From: Gluconobacter sp. Dm-62
Lineage (GTDB): Bacteria > Pseudomonadota > Alphaproteobacteria > Acetobacterales > Acetobacteraceae
Reading direction: 5' to 3'
Length of the DNA stretch: 64,000 bases
Assembly (NCBI RefSeq): GCF_018256155.1
Contig: NZ_JAERLY010000001.1
Coordinates: 310,001-374,000, forward strand
The notes beneath the pieces were generated by a model. It searched no databases and had not been told where the DNA came from. It saw only the letters and a program-made list of their open reading frames with translations. A program made the position numbers and the translations under genes. The number at the start of each line of letters is the position of its first letter. Position 1 is the stretch's first letter. Positions 1 to 64,000 of this stretch are shown in pieces.

Positions 1-1
1 C

Positions 2-202
2 GGATTTTGCCTTCTGACCAGTCGTTATTCATTTGAGATGGCATTGAAAAGCCTGCGTGCAGGCATTGCCATTGTCGTTGCTGTTTCGGCGCCCACACAT
101 CAGGCGTACAGTTTAGCGCAAATGATGAACCAGACATTGATTGCCATTGCGCGTCGAGACCGACAGATCGTGTTCTGCGGCGGCGAACGCATCGCTCAAT
201 GA
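2..202 (+). CDS. fdhD: Formate dehydrogenase accessory sulfurtransferase FdhD, C-terminal part
   Basis: The gene enters from the left edge and only its last 66 codons are visible. The reading frame contains SRYSFEMALKSLRAGIAI, then VSAPTHQAYSLA, and ends ERIAQ. This matches the FdhD C-terminus, where a tSR-F-E motif is followed by AGI-VSAPT and a terminal region with a conserved arginine. FdhD passes sulfur from IscS to the molybdenum cofactor of formate dehydrogenase in the cytoplasm. The catalytic cysteines lie outside the window, so whether the gene is intact cannot be judged. The call rests on my recognition of the C-terminal pattern. Confidence 0.75.
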   Translation, partial: GFCLLTSRYSFEMALKSLRAGIAIVVAVSAPTHQAYSLAQMMNQTLIAIARRDRQIVFCGGERIAQ

Positions 203-221
203 ATATAGAAAGATACACAAT

Positions 222-825
222 ATCGTCTGTATTTCGAAGGCATGATGTGGATTGCCTGCTCCGGATCGCAGTGGCGCCACCTGCCTGATGATTACGGCGA
301 ATGGAACAACGTGTTCCGACGCTAATGACGATGGGTGACGACAGGCGTGTTGGATGTGATGCTCGAAATCCTGTCTGAAATGGTCGAGCGGGATATTACT
401 GTCGACATGATCGACAGTACGGTGGTCCCGGGCACATCATTGTGCTATCGGTATAAAATAGGAGCTCAGAAAATCGAGGTGCTTGGCCGATCGCGCGGTG
501 GTTTCACCACCAGAGTGCACGCTCAATACGACGCCAAGGGACACCTTCTCGGTTTTGTCCTGACGCCGGGACAGACCCACGATATCTAGGCTTTCGGTCC
601 GCTGTTCCGCATGATCGCTTATAAGATCGAGGCGTTACTGGCAGACAAAGGTTACGATGCCGACCTCATTCGTGAAGAGCTTACCAAGGCCGGAATCGAA
701 GTCATTCGCGGAAAGAGCCAGCTGGATTGGGGGAAAAGCGGAAGGCCCGGTATTGGAGAATGTCCCCAAGAAAGCAGGCCTCGATTGCTCCTTCATGAGT
801 ATCGTGGTGGCGCTTACTAGGACTC
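222..825 (+). mobile_element. Decayed IS5-family (IS1031-like) transposase remnant
   Basis: One frame reads like an IS5/IS1031-group transposase. It has an N-terminal GSQWRHLPDDYGEWNNVFRR stretch, then TVDMIDSTVV with the first catalytic Asp, LGRSRGGFTTRVHA, and LLADKGYDADLIRE with the second Asp region. The frame is broken by two adjacent stops (TAA at 323, TGA at 326) and another at 587-589. It shifts near 730, after which only a degraded ENVPKKAGLDC...FMSIVV tail is readable. The 3' end runs into the tail of the LysR gene on the other strand. It cannot make an active transposase. Terminal repeats were not identified. Confidence 0.8.
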
Positions 826-1725
826 AAAATCATGCACGCGGATAAAATCGACAAACGCGCGGAGCGGCGGGGGTAACTGGCGGCGGCCGGAATAGTAAAG
901 CATGGGCCCTGAGAAGGGGGCGGCCCAGTCTTCAAGCAGCACTTCCAGCGCACCGCTTCGGATGTGGGGAGCCAGCCAGTCTTCGAACAGACAGACGATG
1001 CCCAGACCCGCTATAGCAGCTTCTACCAGAAGATCGCAGGCCGATCCGGGTTGAACCATTAAGGGCCCTGGTGGATCGAGGCGAATAATCTCACCGTTTT
1101 TTTCGAACTCCCACATGGCTGGCGCTCCACTGGAGAAGCGAAGACGCAGACAGGAGTGTTCCAGCAGCTCGCTCGGATGCTGGGGGCGTTCCTTCGCAGA
1201 CAAATAGGATGGGGCAGCCGCAGTCAGAAGGCGCTGGGTTCGCGGCCCGATAGGAACGGCAATCATGTCCTGCTCCAGCCGCTCTTCATAACGGATGCCT
1301 GCATCAGCACCAGAGGCGAGAATATCAACAAAACTGTCCTCGACCGTCACTTCCACGCGAATTTGTGGATAAGCCTTCAGGAAGGGCGACAATATGCCCG
1401 GAAGTACAGTCCTGGCGACATTGGCTGGCACATTGAGACGGATCGTCCCCGCTGGCTGGTCAGTTTGCGTATGAAGCGTATCGAGCGCGGCGCTGATCTC
1501 GGCAAGCGCAGGCGAGAGCCGCTCGAACAGCCGGGCACCCGTTTCTGTGAGCGAAATGCTGCGTGTGCTGCGATGAAGCAGGCGCGTGCCAAGACGGGTT
1601 TCCAGACGGCGTAAAGCGTCACTAAGTCCAGACGCCGAAGAACCTGAAATGCGCGCAGCCTCGCGAAAACCACCTGCCCGCGCAACGGCGACGAACGCTG
1701 AAAGATCATCAAGCTCGAATGACAT
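817..1725 (-). CDS. LysR-family transcriptional regulator
   Basis: A 302-residue protein with a normal LysR layout: an N-terminal winged helix-turn-helix at about residues 4-62 (ELDDLSAFVAVARAGGF, then SASGLSDALRRLETRLG and LLHRSTR), followed by a two-lobe effector-binding domain at about 90-298. It is most like the CrgA/DmlR subgroup, in which DLSAFVAV and SLTETG are common. It is divergent from the aldo/keto reductase gene at 1824 with about 100 bp between them, the usual arrangement for a LysR protein controlling its neighbour and itself. The effector is unknown. The last bases overlap the transposase remnant. Confidence 0.88.
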   Translation of the reverse strand: MSFELDDLSAFVAVARAGGFREAARISGSSASGLSDALRRLETRLGTRLLHRSTRSISLTETGARLFERLSPALAEISAALDTLHTQTDQPAGTIRLNVPANVARTVLPGILSPFLKAYPQIRVEVTVEDSFVDILASGADAGIRYEERLEQDMIAVPIGPRTQRLLTAAAPSYLSAKERPQHPSELLEHSCLRLRFSSGAPAMWEFEKNGEIIRLDPPGPLMVQPGSACDLLVEAAIAGLGIVCLFEDWLAPHIRSGALEVLLEDWAAPFSGPMLYYSGRRQLPPPLRAFVDFIRVHDFES

Positions 1726-1823
1726 TGTGCGATTTTCCGTACAGACCGTTCACGTTTCACCAACTTATCGATCATTTGAACGTAGTCCATGTCTGGTACG
1801 CCCCCCTTATCAAGGAGATACCA

Positions 1824-2693
1824 ATGAGCAGTCGTGCCAATCCCGGAACCTTTACACTCGGCGACCGCATTGTGAACCGTATGGGCTACGGAGCGATGCA
1901 GCTTGCTGGCCCTGGTGTCTTTGGACCGCCACGGGACCGCAAAGCCGCTGTTGCCGTGCTTCGGGCTGCTGTGGAAGCTGGCGTCAATCATATCGATACC
2001 AGCGACTTCTATGGTCCGCACGTCACGAACCAAATCATCCGTGAGGCGCTGCACCCTTATGCCCACGACCTTGTGATCGTGACCAAGGTCGGTGCGCTAC
2101 GTGGTGAAGATGCATCATGGAGGCCAGCCCAGAGCGCGGCGGACCTGACCAGAGCCGTCCATGACAATCTGCGTAATCTGGGTCTCGATCATCTTGAGGT
2201 GGTCAATCTGCGACTCATGGGAGACGTTCATGCTCCCAAAGAAAGTTCGTTGGCAGAACCATTTTCAGCACTGGCTTCTTTGCGCGAGCAGGGCCTTATC
2301 CGCCATCTTGGCCTCAGCAATGCGACGGCTGCCCAGGTAGCCGAAGCACAGACGATCGCGCCAGTCGTCTGCGTGCAGAACCATTACAACCTCGTCCACC
2401 GAGACGATAATGGCCTGATTGATGCTTTGGCGGCACAGGGTATAGCCTATGTGCCATTCTTTCCGTTGGGTGGGTTCAGCCCGATCCAGTCGGATGCTCT
2501 GTCCCGGATTGCAGACGATATCGAGAGAACTCCGTTGCAAGTGGCGCTGGCCTGGTTGCTGGCCCGGTCACCCAACCTGCTCCTTATCCCGGGAACTTCA
2601 AATCCCCTTCATCTGGCCGAAAATCTGTTGGCAGCAACGCTGGAACTGTCCGCTGATATTCAGGCGCGGCTTGATGCTATTGCTGCCCCTTAA
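1824..2693 (+). CDS. Aldo/keto reductase family oxidoreductase
   Basis: A 289-residue single-domain (beta/alpha)8 aldo/keto reductase. The start at 1824 is preferred because AAGGAG ends 8 nt upstream; a longer frame from 1719 runs into the divergent promoter. The N-terminus GYGAMQLAGPG, the HIDTSDFYG motif (Asp58 and Tyr63 of the catalytic tetrad) and VTKVG (Lys88) are present. At the tetrad His position, where relatives have LWQLHRID, this protein reads VVNLRLMGD, so the usual histidine appears to be absent. NADPH binding is suggested by LIPGTSNPLHLAENL near the C-terminus. Substrate unknown. Probably controlled by the divergent LysR gene. Confidence 0.85.
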   Translation: MSSRANPGTFTLGDRIVNRMGYGAMQLAGPGVFGPPRDRKAAVAVLRAAVEAGVNHIDTSDFYGPHVTNQIIREALHPYAHDLVIVTKVGALRGEDASWRPAQSAADLTRAVHDNLRNLGLDHLEVVNLRLMGDVHAPKESSLAEPFSALASLREQGLIRHLGLSNATAAQVAEAQTIAPVVCVQNHYNLVHRDDNGLIDALAAQGIAYVPFFPLGGFSPIQSDALSRIADDIERTPLQVALAWLLARSPNLLLIPGTSNPLHLAENLLAATLELSADIQARLDAIAAP

Positions 2694-2719
2694 TCTTCGA
2701 AGCAAAACCTACCTGAAAC

Positions 2720-2752
2720 GTGATATTGCAGGCTTACTGCTTGCAGTATCAC
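2720..2752. terminator. Hairpin after the aldo/keto reductase gene
   Basis: GTGATATTGCA (2720-2730) pairs with TGCAGTATCAC (2742-2752) with one mismatch around an 11-nt loop, 27 nt after the stop codon. No T-run follows, so it is at best a weak or factor-assisted terminator. Confidence 0.4.
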
Positions 2753-3228
2753 ATACCTAATGTGCGCGGTTCGGGAAGAATAGAATGTCCTAGTGCCCGT
2801 AACAGAGGCGCGATAGGACTATTTTTTCGGCACAAGCGTGTGCTTGTTCCGTAACACGCAATATCGATAGAACGACATCCGAAAAATCCTCTGGTACCAG
2901 CTACTCCCCAGACACTTTTCTAGGGGTCGACACGAGAAGGATGGCAGCAGCCGAACGATCCGGCAAGACTTGCCGCGACAGTGCTTCAGCTTGTTGCCTC
3001 AGACGCGCGCCCCACTGCAACTCCTCTTGGGCAACGGTGCTCTCCGACTGGTTCGTGAATATCTCTCCTGCCGGGAAAAAAGAGAGTGCGGATTGGAAAG
3101 AACTAACCCGTTCGACAAACGGTTGAGAGTTTCGGGGAACTGAATGAGCGGTCAAAAAGCGGATTTTGCGAGCTCAATGTCTATCACGAAAGTGAAAGCT
3201 GTCCGTGCGTTTGGTGTTGCTTTGCACA
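2753..3228. other. Intergenic stretch without a recognised gene
   Basis: Only short open frames occur here (for example 2901-3155 on the minus strand and 2941-3126 on the plus strand). They have no recognisable motifs and overlap each other. I see no tRNA, no repeat and no clear transposase signature. Confidence 0.5.
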
Positions 3229-3876
3229 TCAGTGCTTTGGCGGAACAATAGCCAGTTGCTTCCGAACACTCGGCCGCTCCTGCATTCTCGCGAACCAGGT
3301 TGAAAGCGCTACACACTCCTGCGGGATCGGAAATTCTACGATTGCTGCAAATATAAAACCCCCGATGACTGCGATATCCGCCATCGAGAAAGCTTCACCG
3401 GCTATGAAGGGCTGCTTTCTCAGCACCGCATCGAAGTAATGCATCCCGCGCAGAGCCTTGTCCCGTTGACGGAGTCCCCATTCCTGATTCTGGTAAAGTT
3501 CCACGTCAGGACCAAGACCAGGTGTGGCATGATGAAAATAGACACTAATGGCGTCCAGCATTTCGATCTCGGCGCGTTTGGTCATCATGTGAATAACCCC
3601 TTTTTCGCGCGGGGTTTGACCGGTCAATGTGGGTTCCCCATTGAGCGCATCAAGATAGACCGTGATCGCCGTACATTCGGCGAGATACGTTTCATGATCG
3701 AGCTCCAGAACTGGCAAGGTTCCGGAATAATTTTTGGCGAGAAAATGAGGTGTCTTATGTTCGCCTTTCCACAAATTGATCGGCACGAATTCGACATCAG
3801 ATAAGAGATTCTTTTCTGCCAGCGCAATCCGAACACGAGCTGGATAGGGCCCTGTGGGCCAGTCGTAAATTTTCAT
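3229..3876 (-). CDS. Glutathione S-transferase family protein
   Basis: A 215-residue protein with an N-terminal thioredoxin-like domain (about 1-80: MKIYDWPTGPYPARVRIALAEKNL, then GTLPVLELDHETYLAECTAI, the cis-Pro and glutathione gamma-Glu binding segment) and an all-helical C-terminal domain with FSMADIAVIGGFIFA (the N-capping box region). It would conjugate glutathione to electrophiles or use it as a cofactor in the cytoplasm. The Met at 3876 matches the usual GST N-terminus; an upstream Met at 3906 would add ten residues. It is divergent from a TetR gene, with palindromic operator-like sites between them, so repression by that TetR protein is likely. Confidence 0.88.
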   Translation of the reverse strand: MKIYDWPTGPYPARVRIALAEKNLLSDVEFVPINLWKGEHKTPHFLAKNYSGTLPVLELDHETYLAECTAITVYLDALNGEPTLTGQTPREKGVIHMMTKRAEIEMLDAISVYFHHATPGLGPDVELYQNQEWGLRQRDKALRGMHYFDAVLRKQPFIAGEAFSMADIAVIGGFIFAAIVEFPIPQECVALSTWFARMQERPSVRKQLAIVPPKH

Positions 3877-3924
3877 TGGAGCAACCTTAGTGACATGGAA
3901 AGCCAAAATGCCAAGCGTTAAGGT

Positions 3925-4001
3925 TTTATCTACCTATCACATGGTAGATAAATGATGTGGCTTCAAATTCCTGATGTCAACGGTTATCTATCAGTTGGTA
4001 G
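3925..4001. promoter_or_regulatory. TetR-type operator sites between GST and TetR genes
   Basis: A perfect 10-bp inverted repeat, TTTATCTACC (3925-3934) and GGTAGATAAA (3943-3952), lies upstream of the GST gene. TATCACATGGTAG (3935-3947) recurs as TATCAGTTGGTAG at 3989-4001, 54 bp downstream and just before the TetR start. Two spaced copies in a divergent intergenic region fit joint repression and autoregulation by the TetR protein. The binding partner is inferred. Confidence 0.6.
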
Positions 4002-4025
4002 GTGGGTGATAATGCAACAGTGGGT

Positions 4026-4589
4026 ATGACGATGAATACGGGTTCCAGGGAAGCCATTCTGGCAGCAGCCAGGCGGTCCGCGCAAACCCATGGCTATAAC
4101 GGCCTGAATTTCCGTGATCTGGCAACGGAAGTGGGAATCAAGGCTGCAAGTATCTATTATTATTTTCCCAGCAAGGCCGATCTGGGGGCGGCAGTTGCTC
4201 GACGTTATTGGGAGGATACCAGCGCCGAGCTTGAAGCTATACGGACGGATACCCCTGATCCCCTTATGTGCTTACTCCGGTATCCGGAGATATTTCGTCG
4301 CTCGCTCGAAAACGGCAATCGTCTGTGTTTAGGCAGCTTCATGAGCGCCGAGCAGCATGATCTGCCTGAGACCGTGAAACACGAGGTCCAGACGTTTGCC
4401 GATATCAACGTGGCCTGGCTGGATACGGTTATATCCGCAATCAATGGAGTATTCCCCAACAGCACAGGCAGGGCACGTGCCATCTTTGCTGCTGTTTCCG
4501 GTGCACAGCTACTGGCAAGAAGCCGCTCGGACATCACAGTGTTTGATGAGGTTATTGAGAATTATCGTGAAGTCGGGCTTTTGAAATGA
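4026..4589 (+). CDS. TetR/AcrR-family transcriptional regulator
   Basis: About 187 residues. The N-terminal helix-turn-helix (REAILAAARRSAQTHGYNG, FRDLATEVGIKAASIYYYF, SKADLGAAV) is typical of TetR proteins, followed by an all-alpha ligand-binding domain. The start could be the ATG at 4026 or 4032, or the GTG at 4002; the ATGs put the start just after the second operator-like site. It is divergent from the GST gene and probably responds to an electrophile or GST substrate (inference). Confidence 0.85.
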   Translation: MTMNTGSREAILAAARRSAQTHGYNGLNFRDLATEVGIKAASIYYYFPSKADLGAAVARRYWEDTSAELEAIRTDTPDPLMCLLRYPEIFRRSLENGNRLCLGSFMSAEQHDLPETVKHEVQTFADINVAWLDTVISAINGVFPNSTGRARAIFAAVSGAQLLARSRSDITVFDEVIENYREVGLLK

Positions 4590-4697
4590 GATTTGTTTTA
4601 TGCCGTCAACCGCCTGTTTCACTGATCTAAAAGACAGAGTCCGGACAGCCATCCCGGCCTTTCGGCATTGAGGCTCTGACGGTCCGGAAGCGCTCTC

Positions 4698-5588
4698 CTA
4701 CACTTTAGAGCGGAACGCCTTACGGCCTTCCATATCCAAGGCCGCGAAGTCTTCGTCGGAGAGTGTGATGTCGGCAGCGGCTACATTCTGTTCCAGATGG
4801 GCGACTTTGGACGTGCCCGGAATTGGCAGCATCACCGGGCTGCGTTTCAGGATCCAGGCCAATGCAATCTGGCTTGGATGAGCCTGATATTTTCGCGCCA
4901 TGACATCGAGGATCGATCCCGGCTTCGCGAGGTCGCCAGCCGCAAGCGGAAACCAGGGGATGAACCCGATGTTTTGTGCCGCGCAATAATCGAGTACGTC
5001 CTCACTGGTGCGGTCGACGAGATTGTAGCGGTTCTGGACGGTCGCCACGTCAAAGAACTTCGACGCCGCCTTGATGTCATCGACGGAAACCTCGCTCAGC
5101 CCCGCATGACGGATCAGTTTCTGGTCGATGAAGGATCTGATCGTATCGAACTGCTCGTCCACTGGCACTTTGGGGTCGATCCGGTGCAGCTGCCACAGAT
5201 CGATTTGTTCAACACCGAGATTGCGCAGGCTTTTGTGCACCTGCTGGAGCAGATATTCCGGACGCCCGACCGGCTTCCAGATATCCGGTCCTGAACGGGT
5301 CAGACCGCCCTTGGTCGCGATCACCACCCCTTCGGGATACGGATGCAGCGCCTCCCGAATCAGCCATTCCGAGACATCCGGTCCGTAGGAATCCGCTGTA
5401 TCGATGAAGTTGATGCCGAGTTCGGGAAGACGTTTCAGAGTGCGGACGGCCTCATCACGATCGGCGGGCGGACCCCATATCCCCGGCCCCGTAATGCGCA
5501 TGGCACCGAAACCAAGCCGGTTGATCTCGAGATAGCCGCCGATCCTGAATGTGCCGGATCGGGAGGCGTTGGAAGTTGAAGCGATCAT
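4698..5588 (-). CDS. Aldo/keto reductase
   Basis: A 296-residue NADPH-dependent aldo/keto reductase. The complete catalytic tetrad is visible: Asp63 and Tyr68 in FIDTADSYG, Lys93 in VIATKGG, and His135 in LWQLHRIDP. The cofactor-binding end [17 protein letters not shown] is also present. It is a paralogue of the reductase at 1824, with the same GFGAM and [10 protein letters not shown] opening, but keeps the tetrad His that the other lacks. It is the last gene of a minus-strand set SDR - SRPBCC - bdcA - reductase, 42 bp after bdcA. Substrate unknown. Confidence 0.9.
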
Positions 5589-5630
5589 GTCTTCGGTCCT
5601 TGTTTCCCTCTGGGGAAAGCAGCCATTCCG

Positions 5631-6344
5631 TCAGGCTGCGAAGCCACCATCGATGGTGTACGCGGCGCCTGTGATGATGCCGGCCTCTGGTCCGGCAAGA
5701 TACGCCACCAGCCCAGCAATCTCCGAGCCGGTGGCATGGCGCTTGATTGCCATGAAACCATGCATCACGTCCTTTAGCGGCCCCTCTGCAGGGTTCATGT
5801 CGGTATCGGTCGGCCCGGGCTGGACGACATTGACGGTGATCCCGCGCACGCCGAAATCCCGCGCCAGTCCCCGGGTCATGCCCTGTAATGCCGATTTGCT
5901 GGCGCTGTAGGCCGCAAGCCCGGCCATCGGCATACGGTCGGCATTGGCGGAACCGATGAAGATGATGCGGCCCCCGTCGGGCATGGTCCGGGCGGCAGCA
6001 ACGGCCGCATGATAAGGCGCATGGATATTGATGCGAAACAGCCGGTCGACCTCATCCGGGGGGATATCCAGCGGATCGCCCGCGCCAAGAATGCCGGAAT
6101 TGACGACCAGAACGTCGAGCGGACCAATTGAGCCGATCAGCGCGATGAGAGCGTCACGGTCGCCACTATCGGCGCGGAGGGCCTCGCTTCCGGTCTCGGT
6201 CGCCAGAACTTCGGCATCGTCCGGGGAAGACCAATACGTGAACAGGACTTTCGCTCCATCCGAAGCGAAACGGCGCACGATGGCGGCCCCAATTCCGCGA
6301 CTGCCGCCAAGCACGAGAACGGATTTACCCTCAAAGCCGCTCAT
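5631..6344 (-). CDS. bdcA: SDR-family oxidoreductase, BdcA-like
   Basis: A 237-residue classical short-chain dehydrogenase. It has the NAD(P)-binding VLGGSRGIGAAIVRRF (residues 11-26), catalytic Ser132, and YSASK (Tyr146, Lys150). Long stretches (DRLFRINIHAPYHA, ASKSALQGM, VVQPGPTDTD, MAIKRH) closely match E. coli BdcA, a protein reported to bind cyclic-di-GMP and promote biofilm dispersal. The segment usually reading NAG is NSG. Its start overlaps the stop of the SRPBCC gene by 4 nt, so translation is probably coupled. Whether it binds c-di-GMP here or is simply an oxidoreductase cannot be told from sequence. Confidence 0.85.
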   Translation of the reverse strand: MSGFEGKSVLVLGGSRGIGAAIVRRFASDGAKVLFTYWSSPDDAEVLATETGSEALRADSGDRDALIALIGSIGPLDVLVVNSGILGAGDPLDIPPDEVDRLFRINIHAPYHAAVAAARTMPDGGRIIFIGSANADRMPMAGLAAYSASKSALQGMTRGLARDFGVRGITVNVVQPGPTDTDMNPAEGPLKDVMHGFMAIKRHATGSEIAGLVAYLAGPEAGIITGAAYTIDGGFAA

Positions 6345-6793
6345 GACTGCGCCTCCCGCGACACCAGGATCTCAGCCAATCTATCAAAGGCTGGCTGATA
6401 GATATCTGTTGGCATCCGGGCCTTCATACTGGCGGCGTGCTCAACAGGCGCTTCGAACTGCCCCCGCCACTGAATGAACGTGCCGTCGCTCGCCGTGATG
6501 GGAAGGAGGCTGATCGTAGAGCGATAGTTCCGGATCGGCAGAGCGGATTCAACGATCGAGAACGTCACCGCATGATCGACATCGGACAAGGCCAGAAGCT
6601 GCTCACGGATGAGGCCGACATCGCCCATCTCAACACGGCGGATTGCCCCGACACGGTCACCGGACTCATCACCTTCAATCACGCAGCTTTTGACGCCCGG
6701 CAACCAGCGTCCAAGGGCGCCGAAATCACGGACCAACTGCCAGACGGAGGGAACCGATGCAGGAATGACGCTGCTGGCCATAACATGGATCAT
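6341..6793 (-). CDS. SRPBCC-fold (polyketide cyclase/dehydrase-like) protein
   Basis: 150 residues with the START/Bet v 1-like pattern: SVIPASVPSVWQLVRDFGAL at the N-terminus, then PGVKSCVIEG, GAIRRVEM, and NYRSTISLLPI with a following FIQWRGQFE strand. Such proteins bind small hydrophobic ligands in a cavity; the ligand is unknown. It sits between an SDR gene (31 bp upstream) and bdcA (4-nt overlap) in one minus-strand unit. A clearly related, slightly shorter copy lies at 27884-28312. Confidence 0.8.
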   Translation of the reverse strand: MIHVMASSVIPASVPSVWQLVRDFGALGRWLPGVKSCVIEGDESGDRVGAIRRVEMGDVGLIREQLLALSDVDHAVTFSIVESALPIRNYRSTISLLPITASDGTFIQWRGQFEAPVEHAASMKARMPTDIYQPAFDRLAEILVSREAQS

Positions 6794-6824
6794 GAGGCCT
6801 CTCCCGGCTGTGAATGTCTGAGTG

Positions 6825-7586
6825 TCATAGCGACTGGCCCCCCGTCACCTCGATGCGCTGACCATTCACCCAGCGCATGTCGTCAGACAGAAGGGCACGG
6901 ATGGCGGCACCAATGTCGTCGGGTTGTCCGACACGCCCGAGGGGCGTGATCTCTGCGAGGCTCTTGTTGATCGTGGCATCGTCACGGACCAGACCACCAC
7001 CGAAATCCGAGGCGACCGCGCCAGGGGCGACGGCGTTGACGGTAATCCCCCGTTCGCCCAGCTCTTTCGCCATATAGAGCGAGATGACTTCTGTTGCCGC
7101 TTTCATGGCCGAATAAGGCCCATGATCCGTCAGGTAGAAACGCGTCGCGGCGGAGGTGATGTTCAGAATGCGACCGCCATTCCGGATCAGGGGCAGGAGA
7201 GCCACCGTCAGCAAGTAGGGGCCCTTGAAGTGGATGTTATACTGGTTGTCGAGTTGTTCCGATGTCGCAGCATCGAAGCGAGTGTGAATGATATTGCCCG
7301 CGTTCTGGACCACATAACTCAGCGTCTGCTGTCCGAATTCATGGGCAAGAAGTGCTTTGACCTGCTGGGCAAAATCCGCGAACGATTCATGGTCCGCGAT
7401 ATTCAGCCGCAGCATACGCAGTTTTGCGCTTTCGCCAACGAGGGCGGCTTCGGCAGCTTTCGCCTCGTCTTCGTTGGAGTGATAGGTCCCGATCACGTTG
7501 ATGCCCGAGGCAATCAGATGCTTCGCGATACTGTATCCGATGCCGCGATTGGCGCCCGTGACGAATGCGATGTCCTGTTTGCTCAT
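6825..7586 (-). CDS. Short-chain dehydrogenase/reductase
   Basis: 253 residues with FVTGANRGIGYSIAKHL (about 8-24), QNAGN, catalytic Ser145 in LNITSAATRF, and Tyr158/Lys162 in GPYSAMKAATE. The glycine-rich end GQRIEVTGGQSL is typical of the family. The ATG at 7586 is preferred over an in-frame start 24 nt upstream because AAGGAA lies about 8 nt before it. It is probably the first enzyme gene of the operon running down to the reductase at 4698. A badly decayed copy is present at 27178-27840. Confidence 0.9.
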   Translation of the reverse strand: MSKQDIAFVTGANRGIGYSIAKHLIASGINVIGTYHSNEDEAKAAEAALVGESAKLRMLRLNIADHESFADFAQQVKALLAHEFGQQTLSYVVQNAGNIIHTRFDAATSEQLDNQYNIHFKGPYLLTVALLPLIRNGGRILNITSAATRFYLTDHGPYSAMKAATEVISLYMAKELGERGITVNAVAPGAVASDFGGGLVRDDATINKSLAEITPLGRVGQPDDIGAAIRALLSDDMRWVNGQRIEVTGGQSL

Positions 7587-7749
7587 AACCGGATTCCTTG
7601 GCCGAGACACGGCGATATGTTCCGGAATTTAGTTCCGGACCGAACAGTCCATAAAGCGCACTCAAAGCAGGGTCAAGGAATTATGGATCGACCAGTACCG
7701 AAGATGCAGCTTTAAGACCCGAGTTGTGCCGGGATCGTTATCATCTGTC

Positions 7750-8377
7750 TTACTGTTTTCCTGCCTCTGGTGTCACCGCATTGGCATCCCACAACGTCAG
7801 AAGAGAGGTAATTGCCGCATCCAGATGCGTTGACGTCATCCCATCCCTGGCTTCGCACGTCATGCCATGGAAAAACGTCGCGAGAATACCGGGCAACGCC
7901 TCTGTTGCTGCGCAATCCTGCAACACGCCGTGGGCAATCGCCCGTTCCACGCAGGCCTTGATGCCAGCCCGCGTCCGCTGTCGCTCTTCAGCAAGAAGGA
8001 CCTGAACAGGTTCGTTTTCGGGCGAACAGTTGCTGGCGCCCGATACGACCAGACATCCGTAGGGATGCGTCCGGGAAGCCTGCATGCGCGCCGAACCGCG
8101 CAACGTCTGCTCAATCGCATCGCGCGGCGCCAGATTTTCGTCCCATAAGGGGGCCATGACATGCCCGTAGGTCGCCAGATAATGCTGCACGACTTCGCGG
8201 AACAGGGCTTCTTTCGAGCCAAACGCAGCATAGAAACTCGCGGGCGAAATATTGCCCATGCACGACTTGAGCTGCGTCAGGGACGTCGGCTCGTAGCCCT
8301 GCGCCCAGAAAAGCGCCGTGGCGGCGTCAATTGCCTTGTCCCTGTCAAACTCACGGGGACGCCCTGTCCGCGCCCAT
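7750..8377 (-). pseudogene. TetR-family regulator with a frameshift right after the start codon
   Basis: The frame encodes a TetR protein (GRPREFDRDKAIDAA, then LFWAQGYEPTSLTQLK, MGNISPASFYAAFGSKEALF, and a ligand domain to residue ~208) very similar to the one at 26413-27045. The expected ATG at 8377, preceded by a good AGGAG, is in the wrong frame. It is followed by GGC GCG G, whereas the sister gene has ATG GCC CGG, so one extra G at 8373-8375 breaks codon 2. No in-frame start exists between the upstream stop and the internal ATG at 8259, which would lose most of the DNA-binding domain. This is either a real null allele or a sequencing error. Confidence 0.75.
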
Positions 8378-8426
8378 GGTGCTGCTCCTGCTGAAAGACT
8401 TTCATATTAAGTGATCCAGAAGTTGT

Positions 8427-8652
8427 TGCCAAGATTTTGCGGCCGGTGATGGCGTGGACGTCGTATTGTCGATGAACGTCGTCGTCTGGGACAGCGCTAT
8501 TGCAGGTGCCGGACCGCCAGGCGGGATCATGCTGGACACATGGGAAGCAGCATCTTTTCCCTGGGCCGTGCTGGGGCTCGCAACTGCTGGATTCCCGATC
8601 GCATGGCGAGCCTGCTCTCGCGGGTTCCATCGTGGACACAGGCTCGGACATG
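8427..8652 (+). pseudogene. C-terminal fragment of an MFS transporter gene
   Basis: The frame AAGDGVDVVLSMNVVVWDSAIAG, LDTWEA, PWAVLGLATAGFPIAW and GHRLG aligns with the last ~70 residues of the intact MFS transporter at 25028-26221 (AAGDGTDVALSMNVVAWNSAIAG and so on). Everything upstream is gone. It lies divergent to the TetR gene, as in the intact copy, so this is the stub of a duplicated locus. Confidence 0.75.
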
Positions 8653-8842
8653 GACAGGGAATTAAGAATTCGATGTGGATGGGTTGGGGGCACCTTTCTA
8701 CTTTCCGCAAAAACCAAGAAAAAACGCCTTCTTCATAGCGGATTAGGCATGTGTCCTAGCAGTCTTTTGTTAAGGCTGGATATGCAACTGGTATCGTGCT
8801 TGGCTAGGACGCAGTTTTTAATACAGGACGGGACATAAAATA

Positions 8843-10153
8843 TTGGCATCGGGCTTCAGAATACCGGTTTCCTTCTTCGTGGCGATTTGGACAGTTTGTC
8901 TTGAGCTGCCTGTTTTTCCCGCTCACGCCGATTGCCAGTCTCTGCACATTCCGCCACCGCCTACTGCCAATACAACACATCCCCTGGAACCATTCTTCAT
9001 TGATCTTTCGGCGCTGACGCCTGACAATATGTCGCCCCGCCGTGACCCGCATAACCCGCACTATCCACCTGCTCATGATCTGCCCGACAGAACTGTGCCG
9101 TTGGACACAGCCAATGGCAATTTCGTGCTGGGGCCAACCCATCCGTTCGCACCCGAGTTAGCCATGACGGCAAATGTGCCTTCCGGACGGATTGTATCCT
9201 TCACTATGGAGTCCGGACACAGCATCCAGTTTGATCCTGGCATTGTCCGTGACGACCCCGACAACTGTCCTAACGGCGCGATCTATACGTCTCGTTCCGC
9301 TCCCGGAGATCCATCCAACCTGCGGCTGGCAGACAGCCATTCGGGTCCATGGAGACGGCAGGTGGATGTGTATGTACCCGCTCAGTACAAACCAGGGACC
9401 AGCGCACCGTTTCTTGTATTCGGCGATGGCGGGGCGGATGGTATTTATCCCGGTCGTGACCTGTTCGCAGTCCTGGATGTGCTGATCGCCAGCCATCGGC
9501 TCCCAACGCTGATCGCGATTGGTATCGGTTCTGGCGGACAGGATGCACAGGGTAGCGAACGTGGACGGGAATATGACACGGTGTCAGGCACCTATGCTGA
9601 ATGGGTTGAACGTGAGGTCCTGCCGCTGGTACAGCAGCATGCCGGAGTTGCCCTGACCCATGATCCTGATGGTCGCGCAACGATGGGCGTCAGTTCAAGC
9701 GGCGGCGCGGCATTCGGTATGGCCTGGTTCCATCCGGAACTGTACCATCGCGTGCTGGCCTATTCTCCCACGCTGACGAACCAGCAATGGCCGCATGCTG
9801 GTGCCATGCCGGGTGGTGCATGGCAGTATCATTCACCATGGGCAGGCAACCCGACAGCAACAGGCAGTCAGCCCGGTGCGGCCCTGATCCCCAATGCCCC
9901 GCGCAAGCCGATCCGCTTCTGGTTCGAGGCAGGAGACAGGGATCTGTTTTATCCGGCTCCGGCCATGCCCGATGGCATGCATGACTGGGTACTGGCCAGT
10001 GAAAACATGGCCCGTGTGCTGTCTGCAAAAGGGTATGACTACCAGTTCATTCTATCGCGTAATGCTGGTCATGTGGACGGTCCCACGATTGAGCAGACAT
10101 TGCCCGAAGCCCTGTTATGGCTATGGCGGGACTATACGCCTCAAGGAAACTGA
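8843..10153 (+). CDS. Secreted esterase of the putative esterase (enterochelin esterase-like) family
   Basis: 436 residues with an N-terminal signal peptide (hydrophobic PVSFFVAIWTVCLELPVF, cleavage likely after HADC or nearby), so it acts in the periplasm or outside. The C-terminal half is an alpha/beta-hydrolase like PF00756. It shows RQVDVYVPAQYKPG, PFLVFGDGGADG, the serine elbow GVSSSGGAAFGMAW (Ser284-286), and a late GDRDLFYP plus NAGHVDG that would hold the acid and His. The start codon is TTG, the only one that keeps the whole signal peptide; no strong ribosome site is visible. The substrate is unknown. Its neighbours are fragments, so it is probably a single-gene unit. Confidence 0.75.
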   Translation: MASGFRIPVSFFVAIWTVCLELPVFPAHADCQSLHIPPPPTANTTHPLEPFFIDLSALTPDNMSPRRDPHNPHYPPAHDLPDRTVPLDTANGNFVLGPTHPFAPELAMTANVPSGRIVSFTMESGHSIQFDPGIVRDDPDNCPNGAIYTSRSAPGDPSNLRLADSHSGPWRRQVDVYVPAQYKPGTSAPFLVFGDGGADGIYPGRDLFAVLDVLIASHRLPTLIAIGIGSGGQDAQGSERGREYDTVSGTYAEWVEREVLPLVQQHAGVALTHDPDGRATMGVSSSGGAAFGMAWFHPELYHRVLAYSPTLTNQQWPHAGAMPGGAWQYHSPWAGNPTATGSQPGAALIPNAPRKPIRFWFEAGDRDLFYPAPAMPDGMHDWVLASENMARVLSAKGYDYQFILSRNAGHVDGPTIEQTLPEALLWLWRDYTPQGN

Positions 10154-10312
10154 TCCTGGATATCTCAATGATGTCCGGGCATTCAGATGGGCACCCGATC
10201 CTTTTCGGATATCTACTTTTAGAAACATTGATAAGGCGTAAGCGAGCCTACTGCCTGCGCCTTCTTGTTGGATATTCAAAACCACTGAGTACTTATTTAA
10301 AAGCAGACGTCG

Positions 10313-11235
10313 TTAACAGGCAAGAACTTGTTTGCAAACTGCCTGTACTATATCGCGAAGCCAGCGGTGGGCCGGGTCGACGTCGAACCTAGGATGCCAC
10401 ATGGCGGAAATAGCGATTTCAGGCGTCTTCACGGGAAGATGGAACAGCTTCAGGCGTGATATCCCTGAGGAATCATCGGAGAGGGCTGTAGACACGATCG
10501 CGGGATATGAGTCACCAGATCCGATTGCCGCACGATCTCGAGCGCATCTGGAAACCCTGGCACGACGACCGATACGGTACGTTGGTATCCAAGTTGCTCC
10601 AGTGCATCATCAACCGGCCCCCTGAACGCCCCTCGTCGTGAGGTTACGACATGCTGGCATGCGGCGTAGCGCGCCACGCTGATATCCCCATCCAGGAAAA
10701 GCGAATGGCCGATGCGTGCCACACCGATGAACGCATCCCGAAACAGGAGCCGGCTTCGGATCTCGGGGGCAGACGCGCCACGGACACCGATTTCCAAATC
10801 GATCCGTCCTTCACGAAGTGGCAGTGCATCCTTGTCAGGTTTGGGTGCAAAACGCAGACGAGCCCGTGGCGCTTCTTTCATGATGGCTGTCATCAAAGGT
10901 GCTGCAGCAATCTTCAGAAAGCCTTCATTGGCACGAAGGACGAATGTCCGATCCAGCACTTTCAAATCCAGTTCCCGAGGGTGCGGATGTAGAACAGCCT
11001 GCACCTCACGGGTCAGGGCATGAACGCGCTCACGCATGTCCGCTGCATAAGGCGTGGGCACAAGGTGTCGCCCCGCCCGCACCAGCAACGGATCGCCGGT
11101 AGCCGATCGCAGCCGAGTCAGCGTGCGACTCATAGCGGACGGGCTGAGTCCAAGCTGACGGGCCGCGCCTACTACGCTGGCTTCGTCGAGCAGCACATCC
11201 AGTGCCCTCAGAAGATTGAGATCGAGGTTTTTCAT
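10313..11235 (-). pseudogene. LysR-family regulator with a frameshift near the C-terminus
   Basis: The first 245 codons give a normal LysR protein of the NodD/SyrM-like branch (MKNLDLNLLRALDVLLDEASVV, then LSPSAMSRTLTRLR and LVRAGRHLVPTPYA). The frame then stops at 10450, while the expected LysR ending (RLKLFHLPVKTPEIAISAMW, then DPAHRWLRDIV) continues in another frame from about 10495 to 10313. A single indel between 10450 and 10495 explains this. The DNA-binding domain is intact; the truncated form may or may not fold. It is divergent from the amidohydrolase gene at 11397, its likely target. Confidence 0.75.
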
Positions 11236-11396
11236 CCGACGAGCCTAGCCGACAATGACCGGCGACAAATAGCGCCGCATGCAATGATACATTGATCCTC
11301 ATGCGTCTGGTGCCTGCTCCGGTTCTTCATCTAATTTCAATAAGGTCAAAACAGGTATTTCCGTCGTAACGGAAGTGCGCGCAAAGGAACCATTCC

Positions 11397-12386
11397 ATGA
11401 AGCTGATCGGCATCGAAGAACATTTCCTGACCGCTGAGATAAAGGATGCTTGGTCCGCCATCGGTCTTGAAGCCACTGATCCAAGCGTCGCGTTTCATGG
11501 TGGCCCGCTTGAGAAGAGGTTGACCGACCTTGCCGAGGAGCGGCTGGCCCACATGGACGAAGCAGGGCTGGACGTGCAGGTGCTGTCGCTCACCACTCCG
11601 TCACTGCACGACCTTGGACCCGACAGTGTTGATCTGGCGCGTCGTGTTAATGATGCCGTGGCAGAGGCGGTCGCCCGTCATCCGGATCGCTTTCAGGCGC
11701 TGGCGACGCTGCCCGTAGCGATGCCCGACGAAGCAGCTCTGGAACTCGAGCGTTGTGTCAGGACGCTCGGCTTTAAAGGGACGATGTTGTGCGGGCGGGT
11801 GGGACATCGCAACCTGGATCACGCTGATCTGCTCCCGATCTTCCAGGGTGCTGCGGCGTTGAAGGCGCCAATCCTGCTTCATCCCAGAGCGCCAGAACAG
11901 ACGGTACGAGACGCCTATTATTCCGGGTTCAACCCACAGGTGAACGCTGCATTTTCCTGTTTCGGCCTTGGTTGGCATTATGACGCCGGCATCCAGTTTC
12001 TGCGTCTCGTGCTGGCAGGCCATTTCGATCGCTTTCCGGATCTGCAGGTTATCCTGGGCCATTGGGGCGAACTGGTCCTGTTCTATGCCGAGCGTATCGC
12101 CAACATAGATCGTGTGTCAGGGCTAAATCATTCCATAGCAACGTATTTCCGTCGCAATCTTTATGTCACGGCGAGCGGCATGTTCCTGCCACATTATCTG
12201 GAACAGGCAGCCCGTATCGTTGGTCGTGAGCGACTGCTTTTCTCCACCGACTACCCTTATCAATACCGTCCCGGCCGTGATGCACGACGCTTTGTCGAAA
12301 TCTGCGGCTTGGATGAGCCGGGCAGACAGGCACTCGCGTATGGAAACTGGGAGCAACTGATAAAAAATTTACCCCACGCATCCTAA
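11397..12386 (+). CDS. Amidohydrolase-family protein, gamma-resorcylate/2,3-dihydroxybenzoate decarboxylase-like
   Basis: 329 residues. The N-terminal IEEHF supplies the metal-binding E-x-H of the ACMSD/decarboxylase branch of the amidohydrolases. ILLHPRAP holds the next His, VILGHWGE another, and FSTDYPYQYRPG the Asp (about residue 284). These are the hallmarks of non-oxidative hydroxybenzoate decarboxylases, which remove or add CO2 on phenolic acids. A broader metal-dependent hydrolase role is possible. It is divergent from the frameshifted LysR gene, with about 160 bp between them that would hold both promoters. Confidence 0.85.
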   Translation: MKLIGIEEHFLTAEIKDAWSAIGLEATDPSVAFHGGPLEKRLTDLAEERLAHMDEAGLDVQVLSLTTPSLHDLGPDSVDLARRVNDAVAEAVARHPDRFQALATLPVAMPDEAALELERCVRTLGFKGTMLCGRVGHRNLDHADLLPIFQGAAALKAPILLHPRAPEQTVRDAYYSGFNPQVNAAFSCFGLGWHYDAGIQFLRLVLAGHFDRFPDLQVILGHWGELVLFYAERIANIDRVSGLNHSIATYFRRNLYVTASGMFLPHYLEQAARIVGRERLLFSTDYPYQYRPGRDARRFVEICGLDEPGRQALAYGNWEQLIKNLPHAS

Positions 12387-12390
12387 GCTG

Positions 12391-13158
12391 TGTTGACAAG
12401 AAGCCTACCCGATCTTCCTGAGGTCTGATCACTTTATTCCTGAAAGGATAACGGGCAGAGAGAACAGACATGGCATGAGGCGATCTGACGGATTACGAAT
12501 GGTCGATGCTTGGCCCGTTTCCGCCTCCTGAGCGCAGACGTTGGAGCCAACCAGCCAGAAACAACTACCTCTTCTTTCGCGGCATGCTACATGCGCTGCG
12601 GGCAGGTTACCCCCTGGCGGGACATGCATGAACGCTACGGCAAGTGGAACTCCGTGCATATCCGGTTCTGTCGTTGGGCTGAACAGGGCGTATGAGATAA
12701 CCTGTTGCAAGCCTTGGTGGATCTGGGTCTAACGGATAACTGGCAGCATATGATCGGACAGCATCATGGTCCGCGCCCATTAGTAACTTTTAAAGAAAAA
12801 TCCATGCCCTTGCGACAGTCAGGAATGCTTCTCTTGGCTCTGTCCTCATAGGAGGCCAAGTCTGAGGTTACAAAGGCCCTAAGCCATGCAGGCCGACCGG
12901 GAGTATGACAGCGACAGTTTTCGCCAAGACCTGCTGATCCCTTGGCATCCTGCCGGTATCCCAACACGCAGAGGCCACAAGGCCTCCCAGAAAACAGACC
13001 AGCCGCGTTAACAGAGAGCGCCACTGCATCGAGCGCATGCTCAACCGGCTCTTAAGCAAATGCGCCGTATTGCAACCCCCTACAACCAGACTGCCCTGTC
13101 CTTCACAAGTTCCTCAATCGCGCTGCCGTACGGCTCTGGATCAGGTTTTTTGTCAACA
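12391..13158. mobile_element. Decayed IS5-family insertion sequence with terminal inverted repeats
   Basis: Near-matching ends are visible: TGTTGACAAGAAGCCT at 12391-12406 and, inverted, AGGTTTTTTGTCAACA at 13143-13158 (14 of 16 bases pair). Inside, + strand frames give an IS5-type first half (LTDYEWSMLGPFPPPERRRW, WRDMHERYGKWNS, RFCRWAEQGV) broken by frameshifts. After a central deletion near 12785-12840 comes a second half (YDSDSFRQDLL, PTRRGHKASQK, RHCIERMLNRL, RRIATPYNQTALSF, AAVRLWIRFFVN). At about 0.77 kb it is close to full length, but the catalytic core is lost. No target duplication was identified. Confidence 0.8.
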
Positions 13159-13237
13159 AGGCCCTAGATAAAAAGAGGCCTGAACAGGTTTTTCAAGTAT
13201 TTTACCGAATGGGCAACCGATTATATATGTTGATATA

Positions 13238-13286
13238 TCACTCACTCACTCACTCACTCACTCACTCACTCACTCACTCACTCACT
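13238..13286. repeat. (TCAC)12 tetranucleotide repeat
   Basis: 49 nt of uninterrupted TCAC units. The minus-strand glycosyltransferase gene ends inside it, its last codons being GTG AGT GAG TGA. Because a GTGA repeat read in any frame contains TGA every 12 nt, a change in copy number leaves the encoded C-terminus unchanged. Confidence 0.95.
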
Positions 13287-14944
13287 GTATCTTTCCGATA
13301 AAATGCAATCTGCATAGCTGTAAGCGGTTGAATTTTTCCACAAAAACACTCATTTTCGGAGGGAAATATAAATGTACCATCTGAAAATGTCCCAGAAAAC
13401 TCTACCGCATATTCATTTTTCCATTCATCTAGAATTTTTATTGAGTATCCACATATTGCTTTACCGCTACCAGTAGTTCCTACAAATTTCCCGGCGCTTT
13501 TCCATTCGGACCAAACCCCGTCAGCACCATAGTATCTGCTCACAACTTTGTTTTTTAAATCATCACACAATACCAACATGAAGCCTTCTATAGGGTGTGT
13601 GGCCCAAGAAGGTCCTGAATTAAGGGAATTTGTGTTTTTAACGTCTCCTAATCCCGACTTATGGACTAAGATAGAGCCCACATTTTCCACATAATTAATA
13701 TTGAATATATCTTCATCTAACACATCATCAGTATCTAAAGCCATATTTATCCTTGTTTTAATATTACTTTCCTCGATATTTAATTCAGACATATAGAATT
13801 TGCTTATTTTATTTTTATTTCCCGTTATAATATCGTCTATAAAATATCTAAATTTGTCGGAATTTATTACCTGTCGGAAGCCACTCTCAAAATTCATATA
13901 CCATATTTTTTGTTTTTTTAGTTTCGATATTTTGTGCTGAAGATCGCTATTAGGCTCGATGCTTCCAATTTTTGTCCCTGCTTTGGCAAAAACTGCCGTA
14001 TGTAGGGAAGATCCAGCTATCCCGATAATGGAATCTGCGTTCGCAAATATCCTCATTTGCTCTTTGAGTGGTAATGTCTCGGGCGGAAGTACAGTATAAC
14101 CAAATTCTTGTGCAGCTATTTTTGCTATTTCCACTTCATTGGGACAAAATGATCCTCTTAGGGACTGCCCCAAAAAAGTTCGCGTTAAAAATACATTTTT
14201 TATAGCAGAATTCTTTTCAATTTTTGATTTACTTAAAACATCATCAAAATAAAATTGTGTTGCTGGGTGAAAATCCTTATTAATTAATTGAGTTATTAAT
14301 ACAGATTTTTTCAAAAGAATTTTTTCTATTCGGGAATCATAAAATTCGATCTGAGTTGGCAGAATACCTACTTCTGTTTTTAGGAAATCAATGAACCATC
14401 CTGGGGACAAACTATCTATTAAAAATTTTGTATCTGGAATGTATGGAAGAAATTCGGTAAACGCTACCATCAATCTAGGAAGCATCTCTACAATAAGATG
14501 TCCATAGATATCAGCCCCCCACCCCATACATACAAAACAGGGATTTTCTATAATTCTTGCTGGGGAATTTAATTTCTCGCTAATTGCAGGCTGCTGGAAG
14601 CCGCCTAAAGCGTAACCTTGAGTCACCTCAGGTGAAGAAATTATATGGCCTTTCCACTCCAAAGCGCCATAAAAGGACACATATAAGTCATCAAATATAT
14701 ATGCAGCGACATTATTGGAATCTTCCGGGTGCCCATTTTTGTCCCAGTTTTTCCATTTTTGGAACTCTTCTTGGTTTCGTGCAAATATTACATTGTCGGT
14801 CATTAAGGAATTATAATGAGATGGGAACTCTTTATTAAAAACAGCGCACCTAACAGGGCTCTCATTTTTAGATTTTATAAAATCACCAAGCTCGTTTAAA
14901 GATATTTTTAAAGAAATAGATTCTATATCCGAAATGTAATTCAT
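13274..14944 (-). CDS. GT61 (DUF563)-family glycosyltransferase
   Basis: About 556 residues. The centre resembles the GT61/DUF563 family: CFVCMGWGADIYGHLIVEML (His-rich entry), FLTRTFLGQSLRG, then VLPPETLPLKEQMRIFANAD and IIGIAGSSLHTAVFA, the acceptor/donor-binding stretch. A C-terminal region of about 140 residues, rich in Gly and Trp, is not recognised. It would transfer sugar to a surface polysaccharide or glycan. The Met at 14944 (MNYISDIES) is preferred; 14965 would add seven residues. Codon use is strikingly AT-rich compared with both flanks, which points to recent transfer, and an IS remnant lies just downstream. Confidence 0.75.
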   Translation of the reverse strand: MNYISDIESISLKISLNELGDFIKSKNESPVRCAVFNKEFPSHYNSLMTDNVIFARNQEEFQKWKNWDKNGHPEDSNNVAAYIFDDLYVSFYGALEWKGHIISSPEVTQGYALGGFQQPAISEKLNSPARIIENPCFVCMGWGADIYGHLIVEMLPRLMVAFTEFLPYIPDTKFLIDSLSPGWFIDFLKTEVGILPTQIEFYDSRIEKILLKKSVLITQLINKDFHPATQFYFDDVLSKSKIEKNSAIKNVFLTRTFLGQSLRGSFCPNEVEIAKIAAQEFGYTVLPPETLPLKEQMRIFANADSIIGIAGSSLHTAVFAKAGTKIGSIEPNSDLQHKISKLKKQKIWYMNFESGFRQVINSDKFRYFIDDIITGNKNKISKFYMSELNIEESNIKTRINMALDTDDVLDEDIFNINYVENVGSILVHKSGLGDVKNTNSLNSGPSWATHPIEGFMLVLCDDLKNKVVSRYYGADGVWSEWKSAGKFVGTTGSGKAICGYSIKILDEWKNEYAVEFSGTFSDGTFIFPSENECFCGKIQPLTAMQIAFYRKDTVSE

Positions 14945-15723
14945 TTTCTTTCCCACAAAAATCATAGAATAATTTATATGAAAATTCTTCTAATTCACCA
15001 AGGTTTATTGAAAAGAAAGCATATGCCGTGCTTTCTGATGCTACCAGACTTGACCCCTCTAGCTCAGGACATGGCCGGCTGAAGGGCTTCAAAAGGCGCA
15101 AGTGCATGTAAAAACAGCGTATCAGAGCGGTTCTCAGCGAAACAAGCATAGTCTTATGCGACTGCAATCTTTGTACCGTATCTGGTGATTGCCGTGCGTG
15201 GTTTTTTCTTAGAGCACAGAATATGATCATTTTCTCCTGCAAAATATTAGCAGAAGTGGATCATATGCTGCGGTCTGCAAGCTTTTGTTAAAGTCTTGAG
15301 AAGCCGTCCAACGAAGTCCGTCCGATTAACAAAGATCATGGCGCATACCGACCCATTATGGTTTTCCAGAAAAAACAGCTGAAACAACCCATCTGCTTTT
15401 CCGTCAGATAATCTTAGCCCAATTATGCCCAGCCTCGTCATGAAGGCTGAAACAAGGATCACACCGTGGATTAAGATGTGTAATCGTAATTAATAAGTAT
15501 TTATTGCTTTTTAATAATAATATTCCTTAATAAATTCAAATTTTTTAATTTAAGCCTATATTGGAAATAGTCATTTAAAATCTATATTATTAGAACTTAT
15601 TTTCTATAACTTAAAAATTTTTTTTAATGATAAAAATATTATTAGTCCCCAATCAATTATTATTCATCAATAGAAATAAATTCTTTATTCAAAAAAATTC
15701 TTCCATCACCCTGTCAGACGATT
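14945..15723. other. Long intergenic region, AT-rich on its right side
   Basis: About 780 bp with no recognisable gene. Short minus-strand frames at 14883-15242 and 15247-15462 have no family signature. From about 15480 to 15670 the DNA is very AT-rich and probably carries the promoter of the TonB receptor gene. Confidence 0.5.
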
Positions 15724-15757
15724 GCGCGCACATAACCTCAGGTTATATATCGCGCGC
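15724..15757. promoter_or_regulatory. Palindrome upstream of the TonB receptor gene
   Basis: GCGCGC (15724-15729) and GCGCGC (15752-15757) flank ATAACCT-C-AGGTTAT (15732-15746), a strong hairpin or operator-like palindrome about 95 bp before the receptor start. The 18-nt core at 15729-15746 recurs with two changes at 20392-20409, in front of the NamZ-type gene. Confidence 0.6.
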
Positions 15758-15850
15758 AGTTTCGAAATCGACGATTGCATTACGGACATGCGATGTTGGT
15801 TCGATAACGCAACATCATCGCCCAGCGGCGCTTACTGAGGGAACTAGGGT

Positions 15851-18739
15851 ATGCCGGCCAGACTACCCCTGAAGTCTTATTTCCTGTCCTTTGCGGCCCT
15901 ATCGTCGGGCGCAACCTTTCTTATGCCGCCGCAATCTTACGCTGCTGCAACATCTTCCAAGCTTGCCGACACCGAGGAGCCATCTGCTGAATCCTCAAAA
16001 AAGTCTGTCAGTCACAAAAAAACACAAAAGCAAGCTGAGAGCAACCGCGAAGTCATCACCGTTACGGGCAGTCATATTGCGAACTCGCATATCAAGTCCC
16101 CAACCCCCATCAGCTCCCTTAGTCAGCAGGAAATCCTGAATCAGGCGCCGAGCAACAATCTCGCTGACCTTGTCAATCAGATGCCGCAGTTCGCAGGAAG
16201 CCAGACGCCCCAGAACTCCGCATACTCCCTGAGTGATGGCACGGCCGGCATCAATGCGCTCAACCTACGCAATCTCGGCCCCGTCCGCTCCCTTGTGCTG
16301 ATGGACGGGCGACGCATCACGCCTTCTGCCATCACCGGCATTGTCGACATCAACACGATTCCCCAGCAGCTGGTCAAACGCGTGGACGTCGTGACGGGCG
16401 GTGCGTCCGCACAGTACGGCTCCGATGCCGTTGCAGGCGTCACGAACTTCGTGCTCGACAAGACCTATACGGGCCTGAAAGTCAGCGCGGATTCCGGCAT
16501 CTCGGACTATGGTGACGGCGAAAACGAACACGCCGCCATCGCCGGGGGCTTCGGCTTTGCTCACGGAAAAGGCCACGTTCTCCTCAGCGGCGACATCGCC
16601 CATCAGGACGGCATTTTCCACGTCTCCCGAAGCTGGAACGTGAACGGCAGCCGCATCGTCGCCAATCCCGACTATGTCGCCGGAAATGGCCAGCCCTATT
16701 ACCTCCGCGTCGGCGATGCAGGCACAAACAACGTCATGCCCGGCGGCATCATCAATGCGTCCACGGGCGGCGTAGCCAACTCCCTGCGCGGGATCTATTT
16801 CGGCCCCGGCGGCAGCGTCAACCACTATAATTACGGCTCGTTCTCAACGTCCAGCGTCTCGGTCGGTGGCGACCAGAACCTCGCCAACAACAACAAGAAC
16901 GTCGGCCTTGAGCCCCAGAGTGACCGCAAGAATCTTTTCGGACGCCTGAGCTATGACGTCGCACCCTGGATGACCCTTTACGCAGAAGGCGCCTATAACG
17001 AGAGCGAGTACGTCTACAATTCCGGTCCCCAGTATATCAGCTCGGTTTCGCTGAAAGGGACCAACCCCTATCTCGTTGACGCCCTTGGTGCCGCAGCCCT
17101 GCAGAACGTCTCGACCGTCACTGTCGGTACGACCGCGCTCGACATGCCCTATCGCCGGACTGACAACCTCCGCAGCGTCCAGCGTTACACCTTCGGGGGC
17201 GAAGGCAATTTCGAGATGTTCGGCAAGCGCGCCTCATGGAGCGCCTATGGGCAGTATGGTGTCACCCATACGCACGAGCAGATCTACAACGTGATGAACA
17301 CGGCAAAAATCGCCAACGCGACTGACGCCGTCCGTAACTCGGCGGGGCAGATTGTCTGCCGCTCCTCCCTGACCAACCCCGGCAATGGCTGCTCCCCGAT
17401 CGACTGGCTGGGAACGGGCGTCATGTCTCCCGCCTCCATCGGCTACGTCCTTGACGCACCGTGGCGCAACCAGCGGTTCCAGGAAATCGTCTCCGGCGTG
17501 AACCTCTCCACGATCCCGTTTGCCACATGGGCGGGTGACGTGAACGTGGCTGTCGGCGGCGAATACCGTGACGAGCGCGCCTCGGGATATGTCCCGACCG
17601 AATACCAGTCCGGCTGGTCCGTCGGCAATTACCGCCCGACATTCGGCCACTACAACGTCAAGGAAGCGTATCTCGAAACGGCGGTTCCGCTGGCGAAAGG
17701 CCTGGCCTTTAATGGCGCCGTCCGTGGCACGGACTACTCGACCTCCGGCTATGTCACGACATGGAAAATCGGCGGAACCTGGCAGCCCATCAAAGACGTA
17801 CTGTTCCGCGCCACCCAGTCACACGACATCCGCGCGCCCAACATCAATGAACTCTACAACGCCGGAACGTCCCAGACGACAAGCGTGCTCGATCCGGTGA
17901 CCGGCAAGACGGATACTGTCCTCGCCAATACGACGGGCAACACGAAACTGCGTCCCGAGACGGCCAATACGACAGTGGTCGGCGCCGTCATCACGCCGCG
18001 TTATGTGCCCGGTCTGGCCATCTCGGTTGACTGGTTCCATACCAAGATCAAGAACGCGATCGAACAGTTCTATCCGCAGTCCATCATCAATGAATGTTAC
18101 TCGGGATACACCACGTTCTGCTCGGCCATCCGCCCAGACCTGACAGGCACGCGTGATCTGCTGATCAGCGCTTCCCCGTTCAACTTCGCCAAGCTCGAAA
18201 CCAGCGGCATCGACATCGACGCCTCATACAGCTTCCCACTCCGCCGCCTGCTGCGCGACGCCGACGGAAAAATCACCATCCACGGTCAGGCCACGAACTA
18301 CCTGAAATACGTGTCTGACTCCGGTGTGGGCTATACTGTCGACACATCAGGGGACATTTCGTCCGGCCCGCCGCGCTGGATCTACCGCTTCTCGGCCACC
18401 TACAGCACGTCCCGCTACAGCCTGACGGCCATCGCCCGTGGCATCAGTGCCGGCAACTACTCCAACAGCTACATCCAGTGCTCGGGAACGTGCCCGGCGT
18501 ATAACGCCAACTATCCGACGATCAACAACAACCGCGTCACGGGCATTTTCTACTTCGACATGAACGCGACCTATAATCTTCCGGTCGAAAAAATCGGCAA
18601 GATGCAGCTCTTCCTGACCGTCACCAACCTTGCAAACACCTCGCCGATCCTGCTGCCGGAAGGCGGCGTTGAGGCCGACGAAACCTACAGCAACCTGCTG
18701 GGCCGGGCCTATCGCGGCGGCATCCGCATGGAGTTCTGA
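15851..18739 (+). CDS. TonB-dependent outer-membrane receptor
   Basis: 962 residues: signal peptide (about 1-32, ending PQSYAAA), a Ser/Lys-rich linker, then the plug domain (about 68-200) with ITVTGSHIANSHIKSPTP and SLVLMDGRRITP, VDINTIPQQLVKRVDVVTGG and GSDAVAGVTNFVLDK. The beta-barrel follows and ends YRGGIRMEF with the C-terminal Phe of outer-membrane proteins. It belongs to the large oligopeptide/carbohydrate-type receptors. Its neighbours are a PBP4-type peptidase and a NamZ-type muramidase, so a peptidoglycan-derived ligand is plausible but inferred. A rho-independent terminator follows, and a palindromic site lies upstream. Confidence 0.92.
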   Translation: MPARLPLKSYFLSFAALSSGATFLMPPQSYAAATSSKLADTEEPSAESSKKSVSHKKTQKQAESNREVITVTGSHIANSHIKSPTPISSLSQQEILNQAPSNNLADLVNQMPQFAGSQTPQNSAYSLSDGTAGINALNLRNLGPVRSLVLMDGRRITPSAITGIVDINTIPQQLVKRVDVVTGGASAQYGSDAVAGVTNFVLDKTYTGLKVSADSGISDYGDGENEHAAIAGGFGFAHGKGHVLLSGDIAHQDGIFHVSRSWNVNGSRIVANPDYVAGNGQPYYLRVGDAGTNNVMPGGIINASTGGVANSLRGIYFGPGGSVNHYNYGSFSTSSVSVGGDQNLANNNKNVGLEPQSDRKNLFGRLSYDVAPWMTLYAEGAYNESEYVYNSGPQYISSVSLKGTNPYLVDALGAAALQNVSTVTVGTTALDMPYRRTDNLRSVQRYTFGGEGNFEMFGKRASWSAYGQYGVTHTHEQIYNVMNTAKIANATDAVRNSAGQIVCRSSLTNPGNGCSPIDWLGTGVMSPASIGYVLDAPWRNQRFQEIVSGVNLSTIPFATWAGDVNVAVGGEYRDERASGYVPTEYQSGWSVGNYRPTFGHYNVKEAYLETAVPLAKGLAFNGAVRGTDYSTSGYVTTWKIGGTWQPIKDVLFRATQSHDIRAPNINELYNAGTSQTTSVLDPVTGKTDTVLANTTGNTKLRPETANTTVVGAVITPRYVPGLAISVDWFHTKIKNAIEQFYPQSIINECYSGYTTFCSAIRPDLTGTRDLLISASPFNFAKLETSGIDIDASYSFPLRRLLRDADGKITIHGQATNYLKYVSDSGVGYTVDTSGDISSGPPRWIYRFSATYSTSRYSLTAIARGISAGNYSNSYIQCSGTCPAYNANYPTINNNRVTGIFYFDMNATYNLPVEKIGKMQLFLTVTNLANTSPILLPEGGVEADETYSNLLGRAYRGGIRMEF

Positions 18740-18766
18740 GCCAGACTCTCCAAACCTGACCTGCCC

Positions 18767-18803
18767 ACGAGGCTGCCTGTTCCCCCGACACAGGCAGCCT
18801 CGT
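18767..18803 (+). terminator. Rho-independent terminator after the TonB receptor gene
   Basis: A perfect 14-bp stem, ACGAGGCTGCCTGT (18767-18780) with ACAGGCAGCCTCGT (18790-18803), a 9-nt loop, then AGCTTTT. It lies 27 nt after the stop codon. Confidence 0.88.
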
Positions 18804-18832
18804 AGCTTTTCAAGCGTTCCAGAAACGTCCTA

Positions 18833-20371
18833 ATGTCCACGCAGCCAAGGGCCTTCATGCGTCAGATTCCCAGCCATGCTCCGCACCGTTTGCCCCGGCT
18901 TTTCCGGAAGCTGCTTTCCTGCGCCGCCGCCGGACTTCCCATCGCCCTGAGTGCCTGCGCCGTCCAGAGCGCCCCGCCCCCGCTCAGCCCGCATGCGCTG
19001 GCAAAGCGCCTCTCCCCCATCCTGCAGACCTCACAGAAACAGGGCGTCCGGTGGGGCATCGTCATTGCCACCCAGGATGGAAAAATCCTGTTCTCCCGCA
19101 ACGCCAACGGACGCTTCGTGCCAGCTTCGAACACCAAACTGTTCACAACAGCCGCCGCCATGGCCGAGTTCGCAGAACTGGACCATGCAGCAGCCGAACA
19201 CCCCACAACACTCCTGCTTGCCCCCCGCCGTCACGGTGCACCAGACCTCATCCTGCGCGGCTCGGGCGATGCCGTCCTGTCCGATGACGCTGCCTGCAAA
19301 ACCGACTGCCTGAAAACACTGGCGGATGCCGTCTCCGCCAAGGGCCTAAGACATATCCACGCCATCATCGCGGACGATCAGCTTTTCGCAGACGAACGCT
19401 GGGGCGACGGATGGAGCTGGAACAACTTGCCGACCCAGTGGGGAACCGCAGTCTCGGCCCTGACGCTGAACAACAACGTCGCCGAACTGACCATCGAGCC
19501 CGGAACCCACCCCGGCGACCGACCATCACCCCATTGGTCAGCACCCGACGGAGGACTGACGCTGGTCAATCAGGCCCTGACGGTCCCGGACGGCAAATCC
19601 GAACTGAGCCTTGAAAAGAAGCCCGGCGACAACCGCGTCATCCTGACAGGAACACTTCCGATCGGCGCGCCTGTCCAGACATTAAAAATCGGGCTCGACG
19701 ATCCGGCCCTCTCAGCCGCCCGGCACTTCAGATCCCTGCTGCGGGAAACAGGCATCCGGGTCCAGACCGTGCAAGTCAGACACCGCCTGACGAAAACTGC
19801 CCTTGATACTCCCGTGCAAGACGCGCGTGTCCTCGCCACCCTGCCTGTCCCCGATCTGAAAGACGACATCCGTCATCTGCTGAAAGTCAGCCAGAACCTC
19901 CATGCCGAACTCATTCTGCGCCGTCTGGCCCTCGTGCATGGCAACGGCTCCACTGAAGACGGCCTCACTGAGCGCAAACAGGTTCTGACGACTCTGGGCC
20001 TGCCTGCCGCAGGGTTCTCGCTTTACGACGGGTCAGGAATGTCTCCCTACAACCGCGTGACACCTCAGACCGTTATCCAGCTTCTGCGCCTCGCCAACCT
20101 CCAGCCCTGGCGCGCAGACTGGCGCGACGACCTCCCTCTGGCAGCGCAGGACGGAACACTTGAACACCGCTTCATCGGTACGCCCGTCGCTGGTCATCTG
20201 CATGCAAAAACAGGCACACTCGCAGCGACCCATTCCCTGTCAGGTTATCTTCAAACTACGCATGGCCAGACCCTTCTGATCGCCCTATTTGCAAACGACA
20301 TTCCGGACGATCTGCCCCACCCCACAAAAATCATGGACGACCTGGTGAGCGCCGTCGCGGAGGCTGAGTAG
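18833..20371 (+). CDS. dacB: D-alanyl-D-alanine carboxypeptidase/endopeptidase, PBP4 (S13) family
   Basis: 512 residues. The N-terminus carries a lipoprotein-type signal (LPIALSACAVQ; Cys as the lipobox), so it is probably anchored in the periplasm. All three penicillin-binding motifs are present: SNTK (Ser99 nucleophile, Lys102), SQN (353-355) and KTG (459-461), with the long insert between the first and second that defines S13/PBP4. It would trim D-Ala from, or cut cross-links in, peptidoglycan. Between the TonB receptor and the NamZ-type gene it fits a muropeptide-processing role. An alternative start is the ATG at 18857. Confidence 0.9.
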   Translation: MSTQPRAFMRQIPSHAPHRLPRLFRKLLSCAAAGLPIALSACAVQSAPPPLSPHALAKRLSPILQTSQKQGVRWGIVIATQDGKILFSRNANGRFVPASNTKLFTTAAAMAEFAELDHAAAEHPTTLLLAPRRHGAPDLILRGSGDAVLSDDAACKTDCLKTLADAVSAKGLRHIHAIIADDQLFADERWGDGWSWNNLPTQWGTAVSALTLNNNVAELTIEPGTHPGDRPSPHWSAPDGGLTLVNQALTVPDGKSELSLEKKPGDNRVILTGTLPIGAPVQTLKIGLDDPALSAARHFRSLLRETGIRVQTVQVRHRLTKTALDTPVQDARVLATLPVPDLKDDIRHLLKVSQNLHAELILRRLALVHGNGSTEDGLTERKQVLTTLGLPAAGFSLYDGSGMSPYNRVTPQTVIQLLRLANLQPWRADWRDDLPLAAQDGTLEHRFIGTPVAGHLHAKTGTLAATHSLSGYLQTTHGQTLLIALFANDIPDDLPHPTKIMDDLVSAVAEAE

Positions 20372-20384
20372 TCATCCACATGAC

Positions 20385-20417
20385 GCTGGCACACATAACT
20401 TCGGGTTATGTGCCAGC
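20385..20417. promoter_or_regulatory. Palindrome between dacB and the NamZ-type gene
   Basis: GCTGGCACACATAAC (20385-20399) pairs with GTTATGTGCCAGC (20405-20417), with a 2-nt bulge and a five-base loop. No T-run follows, so it is not a clear terminator. Its core, at 20392-20409, matches 16 of 18 bases of the palindrome before the TonB receptor and lies about 130 bp before the next start, which suggests a shared operator. Confidence 0.55.
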
Positions 20418-20536
20418 ACCATCTTGCCACTGGCCAGATGCATCAGGTCTTTATTATCTTAAGATACGGCATTTACGAGCGTTCGTCAGGCAGGGAGATC
20501 CGTATCACATGCCCAATACTCATTCCATGACAATGC

Positions 20537-21832
20537 ATGCCTGAAATCTCTGGAACTCCAGACCGCAAAACATCTCTCGGCCGCCGGACCTTCATGGGAC
20601 TGTGTGCAGGAACGGCGGCATCATCATGGACAACCGCGTCTGGAATGCCCGGCGGATGTTTATCTCCTGTCGCGATCACGACTGGTTATGACGTGCTTGA
20701 AGCCGATGGCTATCAGGCCCTCAAAGGTCGAAAAGTCGGCCTGATTGCCAATCCCACAAGCGTTGATCGCCGACTGCGTCATATCGCGGACCAGATGCAT
20801 GCCGCACCCGGAGTAAACCTGAAGGCCATTTTCGGACCTGAACACGGCTTCCGAGGGTCAGCTCAGGCCGGCCATTCCGAAGCCAGAAGCGTTGATCCCC
20901 GTACCGGCATTCCGGTCTACGACATGTACACGCTCTCCGGCCCGAAGCTGGATGCGCTCCTCAAATCTGCGGATATTGATCTTCTCGTCTTCGACATTCA
21001 GGATATCGGGGCCAGGTTCTACACCTATATCTGGTCCATGTTCGACGCACTTACGGCCTGCGCGCGGTGCGGCATCGCGTTCATGGTTCTGGACAGACCC
21101 AACCCGATCACTGGTCTGAACGCCAGCGGCCCCTCCCTTGATCCCGCCTTTTCATCTTTCGTGGGCCGCGTACCGCTCCTTCTGCGGCATGGCATGACTG
21201 TTGGCGAACTGGCACAACTGTTTAACGGCCTGTATGTGCCCCGCCTTACAGGTCACGCCGCCCGATTGAGCATCATTCCCATGACGGGCTGGCGTCGGGA
21301 CCTTTATCAGGACGAAACCGATCTCGTCTGGGTGCCACCCAGCCCCAACATGCCCGACATCACGACGGCACTCGCCTACCCCGGGACGTGCCTTTTCGAG
21401 GGAACAACCCTGTCGGTGGGTCGCGGGACGGCATCCCCCTTCCTGACACTTGGTGCCCCGGGCCTCGCTGCAACCAGATGGGTAGAAGAACTGAACACTG
21501 CAAATCTTCCAGGATGTCTGTTTCGCGACGACTGGTTCACTCCCGGATCGGAAGTTGCCAAGAACCAGCTGTGTCACGGGCTTCAACTGGCCATTACGAA
21601 CCGGAAAACCTTCGACCCGTTGCTGACGAGCGTAACGATGCTTCAGACCGTCATAAAGATATCGGATGACCCGATCTGGAGAAAATCCGGTTCGACCTTC
21701 GACATTCTGGCTGGCAGCAACCGACTACGCAGCCAGCTTTCACAAAGGATGTCGGCAGCCGACATCGTCGCAGGCTGGAAACCGAACGAAGAGACGTTCA
21801 ATACGCAACGTCGCCCCTTCCTGATGTACTGA
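20537..21832 (+). CDS. namZ: Exo-beta-N-acetylmuramidase NamZ-type protein (DUF1343)
   Basis: 431 residues. A twin-arginine-like signal (LGRRTFMGLCAGTAASS) suggests export. The mature part follows the DUF1343/NamZ pattern: GRKVGLIANPTSVD, KAIFGPEHGFRG, IPVYDMYT, DLLVFDIQDIGARFYTYIWS, VLDRPNPI and YPGTCLFEGTTLSVGRGT. NamZ of Bacillus subtilis removes terminal MurNAc from peptidoglycan fragments, so this enzyme probably releases MurNAc in the periplasm. Together with the PBP4-type peptidase and the TonB receptor it makes a plausible peptidoglycan-scavenging set. Confidence 0.85.
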   Translation: MPEISGTPDRKTSLGRRTFMGLCAGTAASSWTTASGMPGGCLSPVAITTGYDVLEADGYQALKGRKVGLIANPTSVDRRLRHIADQMHAAPGVNLKAIFGPEHGFRGSAQAGHSEARSVDPRTGIPVYDMYTLSGPKLDALLKSADIDLLVFDIQDIGARFYTYIWSMFDALTACARCGIAFMVLDRPNPITGLNASGPSLDPAFSSFVGRVPLLLRHGMTVGELAQLFNGLYVPRLTGHAARLSIIPMTGWRRDLYQDETDLVWVPPSPNMPDITTALAYPGTCLFEGTTLSVGRGTASPFLTLGAPGLAATRWVEELNTANLPGCLFRDDWFTPGSEVAKNQLCHGLQLAITNRKTFDPLLTSVTMLQTVIKISDDPIWRKSGSTFDILAGSNRLRSQLSQRMSAADIVAGWKPNEETFNTQRRPFLMY

Positions 21833-21886
21833 GCAGCGATGCCCCCTGTCTGAAGAAATCCGTTACGCCGATCGCTGCCTCGAGCC

Positions 21887-22465
21887 CTATGGCAATATTT
21901 TTGAACCGGCAATGAGGATATCGACCAGACGTTTCGCGCTTGTCTCCCAGCCGGGGCCGGCCGAAAAGTTGGAGACACCGGCGAGGGCCCGCAGGAGATC
22001 AAGGGGCTCAATGTCCGGATTGATATCCCCACTCGCAATCGCGGCAGCCACAAGTCTGTTGATCGCAGCCTGCAAAACCGTACCGGACTGGGCATAAAGT
22101 GCGCTGGTCCCTCCGACGAGCCCGTTGAGTGCGGGAGCAATGACCTGCTTGGCGGCAATATAGTCGACAAACAGCCTCATCCACGCACGAAGAGCCTCCA
22201 CTGGCGGATGTTGCGTTGCCAGAACCGGAGCAACATCCGCCAGACGATCGAGTTCAGCGCGATACACGGACTCGATCAGGGCATCGCGACTGGGGAAGTG
22301 TCGGTAAAGCGTGCCGATCCCGACGCCAGCACGACGCGCAACCTCGTCCAGCGGAATCTCAATTTCTCCTGCTGTGAACGCGGCTCTGGCTGCCGTCAGC
22401 AGAAGCTCCCTGTTGCGTTGCCCATCGCTGCGTAACCGGCGGCGCGGTTTTTTTTCGTCTGTCAC
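21887..22465 (-). CDS. TetR-family transcriptional regulator
   Basis: About 192 residues. After a basic leader (KKPRRRLRSDGQRNR) comes the helix-turn-helix LLLTAARAAF, PLDEVARRAGVGIGTLYRHF, SRDALIESVY, then an alpha-helical ligand domain. The GTG at 22465 is chosen because AGGAGA lies 5 nt before it; the ATG at 22492 has no such site and would place the coding region over an operator-like palindrome. It is divergent from the SDR gene at 22586 and probably represses it. Confidence 0.87.
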   Translation of the reverse strand: MTDEKKPRRRLRSDGQRNRELLLTAARAAFTAGEIEIPLDEVARRAGVGIGTLYRHFPSRDALIESVYRAELDRLADVAPVLATQHPPVEALRAWMRLFVDYIAAKQVIAPALNGLVGGTSALYAQSGTVLQAAINRLVAAAIASGDINPDIEPLDLLRALAGVSNFSAGPGWETSAKRLVDILIAGSKILP

Positions 22466-22485
22466 CGGATCTCCTCTTGTTAAAC

Positions 22486-22524
22486 GGAGCATCCCTCCGC
22501 ATATCCAAAACGGAGCGATACTCC
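22486..22524. promoter_or_regulatory. Twin GGAG-N5-CTCC operator-like sites
   Basis: GGAG-CATCC-CTCC (22486-22498) and GGAG-CGATA-CTCC (22512-22524) lie 26 bp apart in the TetR/SDR divergent region. Spacing and symmetry fit binding of a TetR dimer; the link to the neighbouring regulator is inferred. Confidence 0.55.
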
Positions 22525-22585
22525 AGATATCACTCCAAGTGCCCTTTCGGCAAAAACGGGTGTAGCATTTCAGGGAATTCCATCC

Positions 22586-23566
22586 ATGACACAGATTTTT
22601 GGCGCAGCTTCAACGACAGAAGACGTCCTCTCGGGCGTGTCCCTGAAGGGCAAACGTGTTCTCGTAACCGGCGTTTCCGCAGGTCTGGGAATTGAAACCG
22701 CACGTGCCCTGGCTGGGCATGGAGCGCATGTGGTGGGGGCAGCACGCAGTCTTGCAAAAGCCGAAAGCGCCACTGCGCAGGTCCGCGCGGACGCAGAACA
22801 TGGGGGTGGCGCCTTCGAATTGATTGCCCTGGACCTCGCCGATCTGGAGAGTGTCCGCGCATGCGCTGATCAATTAAACGCAGCCGGGCTATCTTTTGAT
22901 CTGGTCATCGCCAATGCTGGCGTTATGGCCACACCCTTTGGTCATACAAATGACGGGTTTGAAACCCAGTTCGGTACCAATCATCTGGGACATTTTGTAC
23001 TCGTCAACCGGATTGCGGGCCTGATGCGTCCCGGTGCCCGACTGGTCAATCTGTCCTCAGCGGGACATCGTTTTGCAGATGTTGACCTGAATGACCCGAA
23101 TTTCGAACAGACACCTTATGAACCCTTCGTTGCTTATGGGCGCTCCAAGACGGCCAACATCCTTTTTGCCGTTGCTTTCGATGCCCGCCATCGCGCACGC
23201 GGCATAAGGGCCACAGCCGTCCATCCCGGCGGAATCCTGACTGAACTGCCCCGTCATATGCCGGCAGGAGCGATCGAGGCGATGGTCACAGGCATCAACG
23301 AACAGGCTGCTGCGGAGGGCAAGCCGCCCTTCCAGTTCAAGACCATTCCTCAGGGCGCGGCAACGTCCGTCTGGGCCGGCGTTATAGCCGAGGCTGACGC
23401 GGTGGGGGCCCATTACTGCGAGGACTGCCATGTGAGCGCAGTCGTGCCCGATGAGCTGCCGCTGGGCCTGGGCAGTGAGGGCGTGCGCGCCTATGCCATC
23501 GATCCTGCCCATGCCGAAGCCCTCTGGGCGAAAAGCGAGGAGATGGTCGGAGAAACTTTCTCCTAA
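22586..23566 (+). CDS. SDR-family oxidoreductase (retinol dehydrogenase/WW-oxidoreductase-like)
   Basis: 326 residues. VLVTGVSAGLGIETARAL (26-43) is the NAD(P) site, ANAGVMATP and NHLGHFVLVN the central motifs, LSSAGHR holds the catalytic Ser, and YGRSK the Tyr184/Lys188 pair. The overall pattern, including AVHPGGILTEL, matches the longer retinol dehydrogenase-like SDRs. AGGGAA lies about 10 nt before the start. It is divergent from a TetR gene and followed 100 bp later by a metallophosphoesterase gene on the same strand. Confidence 0.9.
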   Translation: MTQIFGAASTTEDVLSGVSLKGKRVLVTGVSAGLGIETARALAGHGAHVVGAARSLAKAESATAQVRADAEHGGGAFELIALDLADLESVRACADQLNAAGLSFDLVIANAGVMATPFGHTNDGFETQFGTNHLGHFVLVNRIAGLMRPGARLVNLSSAGHRFADVDLNDPNFEQTPYEPFVAYGRSKTANILFAVAFDARHRARGIRATAVHPGGILTELPRHMPAGAIEAMVTGINEQAAAEGKPPFQFKTIPQGAATSVWAGVIAEADAVGAHYCEDCHVSAVVPDELPLGLGSEGVRAYAIDPAHAEALWAKSEEMVGETFS

Positions 23567-23668
23567 CGCGAGGACAGACATTTCACCACTCTTCAGCCAT
23601 GCTGCACGACTTGGGCGCAAGGAGACAACCACCGTCTCCCTGCGCTTTGTGTGAGGACACTGATATCT

Positions 23669-24784
23669 ATGCGCCCTGTTATTTTCGGTCTCCCGCTCCT
23701 TGTCGTGATCCTGAACTGGCTTTGGCCGCTCCCCCTTCCGCTAACCGTTAAGTTGCTCGGAAGCGTGCTGGTGATAGGGGCAGCACTTTACCATTTCTGG
23801 TCCCGTCTTTCCTCGGGATCCGTCTTTACGCCGGAATTCCCTCGTCCGGTGGTCATTCTGTTCAACTGGGCCTTCGGAACGATCCTGTTTCTTACCCTGT
23901 TGCAGATCGCGCTTGACCTCTGTGCATTTGTTATCGCGCTGGCGACCTGGCAGCCGGTCCATATCTCTGCCAGTGCGCGTGAAGCCATCGGGGCCATAGC
24001 GGGAATGCTCTCTGCCATAGGGGTTGCAAATGCCATCAGAGTCCCTTCGATCCGAAAGATGACCATCACCATTCCCGGCTTACCCCCGGCATTTGATGGA
24101 TATCAGCTCCTCCAGCTGAGTGACCTGCATCTCAGCCGGCTTTTTCCAGCCAAGTGGGCCGCAGCAGTCGTAAAACGCGCCAATGCGGTCGGAGCGGACA
24201 CGATCGTCATAACCGGTGATTTCATCGATGGCTCGGTAGACATGCGCCGCGCTGACATTGCCCCACTTGCGCAGCTTAAGGCGCCGGACGGGGTGCTGGC
24301 GATCCCCGGCAATCATGAATATTTTTTTGATTATGCCGACTGGATGAAACACCTGTCCGAACTCGGGTTCCACCTGCTGCTGAACCAACATGTGGTCATC
24401 GCAAAAGGCAATTTCCGAATTGTATTTGCAGGCGTGACCGACCATTCGGCTCCCGGACACGAGCAGACTGGGCCCGATTTGACAGCTGCCCTCGAAGGGA
24501 AACCCGCCGGAGCTCCGGTCGTGCTGCTTGACCATCAACCCGGTGAGGCGCGCGCCGCCGCAAAGCATGGTGTGGCCTTACAACTTTCCGGCCATACGCA
24601 TGGCGGAATGATTGTGGGGCTCGACCGTCTGGTGGCACGCGGCAACGATGGGTTTGTTTCAGGGCGCTATGATCTGGACGGCATGACACTATACGTCAGT
24701 AATGGCACTGGCCTGTGGCCCGGCTTTGCTTTGCGGCTGGGTATCCCGTCTGAAATAACCCTGTTTCGTTTAATCCCGGAATAG
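23669..24784 (+). CDS. Membrane-bound metallophosphoesterase (YkuE/YaeI-like)
   Basis: About 371 residues. Three or four hydrophobic segments fill the first 130 residues. The calcineurin-like core follows, with LSDLHLS, VITGDFIDGS, AIPGNHEYFF and SGHTHGGM, which supply the dinuclear metal ligands. Relatives hydrolyse phosphodiesters such as UDP-diacylglucosamine or act on membrane substrates; the substrate here is unknown. The ATG at 23669 is preferred over the GTG at 23651. A decayed copy of the 5' part of this gene lies at 58505-58706. Confidence 0.87.
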   Translation: MRPVIFGLPLLVVILNWLWPLPLPLTVKLLGSVLVIGAALYHFWSRLSSGSVFTPEFPRPVVILFNWAFGTILFLTLLQIALDLCAFVIALATWQPVHISASAREAIGAIAGMLSAIGVANAIRVPSIRKMTITIPGLPPAFDGYQLLQLSDLHLSRLFPAKWAAAVVKRANAVGADTIVITGDFIDGSVDMRRADIAPLAQLKAPDGVLAIPGNHEYFFDYADWMKHLSELGFHLLLNQHVVIAKGNFRIVFAGVTDHSAPGHEQTGPDLTAALEGKPAGAPVVLLDHQPGEARAAAKHGVALQLSGHTHGGMIVGLDRLVARGNDGFVSGRYDLDGMTLYVSNGTGLWPGFALRLGIPSEITLFRLIPE

Positions 24785-25027
24785 GCGTTGCATTCTGCCA
24801 TCGCGCAAAGGCCCGTTTGCGGCAGCGTAATATGATGGCCTTGTCTGTCAGTAATTGTTCACCTGTTCGTTCGCCAGTTGCGCCAGAACCAGGAAATCAC
24901 CCCATGAAGGGATGAAACTTTTAAAATCCGCAAGATCGACTATCAAAATCTGTCGTTATTTAAGGGCTGATCTCCCGAACCGCAAAACAAAGCATCCTTG
25001 TTTTATTCAGCGAGATTTTCCCAACGA

Positions 25028-26221
25028 TTACCGCGAAAGCCGGTGACCGGCGGGAAATCCGTGTGAACGAGCGCACCATGCAATGACGAAGCCACAGGCC
25101 AGAATAAGGATCATGGCCCAGGGAAGGCACCCGGCACCCCACAGATTGAGCAAGCCTCCGCCAAGAAGGCCACCGCCGGCAATGGCGCTGTTCCAAGCCA
25201 CAACATTCATGGACAGGGCTACGTCCGTGCCGTCTCCGGCCGCATCCGCCAATGCTGTCTGCAATAGCGTCGCAGCTCCACCAAAGGTCAGTCCCCAGAG
25301 GCCAACGCCCACCCAGATGACGGCCGGCAGAGCTGCTCCGAAGGTGAAGAAGCCGCAGATCACTGCGAAAACAGCGAGACTGACCAGAACTGTCACTCGA
25401 AGCGCATGATCTACCAGCCGCCCGGTCAGTCCAATTCCGCCCAATGCGGCGATCCCAAAAACCAGCAGTACAAGGTCTGTCTTTTGCGTCAGTCCTGAAG
25501 GAACAAGAAACGGTACGATGTAGGTGTAAAGGATATTGTGCGCGAGCATCCACGCAATAACAACACCGAGGACGGGGCGAACTCCGGGGGTTTTCAGAAC
25601 ATCCCGGAACGGCAGGCGGTCTGTATGAGACGCTCCTGGAAAATCCGGAACTGTCACCAGCACCCACCCTAGCAACAGTGTTGCAAAGAAAGACATCGCG
25701 CCAAAAGCCAGACGCCATCCCAGTGCGGCTCCCAGCCATGTACCAGCTGGCACGCCCAGTGAAAGCGCAATGGGGGTGCCCACCATCGCGATGGCCAAAG
25801 CTCGTCCCTGCTGGGCACGTGTCACCATGCGTCGGGCGTATCCCGCCAGCAATGCCCAGGCCAGACCTGCTGCGGCTCCTGCACCATACCGAGCGACAAA
25901 AGTGATCCAATAGTGTGCTGAAAGAGCCGTAATCGAATTGAACACCAGAAAGCCTGTAATCGCGAGAAGCAGTACTGCGCGGCGTCGCCATCTCTGTGTG
26001 ACGAGAGTCAGCGGAATGGCGGCACTCAGGGAGCCCACGGCATAGGCTGTCACCATCTGTCCCGCAGAGGCGGCAGGGACATGCAGGCCTCCACTGATTT
26101 CCGGCAGAAGACCGGCTGGCAATGTCTCCGTCATGATGCAGAGAAACCCCGTCATGGCGAGGGCCAGAAGACCGAGGACCGGCAAGCGGCCTTCTGATGA
26201 GAGGGGCTGATTTTCAGGCAT
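25028..26221 (-). CDS. MFS transporter (drug/sugar-efflux type)
   Basis: 397 residues with about 12 hydrophobic segments. Family motifs include AMTGFLCIMTETLPAGLLPEI in segment 1 and VGTPIALSLGVPAGTWLG in segment 5, as in DHA1-type efflux proteins (YdhP/AraJ group). The Met at 26221 (MPENQPLSSEGRLPV) starts right before the first membrane segment; an upstream frame to 26506 is not supported. It is divergent from a TetR gene, as in classic repressor/pump pairs. A C-terminal stub of a second copy is at 8427-8652. Confidence 0.88.
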   Translation of the reverse strand: MPENQPLSSEGRLPVLGLLALAMTGFLCIMTETLPAGLLPEISGGLHVPAASAGQMVTAYAVGSLSAAIPLTLVTQRWRRRAVLLLAITGFLVFNSITALSAHYWITFVARYGAGAAAGLAWALLAGYARRMVTRAQQGRALAIAMVGTPIALSLGVPAGTWLGAALGWRLAFGAMSFFATLLLGWVLVTVPDFPGASHTDRLPFRDVLKTPGVRPVLGVVIAWMLAHNILYTYIVPFLVPSGLTQKTDLVLLVFGIAALGGIGLTGRLVDHALRVTVLVSLAVFAVICGFFTFGAALPAVIWVGVGLWGLTFGGAATLLQTALADAAGDGTDVALSMNVVAWNSAIAGGGLLGGGLLNLWGAGCLPWAMILILACGFVIAWCARSHGFPAGHRLSR

Positions 26222-26279
26222 CTGGATGCTCACATAAACGGACTGGTCGGTACAGATATACGGACATGGCCCAGTGAGG

Positions 26280-26373
26280 CAATCGATTTCCGGACTGAGT
26301 GGTACGAAAGCGTTTCCCGAACGCAGCGTCCAGGTCCCGCACCTACAATGCTGGCAATCTATTTCCGTACTGA
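26280..26373. promoter_or_regulatory. 19-nt direct repeats between the MFS and TetR genes
   Basis: CAATCGATTTCCGGACTGA (26280-26298) and CAATCTATTTCCGTACTGA (26355-26373) match at 17 of 19 positions, 75 bp apart. They lie in the divergent promoter region and are good candidates for regulator binding sites; which protein binds is inferred. Confidence 0.5.
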
Positions 26374-26412
26374 TTAATATGGAAAACTCTTCATATGGAC
26401 GGAGACAATTCC

Positions 26413-27045
26413 ATGGCCCGGACAGGACGGCCCCGCGAGTTTGATCGGGACAAGGCGCTTGATGCCGCTCTGGTACTGTTCTGGGAACAGGGCTACGAAC
26501 CCACATCTCTGAATCAGCTCAAGGCATGTATGGGGAACATCTCCCCGGCCAGCTTTTACGCCGCGTTCGGGTCCAAGGAGGCTCTATTTCGGGAGGTGGT
26601 GCAGCGCTATCTGCAAACCCATGGACAGGTCATGGCCCCTCTTTGGGACGAGACGCTCTCCCCACGTGATGCCATTGAGCGCACCTTACGGGCTTCCGCG
26701 CGCATGCAAACCACTCGGACGCATCCTCAAGGATGCATGATGGTACTCGGCGCCTGTAACTGCTCGCCTGAAAATCAACCTGTCCAATCCCTTCTGGAAG
26801 ATGAGCGAGCCCGCAACCGTAGTGGCATTGCAGCCTGTGTCAGGCGCGCCGTTATAAGCGGAGAGCTAGAAGACTCCGCAGCCACAGAAGTCCTGCCAAC
26901 CCTGTTTGCAACTTTCCTTCACGGTCTGAGCTGCGAAGCCCGGGACGGGAATAAGGCAAAAAAACTGGATACCGCCGTGACGATGCTCATGCAGATCTGG
27001 GATAACCTTGCAGAAGCGTCAGGAACTGCTTCCCGGCATTCATAA
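26413..27045 (+). CDS. TetR-family transcriptional regulator
   Basis: 210 residues: MARTGRPREFDRDKALDAA, LFWEQGYEPTSLNQLK, NISPASFYAAFGSKEALF (the helix-turn-helix), then a ligand domain with two Cys close together (GACNCSPENQ). It resembles AcuR/YxaF-type TetR proteins. The ATG at 26413 aligns with the sister gene at 7750-8377, where the same start is out of frame by one base. It probably represses the divergent MFS gene and the decayed SDR/SRPBCC genes that follow. Confidence 0.9.
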   Translation: MARTGRPREFDRDKALDAALVLFWEQGYEPTSLNQLKACMGNISPASFYAAFGSKEALFREVVQRYLQTHGQVMAPLWDETLSPRDAIERTLRASARMQTTRTHPQGCMMVLGACNCSPENQPVQSLLEDERARNRSGIAACVRRAVISGELEDSAATEVLPTLFATFLHGLSCEARDGNKAKKLDTAVTMLMQIWDNLAEASGTASRHS

Positions 27046-27177
27046 ACTTTCCTGATTTGAGCATTGATCAGCGCCGTACAAGTCTAATCTGCATCATTTG
27101 GCCTTTAAGTTTACATCTAACCATTCTGGCGAAATGCACTTTCCGCACCCTGTTCAAAGAAGCAAGCCCAGGACCAG

Positions 27178-27840
27178 AAAACGTTCCTCTCGTCACGGGT
27201 GCCAATCGTGGGATTGGATACAGTATCACGAAATATCTAATCGCTGCCGGCACTCATGCGATCGACACCTATCATACCAATGAAATGACAGCGAATAACG
27301 GTTGAGCGCACGTTCATTACGGACATGGCAAAGCTGCGGATGCTCCGGCTTGATATTTCAGCTAGGTCAGGCAGATCCTTGATGAAGAATTTGGCCCGTC
27401 CGTATTGAAATATATTGTGCAAAATTTTGGAAATATCATTTGCATCCGCTTTGACGCTGCAACCCCCAAATAAGTCGACAACAAGTACAGCATTCACTTC
27501 AAAGGGCTATATCTGTTGATAGCGGCTCTTCTACCAATACTCGGTTATGGTGGCCATACTCTCAATATCACCTCGGCCGTAACACGCTTCTACCAACAGG
27601 ATCATGGTCTGTATTCGGCTATGAAAGATGCAACCGAAGTCATCTCACTCTACATGGCAACAGAACTGGGCGAGCGTCGCATTGCCGTCAATGCAATCGC
27701 ACCCGACGCCATTACTTCCGACTTTGGTGGTGGGCAGGTGCACAATAACGCTGAGATCAACCAGAGTCTGTTAGAGATCACGCCTCTCGAACGTGTTGGA
27801 AAGCCAGATGATCAAGGTAACGGGAGGCCAACCTCTATGA
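27178..27840 (+). pseudogene. Decayed short-chain dehydrogenase gene
   Basis: Readable pieces align in order with the intact SDR at 6825-7586: VTGANRGIGYSITKYLIAAG, AKLRMLRLDIS, LNITSAVTRFYQQDHG, YSAMKDATEVISLYMATELG and a final VTGGQPL stop. In between there are a stop at 27303-27305, frame changes around 27360-27500, and a loss of about 20 codons before the end. The start codon is also missing. It cannot make an enzyme. It keeps the TetR-SDR-SRPBCC order of the other locus. Confidence 0.85.
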
Positions 27841-27883
27841 CACTCTCATATCAAAAGCAGAAGAAGGCACGCTGATTGAAGTA

Positions 27884-28312
27884 ATGGCCAGAAGAATTAT
27901 TTATGCTCCGGTTAACTTGGTCTCGCCACTCATCAGGAATTTTGGTTCGATCGGTGAGGGGCCTCCCGGCTTAAAAAACTGTCTGATCGAAGAAAAAGAA
28001 ACTGGGGAGCGTGCTGGAGCAATCCGGCGGCTTGATATGGCTGATGCCGGCCTGATCAGAGAGCAGCGTCTTGCTCTATCAGATACGAATTATGCGGCGA
28101 CATTCTCGATCATAGAATCAGCACTGCCGATCTCGAATTATCGCTCGACACTCAGCCTTCTCTCCGTAACGGATGGCACCCGCACCTTTATCCGTTGGAA
28201 TGGTCAGTTCGAAGGCGACGCACAGGATGCTGTCGTCATGCAGGCAAGAATGCCAGTGCAGATTTATCAGACGGCTTTCAACAACCTCGTGAGCATAATT
28301 CTGAAAAAATGA
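27884..28312 (+). CDS. SRPBCC-fold protein, second copy
   Basis: 142 residues aligning with the SRPBCC protein at 6341-6793 over its whole length: PGLKNCLIEE, GAIRRLDMADAGLIREQRLALSD, ATFSIIESALPISNYRSTLSLL and FIRWNGQFEG. The frame is open although the SDR gene in front of it is destroyed, so it may still be expressed from the TetR-controlled promoter. No good ribosome-binding site is seen. The ligand is unknown. Confidence 0.7.
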   Translation: MARRIIYAPVNLVSPLIRNFGSIGEGPPGLKNCLIEEKETGERAGAIRRLDMADAGLIREQRLALSDTNYAATFSIIESALPISNYRSTLSLLSVTDGTRTFIRWNGQFEGDAQDAVVMQARMPVQIYQTAFNNLVSIILKK

Positions 28313-28383
28313 GCGCTTTGTTCACGCTCACCTTTCTCAAACACAGCCTCTTACCTCAAGAACAATCAACCTGCACGGCTTAC

Positions 28384-29353
28384 CTACTCCGCCTGTTCGT
28401 CCGGAATAGGGCGAGTGTCGATCGCCCCGGAAAACGATACAGGATTTCGTAAGTCGTTGTTGACGTGCAGGCTGAAAACATCTGGGCGAGCATAGTGTCC
28501 CACAACATCCAGATCATATTTTGCCCGAATGACGTCTTCCAAATCGATATCGGCTGTCAGAATTGCCTCACGGTCATAAACCGGTCCTGCAATAATCTCT
28601 CCAAGCGGGCTGACAATGATACTGCCACCCCGGATAAGAACCGTGTTTGGGTCGTTTCCTTGGTGACACTCGTAATTTTCTGGCGCATCCGCACGTGTCA
28701 TGAACTGGCATGCACTTAAAACAAATGTCCTGCCTTCATAGGCAATATGTCGCATGGACACCTGCCAGATATCACGCTCGTCCACCGTAGGCGCGCACCA
28801 AAGGTTAATTCCCCGTGCATACATGCTCTGGCGGAGATCCGGCATATAGTTTTCCCAACAGATCGCCGCGCCAAGACGTCCAATATCCGTGTCAAAACCC
28901 GGAATAGTAGATCCGTCCCCCTGCCCCCAGACCAGACGTTCCGTGCCGGTCGGCATCAGTTTGCGATGCTTACCCAGAAGCCCCCCCGTCAGGTCCGAAA
29001 AAAAGTGCCGTGCAGTAAAGGGTGGCACCCTCCCGTTCAATAACCCCAACCACCAAGTGCGCCGACATTTTCGCTGCAAATGAGCCAATGCGCTCTGTTT
29101 CAGGCCCAGGAACCGCGATGGCTGACTTCCAGTAGCGCAGATAGTCATTACGACCTTCGGGAAAGCGGCTCCCCAGAACAGCGCCGAAGGTCAGTCCCTT
29201 GGGATAGCCACCAATATAGGCCTCTGGAAAAACCACCATTTCAGCACCCTGTGCGGCCGCTGCTTCGCAGTGCGCCTCCATTCGATCCAAGGTTGCGGGC
29301 GTATCGAATAGCGTACTTCCTGCTTGAATGACGGCAACGCGGAGCTTGGTCAT
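28384..29353 (-). pseudogene. Nitrilase-family gene with a frameshift in a G7 run
   Basis: Two overlapping frames form one nitrilase of about 322 residues. The first (from 29353) carries VVFPEAYIGGYPKG with the catalytic Glu and ends prematurely after LFFGPDGG. The second continues [14 protein letters not shown] with the catalytic Lys, then [12 protein letters not shown] with the Cys and neighbours. The break sits on seven G (C7 at 28981-28987 on the plus strand); six would restore the frame. The active-site triad and CWENYMP are typical of true nitrilases, which hydrolyse nitriles to acids. This could be a null allele, slippage at the run or a sequencing error. Confidence 0.85.
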
Positions 29354-29984
29354 ACACGAATCTCTCTTATAATCGGCACGGATAAGTCTTGACGGATAAA
29401 CGGTTCTTCATAGGAGCGCGACTCTCGAGCATTATTCTCGTGATTTTCTACGCTCCGTACCGGAAATTTTTTCTAGCATTTGAAATGCACCAGTAAGGCA
29501 GCAGAACAAAATTATCTCCACGCATTTGTAGAATTTCGACCATTTATTCTGATATTCTGCAAACGGGCAGGCTGTTAAAATCACAGATTTCTGCATAACG
29601 AATTGACCGTCTCGAGAATTAAGTCCGAGACGCGGCTATATATTCCGGCAAGAATTACACGTCACTTATACGAGCGCCCTGATTTCAATCACCCACATAC
29701 TGTCCAAATCTTTAAGCCTGATGGCAACCTTGCCGCAGCAAAATGGTTTTTAAGAGACAGAGTACGACACTGACCGGTCAACACCCTCAAAAGGAGAAAA
29801 AAGAGCAGATATGACCGATTAGGTTATATTTGGAAGGCTTGAACACTGGCTGGATGTTGCAACAAGATACGGCTGATGCCCAACCGCCTCCTTTTTGGTA
29901 ATCCTACTTGAAGAAACCAAAACATTATTTATATATTCTGCGTATATCTTTAATATTAATCAGCATCCATAAAGAAGTGTATTC
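29354..29984. other. Intergenic region without a recognised gene
   Basis: About 630 bp, moderately AT-rich. A short frame near 29650-29770 gives a piece ending AAAKWFLRDRV, but it has no start, no family match I recognise, and soon meets stops. No repeats, tRNA or terminators stand out. Confidence 0.45.
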
Positions 29985-30719
29985 ATGACAATCCATATCG
30001 GTGTTGCCGGCTGGTCTATCCCTTCTTTGATAGCAAACTCCTTTCCATCGGAAGGCACCCACCTGGAACGCTATGGTCAACGCTTTTCATGCGTCGAAAT
30101 CAATAGCAGTTTTTATCGTCCGCATCGCCGAACGACATATAAACGATGGGCTGGAAGCGTTCCAAAATCATTCCGGTTTTCTCTTAAACTTCCCCGAGTA
30201 ATTACACATGATCGGCGCCTAGTTGATTGCGAAATGCTCATTGAAAAATTTGCAGAAGAGACGAGTGGATTGGGCCATAAGCGAGGTCCCATCCTTGTTC
30301 AGCTTGCTCCTAGCTTCATTTATCCGCGTGATGCAGCTGAGCGCTTTCTCGAAATACTAAAAAGCTCTATAGCAGGGCCAATCGTACTTGAGCCAAGACA
30401 CGCAAGTTGGTTTTCTCCTGAAGTTAACCATATGCTGGAAAGACAACAGGTTTCACGGGTGGCGGCGGATCCAGCCAAACTGATATCGGCTGCAAGTCCC
30501 GGAGGATGGCGAAACCTTGCCTATTTCCGCTTTCACGGTTCGCCAGAAATTTATAAATCAAATTATGGAAGTGATGCGATTACAGCTCAGGTAGCAACTG
30601 TTACGCAGCTTGTTAGAAAGGGCATCGATGTTTGGACAATCTACGATAATACAACTTTTGGTGCCGCCACACGGAATGCATTGGATCTTGCTGAAACTTT
30701 AACCCGCACTACCCTATAG
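29985..30719 (+). CDS. DUF72 (YecE) family protein
   Basis: 244 residues with the DUF72 TIM-barrel pattern: IHIGVAGWSIP at the start, RYGQRFSCVEINSSFYRPHR, SFRFSLKLPRVITH, GPILVQLAPSF, PIVLEPRHASWF and a final VWTIYDNTTFGAATRNAL. The family's biochemical function is not settled. It stands alone between two AT-rich gaps, in a low-GC region, which may indicate transfer. Confidence 0.85.
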   Translation: MTIHIGVAGWSIPSLIANSFPSEGTHLERYGQRFSCVEINSSFYRPHRRTTYKRWAGSVPKSFRFSLKLPRVITHDRRLVDCEMLIEKFAEETSGLGHKRGPILVQLAPSFIYPRDAAERFLEILKSSIAGPIVLEPRHASWFSPEVNHMLERQQVSRVAADPAKLISAASPGGWRNLAYFRFHGSPEIYKSNYGSDAITAQVATVTQLVRKGIDVWTIYDNTTFGAATRNALDLAETLTRTTL

Positions 30720-31051
30720 ATTCGAAACTCATTCTTTAAGATATAAACGATAATCAAATCCATTTTTTATTCTACCAACATAGCAGAATAAGCCCAGCTA
30801 TTAAGAGAAGATCTAACTTTATATATGGTCTGATATTGTTAACATCAATTATCAGACACTTCGGTCGCTAAGCATATTTATTAATAATAACCAGAAACTA
30901 AGTGTAGAAATTTTCATAGGATTATTAATTCATAGTATTATGTAATCACTACACGTCACGCTGCTTACTCGAGGGATTTGACCTAAATCGACATACTGAA
31001 AAAACATAGATCTACCGTCAAAAAGAAGCGCTGTACCACAAATAATTTATT
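30720..31051. other. AT-rich intergenic region
   Basis: About 330 bp between the convergent DUF72 and membrane-protein genes. No open frame or clear terminator is seen; several short A/T runs may serve termination. Confidence 0.4.
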
Positions 31052-31732
31052 TCAAAATGGGGTTAGTATTCTTGGAATAATAAAAACAAAAACTGCACTT
31101 AAGCTTATTACACGCGACAACTCACGCCTTATCAAAAACTGTTCAAGAATACGTCCAATAACATATAGAAATGCGAACAGACCGCAAAAAACATATGCCG
31201 CTTTTGGAGATAATTTTTTCTTTATTTTTTCCTGATCACCATTTTCTAAATCATTTTTTTTATCCGGCTCAGGCACGCCAAGAAATTTATCAATGAAATT
31301 CATGGGAACAACTGCATCCTTTTTCTGCGTACCTGCTGCTCCTTCAAGGTGAGCAGGCTTCGCAGCAGCCAAAGAAATTGTTGCCTGATGGGCCTTCGTA
31401 AATTCGAAAACCTTGCCAAAACCAAAAAACAAAGCTGGAGCCAGAAAACATAATAATAATGTTTTGCTTACAAGATTATAATACAGCCGTTTCCCGTGAT
31501 TTCCATCTTTAATCTGCAAAATACCTGAGTCAAAAATAGACATCTTATCTTGAGAGGGTTGATTTTTTTTCTGGAAAACCAGCTGCTCATGCTCCCGCGT
31601 ATATGTCGTCCCCGGAATCTGGAAAAGAACGTCAAGCCTTTCAAAGGCCTCATCAGGCGACATTTCTGGAGCAAGCGGCAGGCTGCCTCTGATGTGCCAG
31701 ATCCAGCTAATAAAACGTAAGTTCAATTGCAT
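31052..31732 (-). CDS. Membrane protein of unknown function next to fatty acid hydroxylase
   Basis: About 226 residues from the Met at 31732. A cytoplasmic-looking N-terminal part (APEMSPDEAFERLDVLFQI) is followed by one hydrophobic segment (LLLCFLAPALFFGFGKVF), a charged middle (KKNDLENGDQEKIKKKL), and two more hydrophobic segments near the end. I do not recognise the family. It starts 43 bp after the fatty acid hydroxylase-like gene on the same strand, so the two are probably one transcript and may act on the same membrane lipid. Confidence 0.6.
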   Translation of the reverse strand: MQLNLRFISWIWHIRGSLPLAPEMSPDEAFERLDVLFQIPGTTYTREHEQLVFQKKNQPSQDKMSIFDSGILQIKDGNHGKRLYYNLVSKTLLLCFLAPALFFGFGKVFEFTKAHQATISLAAAKPAHLEGAAGTQKKDAVVPMNFIDKFLGVPEPDKKNDLENGDQEKIKKKLSPKAAYVFCGLFAFLYVIGRILEQFLIRRELSRVISLSAVFVFIIPRILTPF

Positions 31733-31774
31733 CACCTTTCTGCAGGAACCGCTCTCTGTGCCAAGCAAGACACT

Positions 31775-32776
31775 CTATTGCCTGCGAACTTGCCCAACCG
31801 GAGTTCCAAAACGCTTTCTGAGTTTCTTCCTGACCACCTTGAAACCCTGCAGGTAAGGGTATGTCAGCTGTTCGCGCACTGACATGCGACGTCCTCCCTC
31901 CATGCCCAGAAGTTCTGCTTCCCCATCTACACATGTCCCGAAAATGCGGTCGATGAAAATATATGTGTTAGAAAAATTACTGCGACTTGCTTCGAAATCC
32001 CGTGAGTGGTGAAGACTATGATGTTCAACCGTATTGAACAGGTATCTCCACCACTTCGGAGTGTTGAAGCGGACGTTAATGTGCTGATAGATAGAGATCG
32101 CCATCGTCATTGCGCCAGCAAGCAGAACAGCGCGTGGAACGAAATCGAAAAATCCATCCATTCCCAGTCCGATCAGGAACAGCTCAAGAGGGTTACCCAC
32201 CGCGCCCTTGTTCACGTTGAGCTGGGTCACATAATGATGAACAGAGTGTGGTAGCCAGAGCGGATACCAGTTGTGCATTCCCCTGTGCATCCAGTACTGA
32301 CCAAAATCAAAAATAAACGACAGTAAAAACGCCTGTACGAGCAGGGGAAGCCCCATAAACCAATCCAGCTTTCCAAGATGGAAATAACCCTGGATGTAAT
32401 CAGCCACCGCATCGCTACCGACGTAAATATTGATATATCGGACTAGGGTGTAACCCATGCCGACATAAAATAGGTCCGTCACCAGCTCTTTCCATGTCAG
32501 CTGCCAGCTCCTGTAGCGTGGGTTGATCCACTCCAGACAAAGGAGGAACGCCTTAAAAATTACAGAAATCCAGATAGCAGTCGACGCTTTTGCGATCGAA
32601 TTGGGAGCATAATACCAGAACAAAATCAGTGCGAAGAGTACGGTCGGCTGAAAATAAGTGAAGAAAGCCCGCTTCACGGGGCCGCCTTCGACTCTGGGAA
32701 TATTTTCCCACCCGATCGTAACGGGGGCCTGCCTTCCGATTACTCGGTTTCCAACGCGAATTCCGTCCATTATCAT
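31775..32776 (-). CDS. Fatty acid hydroxylase / sterol desaturase family protein
   Basis: 333 residues with about four membrane segments and the full set of His boxes for a di-iron site: HRGMH, HSVHH and HHSLHHS, with NVRF between the last two. This family hydroxylates or desaturates membrane lipids (sterols, sphingolipids, fatty acids, carotenoids). Acetic acid bacteria make hopanoids and sphingolipids, so these are candidate substrates, but nothing here decides between them. The unknown membrane protein gene follows as a likely partner. Confidence 0.85.
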   Translation of the reverse strand: MIMDGIRVGNRVIGRQAPVTIGWENIPRVEGGPVKRAFFTYFQPTVLFALILFWYYAPNSIAKASTAIWISVIFKAFLLCLEWINPRYRSWQLTWKELVTDLFYVGMGYTLVRYINIYVGSDAVADYIQGYFHLGKLDWFMGLPLLVQAFLLSFIFDFGQYWMHRGMHNWYPLWLPHSVHHYVTQLNVNKGAVGNPLELFLIGLGMDGFFDFVPRAVLLAGAMTMAISIYQHINVRFNTPKWWRYLFNTVEHHSLHHSRDFEASRSNFSNTYIFIDRIFGTCVDGEAELLGMEGGRRMSVREQLTYPYLQGFKVVRKKLRKRFGTPVGQVRRQ

Positions 32777-32983
32777 CCCCTAGAGGCGGTCAGCCAAGTT
32801 GGTACGGATACAGATCGATTCGAAGTTAAGCAGAAAGATGTGTTCTGGGTCATTACGTCAATCGACGTATAATTTCCCGGAACACCCTATTGTGAGACTC
32901 TAAGTTGCGTTTTTTCGGCTTGCATCCTGCGCCCTGATGCTTGCCACAAAGGCCAATTCACGTGTTGTAGGGCATGCCCCAAG

Positions 32984-35900
32984 CTAGATATCAGCCACAA
33001 CCACAACCGCCTGCCCCGCCCGAACAGGTTTCCCTGGTGTTGCCCTGATCTCACGGATAATACCCTCAGACGGAGACTGTACCGAAATCTCGATTTTCAT
33101 GGATTCCAGAACCATAACGGTCTGCCCGACTTCAACCCGGTCTCCGACTTCTACAAGCACTTTCCAGACATTTCCCGCGACATAGCTTTCGATTGCGACT
33201 TCGTCTTCTGCCAGAGGAGCATCTTCTTCAGGCGCGCCGGATGCTTCAAGGCTTTCGAAATGATCCAGCCCGGCGTCGATCCAGTAACGCCGCTCTGCTT
33301 CAAAAGCTTCTGCCTGCGTGGTGCCGAAAGATGCGATCTCTCCAGCCTCATGCGCAAGGAAATCCTCATATTCAGACAGAGAAAGCTCGCCCTCTTCTAC
33401 CCGGAGATCATACCGTCCGATCGGAAAATCACGACGGATTGTTTCCAGAGTCTCCGCAGGCACTGGAAAAAACTGCAGCTGATCGAAGAATCTCAGCAGC
33501 CATGGTTTTTCTTTAAAGGCTTTTGGCAGTGTGTATCGCGCCCACATCTGCAAAGTGCGCCCTACGAACTGATATCCGCCCGGGCCTTCCATTCCATACA
33601 CACAGAGATACGCCCCCCCGATGCCGACAGAGTTTTCAGCAGTCCATGTGCGTGCGGGATTGTACTTTGTCGTTACCAGCCGCTGCCGGGGATCCAGTGG
33701 CGTCGCGACCGGAGCACCCAGATAGACGTCCCCAAGCCCCATAACGAGGTAGCGCGCATCAAACACGATATTCCGCACGTCTTCGATGGAGTGCTGTCCA
33801 TTGATCCGACGGATGAACTCAATATTACTGGGGCACCACGGAGCATCCGGACGGACCGTAGTCATGTATTTTTCGATCGCCAGCTTGCAGGCAGGATCGT
33901 CCCAGGACAGGGGGAGATACACGGTTCGGGAGGGCACCCGGATGTCTTTCTGCGCCGTCACCTCGCGCCAGAGGCTTGAGAGATAGGTCAGGATTTCTGA
34001 AAGAGGCAGGGAATCTGGCGTAAAGTGTATCTGAAGCGATCGTATGCCTGGCGTGAGATCAATAACGCCCGCTGGTCGCGCTCGCTCTATGGCTTCCATA
34101 AGAGCATGAACGCGGAATCGTAGAGCAATATCGAGCTTGGCCTCTCCAATTTCCAGAAGAAGATATGTATCGCCCGCCAGACGGCCGACCAGACACTCAC
34201 TCCCCTCCCCCGTCTCAAGGACAATCGGAGACTGTAGAGCCCCGCAGCCGGACCAGTTCACGGGCACAGACGACAGCGACGTCATTTCCACATTCTGTGC
34301 CCGCGCGATGTCACGGGCCGTTTCCACCGTAACTGGAATAAATCTGATCCGGTCGCCCGCCCTGAGCTGACCCAGCTGCCACAGATCTGCCTCGATCACC
34401 GTTGCGGGACAGACAAACCCGCCAAGACTTGGACCGTCCGGGCCGAGAATGACAGGCATGTCACCTGTAAAATCGACTGCTCCAATCGCATACGGATTGT
34501 CATGGATATTGGACGGATGAAGTCCCGCCTCGCCTCCACTGTCACGGACCCATTCCGGCCTTGGGCCAATCAGGCGGATACCCGTGCGGTTCGAATTGAA
34601 ATGAACCTCCCACTCGGCTTCGAAGAAACGGTCGATATAGGCTGGAGTGAAATATTCCGGCGCTCCGTGCGGTCCATAAATGACACGAATCGTGCGTATG
34701 TCACCCAGTTTCATCCTCAGGTCAGGCGCAAGGACCTGTCCTTCCGGCGCCTCATTGCAGGCTTCGATGTGGAGCACGTCTCCTGCCAGCAGGGGACGGC
34801 CTGCGTGACCGCCGAATTTTCCAAGCGTGAATGTGGAACGGCTTCCGAGATACAGCGGCACATCAATTCCGCCACTCAGACACAGCATCGACCGCGCACC
34901 GTTTCGCGTTGTCCCCAGCTGGAGCGTCTCGCCCGAACGGATGCGGAAGACTGTGTCCATCTCGCGGGAGGCCCCGTCGAGATTGATCGGGATATCCGCG
35001 CCTGTCACCACGGCAAAAGTATCAGTGTTGAACCTCAGGGTGGGGCCAGTCATGATGATTTCAAGACCCGCCACATCCGGGGGATTGCCAAGCAACGCAT
35101 TACCAAGGCGAAAAGCACGACTATCCATCGGGCCCGAGGGAGGAACGCCGACGGCCCAGTAGCCCAACCTTCCGGGGAAATCCTGGATCGTTGTCTGGGT
35201 TCCGCCTGAAAGAACATCAATCGTCGAAGCGCGATAGACAAGCTGTTCGAGACAGCGGGTCCAGGGAGCGCCGGAAGCAAAGGGGGCGTCGAACAGGATT
35301 TGCCGCAAATAATTCTGGTTTGTCTCGACACCATATAAGCGCATGTCTGTCAGCGCAGTATCAAGCCTTGCAATCGCCTGCTCTCGGGTTGGCGCATGAG
35401 CGATGACTTTGGCAATCATGGGATCAAAAAACGGTGAAATCTCGGCTCCCGCTTCAAGCCAGGTATCGACCCGCAGCCCATTGTCGTCCGTAACTGGGAA
35501 ACTGACTTCAGTCAGAAGGCCGGGGGATGGCTGAAAATTCTTTCCCGGATCTTCGGCGTAAATCCGCGCCTCGATCGCATGACCAGAAGGCGTGAGCGCT
35601 GCGACAAGGGAATGAAGAGGAGCAAGGGTTCCGGCCGCCAGTTCAATCATCCAGCGGACGAGATCAACACCCCAGACTTCCTCTGTAACGCCGTGCTCGA
35701 CCTGAAGACGGGTATTGACCTCCAGAAAATAGAAATTTTTCGACGCGGCGTCATAAACAAACTCCACCGTACCCGCACTTCGGTAGTTGACCGCCTTGCT
35801 GAGCCGCACCGCCGCTTCGCAAAGAGCATCACCCATTCCTCCCGGCAGACCCGGAGCAGGCGTCTCCTCAATAACCTTCTGGTTACGCCGCTGAACTGAA

Positions 35901-36583
35901 CAATCCCTGACACCGAGGGAAATTACCTCTCCCCGACCGTCCCCGAAAACCTGAACTTCGAGATGACGCGCATGCTCGATATATTTTTCGATAAAAACGC
36001 CGGAATCGCTGAAGTTATTTTCCCCCAACTGACGCACAGTATCGAATATTCCGACGAGTTCCGCTTCGCTCTTGCAGACACGCATGCCAATACCGCCGCC
36101 GCCGGCAGTGCTCTTGAGCATGACCGGATAGCCAACTTTTTCCGCAGCGGCCTGCGCATCCCTCAGGTTTTGCAGCAGCACCGACCCTTCGAGGAGCGGC
36201 ACGCCTTTGGCTGCAGCCAGCGCCCTGGCCTCGTGTTTCAGGCCGAACGCCCGAAGCTGGGCCGGCTCAGGGCCGATAAAACTGATCCCTTCGGCCTGAC
36301 ACGCCTCGGCGAACCCAACATTTTCTGACAGGAAGCCGTATCCTGGATGGATCGCCTGAGCTCCCGTTTCCTTTGCGATCTCGATAATTCGTTTCGCATT
36401 CAGATATGTCTGGGAAGGCCCCCCTTCACCGAGCGACACAGCGATATCCGCATCACGAACGTGCAGACTTGCTGCATCCGCCTCGGCATAAACCGCGACC
36501 GGGCTGATCCCCATTATTCTTAATGTTCTGATGATTCTGCACGCAATTGCACCGCGGTTGGCAATAAGAACGCGATCAAACAT
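32984..36583 (-). CDS. Biotin-dependent guanidine/urea carboxylase
   Basis: 1199 residues. Domain order: biotin carboxylase (about 1-450; LIANRGAIACRIIRTL, ATP-grasp KSTAGGGGIGM, LEVNTRLQVEHGVTEE), KipA-like domain (about 470-770; DFPGRLGYWAVGVPPSGPMD), KipI-like domain (about 800-1060), and a C-terminal biotinyl domain with VLESMKIE carrying the biotin Lys. Such proteins were long annotated as urea carboxylase. Many that lie under guanidine-I riboswitches next to DUF1989 pairs are guanidine carboxylases, making carboxyguanidine from guanidine, bicarbonate and ATP. The riboswitch 105 nt upstream and the neighbouring genes favour guanidine here. A short leader ORF overlaps the start. Confidence 0.88.
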   Translation of the reverse strand: MFDRVLIANRGAIACRIIRTLRIMGISPVAVYAEADAASLHVRDADIAVSLGEGGPSQTYLNAKRIIEIAKETGAQAIHPGYGFLSENVGFAEACQAEGISFIGPEPAQLRAFGLKHEARALAAAKGVPLLEGSVLLQNLRDAQAAAEKVGYPVMLKSTAGGGGIGMRVCKSEAELVGIFDTVRQLGENNFSDSGVFIEKYIEHARHLEVQVFGDGRGEVISLGVRDCSVQRRNQKVIEETPAPGLPGGMGDALCEAAVRLSKAVNYRSAGTVEFVYDAASKNFYFLEVNTRLQVEHGVTEEVWGVDLVRWMIELAAGTLAPLHSLVAALTPSGHAIEARIYAEDPGKNFQPSPGLLTEVSFPVTDDNGLRVDTWLEAGAEISPFFDPMIAKVIAHAPTREQAIARLDTALTDMRLYGVETNQNYLRQILFDAPFASGAPWTRCLEQLVYRASTIDVLSGGTQTTIQDFPGRLGYWAVGVPPSGPMDSRAFRLGNALLGNPPDVAGLEIIMTGPTLRFNTDTFAVVTGADIPINLDGASREMDTVFRIRSGETLQLGTTRNGARSMLCLSGGIDVPLYLGSRSTFTLGKFGGHAGRPLLAGDVLHIEACNEAPEGQVLAPDLRMKLGDIRTIRVIYGPHGAPEYFTPAYIDRFFEAEWEVHFNSNRTGIRLIGPRPEWVRDSGGEAGLHPSNIHDNPYAIGAVDFTGDMPVILGPDGPSLGGFVCPATVIEADLWQLGQLRAGDRIRFIPVTVETARDIARAQNVEMTSLSSVPVNWSGCGALQSPIVLETGEGSECLVGRLAGDTYLLLEIGEAKLDIALRFRVHALMEAIERARPAGVIDLTPGIRSLQIHFTPDSLPLSEILTYLSSLWREVTAQKDIRVPSRTVYLPLSWDDPACKLAIEKYMTTVRPDAPWCPSNIEFIRRINGQHSIEDVRNIVFDARYLVMGLGDVYLGAPVATPLDPRQRLVTTKYNPARTWTAENSVGIGGAYLCVYGMEGPGGYQFVGRTLQMWARYTLPKAFKEKPWLLRFFDQLQFFPVPAETLETIRRDFPIGRYDLRVEEGELSLSEYEDFLAHEAGEIASFGTTQAEAFEAERRYWIDAGLDHFESLEASGAPEEDAPLAEDEVAIESYVAGNVWKVLVEVGDRVEVGQTVMVLESMKIEISVQSPSEGIIREIRATPGKPVRAGQAVVVVADI

Positions 36584-36632
36584 AGCGCGGAAATCCAGAC
36601 TGCAGAGGGATGGTGGAAGAAGTATTCATCAT
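36576..36632 (-). CDS. Possible 18-codon leader ORF overlapping the carboxylase start
   Basis: ATG ATG at 36632 follows AGGA by a few bases and reads 18 codons (MMNTSSTIP...) to a TGA that overlaps the carboxylase ATG (TATGTTTGA). The carboxylase itself has no good ribosome site, so translation may be coupled through this leader. It lies between the guanidine-I aptamer and the gene. Expression is inferred only. Confidence 0.4.
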   Translation of the reverse strand: MMNTSSTIPLQSGFPRYV

Positions 36633-36688
36633 GGTCCTGCAACTCCGATTACACATAAGCCGGGCGGCCTTCCGGGCCACCGCAGCAT

Positions 36689-36783
36689 TATCTCCCGGGC
36701 TTTTATCCCGCCGTGTAACCTCGAAGCCGAGGTCGCGTGCTCTCGGACCAGTCTCCCAACATCAGTTGGGGCGGAACCCTAGC
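36689..36783 (-). ncRNA. Guanidine-I (ykkC) riboswitch for the carboxylase gene
   Basis: Read on the minus strand: GCTAGGGTTCCG, then CTGGTCCGAGAGC, a CCTCGG-CTTCGAGG hairpin, TTACACGGCGGGA and AAAAGCCCGGGAGA. These are the conserved blocks of the ykkC/guanidine-I aptamer, including the ACGGCGGGA and GCCCGGGAGA pair that form the binding core. It binds free guanidinium and normally turns expression on. About 105 nt separate it from the carboxylase start; GGTGGCC/GGCCGCC just downstream could form part of the expression platform. Confidence 0.92.
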
Positions 36784-36797
36784 GCGCCATTGATTTC

Positions 36798-36826
36798 AAT
36801 CTCCTTCCGATACAAAAACGGGTCAA
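36798..36826 (-). promoter_or_regulatory. Possible promoter for the carboxylase transcript
   Basis: On the minus strand TTGACC (36826-36821) is followed after 17 nt by GAGATT (36803-36798), just upstream of the aptamer. The -35 is good, the -10 poor. Confidence 0.3.
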
Positions 36827-36892
36827 GGAAAATTTCAGGCATCACATCGTCGGGAAAGACTTGAATCAGTTCCGGGGACGGAATCTTTGTTG

Positions 36893-36921
36893 TTGTAAGC
36901 CCGTATCGGTTCCGATATAAA
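36893..36921 (+). promoter_or_regulatory. Possible promoter for the permease operon
   Basis: TTGTAA (36893-36898), 17 nt, TATAAA (36916-36921), ending 12 nt before the first aptamer block. The related elements TTCCGATACAAAAA (36805-36818) and TTCCGATATAAAAA (36910-36923) sit on both sides of the divergent region. Confidence 0.4.
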
Positions 36922-36933
36922 AATTGGAAAGCC

Positions 36934-37026
36934 GCTAGGGTTCCGATTCAATTCTCTGAATGTCTGGTCCGAGAGCGCGCGGCCTCGGTTTCGAGGTTAC
37001 ACGGCGGGACAAAAGCCCGGGAGATA
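36934..37026 (+). ncRNA. Guanidine-I (ykkC) riboswitch for the permease operon
   Basis: GCTAGGGTTCCG (36934-36945), CTGGTCCGAGAGC (from 36964), CCTCGG-TTTCGAGG, TTACACGGCGGGA and AAAAGCCCGGGAGA. Conserved blocks are the same, in the same order, as in the minus-strand copy; only the variable stems differ. Downstream, ATGGCG (37041-37046) can pair with CGCCAT (37070-37075), and CTCCG (37076-37080) with CGGAG (93-97), which overlaps the likely ribosome-binding sequence GGAGAAG. This suggests ligand-dependent control of translation of the permease operon. Confidence 0.93.
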
Positions 37027-37101
37027 TTGAGATGCCGGAAATGGCGTCGCATATCTTTCGTGATGTGTGCGCCATCTCCGTCTGATTTAGGCCGGAGAAG
37101 A

Positions 37102-37194
37102 ATGACGATGACACACCATACATGTCTTCTCGCAAAGACGAGCCCCCGGCGAGGCCGGAGCGCCTGTCCGCTTACGATGTGTGTAACACCGTGA
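37102..37194 (+). CDS. Possible 30-codon leader ORF overlapping the permease start
   Basis: ATG at 37102 lies 5 nt after GGAGAAG and reads 30 codons (MTMTHHTCLL...) to a TGA at 37194, out of frame with and overlapping the permease gene, whose first ATG (37122) has no ribosome site nearby. It may be a leader that couples or limits permease translation under riboswitch control. Purely an inference from spacing. Confidence 0.3.
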   Translation: MTMTHHTCLLAKTSPRRGRSACPLTMCVTP

Positions 37195-38717
37195 GCCCCG
37201 ACGGCACGGTCTACAGGGAAACGCCTCCGCTGTCGCTCCGCCCGAAACCGGATAGCGAACGTCTCGCACTCCTTGGTTATCAGCAGGAACTGCGGCGGGA
37301 TCTCGGGCCTTTTGCATCCTTTGCCGCCGGCTTTTCGTTCGTCTCGGTTCTGACGACAGTGTTTGAAATGTTTCCGCTCGGCTATTCCTTTGGTGGCCCG
37401 GCATTCTTCTGGACATGGCCACTCGTTTTCCTCGGACAGTTTTGCGTAGCGCTCTGTTTTGCAGAAATCGCTGCGCATATCCCGGTTGCAGGGGCGATTT
37501 ACCAGTGGTCGTCACGACTGGCGGTCCGGAACGTGGGATGGCTCGCCGGATGGCTGACGCTGATCGGTTACATCATCAGCGTTTCCGCCATTGCCATTGC
37601 CATGCAATCCATTCTTCCCAGCCTGTGGGATGGATTTCAGGTCATTGGCGGAGACCCGAACGTGACAACCCTGACAGGCGCTGAAAACGCGGTCATTCTG
37701 GGTACGGCGACCATTCTGGCTAGCACGATCATCTCATGCGCAGGCGTGCGTATTTCAGCATTCGTCACGGTGACCGGAGTTTATGCGGAAATCGCCGGAT
37801 TATGCGTGCTGATCGTAGCACTTTTCTGCAATACCCGGCGCGGCCTGGCTGTTACCGTCGACACGACCCATATGGCGCCGGGAATGTCATCCTCTGGCGC
37901 CTTTCTGGCTTCAATGCTTATGGCCGTCTACGTCATGTATGGCTTCGACAGCGCCGCCGAACTTTCAGAAGAAACGCGCGATCCGGCACGGACGGCGCCC
38001 CGCGCGATTATCCGCTGCCTTCTGCTGTCGTTCGTCGCAGGTGGGCTCGTCATTCTGGGCGCCCTGATGGCAGCGCCATCGCTGTCTTCCGGCGAACTTG
38101 CGACAGTGGGCGTACCCTACGTCATCAATGCCATCACATCCGGAACCATTGGGCATATCCTGCTGGCCACGGTCGCCATTTCAGTATTTTCAGCAACCAT
38201 TGCGATCCAGACCTCGGCTTCCCGTGTTCTCTTTTCAATGGCGCGGGACGGCGTCCTGCCCGGAGCCGGGCATCTCGCGCAGGTCTCGTCCCGCACAGGA
38301 ACGCCGGTTGCCGCCACCGTTTTCGTCGGCGTGTTCAGCGCCGCCTTCCTTGGCGTCAATTACGGCGATTCATCCCTTTTCAGTGCCATTACGTCCTCGG
38401 CCGTGGGGGTGACGTATTTCGCCTATCTTCTGGTGACCGTGCCGCTTCTGGTCCGGCGCGTGCAGTGGATGACGTCTCAGGCGCCTTCTCCATTTGGTTT
38501 CGAGGAAAAGGGGCGGATCCGTCGCGCACTGATCAATCTGTGTGCGGTGGTGTGCGGAGCGCTGTTTCTTCTGAATACGCTCTGGCCCCGCAGTGAAGTG
38601 TTCGATCCGAGCGGAACACGACCTTACATGGTGGCGTTCCCCGCAGCCTTTCTGATCATCGCCCTCGGGACAGGGCTCATCCTTCAAAAATTCCAAAGTA
38701 CCAGATCCGCACTCTAG
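37122..38717 (+). CDS. APC-family amino acid/guanidine permease
   Basis: 531 residues, about 12 membrane segments, with an APC (amino acid-polyamine-organocation) pattern: LGYQQELRRDLGPFASFAAGFSFVSVLT at the start of the membrane part, then IPVAGAIYQWSS and YGFDSAAELSEETRDPART, the conserved cytoplasmic loop of GABA/choline-type permeases. It would import guanidine or a related cation across the inner membrane. It is the first gene behind the guanidine-I riboswitch. The start is uncertain, since 37122 is the first in-frame ATG but is 25 nt from the nearest ribosome-binding sequence. Confidence 0.85.
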   Translation: MSSRKDEPPARPERLSAYDVCNTVSPDGTVYRETPPLSLRPKPDSERLALLGYQQELRRDLGPFASFAAGFSFVSVLTTVFEMFPLGYSFGGPAFFWTWPLVFLGQFCVALCFAEIAAHIPVAGAIYQWSSRLAVRNVGWLAGWLTLIGYIISVSAIAIAMQSILPSLWDGFQVIGGDPNVTTLTGAENAVILGTATILASTIISCAGVRISAFVTVTGVYAEIAGLCVLIVALFCNTRRGLAVTVDTTHMAPGMSSSGAFLASMLMAVYVMYGFDSAAELSEETRDPARTAPRAIIRCLLLSFVAGGLVILGALMAAPSLSSGELATVGVPYVINAITSGTIGHILLATVAISVFSATIAIQTSASRVLFSMARDGVLPGAGHLAQVSSRTGTPVAATVFVGVFSAAFLGVNYGDSSLFSAITSSAVGVTYFAYLLVTVPLLVRRVQWMTSQAPSPFGFEEKGRIRRALINLCAVVCGALFLLNTLWPRSEVFDPSGTRPYMVAFPAAFLIIALGTGLILQKFQSTRSAL

Positions 38718-38768
38718 GCCATCAGCAGGCGACGGCATGACGTTCGTCAGCGACTAAGGAGTCATTCC

Positions 38769-39506
38769 ATGAATCATTCGGCTGAATTTCCGACCCTCAA
38801 TCCAACCCTGTATCGGGAAACCATTCCCGGCGGCAGCCATCGCTCCCTGATCCTGCGTGCAGGACAGAAGCTGCGTCTGACGGATATTGAGGGCGGTGGA
38901 AACCTCTCCCTCATGGCCCTGAATGCGAAGCAGTTGACCGAGAGACTGAATCTTCCTGACACACTCAAGGCCCAGCACACGGCATTCGTGACCGAAGGCC
39001 ACTGCCTGTACTCGGATATGGGGCGCGTCCTGCTCGCGATTACTGCGGATACCTGCGGCTGGCACGACTGTTTTGGCGGCGTTCTGAATGCCGAGGAAGC
39101 ACGCGAGAAATACGGCGCAGGCCGCTTCGGGGATTTGCGCAACGGGTTCCACCGCAACGGGTTCGAAAATCTGCTCGTAGAGATGGGGAAATGGGATCTG
39201 GATGCACCGGACATCCAGATGATCGTTAATTTCTTCAGCAAAGTCGCGGTCGCCGATGGAGGATATCTGAACTACGTCCCAGACAATTCCAGTGCCGAGA
39301 GCTATGTCGATCTTTATGCGCCGATGGACGCACTCATCGTCATGACGGCACTTCAGCACCCGATGGATCCGTCCCCCCACTACGCGCCCAAACCGATTGA
39401 ATTTGCTGTGGAAGACGTCCGTGATGCCGGAATTACTGCCGCGTGCCGCCAGTCATGCGCCGAGAACGGACGTGCCTTCTACAACACGGAACTCTTCTGC
39501 CTGTAA
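38769..39506 (+). CDS. cgdA: Carboxyguanidine deiminase subunit (DUF1989, urea amidolyase-associated protein 1)
   Basis: 245 residues of the DUF1989/UAAP1 family: IPGGSHRSLILRAGQKLRLTD, GGGNLSLMALN, YSDMGRVLLAITADTCGWHDCFGG (Cys and His of the metal or active site), and DIQMIVNFFSKVAV. With its partner gene 13 bp downstream it corresponds to the pair shown in other bacteria to form carboxyguanidine deiminase, which converts carboxyguanidine to allophanate and ammonia. AAGGAG lies 7 nt upstream of the start. Which of the two is CgdA and which CgdB follows gene order and may need swapping. Confidence 0.85.
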   Translation: MNHSAEFPTLNPTLYRETIPGGSHRSLILRAGQKLRLTDIEGGGNLSLMALNAKQLTERLNLPDTLKAQHTAFVTEGHCLYSDMGRVLLAITADTCGWHDCFGGVLNAEEAREKYGAGRFGDLRNGFHRNGFENLLVEMGKWDLDAPDIQMIVNFFSKVAVADGGYLNYVPDNSSAESYVDLYAPMDALIVMTALQHPMDPSPHYAPKPIEFAVEDVRDAGITAACRQSCAENGRAFYNTELFCL

Positions 39507-39519
39507 GGAATTCTGAGCA

Positions 39520-40155
39520 ATGTCCATCACTTCCAGCACGTTCGATCCCGCCGACGCCGTTTCCCGCCATATCATCGGAGCAGGCGAGCCCTATGTCTTT
39601 GACGTCAAGAAAGGCCAGACTCTCCGTCTGCTCGATCTCGAAGGCAATCAGGCGGTCGATACGCTCTTCTACAATGCCAATAACACGCGAGAGCGCTATG
39701 ATGTGCAGCGCACCATCCGCAGGCAGAAGGCACTCTTTCTGACCACTGGAACAGTTCTGTATTCAAATCTCGGTGGTCCTCTGGCGACGATCACCGCTGA
39801 CACATGCGGACAGCACGACACGCTTGGCGGAGCCTGCTCGCAGGAAAGCAATACGGTCCGTTATGCAACCGACCGTTTTTACATGCACAGTTGCCGTAAC
39901 AATTTTCTTTGCGGCTGCCTTCAGGATGGCCGCCTGACCAAGCGCGATCTGGCACCCAACATCAATTTCTTCATGAATGTTCCCGTCACGCCGGACGGTA
40001 CGCTCGTCTTTGCGGATGGCGTCTCCGCTCCCAAAAAATATGTGGAACTGAAAGCTGAAGTCGATCTGATCGTCGTGATCTCGAATTGCCCCCAGCTCAA
40101 TAACCCCTGCAACGCGTGGAATCCGACCCCGGCAGAAGTGCTCATCTGGGACTGA
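39520..40155 (+). CDS. cgdB: Carboxyguanidine deiminase subunit (DUF1989, urea amidolyase-associated protein 2)
   Basis: 211 residues, the second DUF1989 protein: GAGEPYVFDVKKGQTLRLLDLEGNQAVDTLF, NLGGPLATITADTCGQHDTLGGACS, MHSCRNNFL, and a C-terminal PQLNNPCNAWNPTPAEVLIWD. The two subunits share the TADTCG-HD motif, so they probably form a heteromer with related folds. Spacing to the genes on both sides (13 and 26 bp) shows one operon with the permease and allophanate hydrolase. Confidence 0.85.
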   Translation: MSITSSTFDPADAVSRHIIGAGEPYVFDVKKGQTLRLLDLEGNQAVDTLFYNANNTRERYDVQRTIRRQKALFLTTGTVLYSNLGGPLATITADTCGQHDTLGGACSQESNTVRYATDRFYMHSCRNNFLCGCLQDGRLTKRDLAPNINFFMNVPVTPDGTLVFADGVSAPKKYVELKAEVDLIVVISNCPQLNNPCNAWNPTPAEVLIWD

Positions 40156-40181
40156 TCCACAAACAGACGAAGGACTGGACG

Positions 40182-42008
40182 ATGTTGACCACTCTGCCTG
40201 ACCTCGCCCCACAGACGCTGCTGGCCTTGTATCGCGATAACACGCTCACGCCCCGGGCGCTGATTGATGCGTTGCGCATGAAAGCGCTGGCGATCAATGA
40301 AGATTATCGCGCCTTCATCCATATCCTCGATGAATCCGAAACCGAGCCTTTTCTGCGCCATCTGGAAGCGAAGGAAAACCGAAGCCTCCCACTCTATGGC
40401 CTTCCATTCGTAGTCAAGGATAATATCGATCTCGCCGGAATTCCCACAACCGCAGCCTGCCCGGCGTTTGCCTACGTTCCCGATGAAACCGCAACCGTGG
40501 TCCGGCGCCTTATCGAGCTCGGCGCCATTCCGGTCGCCAAGGCCAATCTCGACCAGTTCGCAACGGGCCTGAACGGCACCCGATCCCCTTATGGTGCCTG
40601 TCGCAACAGTGTGCTGCCCGATTTTCCGTCCGGGGGCTCCAGTTCGGGCTCGGCGCTGGCGGTCGCACTCGGGATTGCAAGCTTCGCCCTTGGAACCGAC
40701 ACCGCAGGAAGCGGCCGTATCCCCGCCGCTTACAACAATCTCGTCGGACTCAAAGCCACCCGTGGGCTTGTCTCAACGCATGGTGTCGTTCCCGCCTGCA
40801 GAACACTGGACTGCACGACACTTCTGACCGCATCCGCAAGTCAGGCCAGCGCATTGTTTTCCCTGATCGCCCAGTACGACCCTGCGGATGATTACAGTCG
40901 AAAAAATCCCCAGTGGAATGGGTCCACAGCATTCGGGGCGGTTCGACCAGGCTTTCGGTTCGGCGTTCCGCAAAGCCTCGATTTCGCGGGATGTCCTGAA
41001 GGAGACGCTCTTTTCGCTCAGGCCATTGCTCGTCTGGAAGCGATGGGTGGCATCCCGGTGCCCATTGACCTCTCCCCGTTTCTGGAAGCGGCCAGACTTC
41101 TTTACGAGGGCCCCTGGGTTGCGGAGCGGTATTTCGTCGTCCGCGACCTACTGGCGCGCGATCCCAAAGCTATCCTGCCCGTCATCCGTGACGTTCTTGA
41201 GGCAGCCCCAGGTTACAGCGCCGTAGAGGTCTATGCCGCAACGTACAGGCTTCAGCATCTCAAGACCACCTGTGACGCCATCATGGGCGACCTGAATTGC
41301 GTGCTGACACCCACGATGCCCCGGCCCGTCACACTGGCAGAACTGCATGAACAGCCGGTCGCTGCGAATTCTCTTCTCGGCGTCTATACGAATTTCATGA
41401 ACCTGCTGGACTACGCTGCTGTTGCCGTCCCGTCAGCCTTCATGACCAACGGTTTGCCATGGGGAATCAGCCTCTTCGGACGCGCATTTACGGACCAGTA
41501 TCTGCTGAGCTTCGCGGATGCGTTCCAGCGGATGTCAGATCTGCCTCTCGTAGGGGAGCAGACACTGGAGGCGCCTGTGACTGGGCGTATTGCTGCAAAC
41601 GACAAGGCGCGCGTCGTGGTCTGCGGCGCACATCTCGACGGCCTGCCGCTCAACTGGCAATTGCAGGACCGCGGTGGCCGGCTCATCAAAGTCACCACGA
41701 CAGCACCATACTACCGCTTTTATGTTCTGCCCGGAGGCCCGCCCATGCGTCCCGGACTTGAGCGATGCGATGATGGCGGCTGCGCCATTGAGGTCGAGGT
41801 TTGGGAACTGCCTTCCGCGGAACTCGGATCTTTTCTGACGCAAATTCCCGCCCCCCTGGGTCTGGGCAAGGTTGAACTCAGCGACGGAAGTTTTGAAACC
41901 GGCTTTATCTGTGAAGGCGCAGCTCTGTCATCTGCCCAAGACGTCACGTCCACCGGCGGATGGCGCGCATGGCTTGCATCGGGAGACCGTCAGAAAACAC
42001 CGGCCTGA
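40182..42008 (+). CDS. atzF: Allophanate hydrolase
   Basis: 608 residues. The N-terminal amidase-signature domain has Lys79 in FVVKDNID, cis-Ser around 154 in SGGSSSGSALAVALG, and the nucleophile Ser177 in DTAGSGRIPAA. The C-terminal domain (about 480-608) is the small allophanate-specific domain with ARVVVCGAHLDGLPLNWQL and the YYRFYVLPGG segment. It cleaves allophanate to two ammonia and two CO2, the last step of guanidine (or urea) use through carboxylation. The ATG at 40182 lies 26 bp after the second DUF1989 gene; an earlier in-frame start would overlap it. Confidence 0.93.
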   Translation: MLTTLPDLAPQTLLALYRDNTLTPRALIDALRMKALAINEDYRAFIHILDESETEPFLRHLEAKENRSLPLYGLPFVVKDNIDLAGIPTTAACPAFAYVPDETATVVRRLIELGAIPVAKANLDQFATGLNGTRSPYGACRNSVLPDFPSGGSSSGSALAVALGIASFALGTDTAGSGRIPAAYNNLVGLKATRGLVSTHGVVPACRTLDCTTLLTASASQASALFSLIAQYDPADDYSRKNPQWNGSTAFGAVRPGFRFGVPQSLDFAGCPEGDALFAQAIARLEAMGGIPVPIDLSPFLEAARLLYEGPWVAERYFVVRDLLARDPKAILPVIRDVLEAAPGYSAVEVYAATYRLQHLKTTCDAIMGDLNCVLTPTMPRPVTLAELHEQPVAANSLLGVYTNFMNLLDYAAVAVPSAFMTNGLPWGISLFGRAFTDQYLLSFADAFQRMSDLPLVGEQTLEAPVTGRIAANDKARVVVCGAHLDGLPLNWQLQDRGGRLIKVTTTAPYYRFYVLPGGPPMRPGLERCDDGGCAIEVEVWELPSAELGSFLTQIPAPLGLGKVELSDGSFETGFICEGAALSSAQDVTSTGGWRAWLASGDRQKTPA

Positions 42009-42142
42009 AAAAGCCGGTTCAGCATTTTTCCATCAAATTCCCGGATCTGATTTCCAGCACACAGGGCAGATCCTTTTCCATATCGGTTCCGCAACAGCAG
42101 CGCAGATTTACAATCTGCGTGGGCTCGAGCAGGGAGATTACA

Positions 42143-43123
42143 ATGTATCAGGGTTCAACCGACAGGCCTGCGAAAGGTCAGGCAGAAGGACGGGCTCCGC
42201 CCCGCTTTCCCTGTATTCTTGTCGCCGATGCCCCCTCACCGGCACTCCGTCTGTTTTCCGATGCGTTGGAACATGCCGGGATGACGGCCATGACAGAGCC
42301 TGATGGAAATGCCATGCTCGATACCCTAAGGACGGTGTCCCCTGATCTGGTCGTTATGGAAGTCGCACTACCCGGGTTAGGCGGGTTCGAAGTCGCGACC
42401 AGGATCAGGCACGACCCGGCCCTCAGCCATATTCCATTCATTTTCCGTACCAAGCACATGGAAACGCAGAACGTTCTGCGGGGGCTGGAGGTCGGGGGCA
42501 TCGATTACATTTCCAAGACCCGACCGGTGGAGGAAATGGTTGCACGTATCAAGACTCACCTGCGAGGAGCCATCGAAGCCCGGACCCTGCGTTTGGCACT
42601 CGACGCCTGCCACAGACCAATGATTGGCGTTGCTCCGGATGGCTCCCTGTCGTGGTACACCCCTGCCGCCGCCTCTCTGATGTCCGGGGTTTTCGTATCA
42701 TGGCAGCCGAATACTCTCCTTCCGTCTGCTCTTGGAGACATTTTCATTGAACTGGCAAAATCCAGTCCCCTGCCAAAACACAGGACTGTTGAACTGAATG
42801 CCAGCATGGGAAGCACGATTGAAGGTGGAAGCCTCGAATGTATCACGACTGGCCCCATGCCAGATGGGACGATGGGCATTACCCTTCTGCTGCGTCGCCC
42901 CGGAGAGGAAGAAAGGCGCCTCGGCGCACGCCACAACCTCACCACGCGTGAAGCACAGGTCCTCTTCTGGATCAGTCGTGGAAAATCGAACCGGGATATC
43001 AGTGAGGTGCTTGGCATCAGTTCCAGAACGGTGAACAAACATCTTGAACAGATTTTTGCAAAGCTTGGCGTGGAAAACCGGGCTTCCGCAGCAGCCATTG
43101 CCGTTAAAACATCAGCCGAGTGA
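42143..43123 (+). CDS. LuxR-type regulator with an atypical receiver domain
   Basis: 326 residues. The N-terminal receiver-like domain (about 28-145) has the phospho-acceptor position as Glu73 (LVVMEVALPGLGG), where response regulators have Asp; the conserved Lys is kept (YISKTRP). A middle part (about 150-255) resembles a degenerate PAS-like sensor. The C-terminal LuxR helix-turn-helix (LTTREAQVLFWISRGKSNRDISEVLGISSRTVNKHL) is intact. The start at 42143 has AGGGAGAT in front. It follows allophanate hydrolase on the same strand by 134 bp and may regulate the cluster; no sensor kinase gene is next to it. Confidence 0.85.
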   Translation: MYQGSTDRPAKGQAEGRAPPRFPCILVADAPSPALRLFSDALEHAGMTAMTEPDGNAMLDTLRTVSPDLVVMEVALPGLGGFEVATRIRHDPALSHIPFIFRTKHMETQNVLRGLEVGGIDYISKTRPVEEMVARIKTHLRGAIEARTLRLALDACHRPMIGVAPDGSLSWYTPAAASLMSGVFVSWQPNTLLPSALGDIFIELAKSSPLPKHRTVELNASMGSTIEGGSLECITTGPMPDGTMGITLLLRRPGEEERRLGARHNLTTREAQVLFWISRGKSNRDISEVLGISSRTVNKHLEQIFAKLGVENRASAAAIAVKTSAE

Positions 43124-43188
43124 AGTGGAATTCTGACAATGACTTTCCCCACTAACAGATATTCCACCGCTATCCTGATGCCCGCGAT

Positions 43189-44763
43189 ATGAAGACAGAA
43201 CTGCTACGCGCAAGGTCGCTCCTAAAAGCCGGACGACCAATGGATACGCGCTCAGTCGCCATGGCTGAAACGATCCGGAATCCGGCATCGGCAGAGGCGC
43301 GCTTTCTCCTTGGGGTTAGTGAAGCCATGCTGGGAAATATCCGGGAAGGCCTGACGCATCTGCGCAAGGCAACAGATCTGAAGCGCTCTGCGGAATACTA
43401 TGCACAGCTTGCACGGTGTCTGCTCATGGTCCGCCAGGATCGAGATGCACGCACAGCCTTACAGAATGCGGAACAATGCCTTGCCGTTGGGGAAAGGGTC
43501 GATGCATTGACGCGTGACACACTGGGATGCGCCTATGCAAGATTGGGAAACCACACTGAGTCTCTCCCACATTTCGCCGCAGCCGTCCGTATACAGCCTG
43601 AAAATACCCAATTCCGCTATAATCACGCCATTGCCCTCAGCTTTGTGGGAGAAGCAGCAGAATCAGAAAAAGCTTTCGAAAGGCTTCTGACACAGGAGCC
43701 ACACAATGCGCGTGCACATCACGGACTGGCCGGACTTCGCCGCCAAACAGCAGAATGCAACCACGTTCCCCGACTTCGCGCAGTCCGGAATGCAACGCAA
43801 GATCCAGACGCTCGCCTTCTGCTCGGATATGCCCTTGCCAAGGAGCTTGAAGACATTGGCGAAGCAGCGGAATCCTTCAGATGTCTGCTTGACGTCAACA
43901 AGGAATACCGCCGCCGGATAACATACGACTTCGCCAGCGATGGCGAGATATTTGACGCGATCGAAGCCAGTTGGTCCCAGTTCGCATCTGCGCCCGTCAC
44001 GCATGCGCCCAAAGATGCGCCAATCTTCATTATCGGGATGCCAAGAACCGGAACAACCCTTGTTGATCGGATTCTGTCTTCACATCCTGACGTAGTCAGC
44101 GCGGGGGAGTTGCAGGCTTTTCCACTTGCAGTCAAAGCCGCATCAGGAACACGTACGCGCAATGTTCTTGACCCCGAGACACTCTTTTACGCCGCAGGAA
44201 AAGACCTTGGAGGCATCGGCAGATCCTACATGGAACGCGCTGCATCCCATGTTCCAGCAACACCCAAGCGCTTCATCGATAAATTTCCCGGAAATTTTCA
44301 ATATGCTGGCCTCATCGCACGCGCCCTGCCGCATGCCGCCATCATTTGTTTGCGACGCCATCCCATGGATACAGTTGTCAGCAATTTTAAGAACTTGTTT
44401 GCAACCACTTCCCGATATTATCAGTATAGCTATGACATTCAGGAAATCGCCCAGTATTACGTCCGCTTCGACCGGCTCATGAAATTTTGGCAGGCTGCAA
44501 TCCCTAATCGGATTCTCGAAGTACATTATGAAGATCTTGTCGAAAAACAGGAGGAAACGACGCGTCAAATTCTGGAGCATTGCAATCTGCAATGGTCAGA
44601 AAGCTGTCTGACCTTTCACGAAAACACCTCGCCTGTCTCCACTCCGAGTGCTGCGCAGGTCCGACGCCCGATCTATCGGGATGCTGTCGCACGCTGGCGT
44701 CGATACGAAAACGCTCTGGCACCAGCCCGCGACGTGTTCGATGCCGCTGGCATTCCTGTTTAG
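43189..44763 (+). CDS. TPR-domain sulfotransferase
   Basis: 524 residues. Residues about 1-250 form tetratricopeptide repeats (ARFLLGVSEAMLGNIREGL, YAQLARCLLMVRQDRDA, LGCAYARLGNHTESLPHF and others). From about 275 a sulfotransferase fold follows: PIFIIGMPRTGTTLVDRIL with the PAPS 5'-phosphosulfate loop, then FIDKFPGNFQYAG and ICLRRHPMDTVVSNFKN with the 3'-phosphate-binding Arg/Ser. Such proteins transfer sulfate from PAPS to a protein or glycan acceptor; the acceptor is unknown. Ribosome-binding sequence is poor. It is 65 bp after the LuxR-type gene. Confidence 0.85.
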   Translation: MKTELLRARSLLKAGRPMDTRSVAMAETIRNPASAEARFLLGVSEAMLGNIREGLTHLRKATDLKRSAEYYAQLARCLLMVRQDRDARTALQNAEQCLAVGERVDALTRDTLGCAYARLGNHTESLPHFAAAVRIQPENTQFRYNHAIALSFVGEAAESEKAFERLLTQEPHNARAHHGLAGLRRQTAECNHVPRLRAVRNATQDPDARLLLGYALAKELEDIGEAAESFRCLLDVNKEYRRRITYDFASDGEIFDAIEASWSQFASAPVTHAPKDAPIFIIGMPRTGTTLVDRILSSHPDVVSAGELQAFPLAVKAASGTRTRNVLDPETLFYAAGKDLGGIGRSYMERAASHVPATPKRFIDKFPGNFQYAGLIARALPHAAIICLRRHPMDTVVSNFKNLFATTSRYYQYSYDIQEIAQYYVRFDRLMKFWQAAIPNRILEVHYEDLVEKQEETTRQILEHCNLQWSESCLTFHENTSPVSTPSAAQVRRPIYRDAVARWRRYENALAPARDVFDAAGIPV

Positions 44764-44934
44764 CATGTCCCACCAATCAGAATTTTTAACATCCATCACA
44801 GGAACATATCGAATCCGGATTGATAAAAAGCATCCAAAACAGGCAACATCCTGACTGCGAACTGGAAATAGCCTCCGGCTTTATCCTCCACACCATATCT
44901 TCGAACTCAACAAAGCCTCACGAGAAAGCAGAAC

Positions 44935-45357
44935 ATGTCAGATACCACGTCCTCAACCACCCCGACTGAGCCTGCCGTCCAGCCCGTACTGACGGTCTGT
45001 GTAACATGCCGGCGCGGCCTTTCATCCGCCGAAATCGGCGATGCACCCGGGCCAGGTCGTCAGCTTTACGATGCCCTGCTGGCAAATGCCGAAGAATCCG
45101 GAATTTTAATTCGGCCAGTCGAATGCATGTCCTTATGCTCTCGGGGATGTACGGCGACAGTTTCGATGCCTGGAAAATGGACACTGCTGCTCGGCGGCCT
45201 TGAAATGGAAAAAATTGCTGATTTCAAGGGATGGCTCAAACTCTACAGTGCATCGAAGACCGGGATGGTTCCTGCGTCCAAGCGCCCTCCCACGCTTTCG
45301 GATATGGTCATCGCGCGCCTTCCGGCTGACATCGCGTCTCCTGCCAAACCAGCTTAG
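44935..45357 (+). CDS. DUF1636 family [2Fe-2S]-type small protein
   Basis: 140 residues. VCVTCRRG and VECMSLCSRGCTATV give a C-x2-C and C-x3-C-x3-C arrangement like thioredoxin-fold [2Fe-2S] ferredoxins; DUF1636 proteins are commonly annotated as metal-binding. A cytoplasmic electron-carrier or metal-handling role is likely. It lies 116 bp upstream of a molybdopterin oxidoreductase gene whose usual [2Fe-2S] small subunit is missing nearby, so it might supply that electron path (inference). Confidence 0.8.
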   Translation: MSDTTSSTTPTEPAVQPVLTVCVTCRRGLSSAEIGDAPGPGRQLYDALLANAEESGILIRPVECMSLCSRGCTATVSMPGKWTLLLGGLEMEKIADFKGWLKLYSASKTGMVPASKRPPTLSDMVIARLPADIASPAKPA

Positions 45358-45473
45358 AAACGGCGCCTTGGCAATCATTAAAAAACAGTTTGCACAGCAA
45401 AAGCGATTTTGCCTTTTCCAGCATCCATTGTTTTGGTCGCCTTGAAAACGACTGCGCCTGAGGAACATTCCTG

Positions 45474-47654
45474 ATGTCATCGCCCCTTGTCCGCCGGATC
45501 GATACCATCACAAAGCCACTCTCGCGCCGTCGTTTTATCGCTGCTGGAAGCCTGCTGCTGGCTTTCGCAAGCCAACGTCATGCCTATGGCGAGGAAAACT
45601 TTGCAAAAGAAACCGATCCACAATCATTCACCACACTAGGGGGCCTCGTCCGTATTGATTCTGACGGACTGATCACCTTGATTGTTCCGAACATTGAGAT
45701 GGGACAAGGCATCTTCACCGCAGAAGCGATGATGATCGCGGAAGAGCTAGAAGTTGAGCTGGACGCCGTCAAAGTCGTCACGGCTCTGCCTCAGGAGGTA
45801 ACGGGGGTTGCGCCCGAAATTCTGAGATCGCTTTCGACAGGGGGATCCCGCTCCATTCGCAAGGGTTGGGTTCCTCTCAGACAGGCAGGAGCCTGCGCAC
45901 GTCTGATGCTGATCGCAGCAGCTGCCGAACAATGGAACCTTCGCCCGGAGACATTGGTGGCAGAGAATGGTTCCGTGCGCGACAAGGCCGGAGTTCACCA
46001 TGCGACCTATGGCGCTCTCGTTCACGATGCCGCGCGACAGAATATTCCCGACCATGTTGCATTGAAATCACCTTCCGAATGGAAACTTATCGGACGCCCA
46101 GTCCCCCGCGTTGACATCCCCGCGAAGGTTAACGGAACAGCTGTCTTCGGAATTGACGTCCGCATCCCCGGAATGGCAACCGCTGCCGTCATAGGGCCTC
46201 CCACCTGGGGGGCAACCGTTCACCGCATTGACGCCACAGCGACAAAGGCAATCCCCGGCGTTCTGGACGTGATCGATATCTCGACACATGTTGCCGTGGT
46301 TGCAACCAGTTATTGGGCAGCAAAAAAAGGCCTTTCCGCACTCAAAATAAACTGGGCTCCGGGAGGCGGTCCCACCGTTTCCTCCAGTGATATCAGAGAG
46401 ATCATTCAGAACTCGGTACAGTCCGTTTCTGAAGTCGTCGCATGCGATGATCCGGGCACTGACGCTGCGCTCGAGCGCGGAAAACGCATAGAAAGCACAT
46501 ATGAGCTTCCCTTTCTCGCACACGCACCCATGGAACCGCTCAACGCAACCGTTCACGTGCGTCCCGACAGGTGCGACGTCTGGGTCGGAACCCAGGTACC
46601 AACACGAGCTCGCAAGGCCGTCTCAAAAGTTACGGGACTTCCTGAAGATAAAATTGCCATCCATAATCATATAATTGGCGGCAGCTTTGGTCGGCGACTT
46701 TCAACAGATTTCATAGAACAGGCTGCAAAGTTCGCCTGCCAAATCTCCCGGCCCGTCAAATTCATCTGGAGCCGGGAAGAAGATCTCCGTCAGGACCTGT
46801 TTCGTCCCGCGTATTTTGATCGAATTAAGGCATCTCTCGGCGAGGACGGCCTGCCGCTCGCCTGGTCTCATCAGATCACGGGACAATCCGTAGCCGACCG
46901 CTTCACCCCCGGAGGCCTCCCTGAAGGGAAGCTCGATTCAGATGCGGTCGCGGGCGCCATCGAGACTCCTTACACGATCCCCCATCAGCGCATTAGCTGG
47001 ATCAGGGCCCATACCCCTGTGCCCGTTGGCTGGTGGAGGGGCGTCGGCCCGGCTCACAATGTATATGTCGTCGAAAGTTTCATGGACGAGCTCGCCGCCG
47101 CAGTGAAGGCTGATCCGATCGATTACAGGCTACGACTTCTCGGAAATAATCCCAGATCAGTCACTGTATTGAAGAAAGCAGTGCTGGAAAGTGACTGGGC
47201 TTCCCCGCTTCCTGAAAACCATGGGCGTGGGGTCGCCCTTCACAATGCTTTCGGCTCTCACTGCGCAATCATAACCGAAATCTTTGTTCCGCCCGGGCAG
47301 GCGGTGACAATCCGAAAGGTAACAGCCGTCGTGGATTGTGGAGTGGCGATCAATAAAAATGGTCTGATCGCACAAATCGAAGGTGGAATTCTCTTTGGGT
47401 TTTCTGCGGCGCTTCATGGCGAAATCACAATTAAAAACAACGCCATAGAACAAAGTAATTTTCACAATTTCAGTTTGATGCGCATCAATGAGACTCCCGA
47501 AATAAATACATTTATTATCGATAGCCATGAAGACGCGGGAGGTATTGGCGAGGTGGGAACAACGGCAGCCTTTGCCTCTCTCGGCAATGCCCTGTTTGAT
47601 GCGACCGGGCAACGGCATCGATCTTATCCATTCCATCCCGCAAGCAAAAAATAA
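45474..47654 (+). CDS. Xanthine dehydrogenase-family molybdopterin-binding subunit (IorB-like), Tat-exported
   Basis: 726 residues. The N-terminal LSRRRFIAAGSLLLAFAS is a twin-arginine signal. The rest matches isoquinoline 1-oxidoreductase beta-type large subunits: IPNIEMGQG-type entry (VPNIEMGQGIFTAEAMMIAEELEV), IGRPVPRVDIPAKVNGTAVFGID, HAPMEPLNATVHV, WVGTQVPTRAR, GGSFGRR, PVGWWRGVGPAHNVYVVESFMDELA and the catalytic Glu693 in GGIGEVGTTA. It would oxidise an aldehyde or N-heterocycle in the periplasm. The partner [2Fe-2S] subunit is not in the window. The TonB receptor downstream may bring in its substrate or metal. Confidence 0.88.
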   Translation: MSSPLVRRIDTITKPLSRRRFIAAGSLLLAFASQRHAYGEENFAKETDPQSFTTLGGLVRIDSDGLITLIVPNIEMGQGIFTAEAMMIAEELEVELDAVKVVTALPQEVTGVAPEILRSLSTGGSRSIRKGWVPLRQAGACARLMLIAAAAEQWNLRPETLVAENGSVRDKAGVHHATYGALVHDAARQNIPDHVALKSPSEWKLIGRPVPRVDIPAKVNGTAVFGIDVRIPGMATAAVIGPPTWGATVHRIDATATKAIPGVLDVIDISTHVAVVATSYWAAKKGLSALKINWAPGGGPTVSSSDIREIIQNSVQSVSEVVACDDPGTDAALERGKRIESTYELPFLAHAPMEPLNATVHVRPDRCDVWVGTQVPTRARKAVSKVTGLPEDKIAIHNHIIGGSFGRRLSTDFIEQAAKFACQISRPVKFIWSREEDLRQDLFRPAYFDRIKASLGEDGLPLAWSHQITGQSVADRFTPGGLPEGKLDSDAVAGAIETPYTIPHQRISWIRAHTPVPVGWWRGVGPAHNVYVVESFMDELAAAVKADPIDYRLRLLGNNPRSVTVLKKAVLESDWASPLPENHGRGVALHNAFGSHCAIITEIFVPPGQAVTIRKVTAVVDCGVAINKNGLIAQIEGGILFGFSAALHGEITIKNNAIEQSNFHNFSLMRINETPEINTFIIDSHEDAGGIGEVGTTAAFASLGNALFDATGQRHRSYPFHPASKK

Positions 47655-47938
47655 AATTCTGAATGTTGCAGCTTAAAAGCCGAAGCCGGATTTTGCCAAT
47701 TATCAGGGATATTCCTTGCAACATCGCTACAGGCGAGCAAACTGCAAAACCTTCTTATTTTTTTATCGTACCAATATCATTAAATCACCAGTTTTTGAGA
47801 AATTTCCGCATGCCTGGAGCCGAATAACCCTCGATATTTCTGGCAGATACGTCAAACAACATATATCTATATCAAAACGAAACCCTCAGAGTGAACACAG
47901 TCATACAAAGCGTTATCCAGATGCTTCAAGGAGCCAAC

Positions 47939-50449
47939 ATGGCAGTGATCTCTTCGCAAAAGCTGCGCCTGCTCTGCGCCACTGCGCTCGTCGGATGCGC
48001 AGTAACTCCAGCTTCTCATTACGCCAAGGCCGCGGCGCCTCAACCTGTTTTGCAACCCGAGGCCAAAAAGCAGCAGTCAAGCACCAATAAGGGAAAAGCT
48101 GCGGAGAAGACGCCCGGCACTGCAACGTCCACGACACAGGTATCTACCAAGGCCAGATCGATCGAAGCGGCATCCGACGAATCAATTGTCGTAACATCCA
48201 GCCGTCGCGCCACCAGCGTGCAGAACGCCCCGACGAACATCACTGCCATCAGTGCCGAAACCATCAAGAGCGAACGGCTGGACGATATCAAGTCCCTAGC
48301 CGCACTTCTGCCTGGTGTAACAGTCGTCAATTCCGGCCCGAACGGTGCAGGGACAATCGTCATGCGAGGTATTTCTACAAGCGGAACCAGCACCAACGGT
48401 GTATTCAAGAACAATGCAGTTGGTGTCTATATTGGTGAAGTGCCAATGTATCTTGACTTTATGTTGCTCGACATCAATAGAGTTGAGTCTCTACAGGGAC
48501 CGCAGGGAACACTTTTCGGTCTGGGAACACTGGGCGGAACAATCCGCTATATGCCCAACCGTCCCAACACGGACAAATACTCCATTTCAGTTCATGGACG
48601 TGTCTTCGGTCAGTACCATTCTACGTCGCCTGGTGGAGATGAAGACGTCACAATCAATCTGCCCATCTGGAAAGATCACATCGCATTCCGTTCTGTCACC
48701 GGATATTATGACGACCCGGGCTACATTGATTATGATTATGTTCTTCGCAAGCCAGGCGTTTCCAATCCGCAGCCCGCCGGCCCCAACAGCTTTGGAAACT
48801 CGGCGCAGCAGGCAGAAAATTTCAGCACGCATAGCGGTGTGAATTTCAATCACACTCTGACAACGCGCAATCAGCTGATGCTAAAATATAATGACGACTT
48901 AAAGATGTACCTGACGTATGCCCATCAAGAAACAAAGACTGATGGGCGATCTGCCACAGGTGCCGGCGTCATGAACACAGGAAACTGGGACGGCCCATGG
49001 CGTTATCTGGAACCGGTCGACAGAAGTGGCGATCTCTATAGCGCTGAAGTCTACGCCAATCTCTTTCATATCGCACAATTCGTTAGCACGACCGCATTTA
49101 CACATCAGGTTATCGACACAAAATACGATAACACCGATCTGCTGCTCGATCTGGACTACGGATATCAGGCCTTTCCACAGTTCTCGTCATGGAATACTTC
49201 ACATGACGATTACCGGCAGTTCAATCAGGAGCTGCGGCTGGTATCGACACATAAGGGCCCCTTCAGCTGGGTAGTCGGCGGATTTTATAACAAATTCAAC
49301 ACGAATACAGTCTATCGCGAACACGTTCCAGGCTTCTCGGAATGGGGCGTCGCAAATGGTTTTGGAAATGTTTACCGGCCTGACGAGCTGGAATACGCAT
49401 CACGCGTTGAAACAGAAACCGCCGAACGTGCCCTATATAGTGAAGGTACGTTACACCTAACGAAAGACCTTCAGATTACAGGCGGCATTCGGTATTTTGA
49501 CTACGATGCCTCAAATAGCGGCGGATCAGGTCTTCCGCTCTACCAGACTTACCCCGACATTAAGCTATCGAACGCTGGAGGAGGAACGGGCTCAAATGGC
49601 ATCGTCTGGAAAGCAAATGCATCCTATCGCTTCAATCCGCAATTGATGACATACATCACCTATAGCACGGGATATCGGGTAGGCGGATACAATCGGGTCG
49701 CGCCCTGCATTCTCCCGCTCAACACATCAGTACAGAACATCTGCGCCCTTTCCAACGAAATCAGCTATAAGCCCGACACTACTCGTAATATTGAACTCGG
49801 ATTCAGAGGAAATCTATTCCACAACAGATTTGTCTTTTCGATCGACGGCTATCATATCGACTGGCTCAACGTACAGGTTCCAAGCCAAACAGTTTATGGG
49901 GCTGTCGGGATCACGACGAACGGCGGAAGGGCGGTGTCGAATGGCTTCGAATTCTCAGGATCTCTCCGGATTACGCGTCAGTTGCACCTCACCGCCAACT
50001 ATGCGTATGTCGACGCTCATCTGACGGAGGGAGTTGCCAATCTTGTGAATGGCGTCGCAAATGCTTACGCCGGCGATCGTCTACCGGGTTCTATGAAAAA
50101 TTCGGGTTCGATTACTGCGACATACATTCTACCACTCGATAACAACCGCAGTGTGAGATTTAACTGGATGGCGGCGTATTCTGGTTCCATTTATTCTACG
50201 GTTGGTCTTCACGATTACGGAACTCGCATCCCGAGTTACGTTACCCACCGCGCTTCAATCAGCTATCGCGCAGGAAAATGGAATGCCTCATTTTTCGTAA
50301 ACAATATCTTCAACCAGAGGGCCATAACCGCGGTTAGCAACCAGAGCAACACACTCAACCAACAGGTAACAGGTGTGACCGAACGTTATTACGCAGAAAG
50401 TATTCTTGCCCCACGGGTCATCGGCGCAGAAGCGACTGTTAATTTCTAA
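47939..50449 (+). CDS. TonB-dependent outer-membrane receptor
   Basis: 836 residues from the ATG at 47939, which has AAGGAG 5 nt upstream; the frame opens 48 nt earlier. A signal peptide (RLLCATALVGCAVTPASHYAKAAA) precedes the plug domain (about 90-230: SIVVTSSRRATSVQNAPTNITAIS, MRGISTSGTS, VYIGEVPMYLDF, VESLQGPQGTLFGLGTLGGTIRY) and a barrel ending VIGAEATVNF with terminal Phe. The plug is of the siderophore/sucrose-type FecA/CirA-like group. The DUF1636 and molybdenum enzyme genes upstream and a beta-propeller lipoprotein downstream suggest one functional set; the ligand is unknown. Confidence 0.92.
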   Translation: MAVISSQKLRLLCATALVGCAVTPASHYAKAAAPQPVLQPEAKKQQSSTNKGKAAEKTPGTATSTTQVSTKARSIEAASDESIVVTSSRRATSVQNAPTNITAISAETIKSERLDDIKSLAALLPGVTVVNSGPNGAGTIVMRGISTSGTSTNGVFKNNAVGVYIGEVPMYLDFMLLDINRVESLQGPQGTLFGLGTLGGTIRYMPNRPNTDKYSISVHGRVFGQYHSTSPGGDEDVTINLPIWKDHIAFRSVTGYYDDPGYIDYDYVLRKPGVSNPQPAGPNSFGNSAQQAENFSTHSGVNFNHTLTTRNQLMLKYNDDLKMYLTYAHQETKTDGRSATGAGVMNTGNWDGPWRYLEPVDRSGDLYSAEVYANLFHIAQFVSTTAFTHQVIDTKYDNTDLLLDLDYGYQAFPQFSSWNTSHDDYRQFNQELRLVSTHKGPFSWVVGGFYNKFNTNTVYREHVPGFSEWGVANGFGNVYRPDELEYASRVETETAERALYSEGTLHLTKDLQITGGIRYFDYDASNSGGSGLPLYQTYPDIKLSNAGGGTGSNGIVWKANASYRFNPQLMTYITYSTGYRVGGYNRVAPCILPLNTSVQNICALSNEISYKPDTTRNIELGFRGNLFHNRFVFSIDGYHIDWLNVQVPSQTVYGAVGITTNGGRAVSNGFEFSGSLRITRQLHLTANYAYVDAHLTEGVANLVNGVANAYAGDRLPGSMKNSGSITATYILPLDNNRSVRFNWMAAYSGSIYSTVGLHDYGTRIPSYVTHRASISYRAGKWNASFFVNNIFNQRAITAVSNQSNTLNQQVTGVTERYYAESILAPRVIGAEATVNF

Positions 50450-50462
50450 ATTTTTTAAATTC

Positions 50463-50496
50463 TTGTGTGCATTCATCTATCGATGAGTGCACACAA
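50463..50496 (+). terminator. Hairpin terminator after the second TonB receptor gene
   Basis: TTGTGTGCATTCATC (50463-50477) pairs with GATGAGTGCACACAA (50482-50496), one mismatch in 15 bp, loop TATC. A T-rich stretch lies before it but not directly after, so it may work in both directions or slow rather than stop transcription. Confidence 0.65.
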
Positions 50497-50583
50497 CATT
50501 CATCGGACGAAATTTTTAATGAAATTAACAATTCACATGAATTGTAATAACAGTAACAGCATATCAGGTAGGTTAAAACAGCA

Positions 50584-51534
50584 ATGACTATGCGTCTGTT
50601 TTATTGGACAAAGTCAGTCGCACTGACGAGCGGCTTTATTGTTCTTCTGGCGGGATGTGCGGTACAAATCCCGGAAAGACCCAAAGAACACGTGCAAACT
50701 GTTCCCGGATTTGCAGATTTTATCGCGATAGACGATGCGACAGTCTGGGTAACAAATAAAGGCCGAGTTGAGCACTGGTCTCGCAACGGTAAACTTTCAG
50801 AAGTCGCTATGCATCATCCATGCGGCGCCATGGCCATCGGTTTTGGCGCTCTCTGGGTCGCCGACTGCGCCGATCTGACACTTAACCGCATCGACCTCAA
50901 GACTCAAAAACTGTCGGCCACTATAAAAACCGGCATCGCCAATCCTCGAGGGGAAACAAATGTTGTTATTGGAGACGGCTCTGTATGGGTAGCAAGCGAC
51001 AAGAGTGGGTTAATTACACGCGTTGACCCACATGACAACAGAATTTCTTCAATCATCCACGTCGATGCCGATACATACTACCTCTCTTTCGGCTTGAATT
51101 TTCTCTGGGCCACAACGCCCACTGGGCGAGAGCTTGAAAAAATTAATCCCAAAACCAACGAATTAGTGCACAGAACTGCTCTTGGAGGAGATCCCGGTTT
51201 TCTGGTTGCAGGCGAAAATGCAGTATGGGTTCAGGAACAGGCTGATGGAACAGTTGCACGTGTCGCTCCCGACACAGGTAACGTAACCGGCCGCGTTAAA
51301 GTGTCAGAGACCCTGAAATACGGGGATATTGATGCCGGTGGAGGCAACATCTGGCTTCGTACGACGACAGGACAAACCTATGTTGTAATCAATCCTGGCA
51401 ATTTAAGCATTCTTGCGAAAGTCGGAAAGGAAAGTGGTAGCGGCGCGTTACGCTACACGACTTCAGGAATATGGACGACTTCACATGATGTACATACATT
51501 ATCCTGGTGGTCTCCAGCTGTTTCACGCCCTTAA
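50584..51534 (+). CDS. Beta-propeller lipoprotein (YncE/Vgb-like)
   Basis: 316 residues. The N-terminus has a lipoprotein signal with lipobox LLAGC (Cys about 25). The mature protein is built of repeats such as GALWVADCADLTLNRID, GSVWVASDKSGLITRVDP, NFLWATTPTGRELEKINP and NAVWVQEQADGTVARVAP, each with the W-V/T-x-R/K-I-D-P pattern of a propeller blade of the Vgb lyase/YVTN type. It is probably a periplasmic ligand-binding or scaffold protein. It follows the TonB receptor gene, as YncE follows YncD in E. coli. Confidence 0.8.
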   Translation: MTMRLFYWTKSVALTSGFIVLLAGCAVQIPERPKEHVQTVPGFADFIAIDDATVWVTNKGRVEHWSRNGKLSEVAMHHPCGAMAIGFGALWVADCADLTLNRIDLKTQKLSATIKTGIANPRGETNVVIGDGSVWVASDKSGLITRVDPHDNRISSIIHVDADTYYLSFGLNFLWATTPTGRELEKINPKTNELVHRTALGGDPGFLVAGENAVWVQEQADGTVARVAPDTGNVTGRVKVSETLKYGDIDAGGGNIWLRTTTGQTYVVINPGNLSILAKVGKESGSGALRYTTSGIWTTSHDVHTLSWWSPAVSRP

Positions 51535-51681
51535 CCATACTGGTTAAACCACTAACTGCAGATCAAGTATCTCACCTGAATAACAACCCTGCGCTTTCTA
51601 GCGAGGCATACCTTATATTTTTCAACCTTGTTGGTAAAAAGCAGCATTTTGTATGTCGCTACATAAACAGGAATATGTTTT

Positions 51682-52428
51682 GTGAACAAACTTGCGGGAA
51701 AAGTAGCAATTGTAACAGGTGGGTCTAAGGGAATTGGCTCAGGGATTGCCCGAGCATTAGCGGCAGCTGGGGCTGCAGTTATCGTGAACTATGCTTCGAG
51801 CAAACCCGAGGCAGATGCCGTTGTGGCCACTATTACCGACACAGGCGGAAAGGCGCTCGCAATACAGGGTGATGTGTCATGTCGGACGGACGCTGGAGCC
51901 ATCGTCACAAGCGCCATTAACACGTTCGGTAGATTGGATATCCTAGTAAACAACTCTGGCATTTACGAATTCGGACCGATTAGCGACATCACCGATGAGC
52001 ATTTCCACCGACAATTCAATATAAACGTTCTGGGACTCATTCATATGACCCAGGCAGCCGTTCCTCACCTCGGAAAAGGGAGCAGTATTATCAATATCAG
52101 CTCGGTATGCTCTCACGTCACACCGCCTAATGCCACAGTTTACGTCGGCACAAAGGGCGCTGTGGACGCAATCACTGGGGCACTCGCAAAAGAACTTGGC
52201 CCAAAACAGATCCGGGTTAATGCCATCAATCCAGGCTTAACAAAAACAGAGGGAACTCATTCGGCAGACATGATAGCAGCTGACAGGGAACTTGCTGTGA
52301 TTGCGCAGACACCACTCCAACGTGTTGGTGAGGTGTCTGACATTGCCCCGATCGCAGTCTTCTTGGCGTCCGATGATGCTCGTTGGCTAACCGGGGAAAT
52401 TCTCATCGCTGCTGGTGGCCTTCACTGA
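51682..52428 (+). CDS. Short-chain dehydrogenase/reductase
   Basis: 248 residues: KVAIVTGGSKGIGSGIARAL (7-26), VNNSGIYEFG, catalytic Ser in INISSVCSH, and YVGTKGAVDAITGALAKELG holding Tyr/Lys in YxGTK form. GEILIAAGGLH closes the protein, with the penultimate glycines typical of SDRs. Of the 3-oxoacyl-ACP-reductase-like type; substrate unknown. The start is a GTG, with CAGGAA about 11 nt upstream. It comes 147 bp after the propeller gene on the same strand. Confidence 0.88.
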   Translation: MNKLAGKVAIVTGGSKGIGSGIARALAAAGAAVIVNYASSKPEADAVVATITDTGGKALAIQGDVSCRTDAGAIVTSAINTFGRLDILVNNSGIYEFGPISDITDEHFHRQFNINVLGLIHMTQAAVPHLGKGSSIINISSVCSHVTPPNATVYVGTKGAVDAITGALAKELGPKQIRVNAINPGLTKTEGTHSADMIAADRELAVIAQTPLQRVGEVSDIAPIAVFLASDDARWLTGEILIAAGGLH

Positions 52429-52459
52429 AAACCATGAATGCCATTGGTCGTATCAAGCT

Positions 52460-52665
52460 GGTACGGGCTTTCTCATTTATTGAATATACCAACAAGGCTA
52501 GTGGTGTATACTTCCGGCTTGGATAATACAGATTATAGCCGAAGAACGTTGGATACCAATCTTCCAGCATCTGTGTCAGTCTATTAGACTTGACCTGCAA
52601 TGCCACAGCACCTTCGTGAAGATAAGTCTCCCTGTCACGTCGCGCATCGTAACTGCGGGCAGGCC
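52460..52665 (-). pseudogene. C-terminal fragment of a LysR-family gene
   Basis: The minus strand encodes RLTQMLEDWYPTFFGYNLYY followed by PSRKYTPLALLV, which matches the end of LysR proteins of the DmlR/CrgA group (usually LEDWCPPFPGYxLYYPSRR). The preceding part (VTGRLIF-like) is in another frame, and nothing upstream is preserved. It is a remnant left between the SDR gene and the frameshifted SDR gene. Confidence 0.7.
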
Positions 52666-52743
52666 GACCATTCAGCGCGGAAATCGTTAACGATTGACAC
52701 GCTAATTCCCGCTGGTCAGCCGCTCCCTCAATTAGGCGCGCGT

Positions 52744-53476
52744 TCAGATGGCCGAGAAGCCGCCGTCGACGGACAACTCCACCCCATTCACGAAGCTGGA
52801 TTCATCTGAAGCCAGAAACAGCGCAGCTGCCGCGACTTCCTCGGGAAGGCCCATCGTTCCCCGCGGGATCAGGGATTCGAACATCCGCTTCGCCTCCTCG
52901 GTCAGAACCTGGTCCTGCATCGGGGTGGCGATCGGCCCCGGATGCAGCACGTTTACCCGGATGTTCCGGCCCTTTAATTCGTTCAGCCACCCGCGCGCGA
53001 AGGCGTGCAGTGTCGCCTTGCTCGCCGCATACACGCTGTAACCAGGAAAACCTTTGATCGACGCAACCGACCCCGTCATGAAGATTGACCCACCGTCGTT
53101 GAACAGCGGCAAGGCCTTCTGGACCGTGAACAGCGTGCCCCGCGCATTCAGGTTGAAGGTCGTATCGAAGTGCCGCTCGGTAATCTCGCCCATCGGGAGG
53201 GCTTCGCCTGTGCCGGCGCTTGCGTACAGGACGTCGATCCTGCCTTTTTCCCGCTTGACCGTATCGAACAAGCGGTCGAGGTCGTCGAGATTGGCCGCGT
53301 CGCCGCGCACGCCGGTCACGTTCCGGCCGATCAGCCTGACGGCCTCGTCCAGCATCCCCTGCTTCCGCCCCGTGATGAACACATAGGCGCCTTCTTCAAC
53401 GAAACGCTTGACTTGCCAGCGCCAGGCCGCTTGATCCGCCTGTGATGACGGCAACCTTGCCTTCGAGTTTTCCCAT
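52744..53476 (-). pseudogene. Short-chain dehydrogenase gene with an N-terminal frameshift
   Basis: From ATG 53476, preceded by GAAGGA, the frame gives MGKLEGKVAVITGGSSGLAL and then ends in TGA after QAFR. The rest (KRFVEEGAYVFITGRKQ, YASAGTGEALPMGEI, MTGSVASIKGF with the Ser, YAASKATLHAFARGW with Tyr/Lys, VLHPGPIATPM) lies in a second frame to the stop at 52744. A loss of two bases near 53415 accounts for this. Otherwise the protein would be a normal 243-residue SDR. It is divergent from the LysR gene at 53752. Confidence 0.85.
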
Positions 53477-53726
53477 GACTTTTTCCTTCAGACTTCATCG
53501 TTGATCGTTCGGGGAGGGTCCCGAGAGTCTCAACATGGGTCCGCTGGAGTGAGGCGTTGAGTGCGAAAACGCGCATATCGGTGGTGCGAAATCGATCCGG
53601 GCAGTAGATCAATCTTGGGCGAACGATCGGTAATGGCCACTTGAAAGCTGAGGAAAACTGCCCGCTACATGCTATGAAGACGGCTCATCAAGGCGCACGA
53701 TGTGGTAGATATGGACTTTGGAGGGC

Positions 53727-53740
53727 GCACCGTACGGTGC
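53727..53740. promoter_or_regulatory. Perfect 14-bp palindrome before the LysR start
   Basis: GCACCGTACGGTGC is fully symmetric and lies 11 nt before the LysR ATG, in the region divergent to the SDR gene. It is a good candidate operator; the binding protein is inferred to be the LysR product itself. Confidence 0.5.
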
Positions 53741-53751
53741 CGGAGTGCACC

Positions 53752-54645
53752 ATGATCGATTGGGACGATGTTCGCTATTTCCTGGCCGTCGCGCGCAGAG
53801 GCTCGGTACGTTCTGCCTCCGAGCATCTGGGGGTAAACCATTCAACTGTACTGCGGCGGATCGCTCAGCTTGAGGAACAACTCGGGACGCACATGTTCGA
53901 AAAGCTGCCTACGGGCTATCGCCTGACGGCAGCGGGCGAAGAGATCCTCGAGTTCGCGAACCAGATGGAAGCCTCGTTGCGCCAATTGGAGACACGTGTT
54001 TTCGGTCGCGACCAGAGCGTACGCGGGCTTTTACGCGTGACACTGCCTCCGTTCCTCTCAACACATCTGCTGATGCCGGATCTTGCCGATTTTGCCCGCA
54101 TGTATCCAGACATTGAGATGGAGATCCTACCTACCGGCGCGGTCGCGAACCTGACGAACCGGGAAGCCGACGTCGCGATCCGTATCGTACTGAACCGGGA
54201 AACACTGCCGCCCAATCTTCACGGCCTTCCAGGGCCCGAATTGTCCAGCGCCATCTATATGTCGCGCGCTCACCTGACCGCGTGGCATGCCGGCATGGCC
54301 GATCCTCTCCGCTGGATCGTCACAAACACCGATGGACTTCCGGGCTGGGCCCGCGAAGGAAAGATTCATACAAAAGGTGTTCCGTTCAGGACACCGGACG
54401 CTGAGACGCAGATCATCGCAACGCGGCAAGGGATCGGGATGACGAAACTGCCGTGCTTTGTCGGCGACGTCGACCCACTGCTAGTAAGGGTGCCCGGCAC
54501 CGACCTGCACGGGCATGGAACACTCTGGCTTCTCACGCAGGGGGAGACACGCCGGACGAAGCGCGTGCGGCTCTTCACCGAATTCATATCCCGCAGGCTG
54601 GCCTCACACGCGCCACTTCTCGCGGGGAGTATCTCTATCGCGTGA
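53752..54645 (+). CDS. LysR-family transcriptional regulator
   Basis: About 297 residues: IDWDDVRYFLAVARRGSVRSASEHLGVNHSTVLRRIAQLEEQLG is a typical LysR helix-turn-helix (residues 2-45), followed by RLTAAGEEILEFA and an effector domain to the end. The ATG at 53752 is chosen since MIDWDDVRYF is the usual start; the frame opens 111 nt earlier without support. Its 3' end overlaps the convergent FAD-monooxygenase gene by 11 bp. Probably controls the divergent SDR gene, which is now frameshifted. Confidence 0.88.
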   Translation: MIDWDDVRYFLAVARRGSVRSASEHLGVNHSTVLRRIAQLEEQLGTHMFEKLPTGYRLTAAGEEILEFANQMEASLRQLETRVFGRDQSVRGLLRVTLPPFLSTHLLMPDLADFARMYPDIEMEILPTGAVANLTNREADVAIRIVLNRETLPPNLHGLPGPELSSAIYMSRAHLTAWHAGMADPLRWIVTNTDGLPGWAREGKIHTKGVPFRTPDAETQIIATRQGIGMTKLPCFVGDVDPLLVRVPGTDLHGHGTLWLLTQGETRRTKRVRLFTEFISRRLASHAPLLAGSISIA

Positions 54646-55867
54646 CTGACGCATAGTCTGGCAGGCACAGCGCACTATGCACTGCCTGTTTAGTGTCATC
54701 GAATAGGCCGACCGTCCCGCTCCGCGCGATTTCGGCGAGGACCCGGTCGCGTGTCTCGATATCCTTCTGCGTTCTGGGCAGGAAGAACGCCCCGTTATCG
54801 GCGGTGGCCAGTCCCTGGTTCGCCTCGACAAAGGGCCGCGCAAGGCGCTCGTAGGCTGCGAACGCGTCTTGCGGATCGTCATGCGAAGCCAGTTCGCCTG
54901 CCAGCACATACGCGCCCACCAGTGCCAGGCTGGTGCCTTGTCCAGAACGGAAAGAGGGCGCGAACGCGGCGTCGCCCACCAATGCCACGCGCCCTTTTGA
55001 CCAATGCGGCATGCGGATCTGGCTGACGGAATCGAAATACAGATCGTCTGCCTGCGCCATCGCGTCGAGCAGACGCGGAACCTCCCAGCCCATGCCGGCG
55101 AAGGCAGCCCGCGTACGCCCGATCTGCTCTTCCACGTCACGACTGGCGGAAACCGGCGCTTCGTCCGTCGCAAAAGCAAGAAAACCGAAGACCTTTGGGC
55201 TGTCCTGAACCGCCCAGATAGCGGCCGTCCGTCCTGCTTCGGCATGCACGATCCCGCTATGCGACAAGCCTTTGTCATTGGGCATGGAAAAGAGATTGAA
55301 GCAGAAACCGAGAGAACGGTTGAACGACTCCTCGGAGCCGAAAACCAGACGACGCGTTCGTGAGTGCAGCCCGTCCGCGCCGATGACGATATCGTATCGT
55401 GCCTTTCGACCACTGGCGTACCCGACATCGACACCCTTACCGTCATCATGGAGGGTATCGAGTGAGTCGTTGAAACGGTACGCGACGCTCCCGTCACGGT
55501 TCGCTCCATGGAGCAACGTTGCCAGAGTGCCGCGCGGCAGTTCGACATCACGTTCGGTGTCGCTGCCGATCGCCTCATAGATCGGTACGCTGCCGATAAT
55601 TTTTCCGGCTCCATCCACGAAGGTCATCGCGCGGGAGGCAATATGCGCAGCTCGTATTTCGGGCAACAAGCCCATCCGCTCGATTACGTCGATCGCCGTG
55701 CCGCGAACGTCGATCGGGTATCCGCCGATCCGGAGGGACGATGCCCGCTCGACCACCGTCACGTCGAACCCGTAACGGTCGAGCCAGAAGGCGAGCGCTG
55801 GTCCCGCGATGCTCGCGCCGGAGATAAGGACAGATCGGCGACCCTCTGGAATCGTTGGCGTGCTCAT
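54635..55867 (-). CDS. FAD-dependent monooxygenase
   Basis: About 410 residues, PHBH-fold. SVLISGASIAGPALAFWLDRYGFDVTVVER (N-terminal Rossmann GxGxxG variant ISGASIAGP), RGTAIDVIERMG, then IVIGADGLHSRTR (the DG motif) and RVALVGDAAFAPSFRSGQGTSLALVGAYVLAGEL (the GD motif with FAD ribityl contact). It is of the 2-polyprenyl-6-methoxyphenol hydroxylase/TetX-like group that hydroxylates aromatic or antibiotic substrates. The ATG at 55867 is used; the GTG at 55876 adds three residues. It is divergent from a TetR gene with two perfect operators between them, the layout of a drug- or phenol-inducible gene. Confidence 0.9.
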   Translation of the reverse strand: MSTPTIPEGRRSVLISGASIAGPALAFWLDRYGFDVTVVERASSLRIGGYPIDVRGTAIDVIERMGLLPEIRAAHIASRAMTFVDGAGKIIGSVPIYEAIGSDTERDVELPRGTLATLLHGANRDGSVAYRFNDSLDTLHDDGKGVDVGYASGRKARYDIVIGADGLHSRTRRLVFGSEESFNRSLGFCFNLFSMPNDKGLSHSGIVHAEAGRTAAIWAVQDSPKVFGFLAFATDEAPVSASRDVEEQIGRTRAAFAGMGWEVPRLLDAMAQADDLYFDSVSQIRMPHWSKGRVALVGDAAFAPSFRSGQGTSLALVGAYVLAGELASHDDPQDAFAAYERLARPFVEANQGLATADNGAFFLPRTQKDIETRDRVLAEIARSGTVGLFDDTKQAVHSALCLPDYASVTR

Positions 55868-55883
55868 GATATCCACTCATAGA

Positions 55884-55947
55884 TAAGATTCCTCGCGCAT
55901 CTTATAGGGCGCGCAAAGAGAGGCAATAAGATTCTCAATGCATCTTA
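55884..55947. promoter_or_regulatory. Twin TetR operators, TAAGAT-N9-ATCTTA
   Basis: TAAGAT with ATCTTA separated by 9 nt occurs at 55884-55904 and again at 55927-55947, with centres 43 bp apart (about four helical turns). The second ends 10 nt before the TetR start. Both inner segments also share TC after the left arm and GC before the right arm. Strong candidates for binding by the TetR product at 55958. Confidence 0.75.
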
Positions 55948-55957
55948 ACGGATCACC

Positions 55958-56557
55958 ATGAGCGTTCGAGGGCAGACACGTCGACGTGGGGCGGCGCTGG
56001 AGGAGGCAATCCTTGAGGCCGCCTGGGCCGAATTAATGGAACGCGGTTATGAGGGGCTGACGATGGAGAACGTCGCGCGCCGTGCGGAAACCAGCCGCCC
56101 GGTGCTGCACCGGCGCTGGCCCAGCCGCACAGCGCTCGCCACGGCCGCCCTCACACAGCAATTCGCGCGGGCCAATATCGTCATTCCGGATATGGGCAGC
56201 CTACGGGACGAACTCCGCTTGCTTCTGCGGTGCATGTCGGATCGTGCCGGGTCCCGAGACCTGCAACTGTTCTTCGACATGCAGAAAGATCTTGTCTCCG
56301 AACGGTCAAGCTTTGCCGACATACGGGCGCGCATCGTAGATGGCAGCCAATTTCATGCCGTCATCGGCCGAGCCATCGAACGGGGAGAGATCGACCCGGC
56401 CCGCCTCACCCCCCGGATCACGTCGCTTCCGCTCGATCTTGCCCGGCACGAGATGATCATGACGTTCCAGCCGCTCTCTGACGACGCGATCCGTGAGATC
56501 GTCGACGACATCTTCCTACCGCTGGTGCGCCGGAGTGTGTCTCCTTCTCAGACGTGA
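55958..56557 (+). CDS. TetR-family transcriptional regulator
   Basis: 199 residues: RGAALEEAILEAAWAELMERGYEG, MENVARRAETSRPVLHRRWPSRTALATAA (helix-turn-helix), then a TetR C-terminal domain with a long helix PLDLARHEMIMTF. It is of the TetR_C_16-like group where RPVLYRRW is common. Divergent from the FAD-monooxygenase gene and very likely its repressor, through the two 21-bp operator copies in between. Confidence 0.9.
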   Translation: MSVRGQTRRRGAALEEAILEAAWAELMERGYEGLTMENVARRAETSRPVLHRRWPSRTALATAALTQQFARANIVIPDMGSLRDELRLLLRCMSDRAGSRDLQLFFDMQKDLVSERSSFADIRARIVDGSQFHAVIGRAIERGEIDPARLTPRITSLPLDLARHEMIMTFQPLSDDAIREIVDDIFLPLVRRSVSPSQT

Positions 56558-56648
56558 CGGCGCCTCCCGCGCAGGTCACTGCCTTGCTCCAATTGTCGCA
56601 ACAGTGGCTCAGGATTTTGGTAACCGGGCATCTGTAAGCATCGATCGC

Positions 56649-57539
56649 TCAGCGATCCCTGACCGCAAGCTGTTCAAGATCGGCAATCAATCCCGGACCG
56701 TCTGGTTCCCAACCCAATGCCTGGCGCGTCAGTGCGCTGGAGGCGCGCATGTCGAACCCTGCGAACATCGCGAACTGCCCGAAGAAAGCCGGGGCCTCTT
56801 CCAGCCCAATGGATCGGACTGGAAGATCCAGACGACGCCCAAGCGTCTCGACAATATTGCGCATCGCAACGCCCTCTTCCGCCACCGCATGCCAGGCCGC
56901 ACCCGTTGCGCCCTTTTCGATAGCCAGCCTGTAAAGGCGGGCGACATCGAGCACATGCGCAGCAGGCCAAAGATTGCCCCCATCCCCTACATACGCGCAG
57001 GTGCCGTTCTGACGGAACGTCTCGATCAGCGGCGTGATGAGCCCCTGCTTGGCTGTATCGTGAACCTGCGGAAGGCGCACCACCGAAGCGCGAATACCCT
57101 GCGGGATCAACGCGAGCGCCGCCTGTTCGGACACGCGCGGGAACGGAAAACCCGGCGGAATCACATCCTTTTCGGTCGCCCTCTGTCCTGGTGGGACCAA
57201 TCCCGCCAGCCCGCCCGTAGCCAGGAGCGGTTTGTGGGAGCCAGCAAGCGCGGCCCCCAGTGCCTCGATGGCGCGGCGATCCGTTTCGCAACTCGCCATG
57301 AAGTTCGACCAGTCATGGATAAACGCCAGGTGAATGACGGCGTCCGAAGCCGCCGCGCCCTTTTGCAGACTGTCGAGATCCTCAAGCGTTCCCCGCTGCA
57401 CCTCAGCGCCTATGGCGGCAAGCGACTGAGCCCCCTCGTCCGAACGAGCTAGACCAATCACCTCATGGCCGGCAGCGATCAGTTCCCTGACGGTCGGCAT
57501 CCCGATAAATCCAGTAGCACCGGTAACAAATACACGCAT
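56649..57539 (-). CDS. NAD-dependent epimerase/dehydratase family protein
   Basis: 296 residues of the extended SDR type: MRVFVTGATGFIGMPTVREL (GxxGxxG), HLAFIHDWSNF, and WPAAHVLDVARLYRLAIEKG toward the end. The canonical YxxxK is not visible in the usual place (ERVSEQAALAL region instead), so it belongs to the atypical NAD(P)-binding group used by nucleoside-sugar-like or regulatory enzymes. Substrate unknown. It is divergent from an XRE-type regulator gene, which probably controls it. Confidence 0.85.
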   Translation of the reverse strand: MRVFVTGATGFIGMPTVRELIAAGHEVIGLARSDEGAQSLAAIGAEVQRGTLEDLDSLQKGAAASDAVIHLAFIHDWSNFMASCETDRRAIEALGAALAGSHKPLLATGGLAGLVPPGQRATEKDVIPPGFPFPRVSEQAALALIPQGIRASVVRLPQVHDTAKQGLITPLIETFRQNGTCAYVGDGGNLWPAAHVLDVARLYRLAIEKGATGAAWHAVAEEGVAMRNIVETLGRRLDLPVRSIGLEEAPAFFGQFAMFAGFDMRASSALTRQALGWEPDGPGLIADLEQLAVRDR

Positions 57540-57633
57540 GAGCGAAGTCTCCCGTTATCTCGTGAAGACAAATCTCGGTCCATGCTTTATTCTGGTAAAG
57601 TAGTGACATTATCGTATTATATAGAATAACAGG

Positions 57634-58482
57634 ATGAGCGAACATCAGGATGGTGGCAAACGGCTCGGCTCCTGGCTGAAGGATCGGCGTGCGCGGCTAG
57701 ATCCGGCTGCCTTCGGCTTTCCCTCGGAACGCCGCCGCACACCCGGCCTGCGGCGGGAGGAGGTGGCACAGAGAGCCAATATTAGTCCGACCTGGTACAC
57801 CTGGCTGGAACAGGGGCGTGGGGGTGCCCCGTCAGCCGATGTGCTGGATCGGATCGCACGTGCTCTGATGCTGACCGACGTCGAACGCGAACATCTGTTC
57901 CTGCTCGGTCTCGGCCGCCCTCCCGATGCGCAGTATCGCAAAAGCGGCACCATTACGCCGCGCCTGCAACGCGTGCTCGACGCGCTGGATCCCAGCCCGG
58001 CCCTGATCCGGACCGCGACCTGGGACGTTCCGGCCTGGAACAGGGCAGCCACCATCATGCTGGGGGATTACAGCGCCCTGCCGCCCGCGGAACGCAACAT
58101 CCTGCGGATCATCTTCCTCGACCCGCGTTCCCGCGCCATGCAGCCCGACTGGGACAACATGGCACGCTATGTCGTCGGCGCCTTCCGGATCGAGACGGCA
58201 CGCGCCGCGGCAACGGACGAAATCATCCCTCTGGTAACGGATCTCTGTCGACTCAGTCCCGAATTTCACACAATGTGGCATGAGAATAGTGTTACCGAGG
58301 CACCTGTCGACGTCGTCAAGCACATCGACCACCCGGTTCTCGGCCCTTTTGCCTTCGAACATTCGACATTCTCGGTCGATGGCCGGCCGGACCTGACCTT
58401 GGTCGTCTACAACCCCGCGACACCGGCCGATGCCGAGAAGCTCAAAGTCACCATCAACGCTCCCCTGCCTCAAGGAACCTGA
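57634..58482 (+). CDS. XRE-family regulator with MmyB-like ligand domain
   Basis: 282 residues. Helix-turn-helix at about 10-75 (LGSWLKDRRARLDP, RRTPGLRREEVAQRANISPTWYTWLEQGRG, PSADVLDRIARALMLTDVEREHLFLLG), then the MmyB-like PAS-related domain (PALIRTATWDVPAWNRAA, DYSALPPAERNILRIIF, HPVLGPFAFEHSTFSVDG). Such proteins bind small molecules, often fatty acid-like, and control a nearby oxidoreductase. TTATTCT (57587-57593) and AGAATAA (57623-57629) flank the divergent promoter region and could be its operator half-sites. Confidence 0.88.
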   Translation: MSEHQDGGKRLGSWLKDRRARLDPAAFGFPSERRRTPGLRREEVAQRANISPTWYTWLEQGRGGAPSADVLDRIARALMLTDVEREHLFLLGLGRPPDAQYRKSGTITPRLQRVLDALDPSPALIRTATWDVPAWNRAATIMLGDYSALPPAERNILRIIFLDPRSRAMQPDWDNMARYVVGAFRIETARAAATDEIIPLVTDLCRLSPEFHTMWHENSVTEAPVDVVKHIDHPVLGPFAFEHSTFSVDGRPDLTLVVYNPATPADAEKLKVTINAPLPQGT

Positions 58483-58504
58483 CAACTTGCGCTTTATGGT
58501 TGCC

Positions 58505-58706
58505 TTTCCCTAGCTGGTCGTCATCCTGAACCGGCTCTGAACGTAGACCGGCCTTTTGTGACTGAAGTGCCGGGCGCCATTCTGTTGTTTATGGGGTCGG
58601 AATATTATTTCTGGTGCCGGCTTTCTTCGGGATCCTTACTCAGTCCGAATTCTCCCGGCCCTTTATCATCCTGTTCCTGATTCTTTTCCAGATCACGTTC
58701 GATCGC
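58505..58706 (+). pseudogene. Decayed 5' fragment of a metallophosphoesterase gene
   Basis: The DNA reads like a degraded copy of the first part of the gene at 23669-24784. Shared stretches include TCGTCATCCTGAACCGGCT, TTTCTGGTGCCG, CTTTCTTCGGGATCC and ATCATCCTGTTC, in the same order and spacing, with stops and lost blocks in between. The catalytic part is absent. Confidence 0.7.
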
Positions 58707-58962
58707 GGCGCCCACGGCGGTGGCCCGCGGGTCGATCCCAGATGGCGCTTAAAAACGGAGAACAGCCCAGCTGACCTGCACCGATCATTCCACTGTCTCC
58801 TCCCGATACGATGGATACCTCTTCGATATGAGGCATATCCCAGCCCATAACAGGCGATCAAACCAGACCTGCTCTGTTCCATGGTATCACACTGAGCCGA
58901 CTTCGCTGCCTGCCAGTGACCCGACATAGGCCGTGCGTGCACCTGATGGAGCTGCTGCTGTG

Positions 58963-59341
58963 TTCAAGGAAGTTTTTTGTGCGGAGTTCACACGTAAAGT
59001 GAGCAGGCTACGGATGAACACAGTGCGGGTCTGGTCACCATGCGGGCAGAATTGCCCTACATTGATCGAGAACCGGCAAAATTTCTCCCGCGCTTAAGCG
59101 GGTGGACCAATTCAGAAAAATATTGATGACATGAAGCAGCTGGAAACACGAAAGGCCGAAGTGACAGATCGTTTAGCCAATACCGAAGAGCGCCGTCATT
59201 TTTCAGATCACGCTCCAGCCGGATGACGCCGAACTGACGATCATCTTGCCCGATGTTTGTGATGCGTTGGCATCGCAAGTTCAGATGGTTGCGGGGGCAC
59301 GCAGCCCCCGATACCGACAGTCACTTCAGACGAAGATATAA
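58963..59341 (+). pseudogene. C-terminal remnant of a serine recombinase gene
   Basis: KEVFCAEFTRKVSRLRMN is the start of the coiled-coil/zinc-ribbon end of large serine recombinases, and QLETRKAEVTDRLANTEE is the following helix. The last readable part (LQPDDAELTIILPDVCDALAS) looks like the end of the same protein in another frame. The catalytic N-terminus is missing. It lies next to the IetAS genes and suggests that this module entered on an integrating element. Confidence 0.65.
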
Positions 59342-59360
59342 TTTATAAATAATATGACAC

Positions 59361-60242
59361 CTAATTACAATTCTTGAGGCCATGTCGAGGTAGAGTAATA
59401 ACTTGTGTTGGCTGTAGGGACAGGACCGATAATGTAGGATCTGCGGTAATTAAGGTCTTATTACCGATCCCGCGAAGAACGACTTGACCATGGGTCAAGT
59501 ACCACATGGGACGTGTACCGAGCTTAATTGCACATGCGTCTGGCTTCCGGCCATAAAGGCCCAAACGATTAACGAGTTGTTGGTAAGCATCATCATCGAC
59601 GATTACCGCCTCAGAACCGCTAGAGCGATATTCCATGACTGACATGACGAGATTCATAAGCGGCGAGAGTGTGTGTGGCATAGCTGCTAACATGCCTATC
59701 GCCGCCATGGCTGCGACCCAGCTTAGCTTGCCTGCTGTTACCCATTTTCCATCTGGTGGATCGATAATAGCCATGGTTATGAAGCCCACTATCATAAAAT
59801 ATCCAAATAGATAGGCAATATCATGATCTAATACCCCTGCTACGCTACAAGCTACCAATATACCGAAGAGTAAGAAACACGAGAACGAACCAAGCCCGAG
59901 GATCACTCGATCGAACTTGCCCGGTGGAAGCAGAATATGCGTGCCACGCCGCGTTCGTCGCCAAGCAACGATCAGCATGACCAGCCATGCACTACAGATC
60001 ATTCCATAGAGTAGAGCTACAGTGATAATGATGATCGTCACCGCACCAATAACTGTTAGATTGAGAAGTGACAGATTCTGCGCCATATCCGGGAAGCAGC
60101 CATTCTCTAAGCCGTAGAGGATCAATGCTGCCCCACCCGTCGGCACCGCTATAGACGCTGCCAAAGCTAGCGCTTGTCGAATGTTCTTATATTGTTTCTG
60201 CAAATTAGAGTTGTCAGCAGAATATTCGTTCATCGGCTTCAT
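59361..60242 (-). CDS. Membrane protein of unknown function downstream of ietAS
   Basis: 293 residues with about five hydrophobic segments (ALALAASIAVPTGGAALILYG, VIGAVTIIIITVALLYGM, FSCFLLFGILVACSVAGV, YLFGYFMIVGFITMAI, WVAAMAAIGMLAAMP) and a soluble C-terminal part of about 90 residues (EAVIVDDDAYQQLVNRLGLYG). I do not recognise the family. It is on the same strand as the protease gene and starts 150 bp after it, so it may be a third component of the module or an unrelated passenger. Confidence 0.6.
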   Translation of the reverse strand: MKPMNEYSADNSNLQKQYKNIRQALALAASIAVPTGGAALILYGLENGCFPDMAQNLSLLNLTVIGAVTIIIITVALLYGMICSAWLVMLIVAWRRTRRGTHILLPPGKFDRVILGLGSFSCFLLFGILVACSVAGVLDHDIAYLFGYFMIVGFITMAIIDPPDGKWVTAGKLSWVAAMAAIGMLAAMPHTLSPLMNLVMSVMEYRSSGSEAVIVDDDAYQQLVNRLGLYGRKPDACAIKLGTRPMWYLTHGQVVLRGIGNKTLITADPTLSVLSLQPTQVITLPRHGLKNCN

Positions 60243-60392
60243 TCTCTTTTGTCGTATCTAGCTGTAACGCAGGAGCACACGAAATATCGAGCTACAGAGA
60301 GGTAGCTAGGTTAGGTGATTACATGTGCCGCCCAATACACAAACATTGTCGTTGCTATTTAAAGAACTCACTCTGGACGTGATATCTCCTGA

Positions 60393-62888
60393 TCAAACGC
60401 GCGGTGTAATACGGGCGGCCGTGCGAATATCGGCGATCTGAGTGCCTATAGCCTGAAGACTCTGGCGCATATCGTTGAATACGGTCCCTTCCCTACCAGG
60501 ATCACTAATGGTGAGAATAACAGTAAATGGCACACCACCTTCCGGCATTATCTCACCTGCTCGCGTCAAATACTCCACAAACAACCGCCAATTCGATGAA
60601 GGACCAACCCCTCGTGCGAAGGTCTTTTCAAATACTTTTACAGGGCTCCATTTTAAATCATGCTCAATGAGAACTGATTCCACTGCAGGAGATGTTCGCG
60701 TAGAAGGAAGATACAGAGGGTCAAGCCTGCCTTTCCATCCTTTTTCCTGCTCTTGCTGCAATGTTGCATTAACATTGACCCGAACAAATTCTGAACCGAA
60801 CCGTGCATCCAGCGGAGGCGTGGACACCAGCGTAAGTTTGGCATGCCCTCGACACTTACCTTCAGGGGTTACCAGAGATGCTGGCCACGAAAATCTAAAA
60901 TTGATTTGCTGACCAAGTTGAATACGAGACGCGAAAACCAAGGTAATTGAATGGTCGTCTGTCTCCAAGATTTGCTGAGCTGAAGGAGGCATCCCAAAAC
61001 CGACTAAATGTCGCGCAACAGGCAGAAGTGGCTTTGGCCGCAATGGTTGTGGAATTTCCGCATTATGAACAAGCAACCCAATTAAGGTTTCCCGAGATAC
61101 CTCACCCTCGATTGCATGATCGAGGACAGCCGCCGTTTTTGCCACCAATGGAGCGGCATAACTGGTACCGCAACCATCGACGATCGTACCATCAGGAAGA
61201 ACGGAAAACAGGCCATGACCAAGCGTTGATTGTGGTGTGCCAGAACCTCCGACATGGGCCAGATCCGGTTTTACACCAGAACGCAGACCAGGCCCTCGGC
61301 GGCTGTAACGTGCCGGGGCAAAGGGTAAACATCCATTTGCACCTGGAGGATTAAGAGCCGCCACTGTTACGTTACGGGCACTTTCTGCCGGAAGAAGCAA
61401 ATTATCATTTCTAGCTATCGCTAAGTTTGACAGCGCAGTCGATGGATCTGCTGGCCACTCCGGTCGCATATCTTGTGGCTGAATATTGCCGGCTGATACA
61501 AACACGACGGCGTTGTTTTCTTCAGCGATGCGGTCAAGACGAATAGCATGCGGACTATATCGATCGGGAGCTGTAGGCTGAAGAATATTCAAGCTCATAT
61601 TAAATACGCGGACGCCAAAACGAGCGCGTGCATCTGCAACAGATGCATCCAACTCATCAAAAAACTGCGGTAGACCACCTGCGTAATATGCAGGGAAAGC
61701 TGTTGCTTTCTGTTGATTTGGAAAAATCGCGAGATCAATAAGCTCCGCGCCATCGGGTTCAGGGCAAGTTTCTGTACCGTTAAGACTGGCCCCAGCTACC
61801 GCAAGGCCACCAATAAATGTACCGTGGGAAAGATCCTTGTCTTCATCTGCCAGAATATCCCACCGATCTATCACCCAGTCTGCCAGCGCGGGACTAATCC
61901 CACCGTCAATGATACCAATCCTCGGATGAGTTCGCTGTGTATCGCGCACGGGCAAATCCATATGTGTAGGGCGTCCTCGGTTGGAAGCAGAAGGCTGCTC
62001 CGAGCGCACAACCATACCAGGCAACTCGATACGCCTCACCAACGGATGATTGTCGAGAAACTCCAGAAGCTGTGTGTGACGTTGGATATCTGAATCGAAA
62101 GGTGCCAATTCCCGACGTTCAGTTGTCGGGCCAGTTAAACGCAGCACGGCCCCGTCGCCCGCCTGATCCAAACGAACAGCCAATACCGGAAGTCGATGCT
62201 GCCAGCTTGGTAGCCGTTCAACCGACATACTGTATCCAAGGGAAATAAAGCCCTGAATGAAGCTCTCAACCAAGCGACGGTGTGAAGCATCAAGACGGTC
62301 CCACTCTGACCGTGGAGGTAGAACATTAAACAGTTCTACCTCGTATGCACTCCCTGTGAGCGGCTTCGAGAGCCAAGCAACAGCCTCTTCTACGGAAAAA
62401 CGCCGTTTATCGGACGCTCCATACAAATCGAGCCGCTCGATCGCGCCAGTTTCACTTTTCTGCACTGACGGGTGAGGAACTTCTTTTCCCGTCTTGTCAT
62501 CTAACCGCATGCGCGTCTGTGTTTCGGCCTTTGCGATCTCAGTTTTAACCTGAGCCAGCCCGGAGGGACTACCTTCAACGATCATTACCCCCAGATCTCC
62601 ACCGCCAACAACTGGTACGCGATCTGGTCGAAAAAGTGCTCCGACGGGCCGATGGCTTTTAGCCCAAGCCTCCTTTTTCAAGGTGACTTTGACATAGCCA
62701 ATTGGCCCTTGGGACTGCGAGGCAAGAACTCCTGAGATGGTGTCGATCTGCCCCATAAGAGCAGCTTTATGGGCACCGAACTCACGATCGCGCTTCGCAT
62801 AGAAATCTTTGCGACCACCCCCACCGCCGCTCTCACGCGCTTCCTCGAAATTTTCGGGATTGAGGACGATTTGAATGGGACTAGCCAT
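60393..62888 (-). CDS. ietS: Subtilisin-like serine protease, IetS-type
   Basis: 831 residues. The S8 catalytic triad is clear: Asp328 in IGIIDGGIS, His355 in DLSHGTFIGGLA, Ser576 in GCGTSYAAPL, with the oxyanion Asn468 in SAGN. A long N-terminal part (1-320) and a C-terminal beta-rich part (590-831) surround it, and there is no signal peptide, so it acts in the cytoplasm. The gene overlaps the end of an AAA+ ATPase gene by 8 nt. This pair matches IetAS, described as a Ti-plasmid stability module and later as an anti-phage defence system. Confidence 0.88.
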   Translation of the reverse strand: MASPIQIVLNPENFEEARESGGGGGRKDFYAKRDREFGAHKAALMGQIDTISGVLASQSQGPIGYVKVTLKKEAWAKSHRPVGALFRPDRVPVVGGGDLGVMIVEGSPSGLAQVKTEIAKAETQTRMRLDDKTGKEVPHPSVQKSETGAIERLDLYGASDKRRFSVEEAVAWLSKPLTGSAYEVELFNVLPPRSEWDRLDASHRRLVESFIQGFISLGYSMSVERLPSWQHRLPVLAVRLDQAGDGAVLRLTGPTTERRELAPFDSDIQRHTQLLEFLDNHPLVRRIELPGMVVRSEQPSASNRGRPTHMDLPVRDTQRTHPRIGIIDGGISPALADWVIDRWDILADEDKDLSHGTFIGGLAVAGASLNGTETCPEPDGAELIDLAIFPNQQKATAFPAYYAGGLPQFFDELDASVADARARFGVRVFNMSLNILQPTAPDRYSPHAIRLDRIAEENNAVVFVSAGNIQPQDMRPEWPADPSTALSNLAIARNDNLLLPAESARNVTVAALNPPGANGCLPFAPARYSRRGPGLRSGVKPDLAHVGGSGTPQSTLGHGLFSVLPDGTIVDGCGTSYAAPLVAKTAAVLDHAIEGEVSRETLIGLLVHNAEIPQPLRPKPLLPVARHLVGFGMPPSAQQILETDDHSITLVFASRIQLGQQINFRFSWPASLVTPEGKCRGHAKLTLVSTPPLDARFGSEFVRVNVNATLQQEQEKGWKGRLDPLYLPSTRTSPAVESVLIEHDLKWSPVKVFEKTFARGVGPSSNWRLFVEYLTRAGEIMPEGGVPFTVILTISDPGREGTVFNDMRQSLQAIGTQIADIRTAARITPRV

Positions 62889-63999
62889 GCGTCACTTCCT
62901 TATCGTCTGCTGCGTTGGCCTGACGGCCAAGCCACCGGCTGACAGTCGATTTATCTTTGCCTGCGATGTCGCCGATATCGGCCATTGAAAACCCCTGGAT
63001 GGGATCATCACGCATGGCCCTGAAGAGATGAACTGGTTCACCGAATAGCAGTGCGCGACGCTCACTTTGAATACGCGCTGCATTGAGTGTTGCGAACTGT
63101 CGCAGCGTATCCAGCAAACCCGGTCGATCCTCTTCTCGCACCGTTGTTGCCTTTTTGTATGTGCGAACCAGTGATTCAATCTCGGCTCCAGTCGAACCTT
63201 CAGTAAACCATGCGATCATGCGAAGATGGCTATCCGGGGCTTTTACTGGCGGCATAAAATGAGCAGCAATGGCCTTCCTCACTTCAAAATCAGGAGTAGG
63301 AATCTCAAGCTGAATTTCGAAGCGTCTCCATACTGCCGGATCAAGCAATTTTGGATGATTGGTAATGCCAATCGTGAAGCCGATATTCTGCCTTACATCC
63401 AAATTTTGGAGCAACGCATTCACAACACGCTTGATCTCGCCGACCTCTTGTGGATCGTCACGAACTTTCGCGATGGCATCGAATTCATCAAGGAGCAAGA
63501 TGCAACGATATCGATTAACAAATGTAAATAAATTCCCAATATTTCGTGCCGTCGTTCCCAAAAATGATGAAACAAGACCATCAAGTTTCACAAGAACGAC
63601 AGGAAGATCGAGCTTACGTGCAATCCAAAAAGCCAACCGGGTCTTACCCGTCCCTGGCTTGCCATAAATCAGACAGGTCTTGGCGGGAAGAATATCTACA
63701 GTCGCGAGCGCCTCAAAATTTGTCCATTCATCAACTATCGTACCAATGGCTTGCGATACGGTGGCATTAAAAAGGGGCGCAGTTCCGTCAATTTCTCCCG
63801 GAAAAATAATCTCTGCCAGAGGCGCAGCCGTCTCACGATCAACCGGCACTGGAGTATTTCGACCAAGTGTTTCTCCCGAAAGATATGCACGGGACCGCTC
63901 AATCCGACTGGGGGTTATTTCCTTCAAACGTTCCGCAGCCTTTAGAATTCCCGTAAGCGACGCAGCCTGTTTTTCCTCACCATCCTTAGTCAGTGCATC
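62881..63999 (-). CDS. ietA: AAA+ ATPase, IetA-type, 5' end outside the window
   Basis: The frame stays open to the right edge, so the N-terminus is cut; 372 codons are visible. Walker A GKPGTGKT, Walker B ILLLDEFDAIA, sensor GITNHPKLLDPAVWRRF with the arginine finger pair, and an AAA+ lid domain are present. Near the C-terminus FSMADIGDIAGKDKSTVSRWLG looks like a helix-turn-helix. The stop codon lies within the protease start (CATGGCTAG), so translation is coupled. In the known system the ATPase is thought to restrain or direct the protease. Confidence 0.87.
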   Translation of the reverse strand, partial: DALTKDGEEKQAASLTGILKAAERLKEITPSRIERSRAYLSGETLGRNTPVPVDRETAAPLAEIIFPGEIDGTAPLFNATVSQAIGTIVDEWTNFEALATVDILPAKTCLIYGKPGTGKTRLAFWIARKLDLPVVLVKLDGLVSSFLGTTARNIGNLFTFVNRYRCILLLDEFDAIAKVRDDPQEVGEIKRVVNALLQNLDVRQNIGFTIGITNHPKLLDPAVWRRFEIQLEIPTPDFEVRKAIAAHFMPPVKAPDSHLRMIAWFTEGSTGAEIESLVRTYKKATTVREEDRPGLLDTLRQFATLNAARIQSERRALLFGEPVHLFRAMRDDPIQGFSMADIGDIAGKDKSTVSRWLGRQANAADDKEVTHG

Positions 64000-64000
64000 A

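Follow-up and report, generated by a model that had tools for sequence, protein, structure and literature searches.

Two guanidine-I (ykkC subtype 1) riboswitch aptamers lie back to back in one intergenic region of Gluconobacter sp. Dm-62 and are predicted guanidine sensors. The first-pass annotation of the window (the whole stretch of 64,000 nucleotides analysed, from contig NZ_JAERLY010000001.1) had claimed guanidine-I aptamers on both strands and proposed a search with the Rfam model. When this was run (RF00442; gathering score 63) both strands matched, with 91.4 bits (E 3.7e-15) for the carboxylase-arm aptamer (36690..36793, minus strand) and 83.9 bits (E 1.7e-13) for the permease-arm aptamer (36925..37025, plus strand). 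Both span model positions 1-107, a full-length match, and they are the only two RF00442 matches in the whole Gluconobacter assembly. The same four conserved blocks had been noted in both aptamers; all four were present in each and are identical between them, but the variable stems and the expression platforms differ. The opposite strands also held, with the spacing of about 150 bp given earlier revised to 131 bp between the facing aptamer ends (36794..36924), a spacer expected to hold both divergent promoters.

The flanking genes are as previously named, a biotin-dependent carboxylase on one arm and a permease, a DUF1989 pair and an allophanate hydrolase on the other, and both aptamers thus sit upstream of guanidine-related genes, as is typical of guanidine-I. 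The carboxylase (32984..36583, minus strand; annotated urea carboxylase) scored 1804.7 bits with TIGR02712, above the cut-off of 1303.85. On the plus strand, an APC-type permease (37191..38717; PF13520, 139.7 bits) is likely to be a guanidine importer. The longer permease ORF (37122-38717) scored 538.6 bits with TIGR03428 (permease, urea carboxylase system), below the cut-off of 740.45, and the protein is classed only as APC-type. Its start is probably GTG 37191; ATG 37122 was rejected because both G. kanchanaburiensis and genome G425 have a stop in that upstream frame. Two PF09347 (DUF1989) proteins follow, one of the UAAP1 family (38769..39506; TIGR03425, 294.3 bits, cut-off 205.95) and one of the UAAP2 family (39520..40155; TIGR03424, 311.8 bits, cut-off 284.7), both of the carboxyguanidine deiminase subunit type and together as expected of CgdA/CgdB. 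The arm ends with the allophanate hydrolase (40182..42008; TIGR02713, 747.8 bits for the listed ORF, cut-off 511.05); the listed ORF opens at 40116 and 40182 is the putative start.

The divergent pair with an identical gene split was found in seven genomes (five from the family sample plus G007 and G018 of the same genus), the window's own and six other Acetobacteraceae. In all seven the aptamer pair separates the carboxylase from permease-UAAP1-UAAP2-hydrolase, with the contig of one (L036) ending inside the carboxylase. Both aptamers exceed the cut-off in every one of these genomes, and an antisense or decoy role for one of them is for this reason not favoured. The riboswitch occurs in 4/26 genomes of Gluconobacter, each time as a divergent pair, and in one of the 14 genomes of the genus of G425. 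Matches were obtained in 22/397 genomes of the family sample (divergent pair in five), in 31/385 of the class sample (divergent pair only in the window's genome) and in 43/398 of the phylum sample (where, besides the window's genome, G1082 has a divergent pair). The genus, family, class and phylum samples overlap and strict filters were applied, so that counts from searches of more than 40 genomes are lower bounds, as stricter filters can miss weak matches. The arrangement, an unusual one for a known riboswitch class, is patchy but recurrent, and divergent pairs are rare. The second divergent pair, in G1082 of another family (L188, 8711-9395; aptamers 431 bp apart), is split differently, with an NMT1-like binding protein one way and UAAP1-UAAP2-carboxylase-hydrolase the other, which suggests that the divergent layout may have arisen more than once.

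The permeases of Gluconobacter roseus NBRC 3990 and of an uncultured Gluconobacter MAG are 98% identical to that of the window, and the surroundings are collinear with G. roseus over about 15 kb at 89.7%. Most of the 15 kb is also collinear with G. kanchanaburiensis, Acidomonas and G425; Swaminathania shares the core only. A plasmid search matched 76 records, 73 of them from Pantoea, with none at 80% query coverage, and a motif scan of the 16 kb examined in one plasmid record gave a single riboswitch. Among the best 80 of 269 permease relatives, those from outside the Acetobacteraceae were mostly actinobacterial (46-55% identity), and 13 of these 75 loci (L055-L129) carry a single guanidine-I-like element according to a simple motif scan.

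The two aptamers of the pair appear to be sisters. A FastTree phylogeny was built over about 100 columns from the 14 aptamers of the seven pair genomes and 15 of the 20 aptamers that the family search gave outside divergent pairs (a few of these from genomes with two non-divergent copies). The paired aptamers cluster apart from the unpaired ones (support 0.983), and the carboxylase-arm aptamers form a subgroup within the paired cluster (support 0.958); the permease-arm aptamers were not resolved as a single group. This clustering fits one old inverted duplication as the source of both aptamers, a result that the small number of columns makes suggestive only. Identity across the arms is equally low within a genome (0.71-0.84) and between genomes (mean 0.78), which indicates that the arms evolve apart; concerted evolution or gene conversion between the aptamers was considered and left no sign.

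The expression platforms were compared by alignment, folding and pair counts. The first-pass annotation had described them as different, and this was borne out: across the pair genomes the permease platform measures 76-80 nt and the carboxylase platform 51-53 nt, and the two platforms of the window gave no match to each other (blastn-short). The permease platform (37016..37098, plus strand; alignment A1) comprises the aptamer tail, hairpin A (37022-37056), hairpin B (37036-37080), a Shine-Dalgarno (SD) decoy CGGA (37036-37039), an anti-SD (37075-37080) and the SD CGGAGA (37093-37098). The platform can fold into either of two mutually exclusive hairpins, A, which takes in the aptamer tail, or B, which pairs the anti-SD UCUCCG with CGGA, an SD look-alike; once free, the anti-SD is able to pair with CGGAGA. 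Identity of this platform to the window was 0.96 in G. kanchanaburiensis, 0.92 in Acidomonas, 0.87 in G425 and 0.72 in Swaminathania, compared to 0.75, 0.70, 0.80 and 0.65 for the permease coding sequence and 0.54, 0.30, 0.55 and 0.39 for the leader ORF described below. A platform better kept than the coding sequence downstream of it points to selection on the RNA. Across the seven sequences pairs were formed in 98.4% of cells for hairpin B, 97.9% for hairpin A and 95.2% for the SD hairpin; these counts exceed those of slid versions, as structures drawn from the same sequences tend to. No pair of hairpins A and B was changed on both sides in the seven sequences, and the SD hairpin had one two-sided change, a number equalled by 63 of 500 shuffles. 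In Swaminathania the SD and anti-SD are both altered and the decoy is unchanged, with the SD/anti-SD pairing partly kept. When short transcripts were folded, the permease-arm SD opened clearly only in G. kanchanaburiensis (unpaired fraction 0.53 to 0.88), and the change in the other six genomes was at most 0.07. A conserved peptide from ATG 37041 (14 codons) was also considered and rejected, its frame breaking in Swaminathania and G425.

The carboxylase platform (36643..36699, minus strand; alignment A2) is simpler, with an aptamer strand CCGG (36698-36695), a hairpin (36686-36659) and a CGGAG ribosome site (36647-36643). Its identity to the window (G. kanchanaburiensis 0.69, Acidomonas 0.70, G425 0.80, Swaminathania 0.49) is no better than that of its own coding sequence (0.77, 0.72, 0.79 and 0.67, respectively). 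In all seven carboxylase arms the tail CCG pairs, over an intervening hairpin, with CGG in the SD; these tail and SD bases are invariant, so the result is compatible with pairing and does not prove it, and pair counts for the structure were no better than those of shuffles. With the tail CCCGGG blocked in a short transcript, the unpaired fraction of the SD rose from 0.38 to 0.92-0.98 in five of the seven genomes, and no opening was seen in Swaminathania (0.39 to 0.11) or Acidomonas (0.38 to 0.38); with nine tail bases blocked, the fraction in the MAG falls to 0.42. The opening was observed in none of the seven genomes when the transcript was extended by 30 nt, and with 60 nt only in G425 (0.43 to 0.82), with the change reversed in G. 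kanchanaburiensis. Forcing the aptamer core when folding at full length clearly opened the SD in one of 14 arms, that of the carboxylase in the window (0.32 to 0.77). A pairing between GUGUAA of the carboxylase leader and UUACAC of its aptamer, seen by eye, was set aside, as Swaminathania is without it.

Both platforms lead into short leader ORFs. It had been claimed that a hairpin can mask GGAGAAG in one arm and that a leader ORF follows in the other; a hairpin able to mask GGAGAAG is indeed present in the plus arm and the leader ORF exists as well, but leader ORFs are found in both arms rather than one. That of the permease arm (37108-37194, plus strand; 28 codons) has a stop overlapping the permease start (GTGA). 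All seven pair genomes have such a leader, of 27-40 codons, downstream of the SD; in six its stop overlaps the start of the permease (ATGA or GTGA), and in Acidomonas a start lies 9 nt past the stop. The chance of such an overlap is about 0.14-0.19 per genome, for six overlapping cases and before the NTGA context is required. The leader peptide itself is poorly conserved, with CLLA common to some genomes only. That of the carboxylase arm (36632-36576, minus strand; 18 codons) has a stop overlapping the carboxylase start (ATGTTTGA), an overlap present in five of the seven pair genomes; in Swaminathania the carboxylase is started directly, and in Acidomonas the leader is in frame and reads as an extension. 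Where this stop falls is in part dictated by the codons of the carboxylase itself. In all but one of the 14 arms the proposed start codon lies 9-11 nt past GGAG (10 nt in nine, 9 nt in three, 11 nt in one); the exception, the Swaminathania permease arm, carries GGGAAGG in place of GGAG.

From these features we infer two sister guanidine-I riboswitches, transcribed from divergent promoters, that would turn on translation of both arms through masking by a P3 strand and through coupled leader ORFs, a reading that we consider moderately probable. In the carboxylase arm without guanidine, the 3' strand (CCGG) of helix P3 in the aptamer would pair with the YCGGAG ribosome site and close it. In the permease arm, the P3 3' strand would instead pair with the SD decoy (CCGGA), releasing the anti-SD (UCUCCG), which would then close the real site CCGGAGAA. 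Guanidine would lock P3, so that the carboxylase-arm site opens and the permease-arm decoy captures the anti-SD. An opened site would start the short leader ORF, and as its stop overlaps the main start, translation would be handed on by coupling. Given partial support from folding and almost no covariation, the masking scheme should be read as a model.

An alternative account is that an inversion broke up an operon and left this layout only as a by-product, with the second riboswitch keeping the displaced carboxylase inducible and the two arms alike in behaviour; this is possible, although we lean against it. It is compatible with most of the translational reading given above. Non-divergent loci with the gene set have the DUF1989 pair, the carboxylase and, where found, the hydrolase co-oriented, which speaks for it. 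The identity of the conserved blocks in both aptamers and a carboxylase platform conserved no more than coding sequence also agree with it. Against it stand the difference in platform length with no mutual match in the window, the retention of the permease platform across genera and a cross-arm identity as low within as between genomes, none of which shows a functional difference. The opposite extension is that the two are paralogous switches with one aptamer and two translational platforms, direct P3 masking in one and a three-way exchange through the SD decoy in the other, handing over through leader ORFs and giving the importer and the carboxylase separate guanidine response curves. We regard this fuller scheme as unlikely; if true, separate response curves would avoid a build-up of guanidine. 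The proposal of the first-pass annotation that each arm has its own guanidine threshold gained no support from these results; as the conserved blocks are identical but the variable stems and platforms differ, a threshold differing between the arms is a possible hypothesis.

Guanidine-I is usually an ON switch and is usually described as transcriptional (PMC12186494, as excerpted), and the platform hairpins could accordingly serve only to let the ligand prevent a terminator in each leader, possibly with Rho. Besides this precedent, a scan called a terminator-like stem at 37031-37048, the only such call in the window's platforms. However, GCATATCTTT rather than a U-tract comes after this stem, and Swaminathania, Acidomonas and G425 have lost the TTT. 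The longest T-run ahead of the start codon is at most three in 14/14 arms, short of a U-tract terminator and making translational control the better reading, and the permease platform is conserved as far as the SD, which termination alone would not need. Transcriptional attenuation was looked for and is not favoured; as an explanation of the platforms it appears rather unlikely. Candidate promoter elements in the spacer comprise a TTGAC box toward the carboxylase arm, 43-44 nt before the aptamer motif, in 7/7 pair genomes and a TTGyAm-17-TATrAA box pair toward the permease arm in 6/7, absent in Swaminathania; a sigma-70 consensus scan found no promoter in the spacer. An inversion of the promoters between the inverted aptamer copies was not seen, TTGAC staying on the carboxylase side and the box pair on the permease side.

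T-runs and folds were also surveyed at non-divergent loci of the family, covering 17 of 20 aptamers (L021, L024 and L028 omitted; L011 ends early). A T-run of five was found in one of the 17 (L025). In six of the 17 (L013, L016, L017, L018, L022, L032) a GCTCTCC-like strand further downstream is paired to the aptamer tail in the minimum free energy fold, and no T-run of five follows. These modelled folds raise the possibility that guanidine-I platforms of the translational type are common among Acetobacteraceae. A family-wide RNAalifold consensus was computed from 13 unpaired loci (the 17 minus L011, L020, L029 and one identical sequence) and five of the seven permease arms (without L035 and L036, which are almost identical to the window); it contained only the inner six pairs of hairpin A, with the tail pairing absent.

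The carboxylase is supported as a guanidine-type enzyme by two aligned residues. Asp704 aligns with position 1330 of the K. lactis urea carboxylase, where that enzyme has Asn1330, and Asp952 aligns with position 1584; Asp at both (K. lactis numbering) is the mark by which a guanidine carboxylase is recognised, as set out in the excerpted text of PMC11410670. Position 1330, where Asp704 lies, distinguishes guanidine carboxylase from urea carboxylase; in a motif scan of the fetched loci Asp was found in 76/76 matching places, some loci being copies of one genome. That the carboxylase is a urea enzyme, as the name of TIGR02712 has it, and that its association with a riboswitch is incidental is highly improbable given Asp at the 1330 position, guanidine aptamers before both arms and a urease of the genome's own. 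The claim of the first-pass annotation that the set serves guanidine rather than urea use is supported by the two Asp residues and the separate urease. The biochemistry of the guanidine pathway is taken from excerpts of PMC12186494, PMC12508155, PMC9800807 and PMC11410670. A urease alpha subunit is encoded elsewhere in the same genome (G000:C12:7367-7720).

The sensor class itself is known, both aptamers matching the full RF00442 model; the paired layout with two different switching parts is without an earlier description that we found. Compared to the usual form of guanidine-I, which is terminator-based, this locus has two opposite-strand copies in one intergenic region and platforms that look translational. 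The pair resembles tandem riboswitches in being two adjacent sensors for one pathway, but tandem riboswitches share one transcript and these aptamers diverge on opposite strands, on two divergent transcripts. Guanidine-I is listed among the classes not found in tandem in the part of PMC9481103 available, and a survey of contiguous riboswitches reports tandem T-box and guanidine arrangements (PMC12452182, in part); the words opposite, divergent and strand are absent from the main text of the latter. The guanidine operon of Vreelandella boliviensis (PMC12508155, excerpt) likewise has two guanidine riboswitches for one guanidine carboxylase gene set, but combines guanidine-I and guanidine-II in one operon, whereas here two copies of one class serve divergent transcripts. 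In Nitrospira inopinata (PMC11410670) guanidine-I also directly precedes an APC permease; there a guanidinase takes the place of the carboxylase pathway, and the excerpted text describes no divergent second riboswitch. The B12 riboswitches of Mycobacterium tuberculosis (PMC11260477, excerpt) share a short upstream ORF tied to the riboswitch, but have another ligand and aptamer. No description of a divergent guanidine-I pair was found in the partly accessible open-licence literature, which does not prove absence, and no paper in the open-licence literature was found joining a guanidine riboswitch with Gluconobacter. Sister aptamers with one ligand and different platforms in one intergenic region would form a natural experiment in which the platform, not the pocket, sets the response. 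For acetic acid bacteria the locus also provides a guanidine-assimilation route open to testing, and it suggests that coupled leader ORFs can let guanidine-I work on translation.

A PADLOC scan returned no family. The collinear segment (31106-46265) also holds a fatty acid hydroxylase-like gene, a LuxR-type response regulator, a TPR-sulfotransferase, a DUF1636 protein and a molybdopterin enzyme; it is shared with G. roseus and largely with three more pair genomes, though the riboswitches occur in so few Gluconobacter genomes. Further out in the window, two overlapping ORFs in different frames (28384-29353, minus strand) together make up a carbon-nitrogen hydrolase (PF00795), and the gene thus looks broken or frameshifted.
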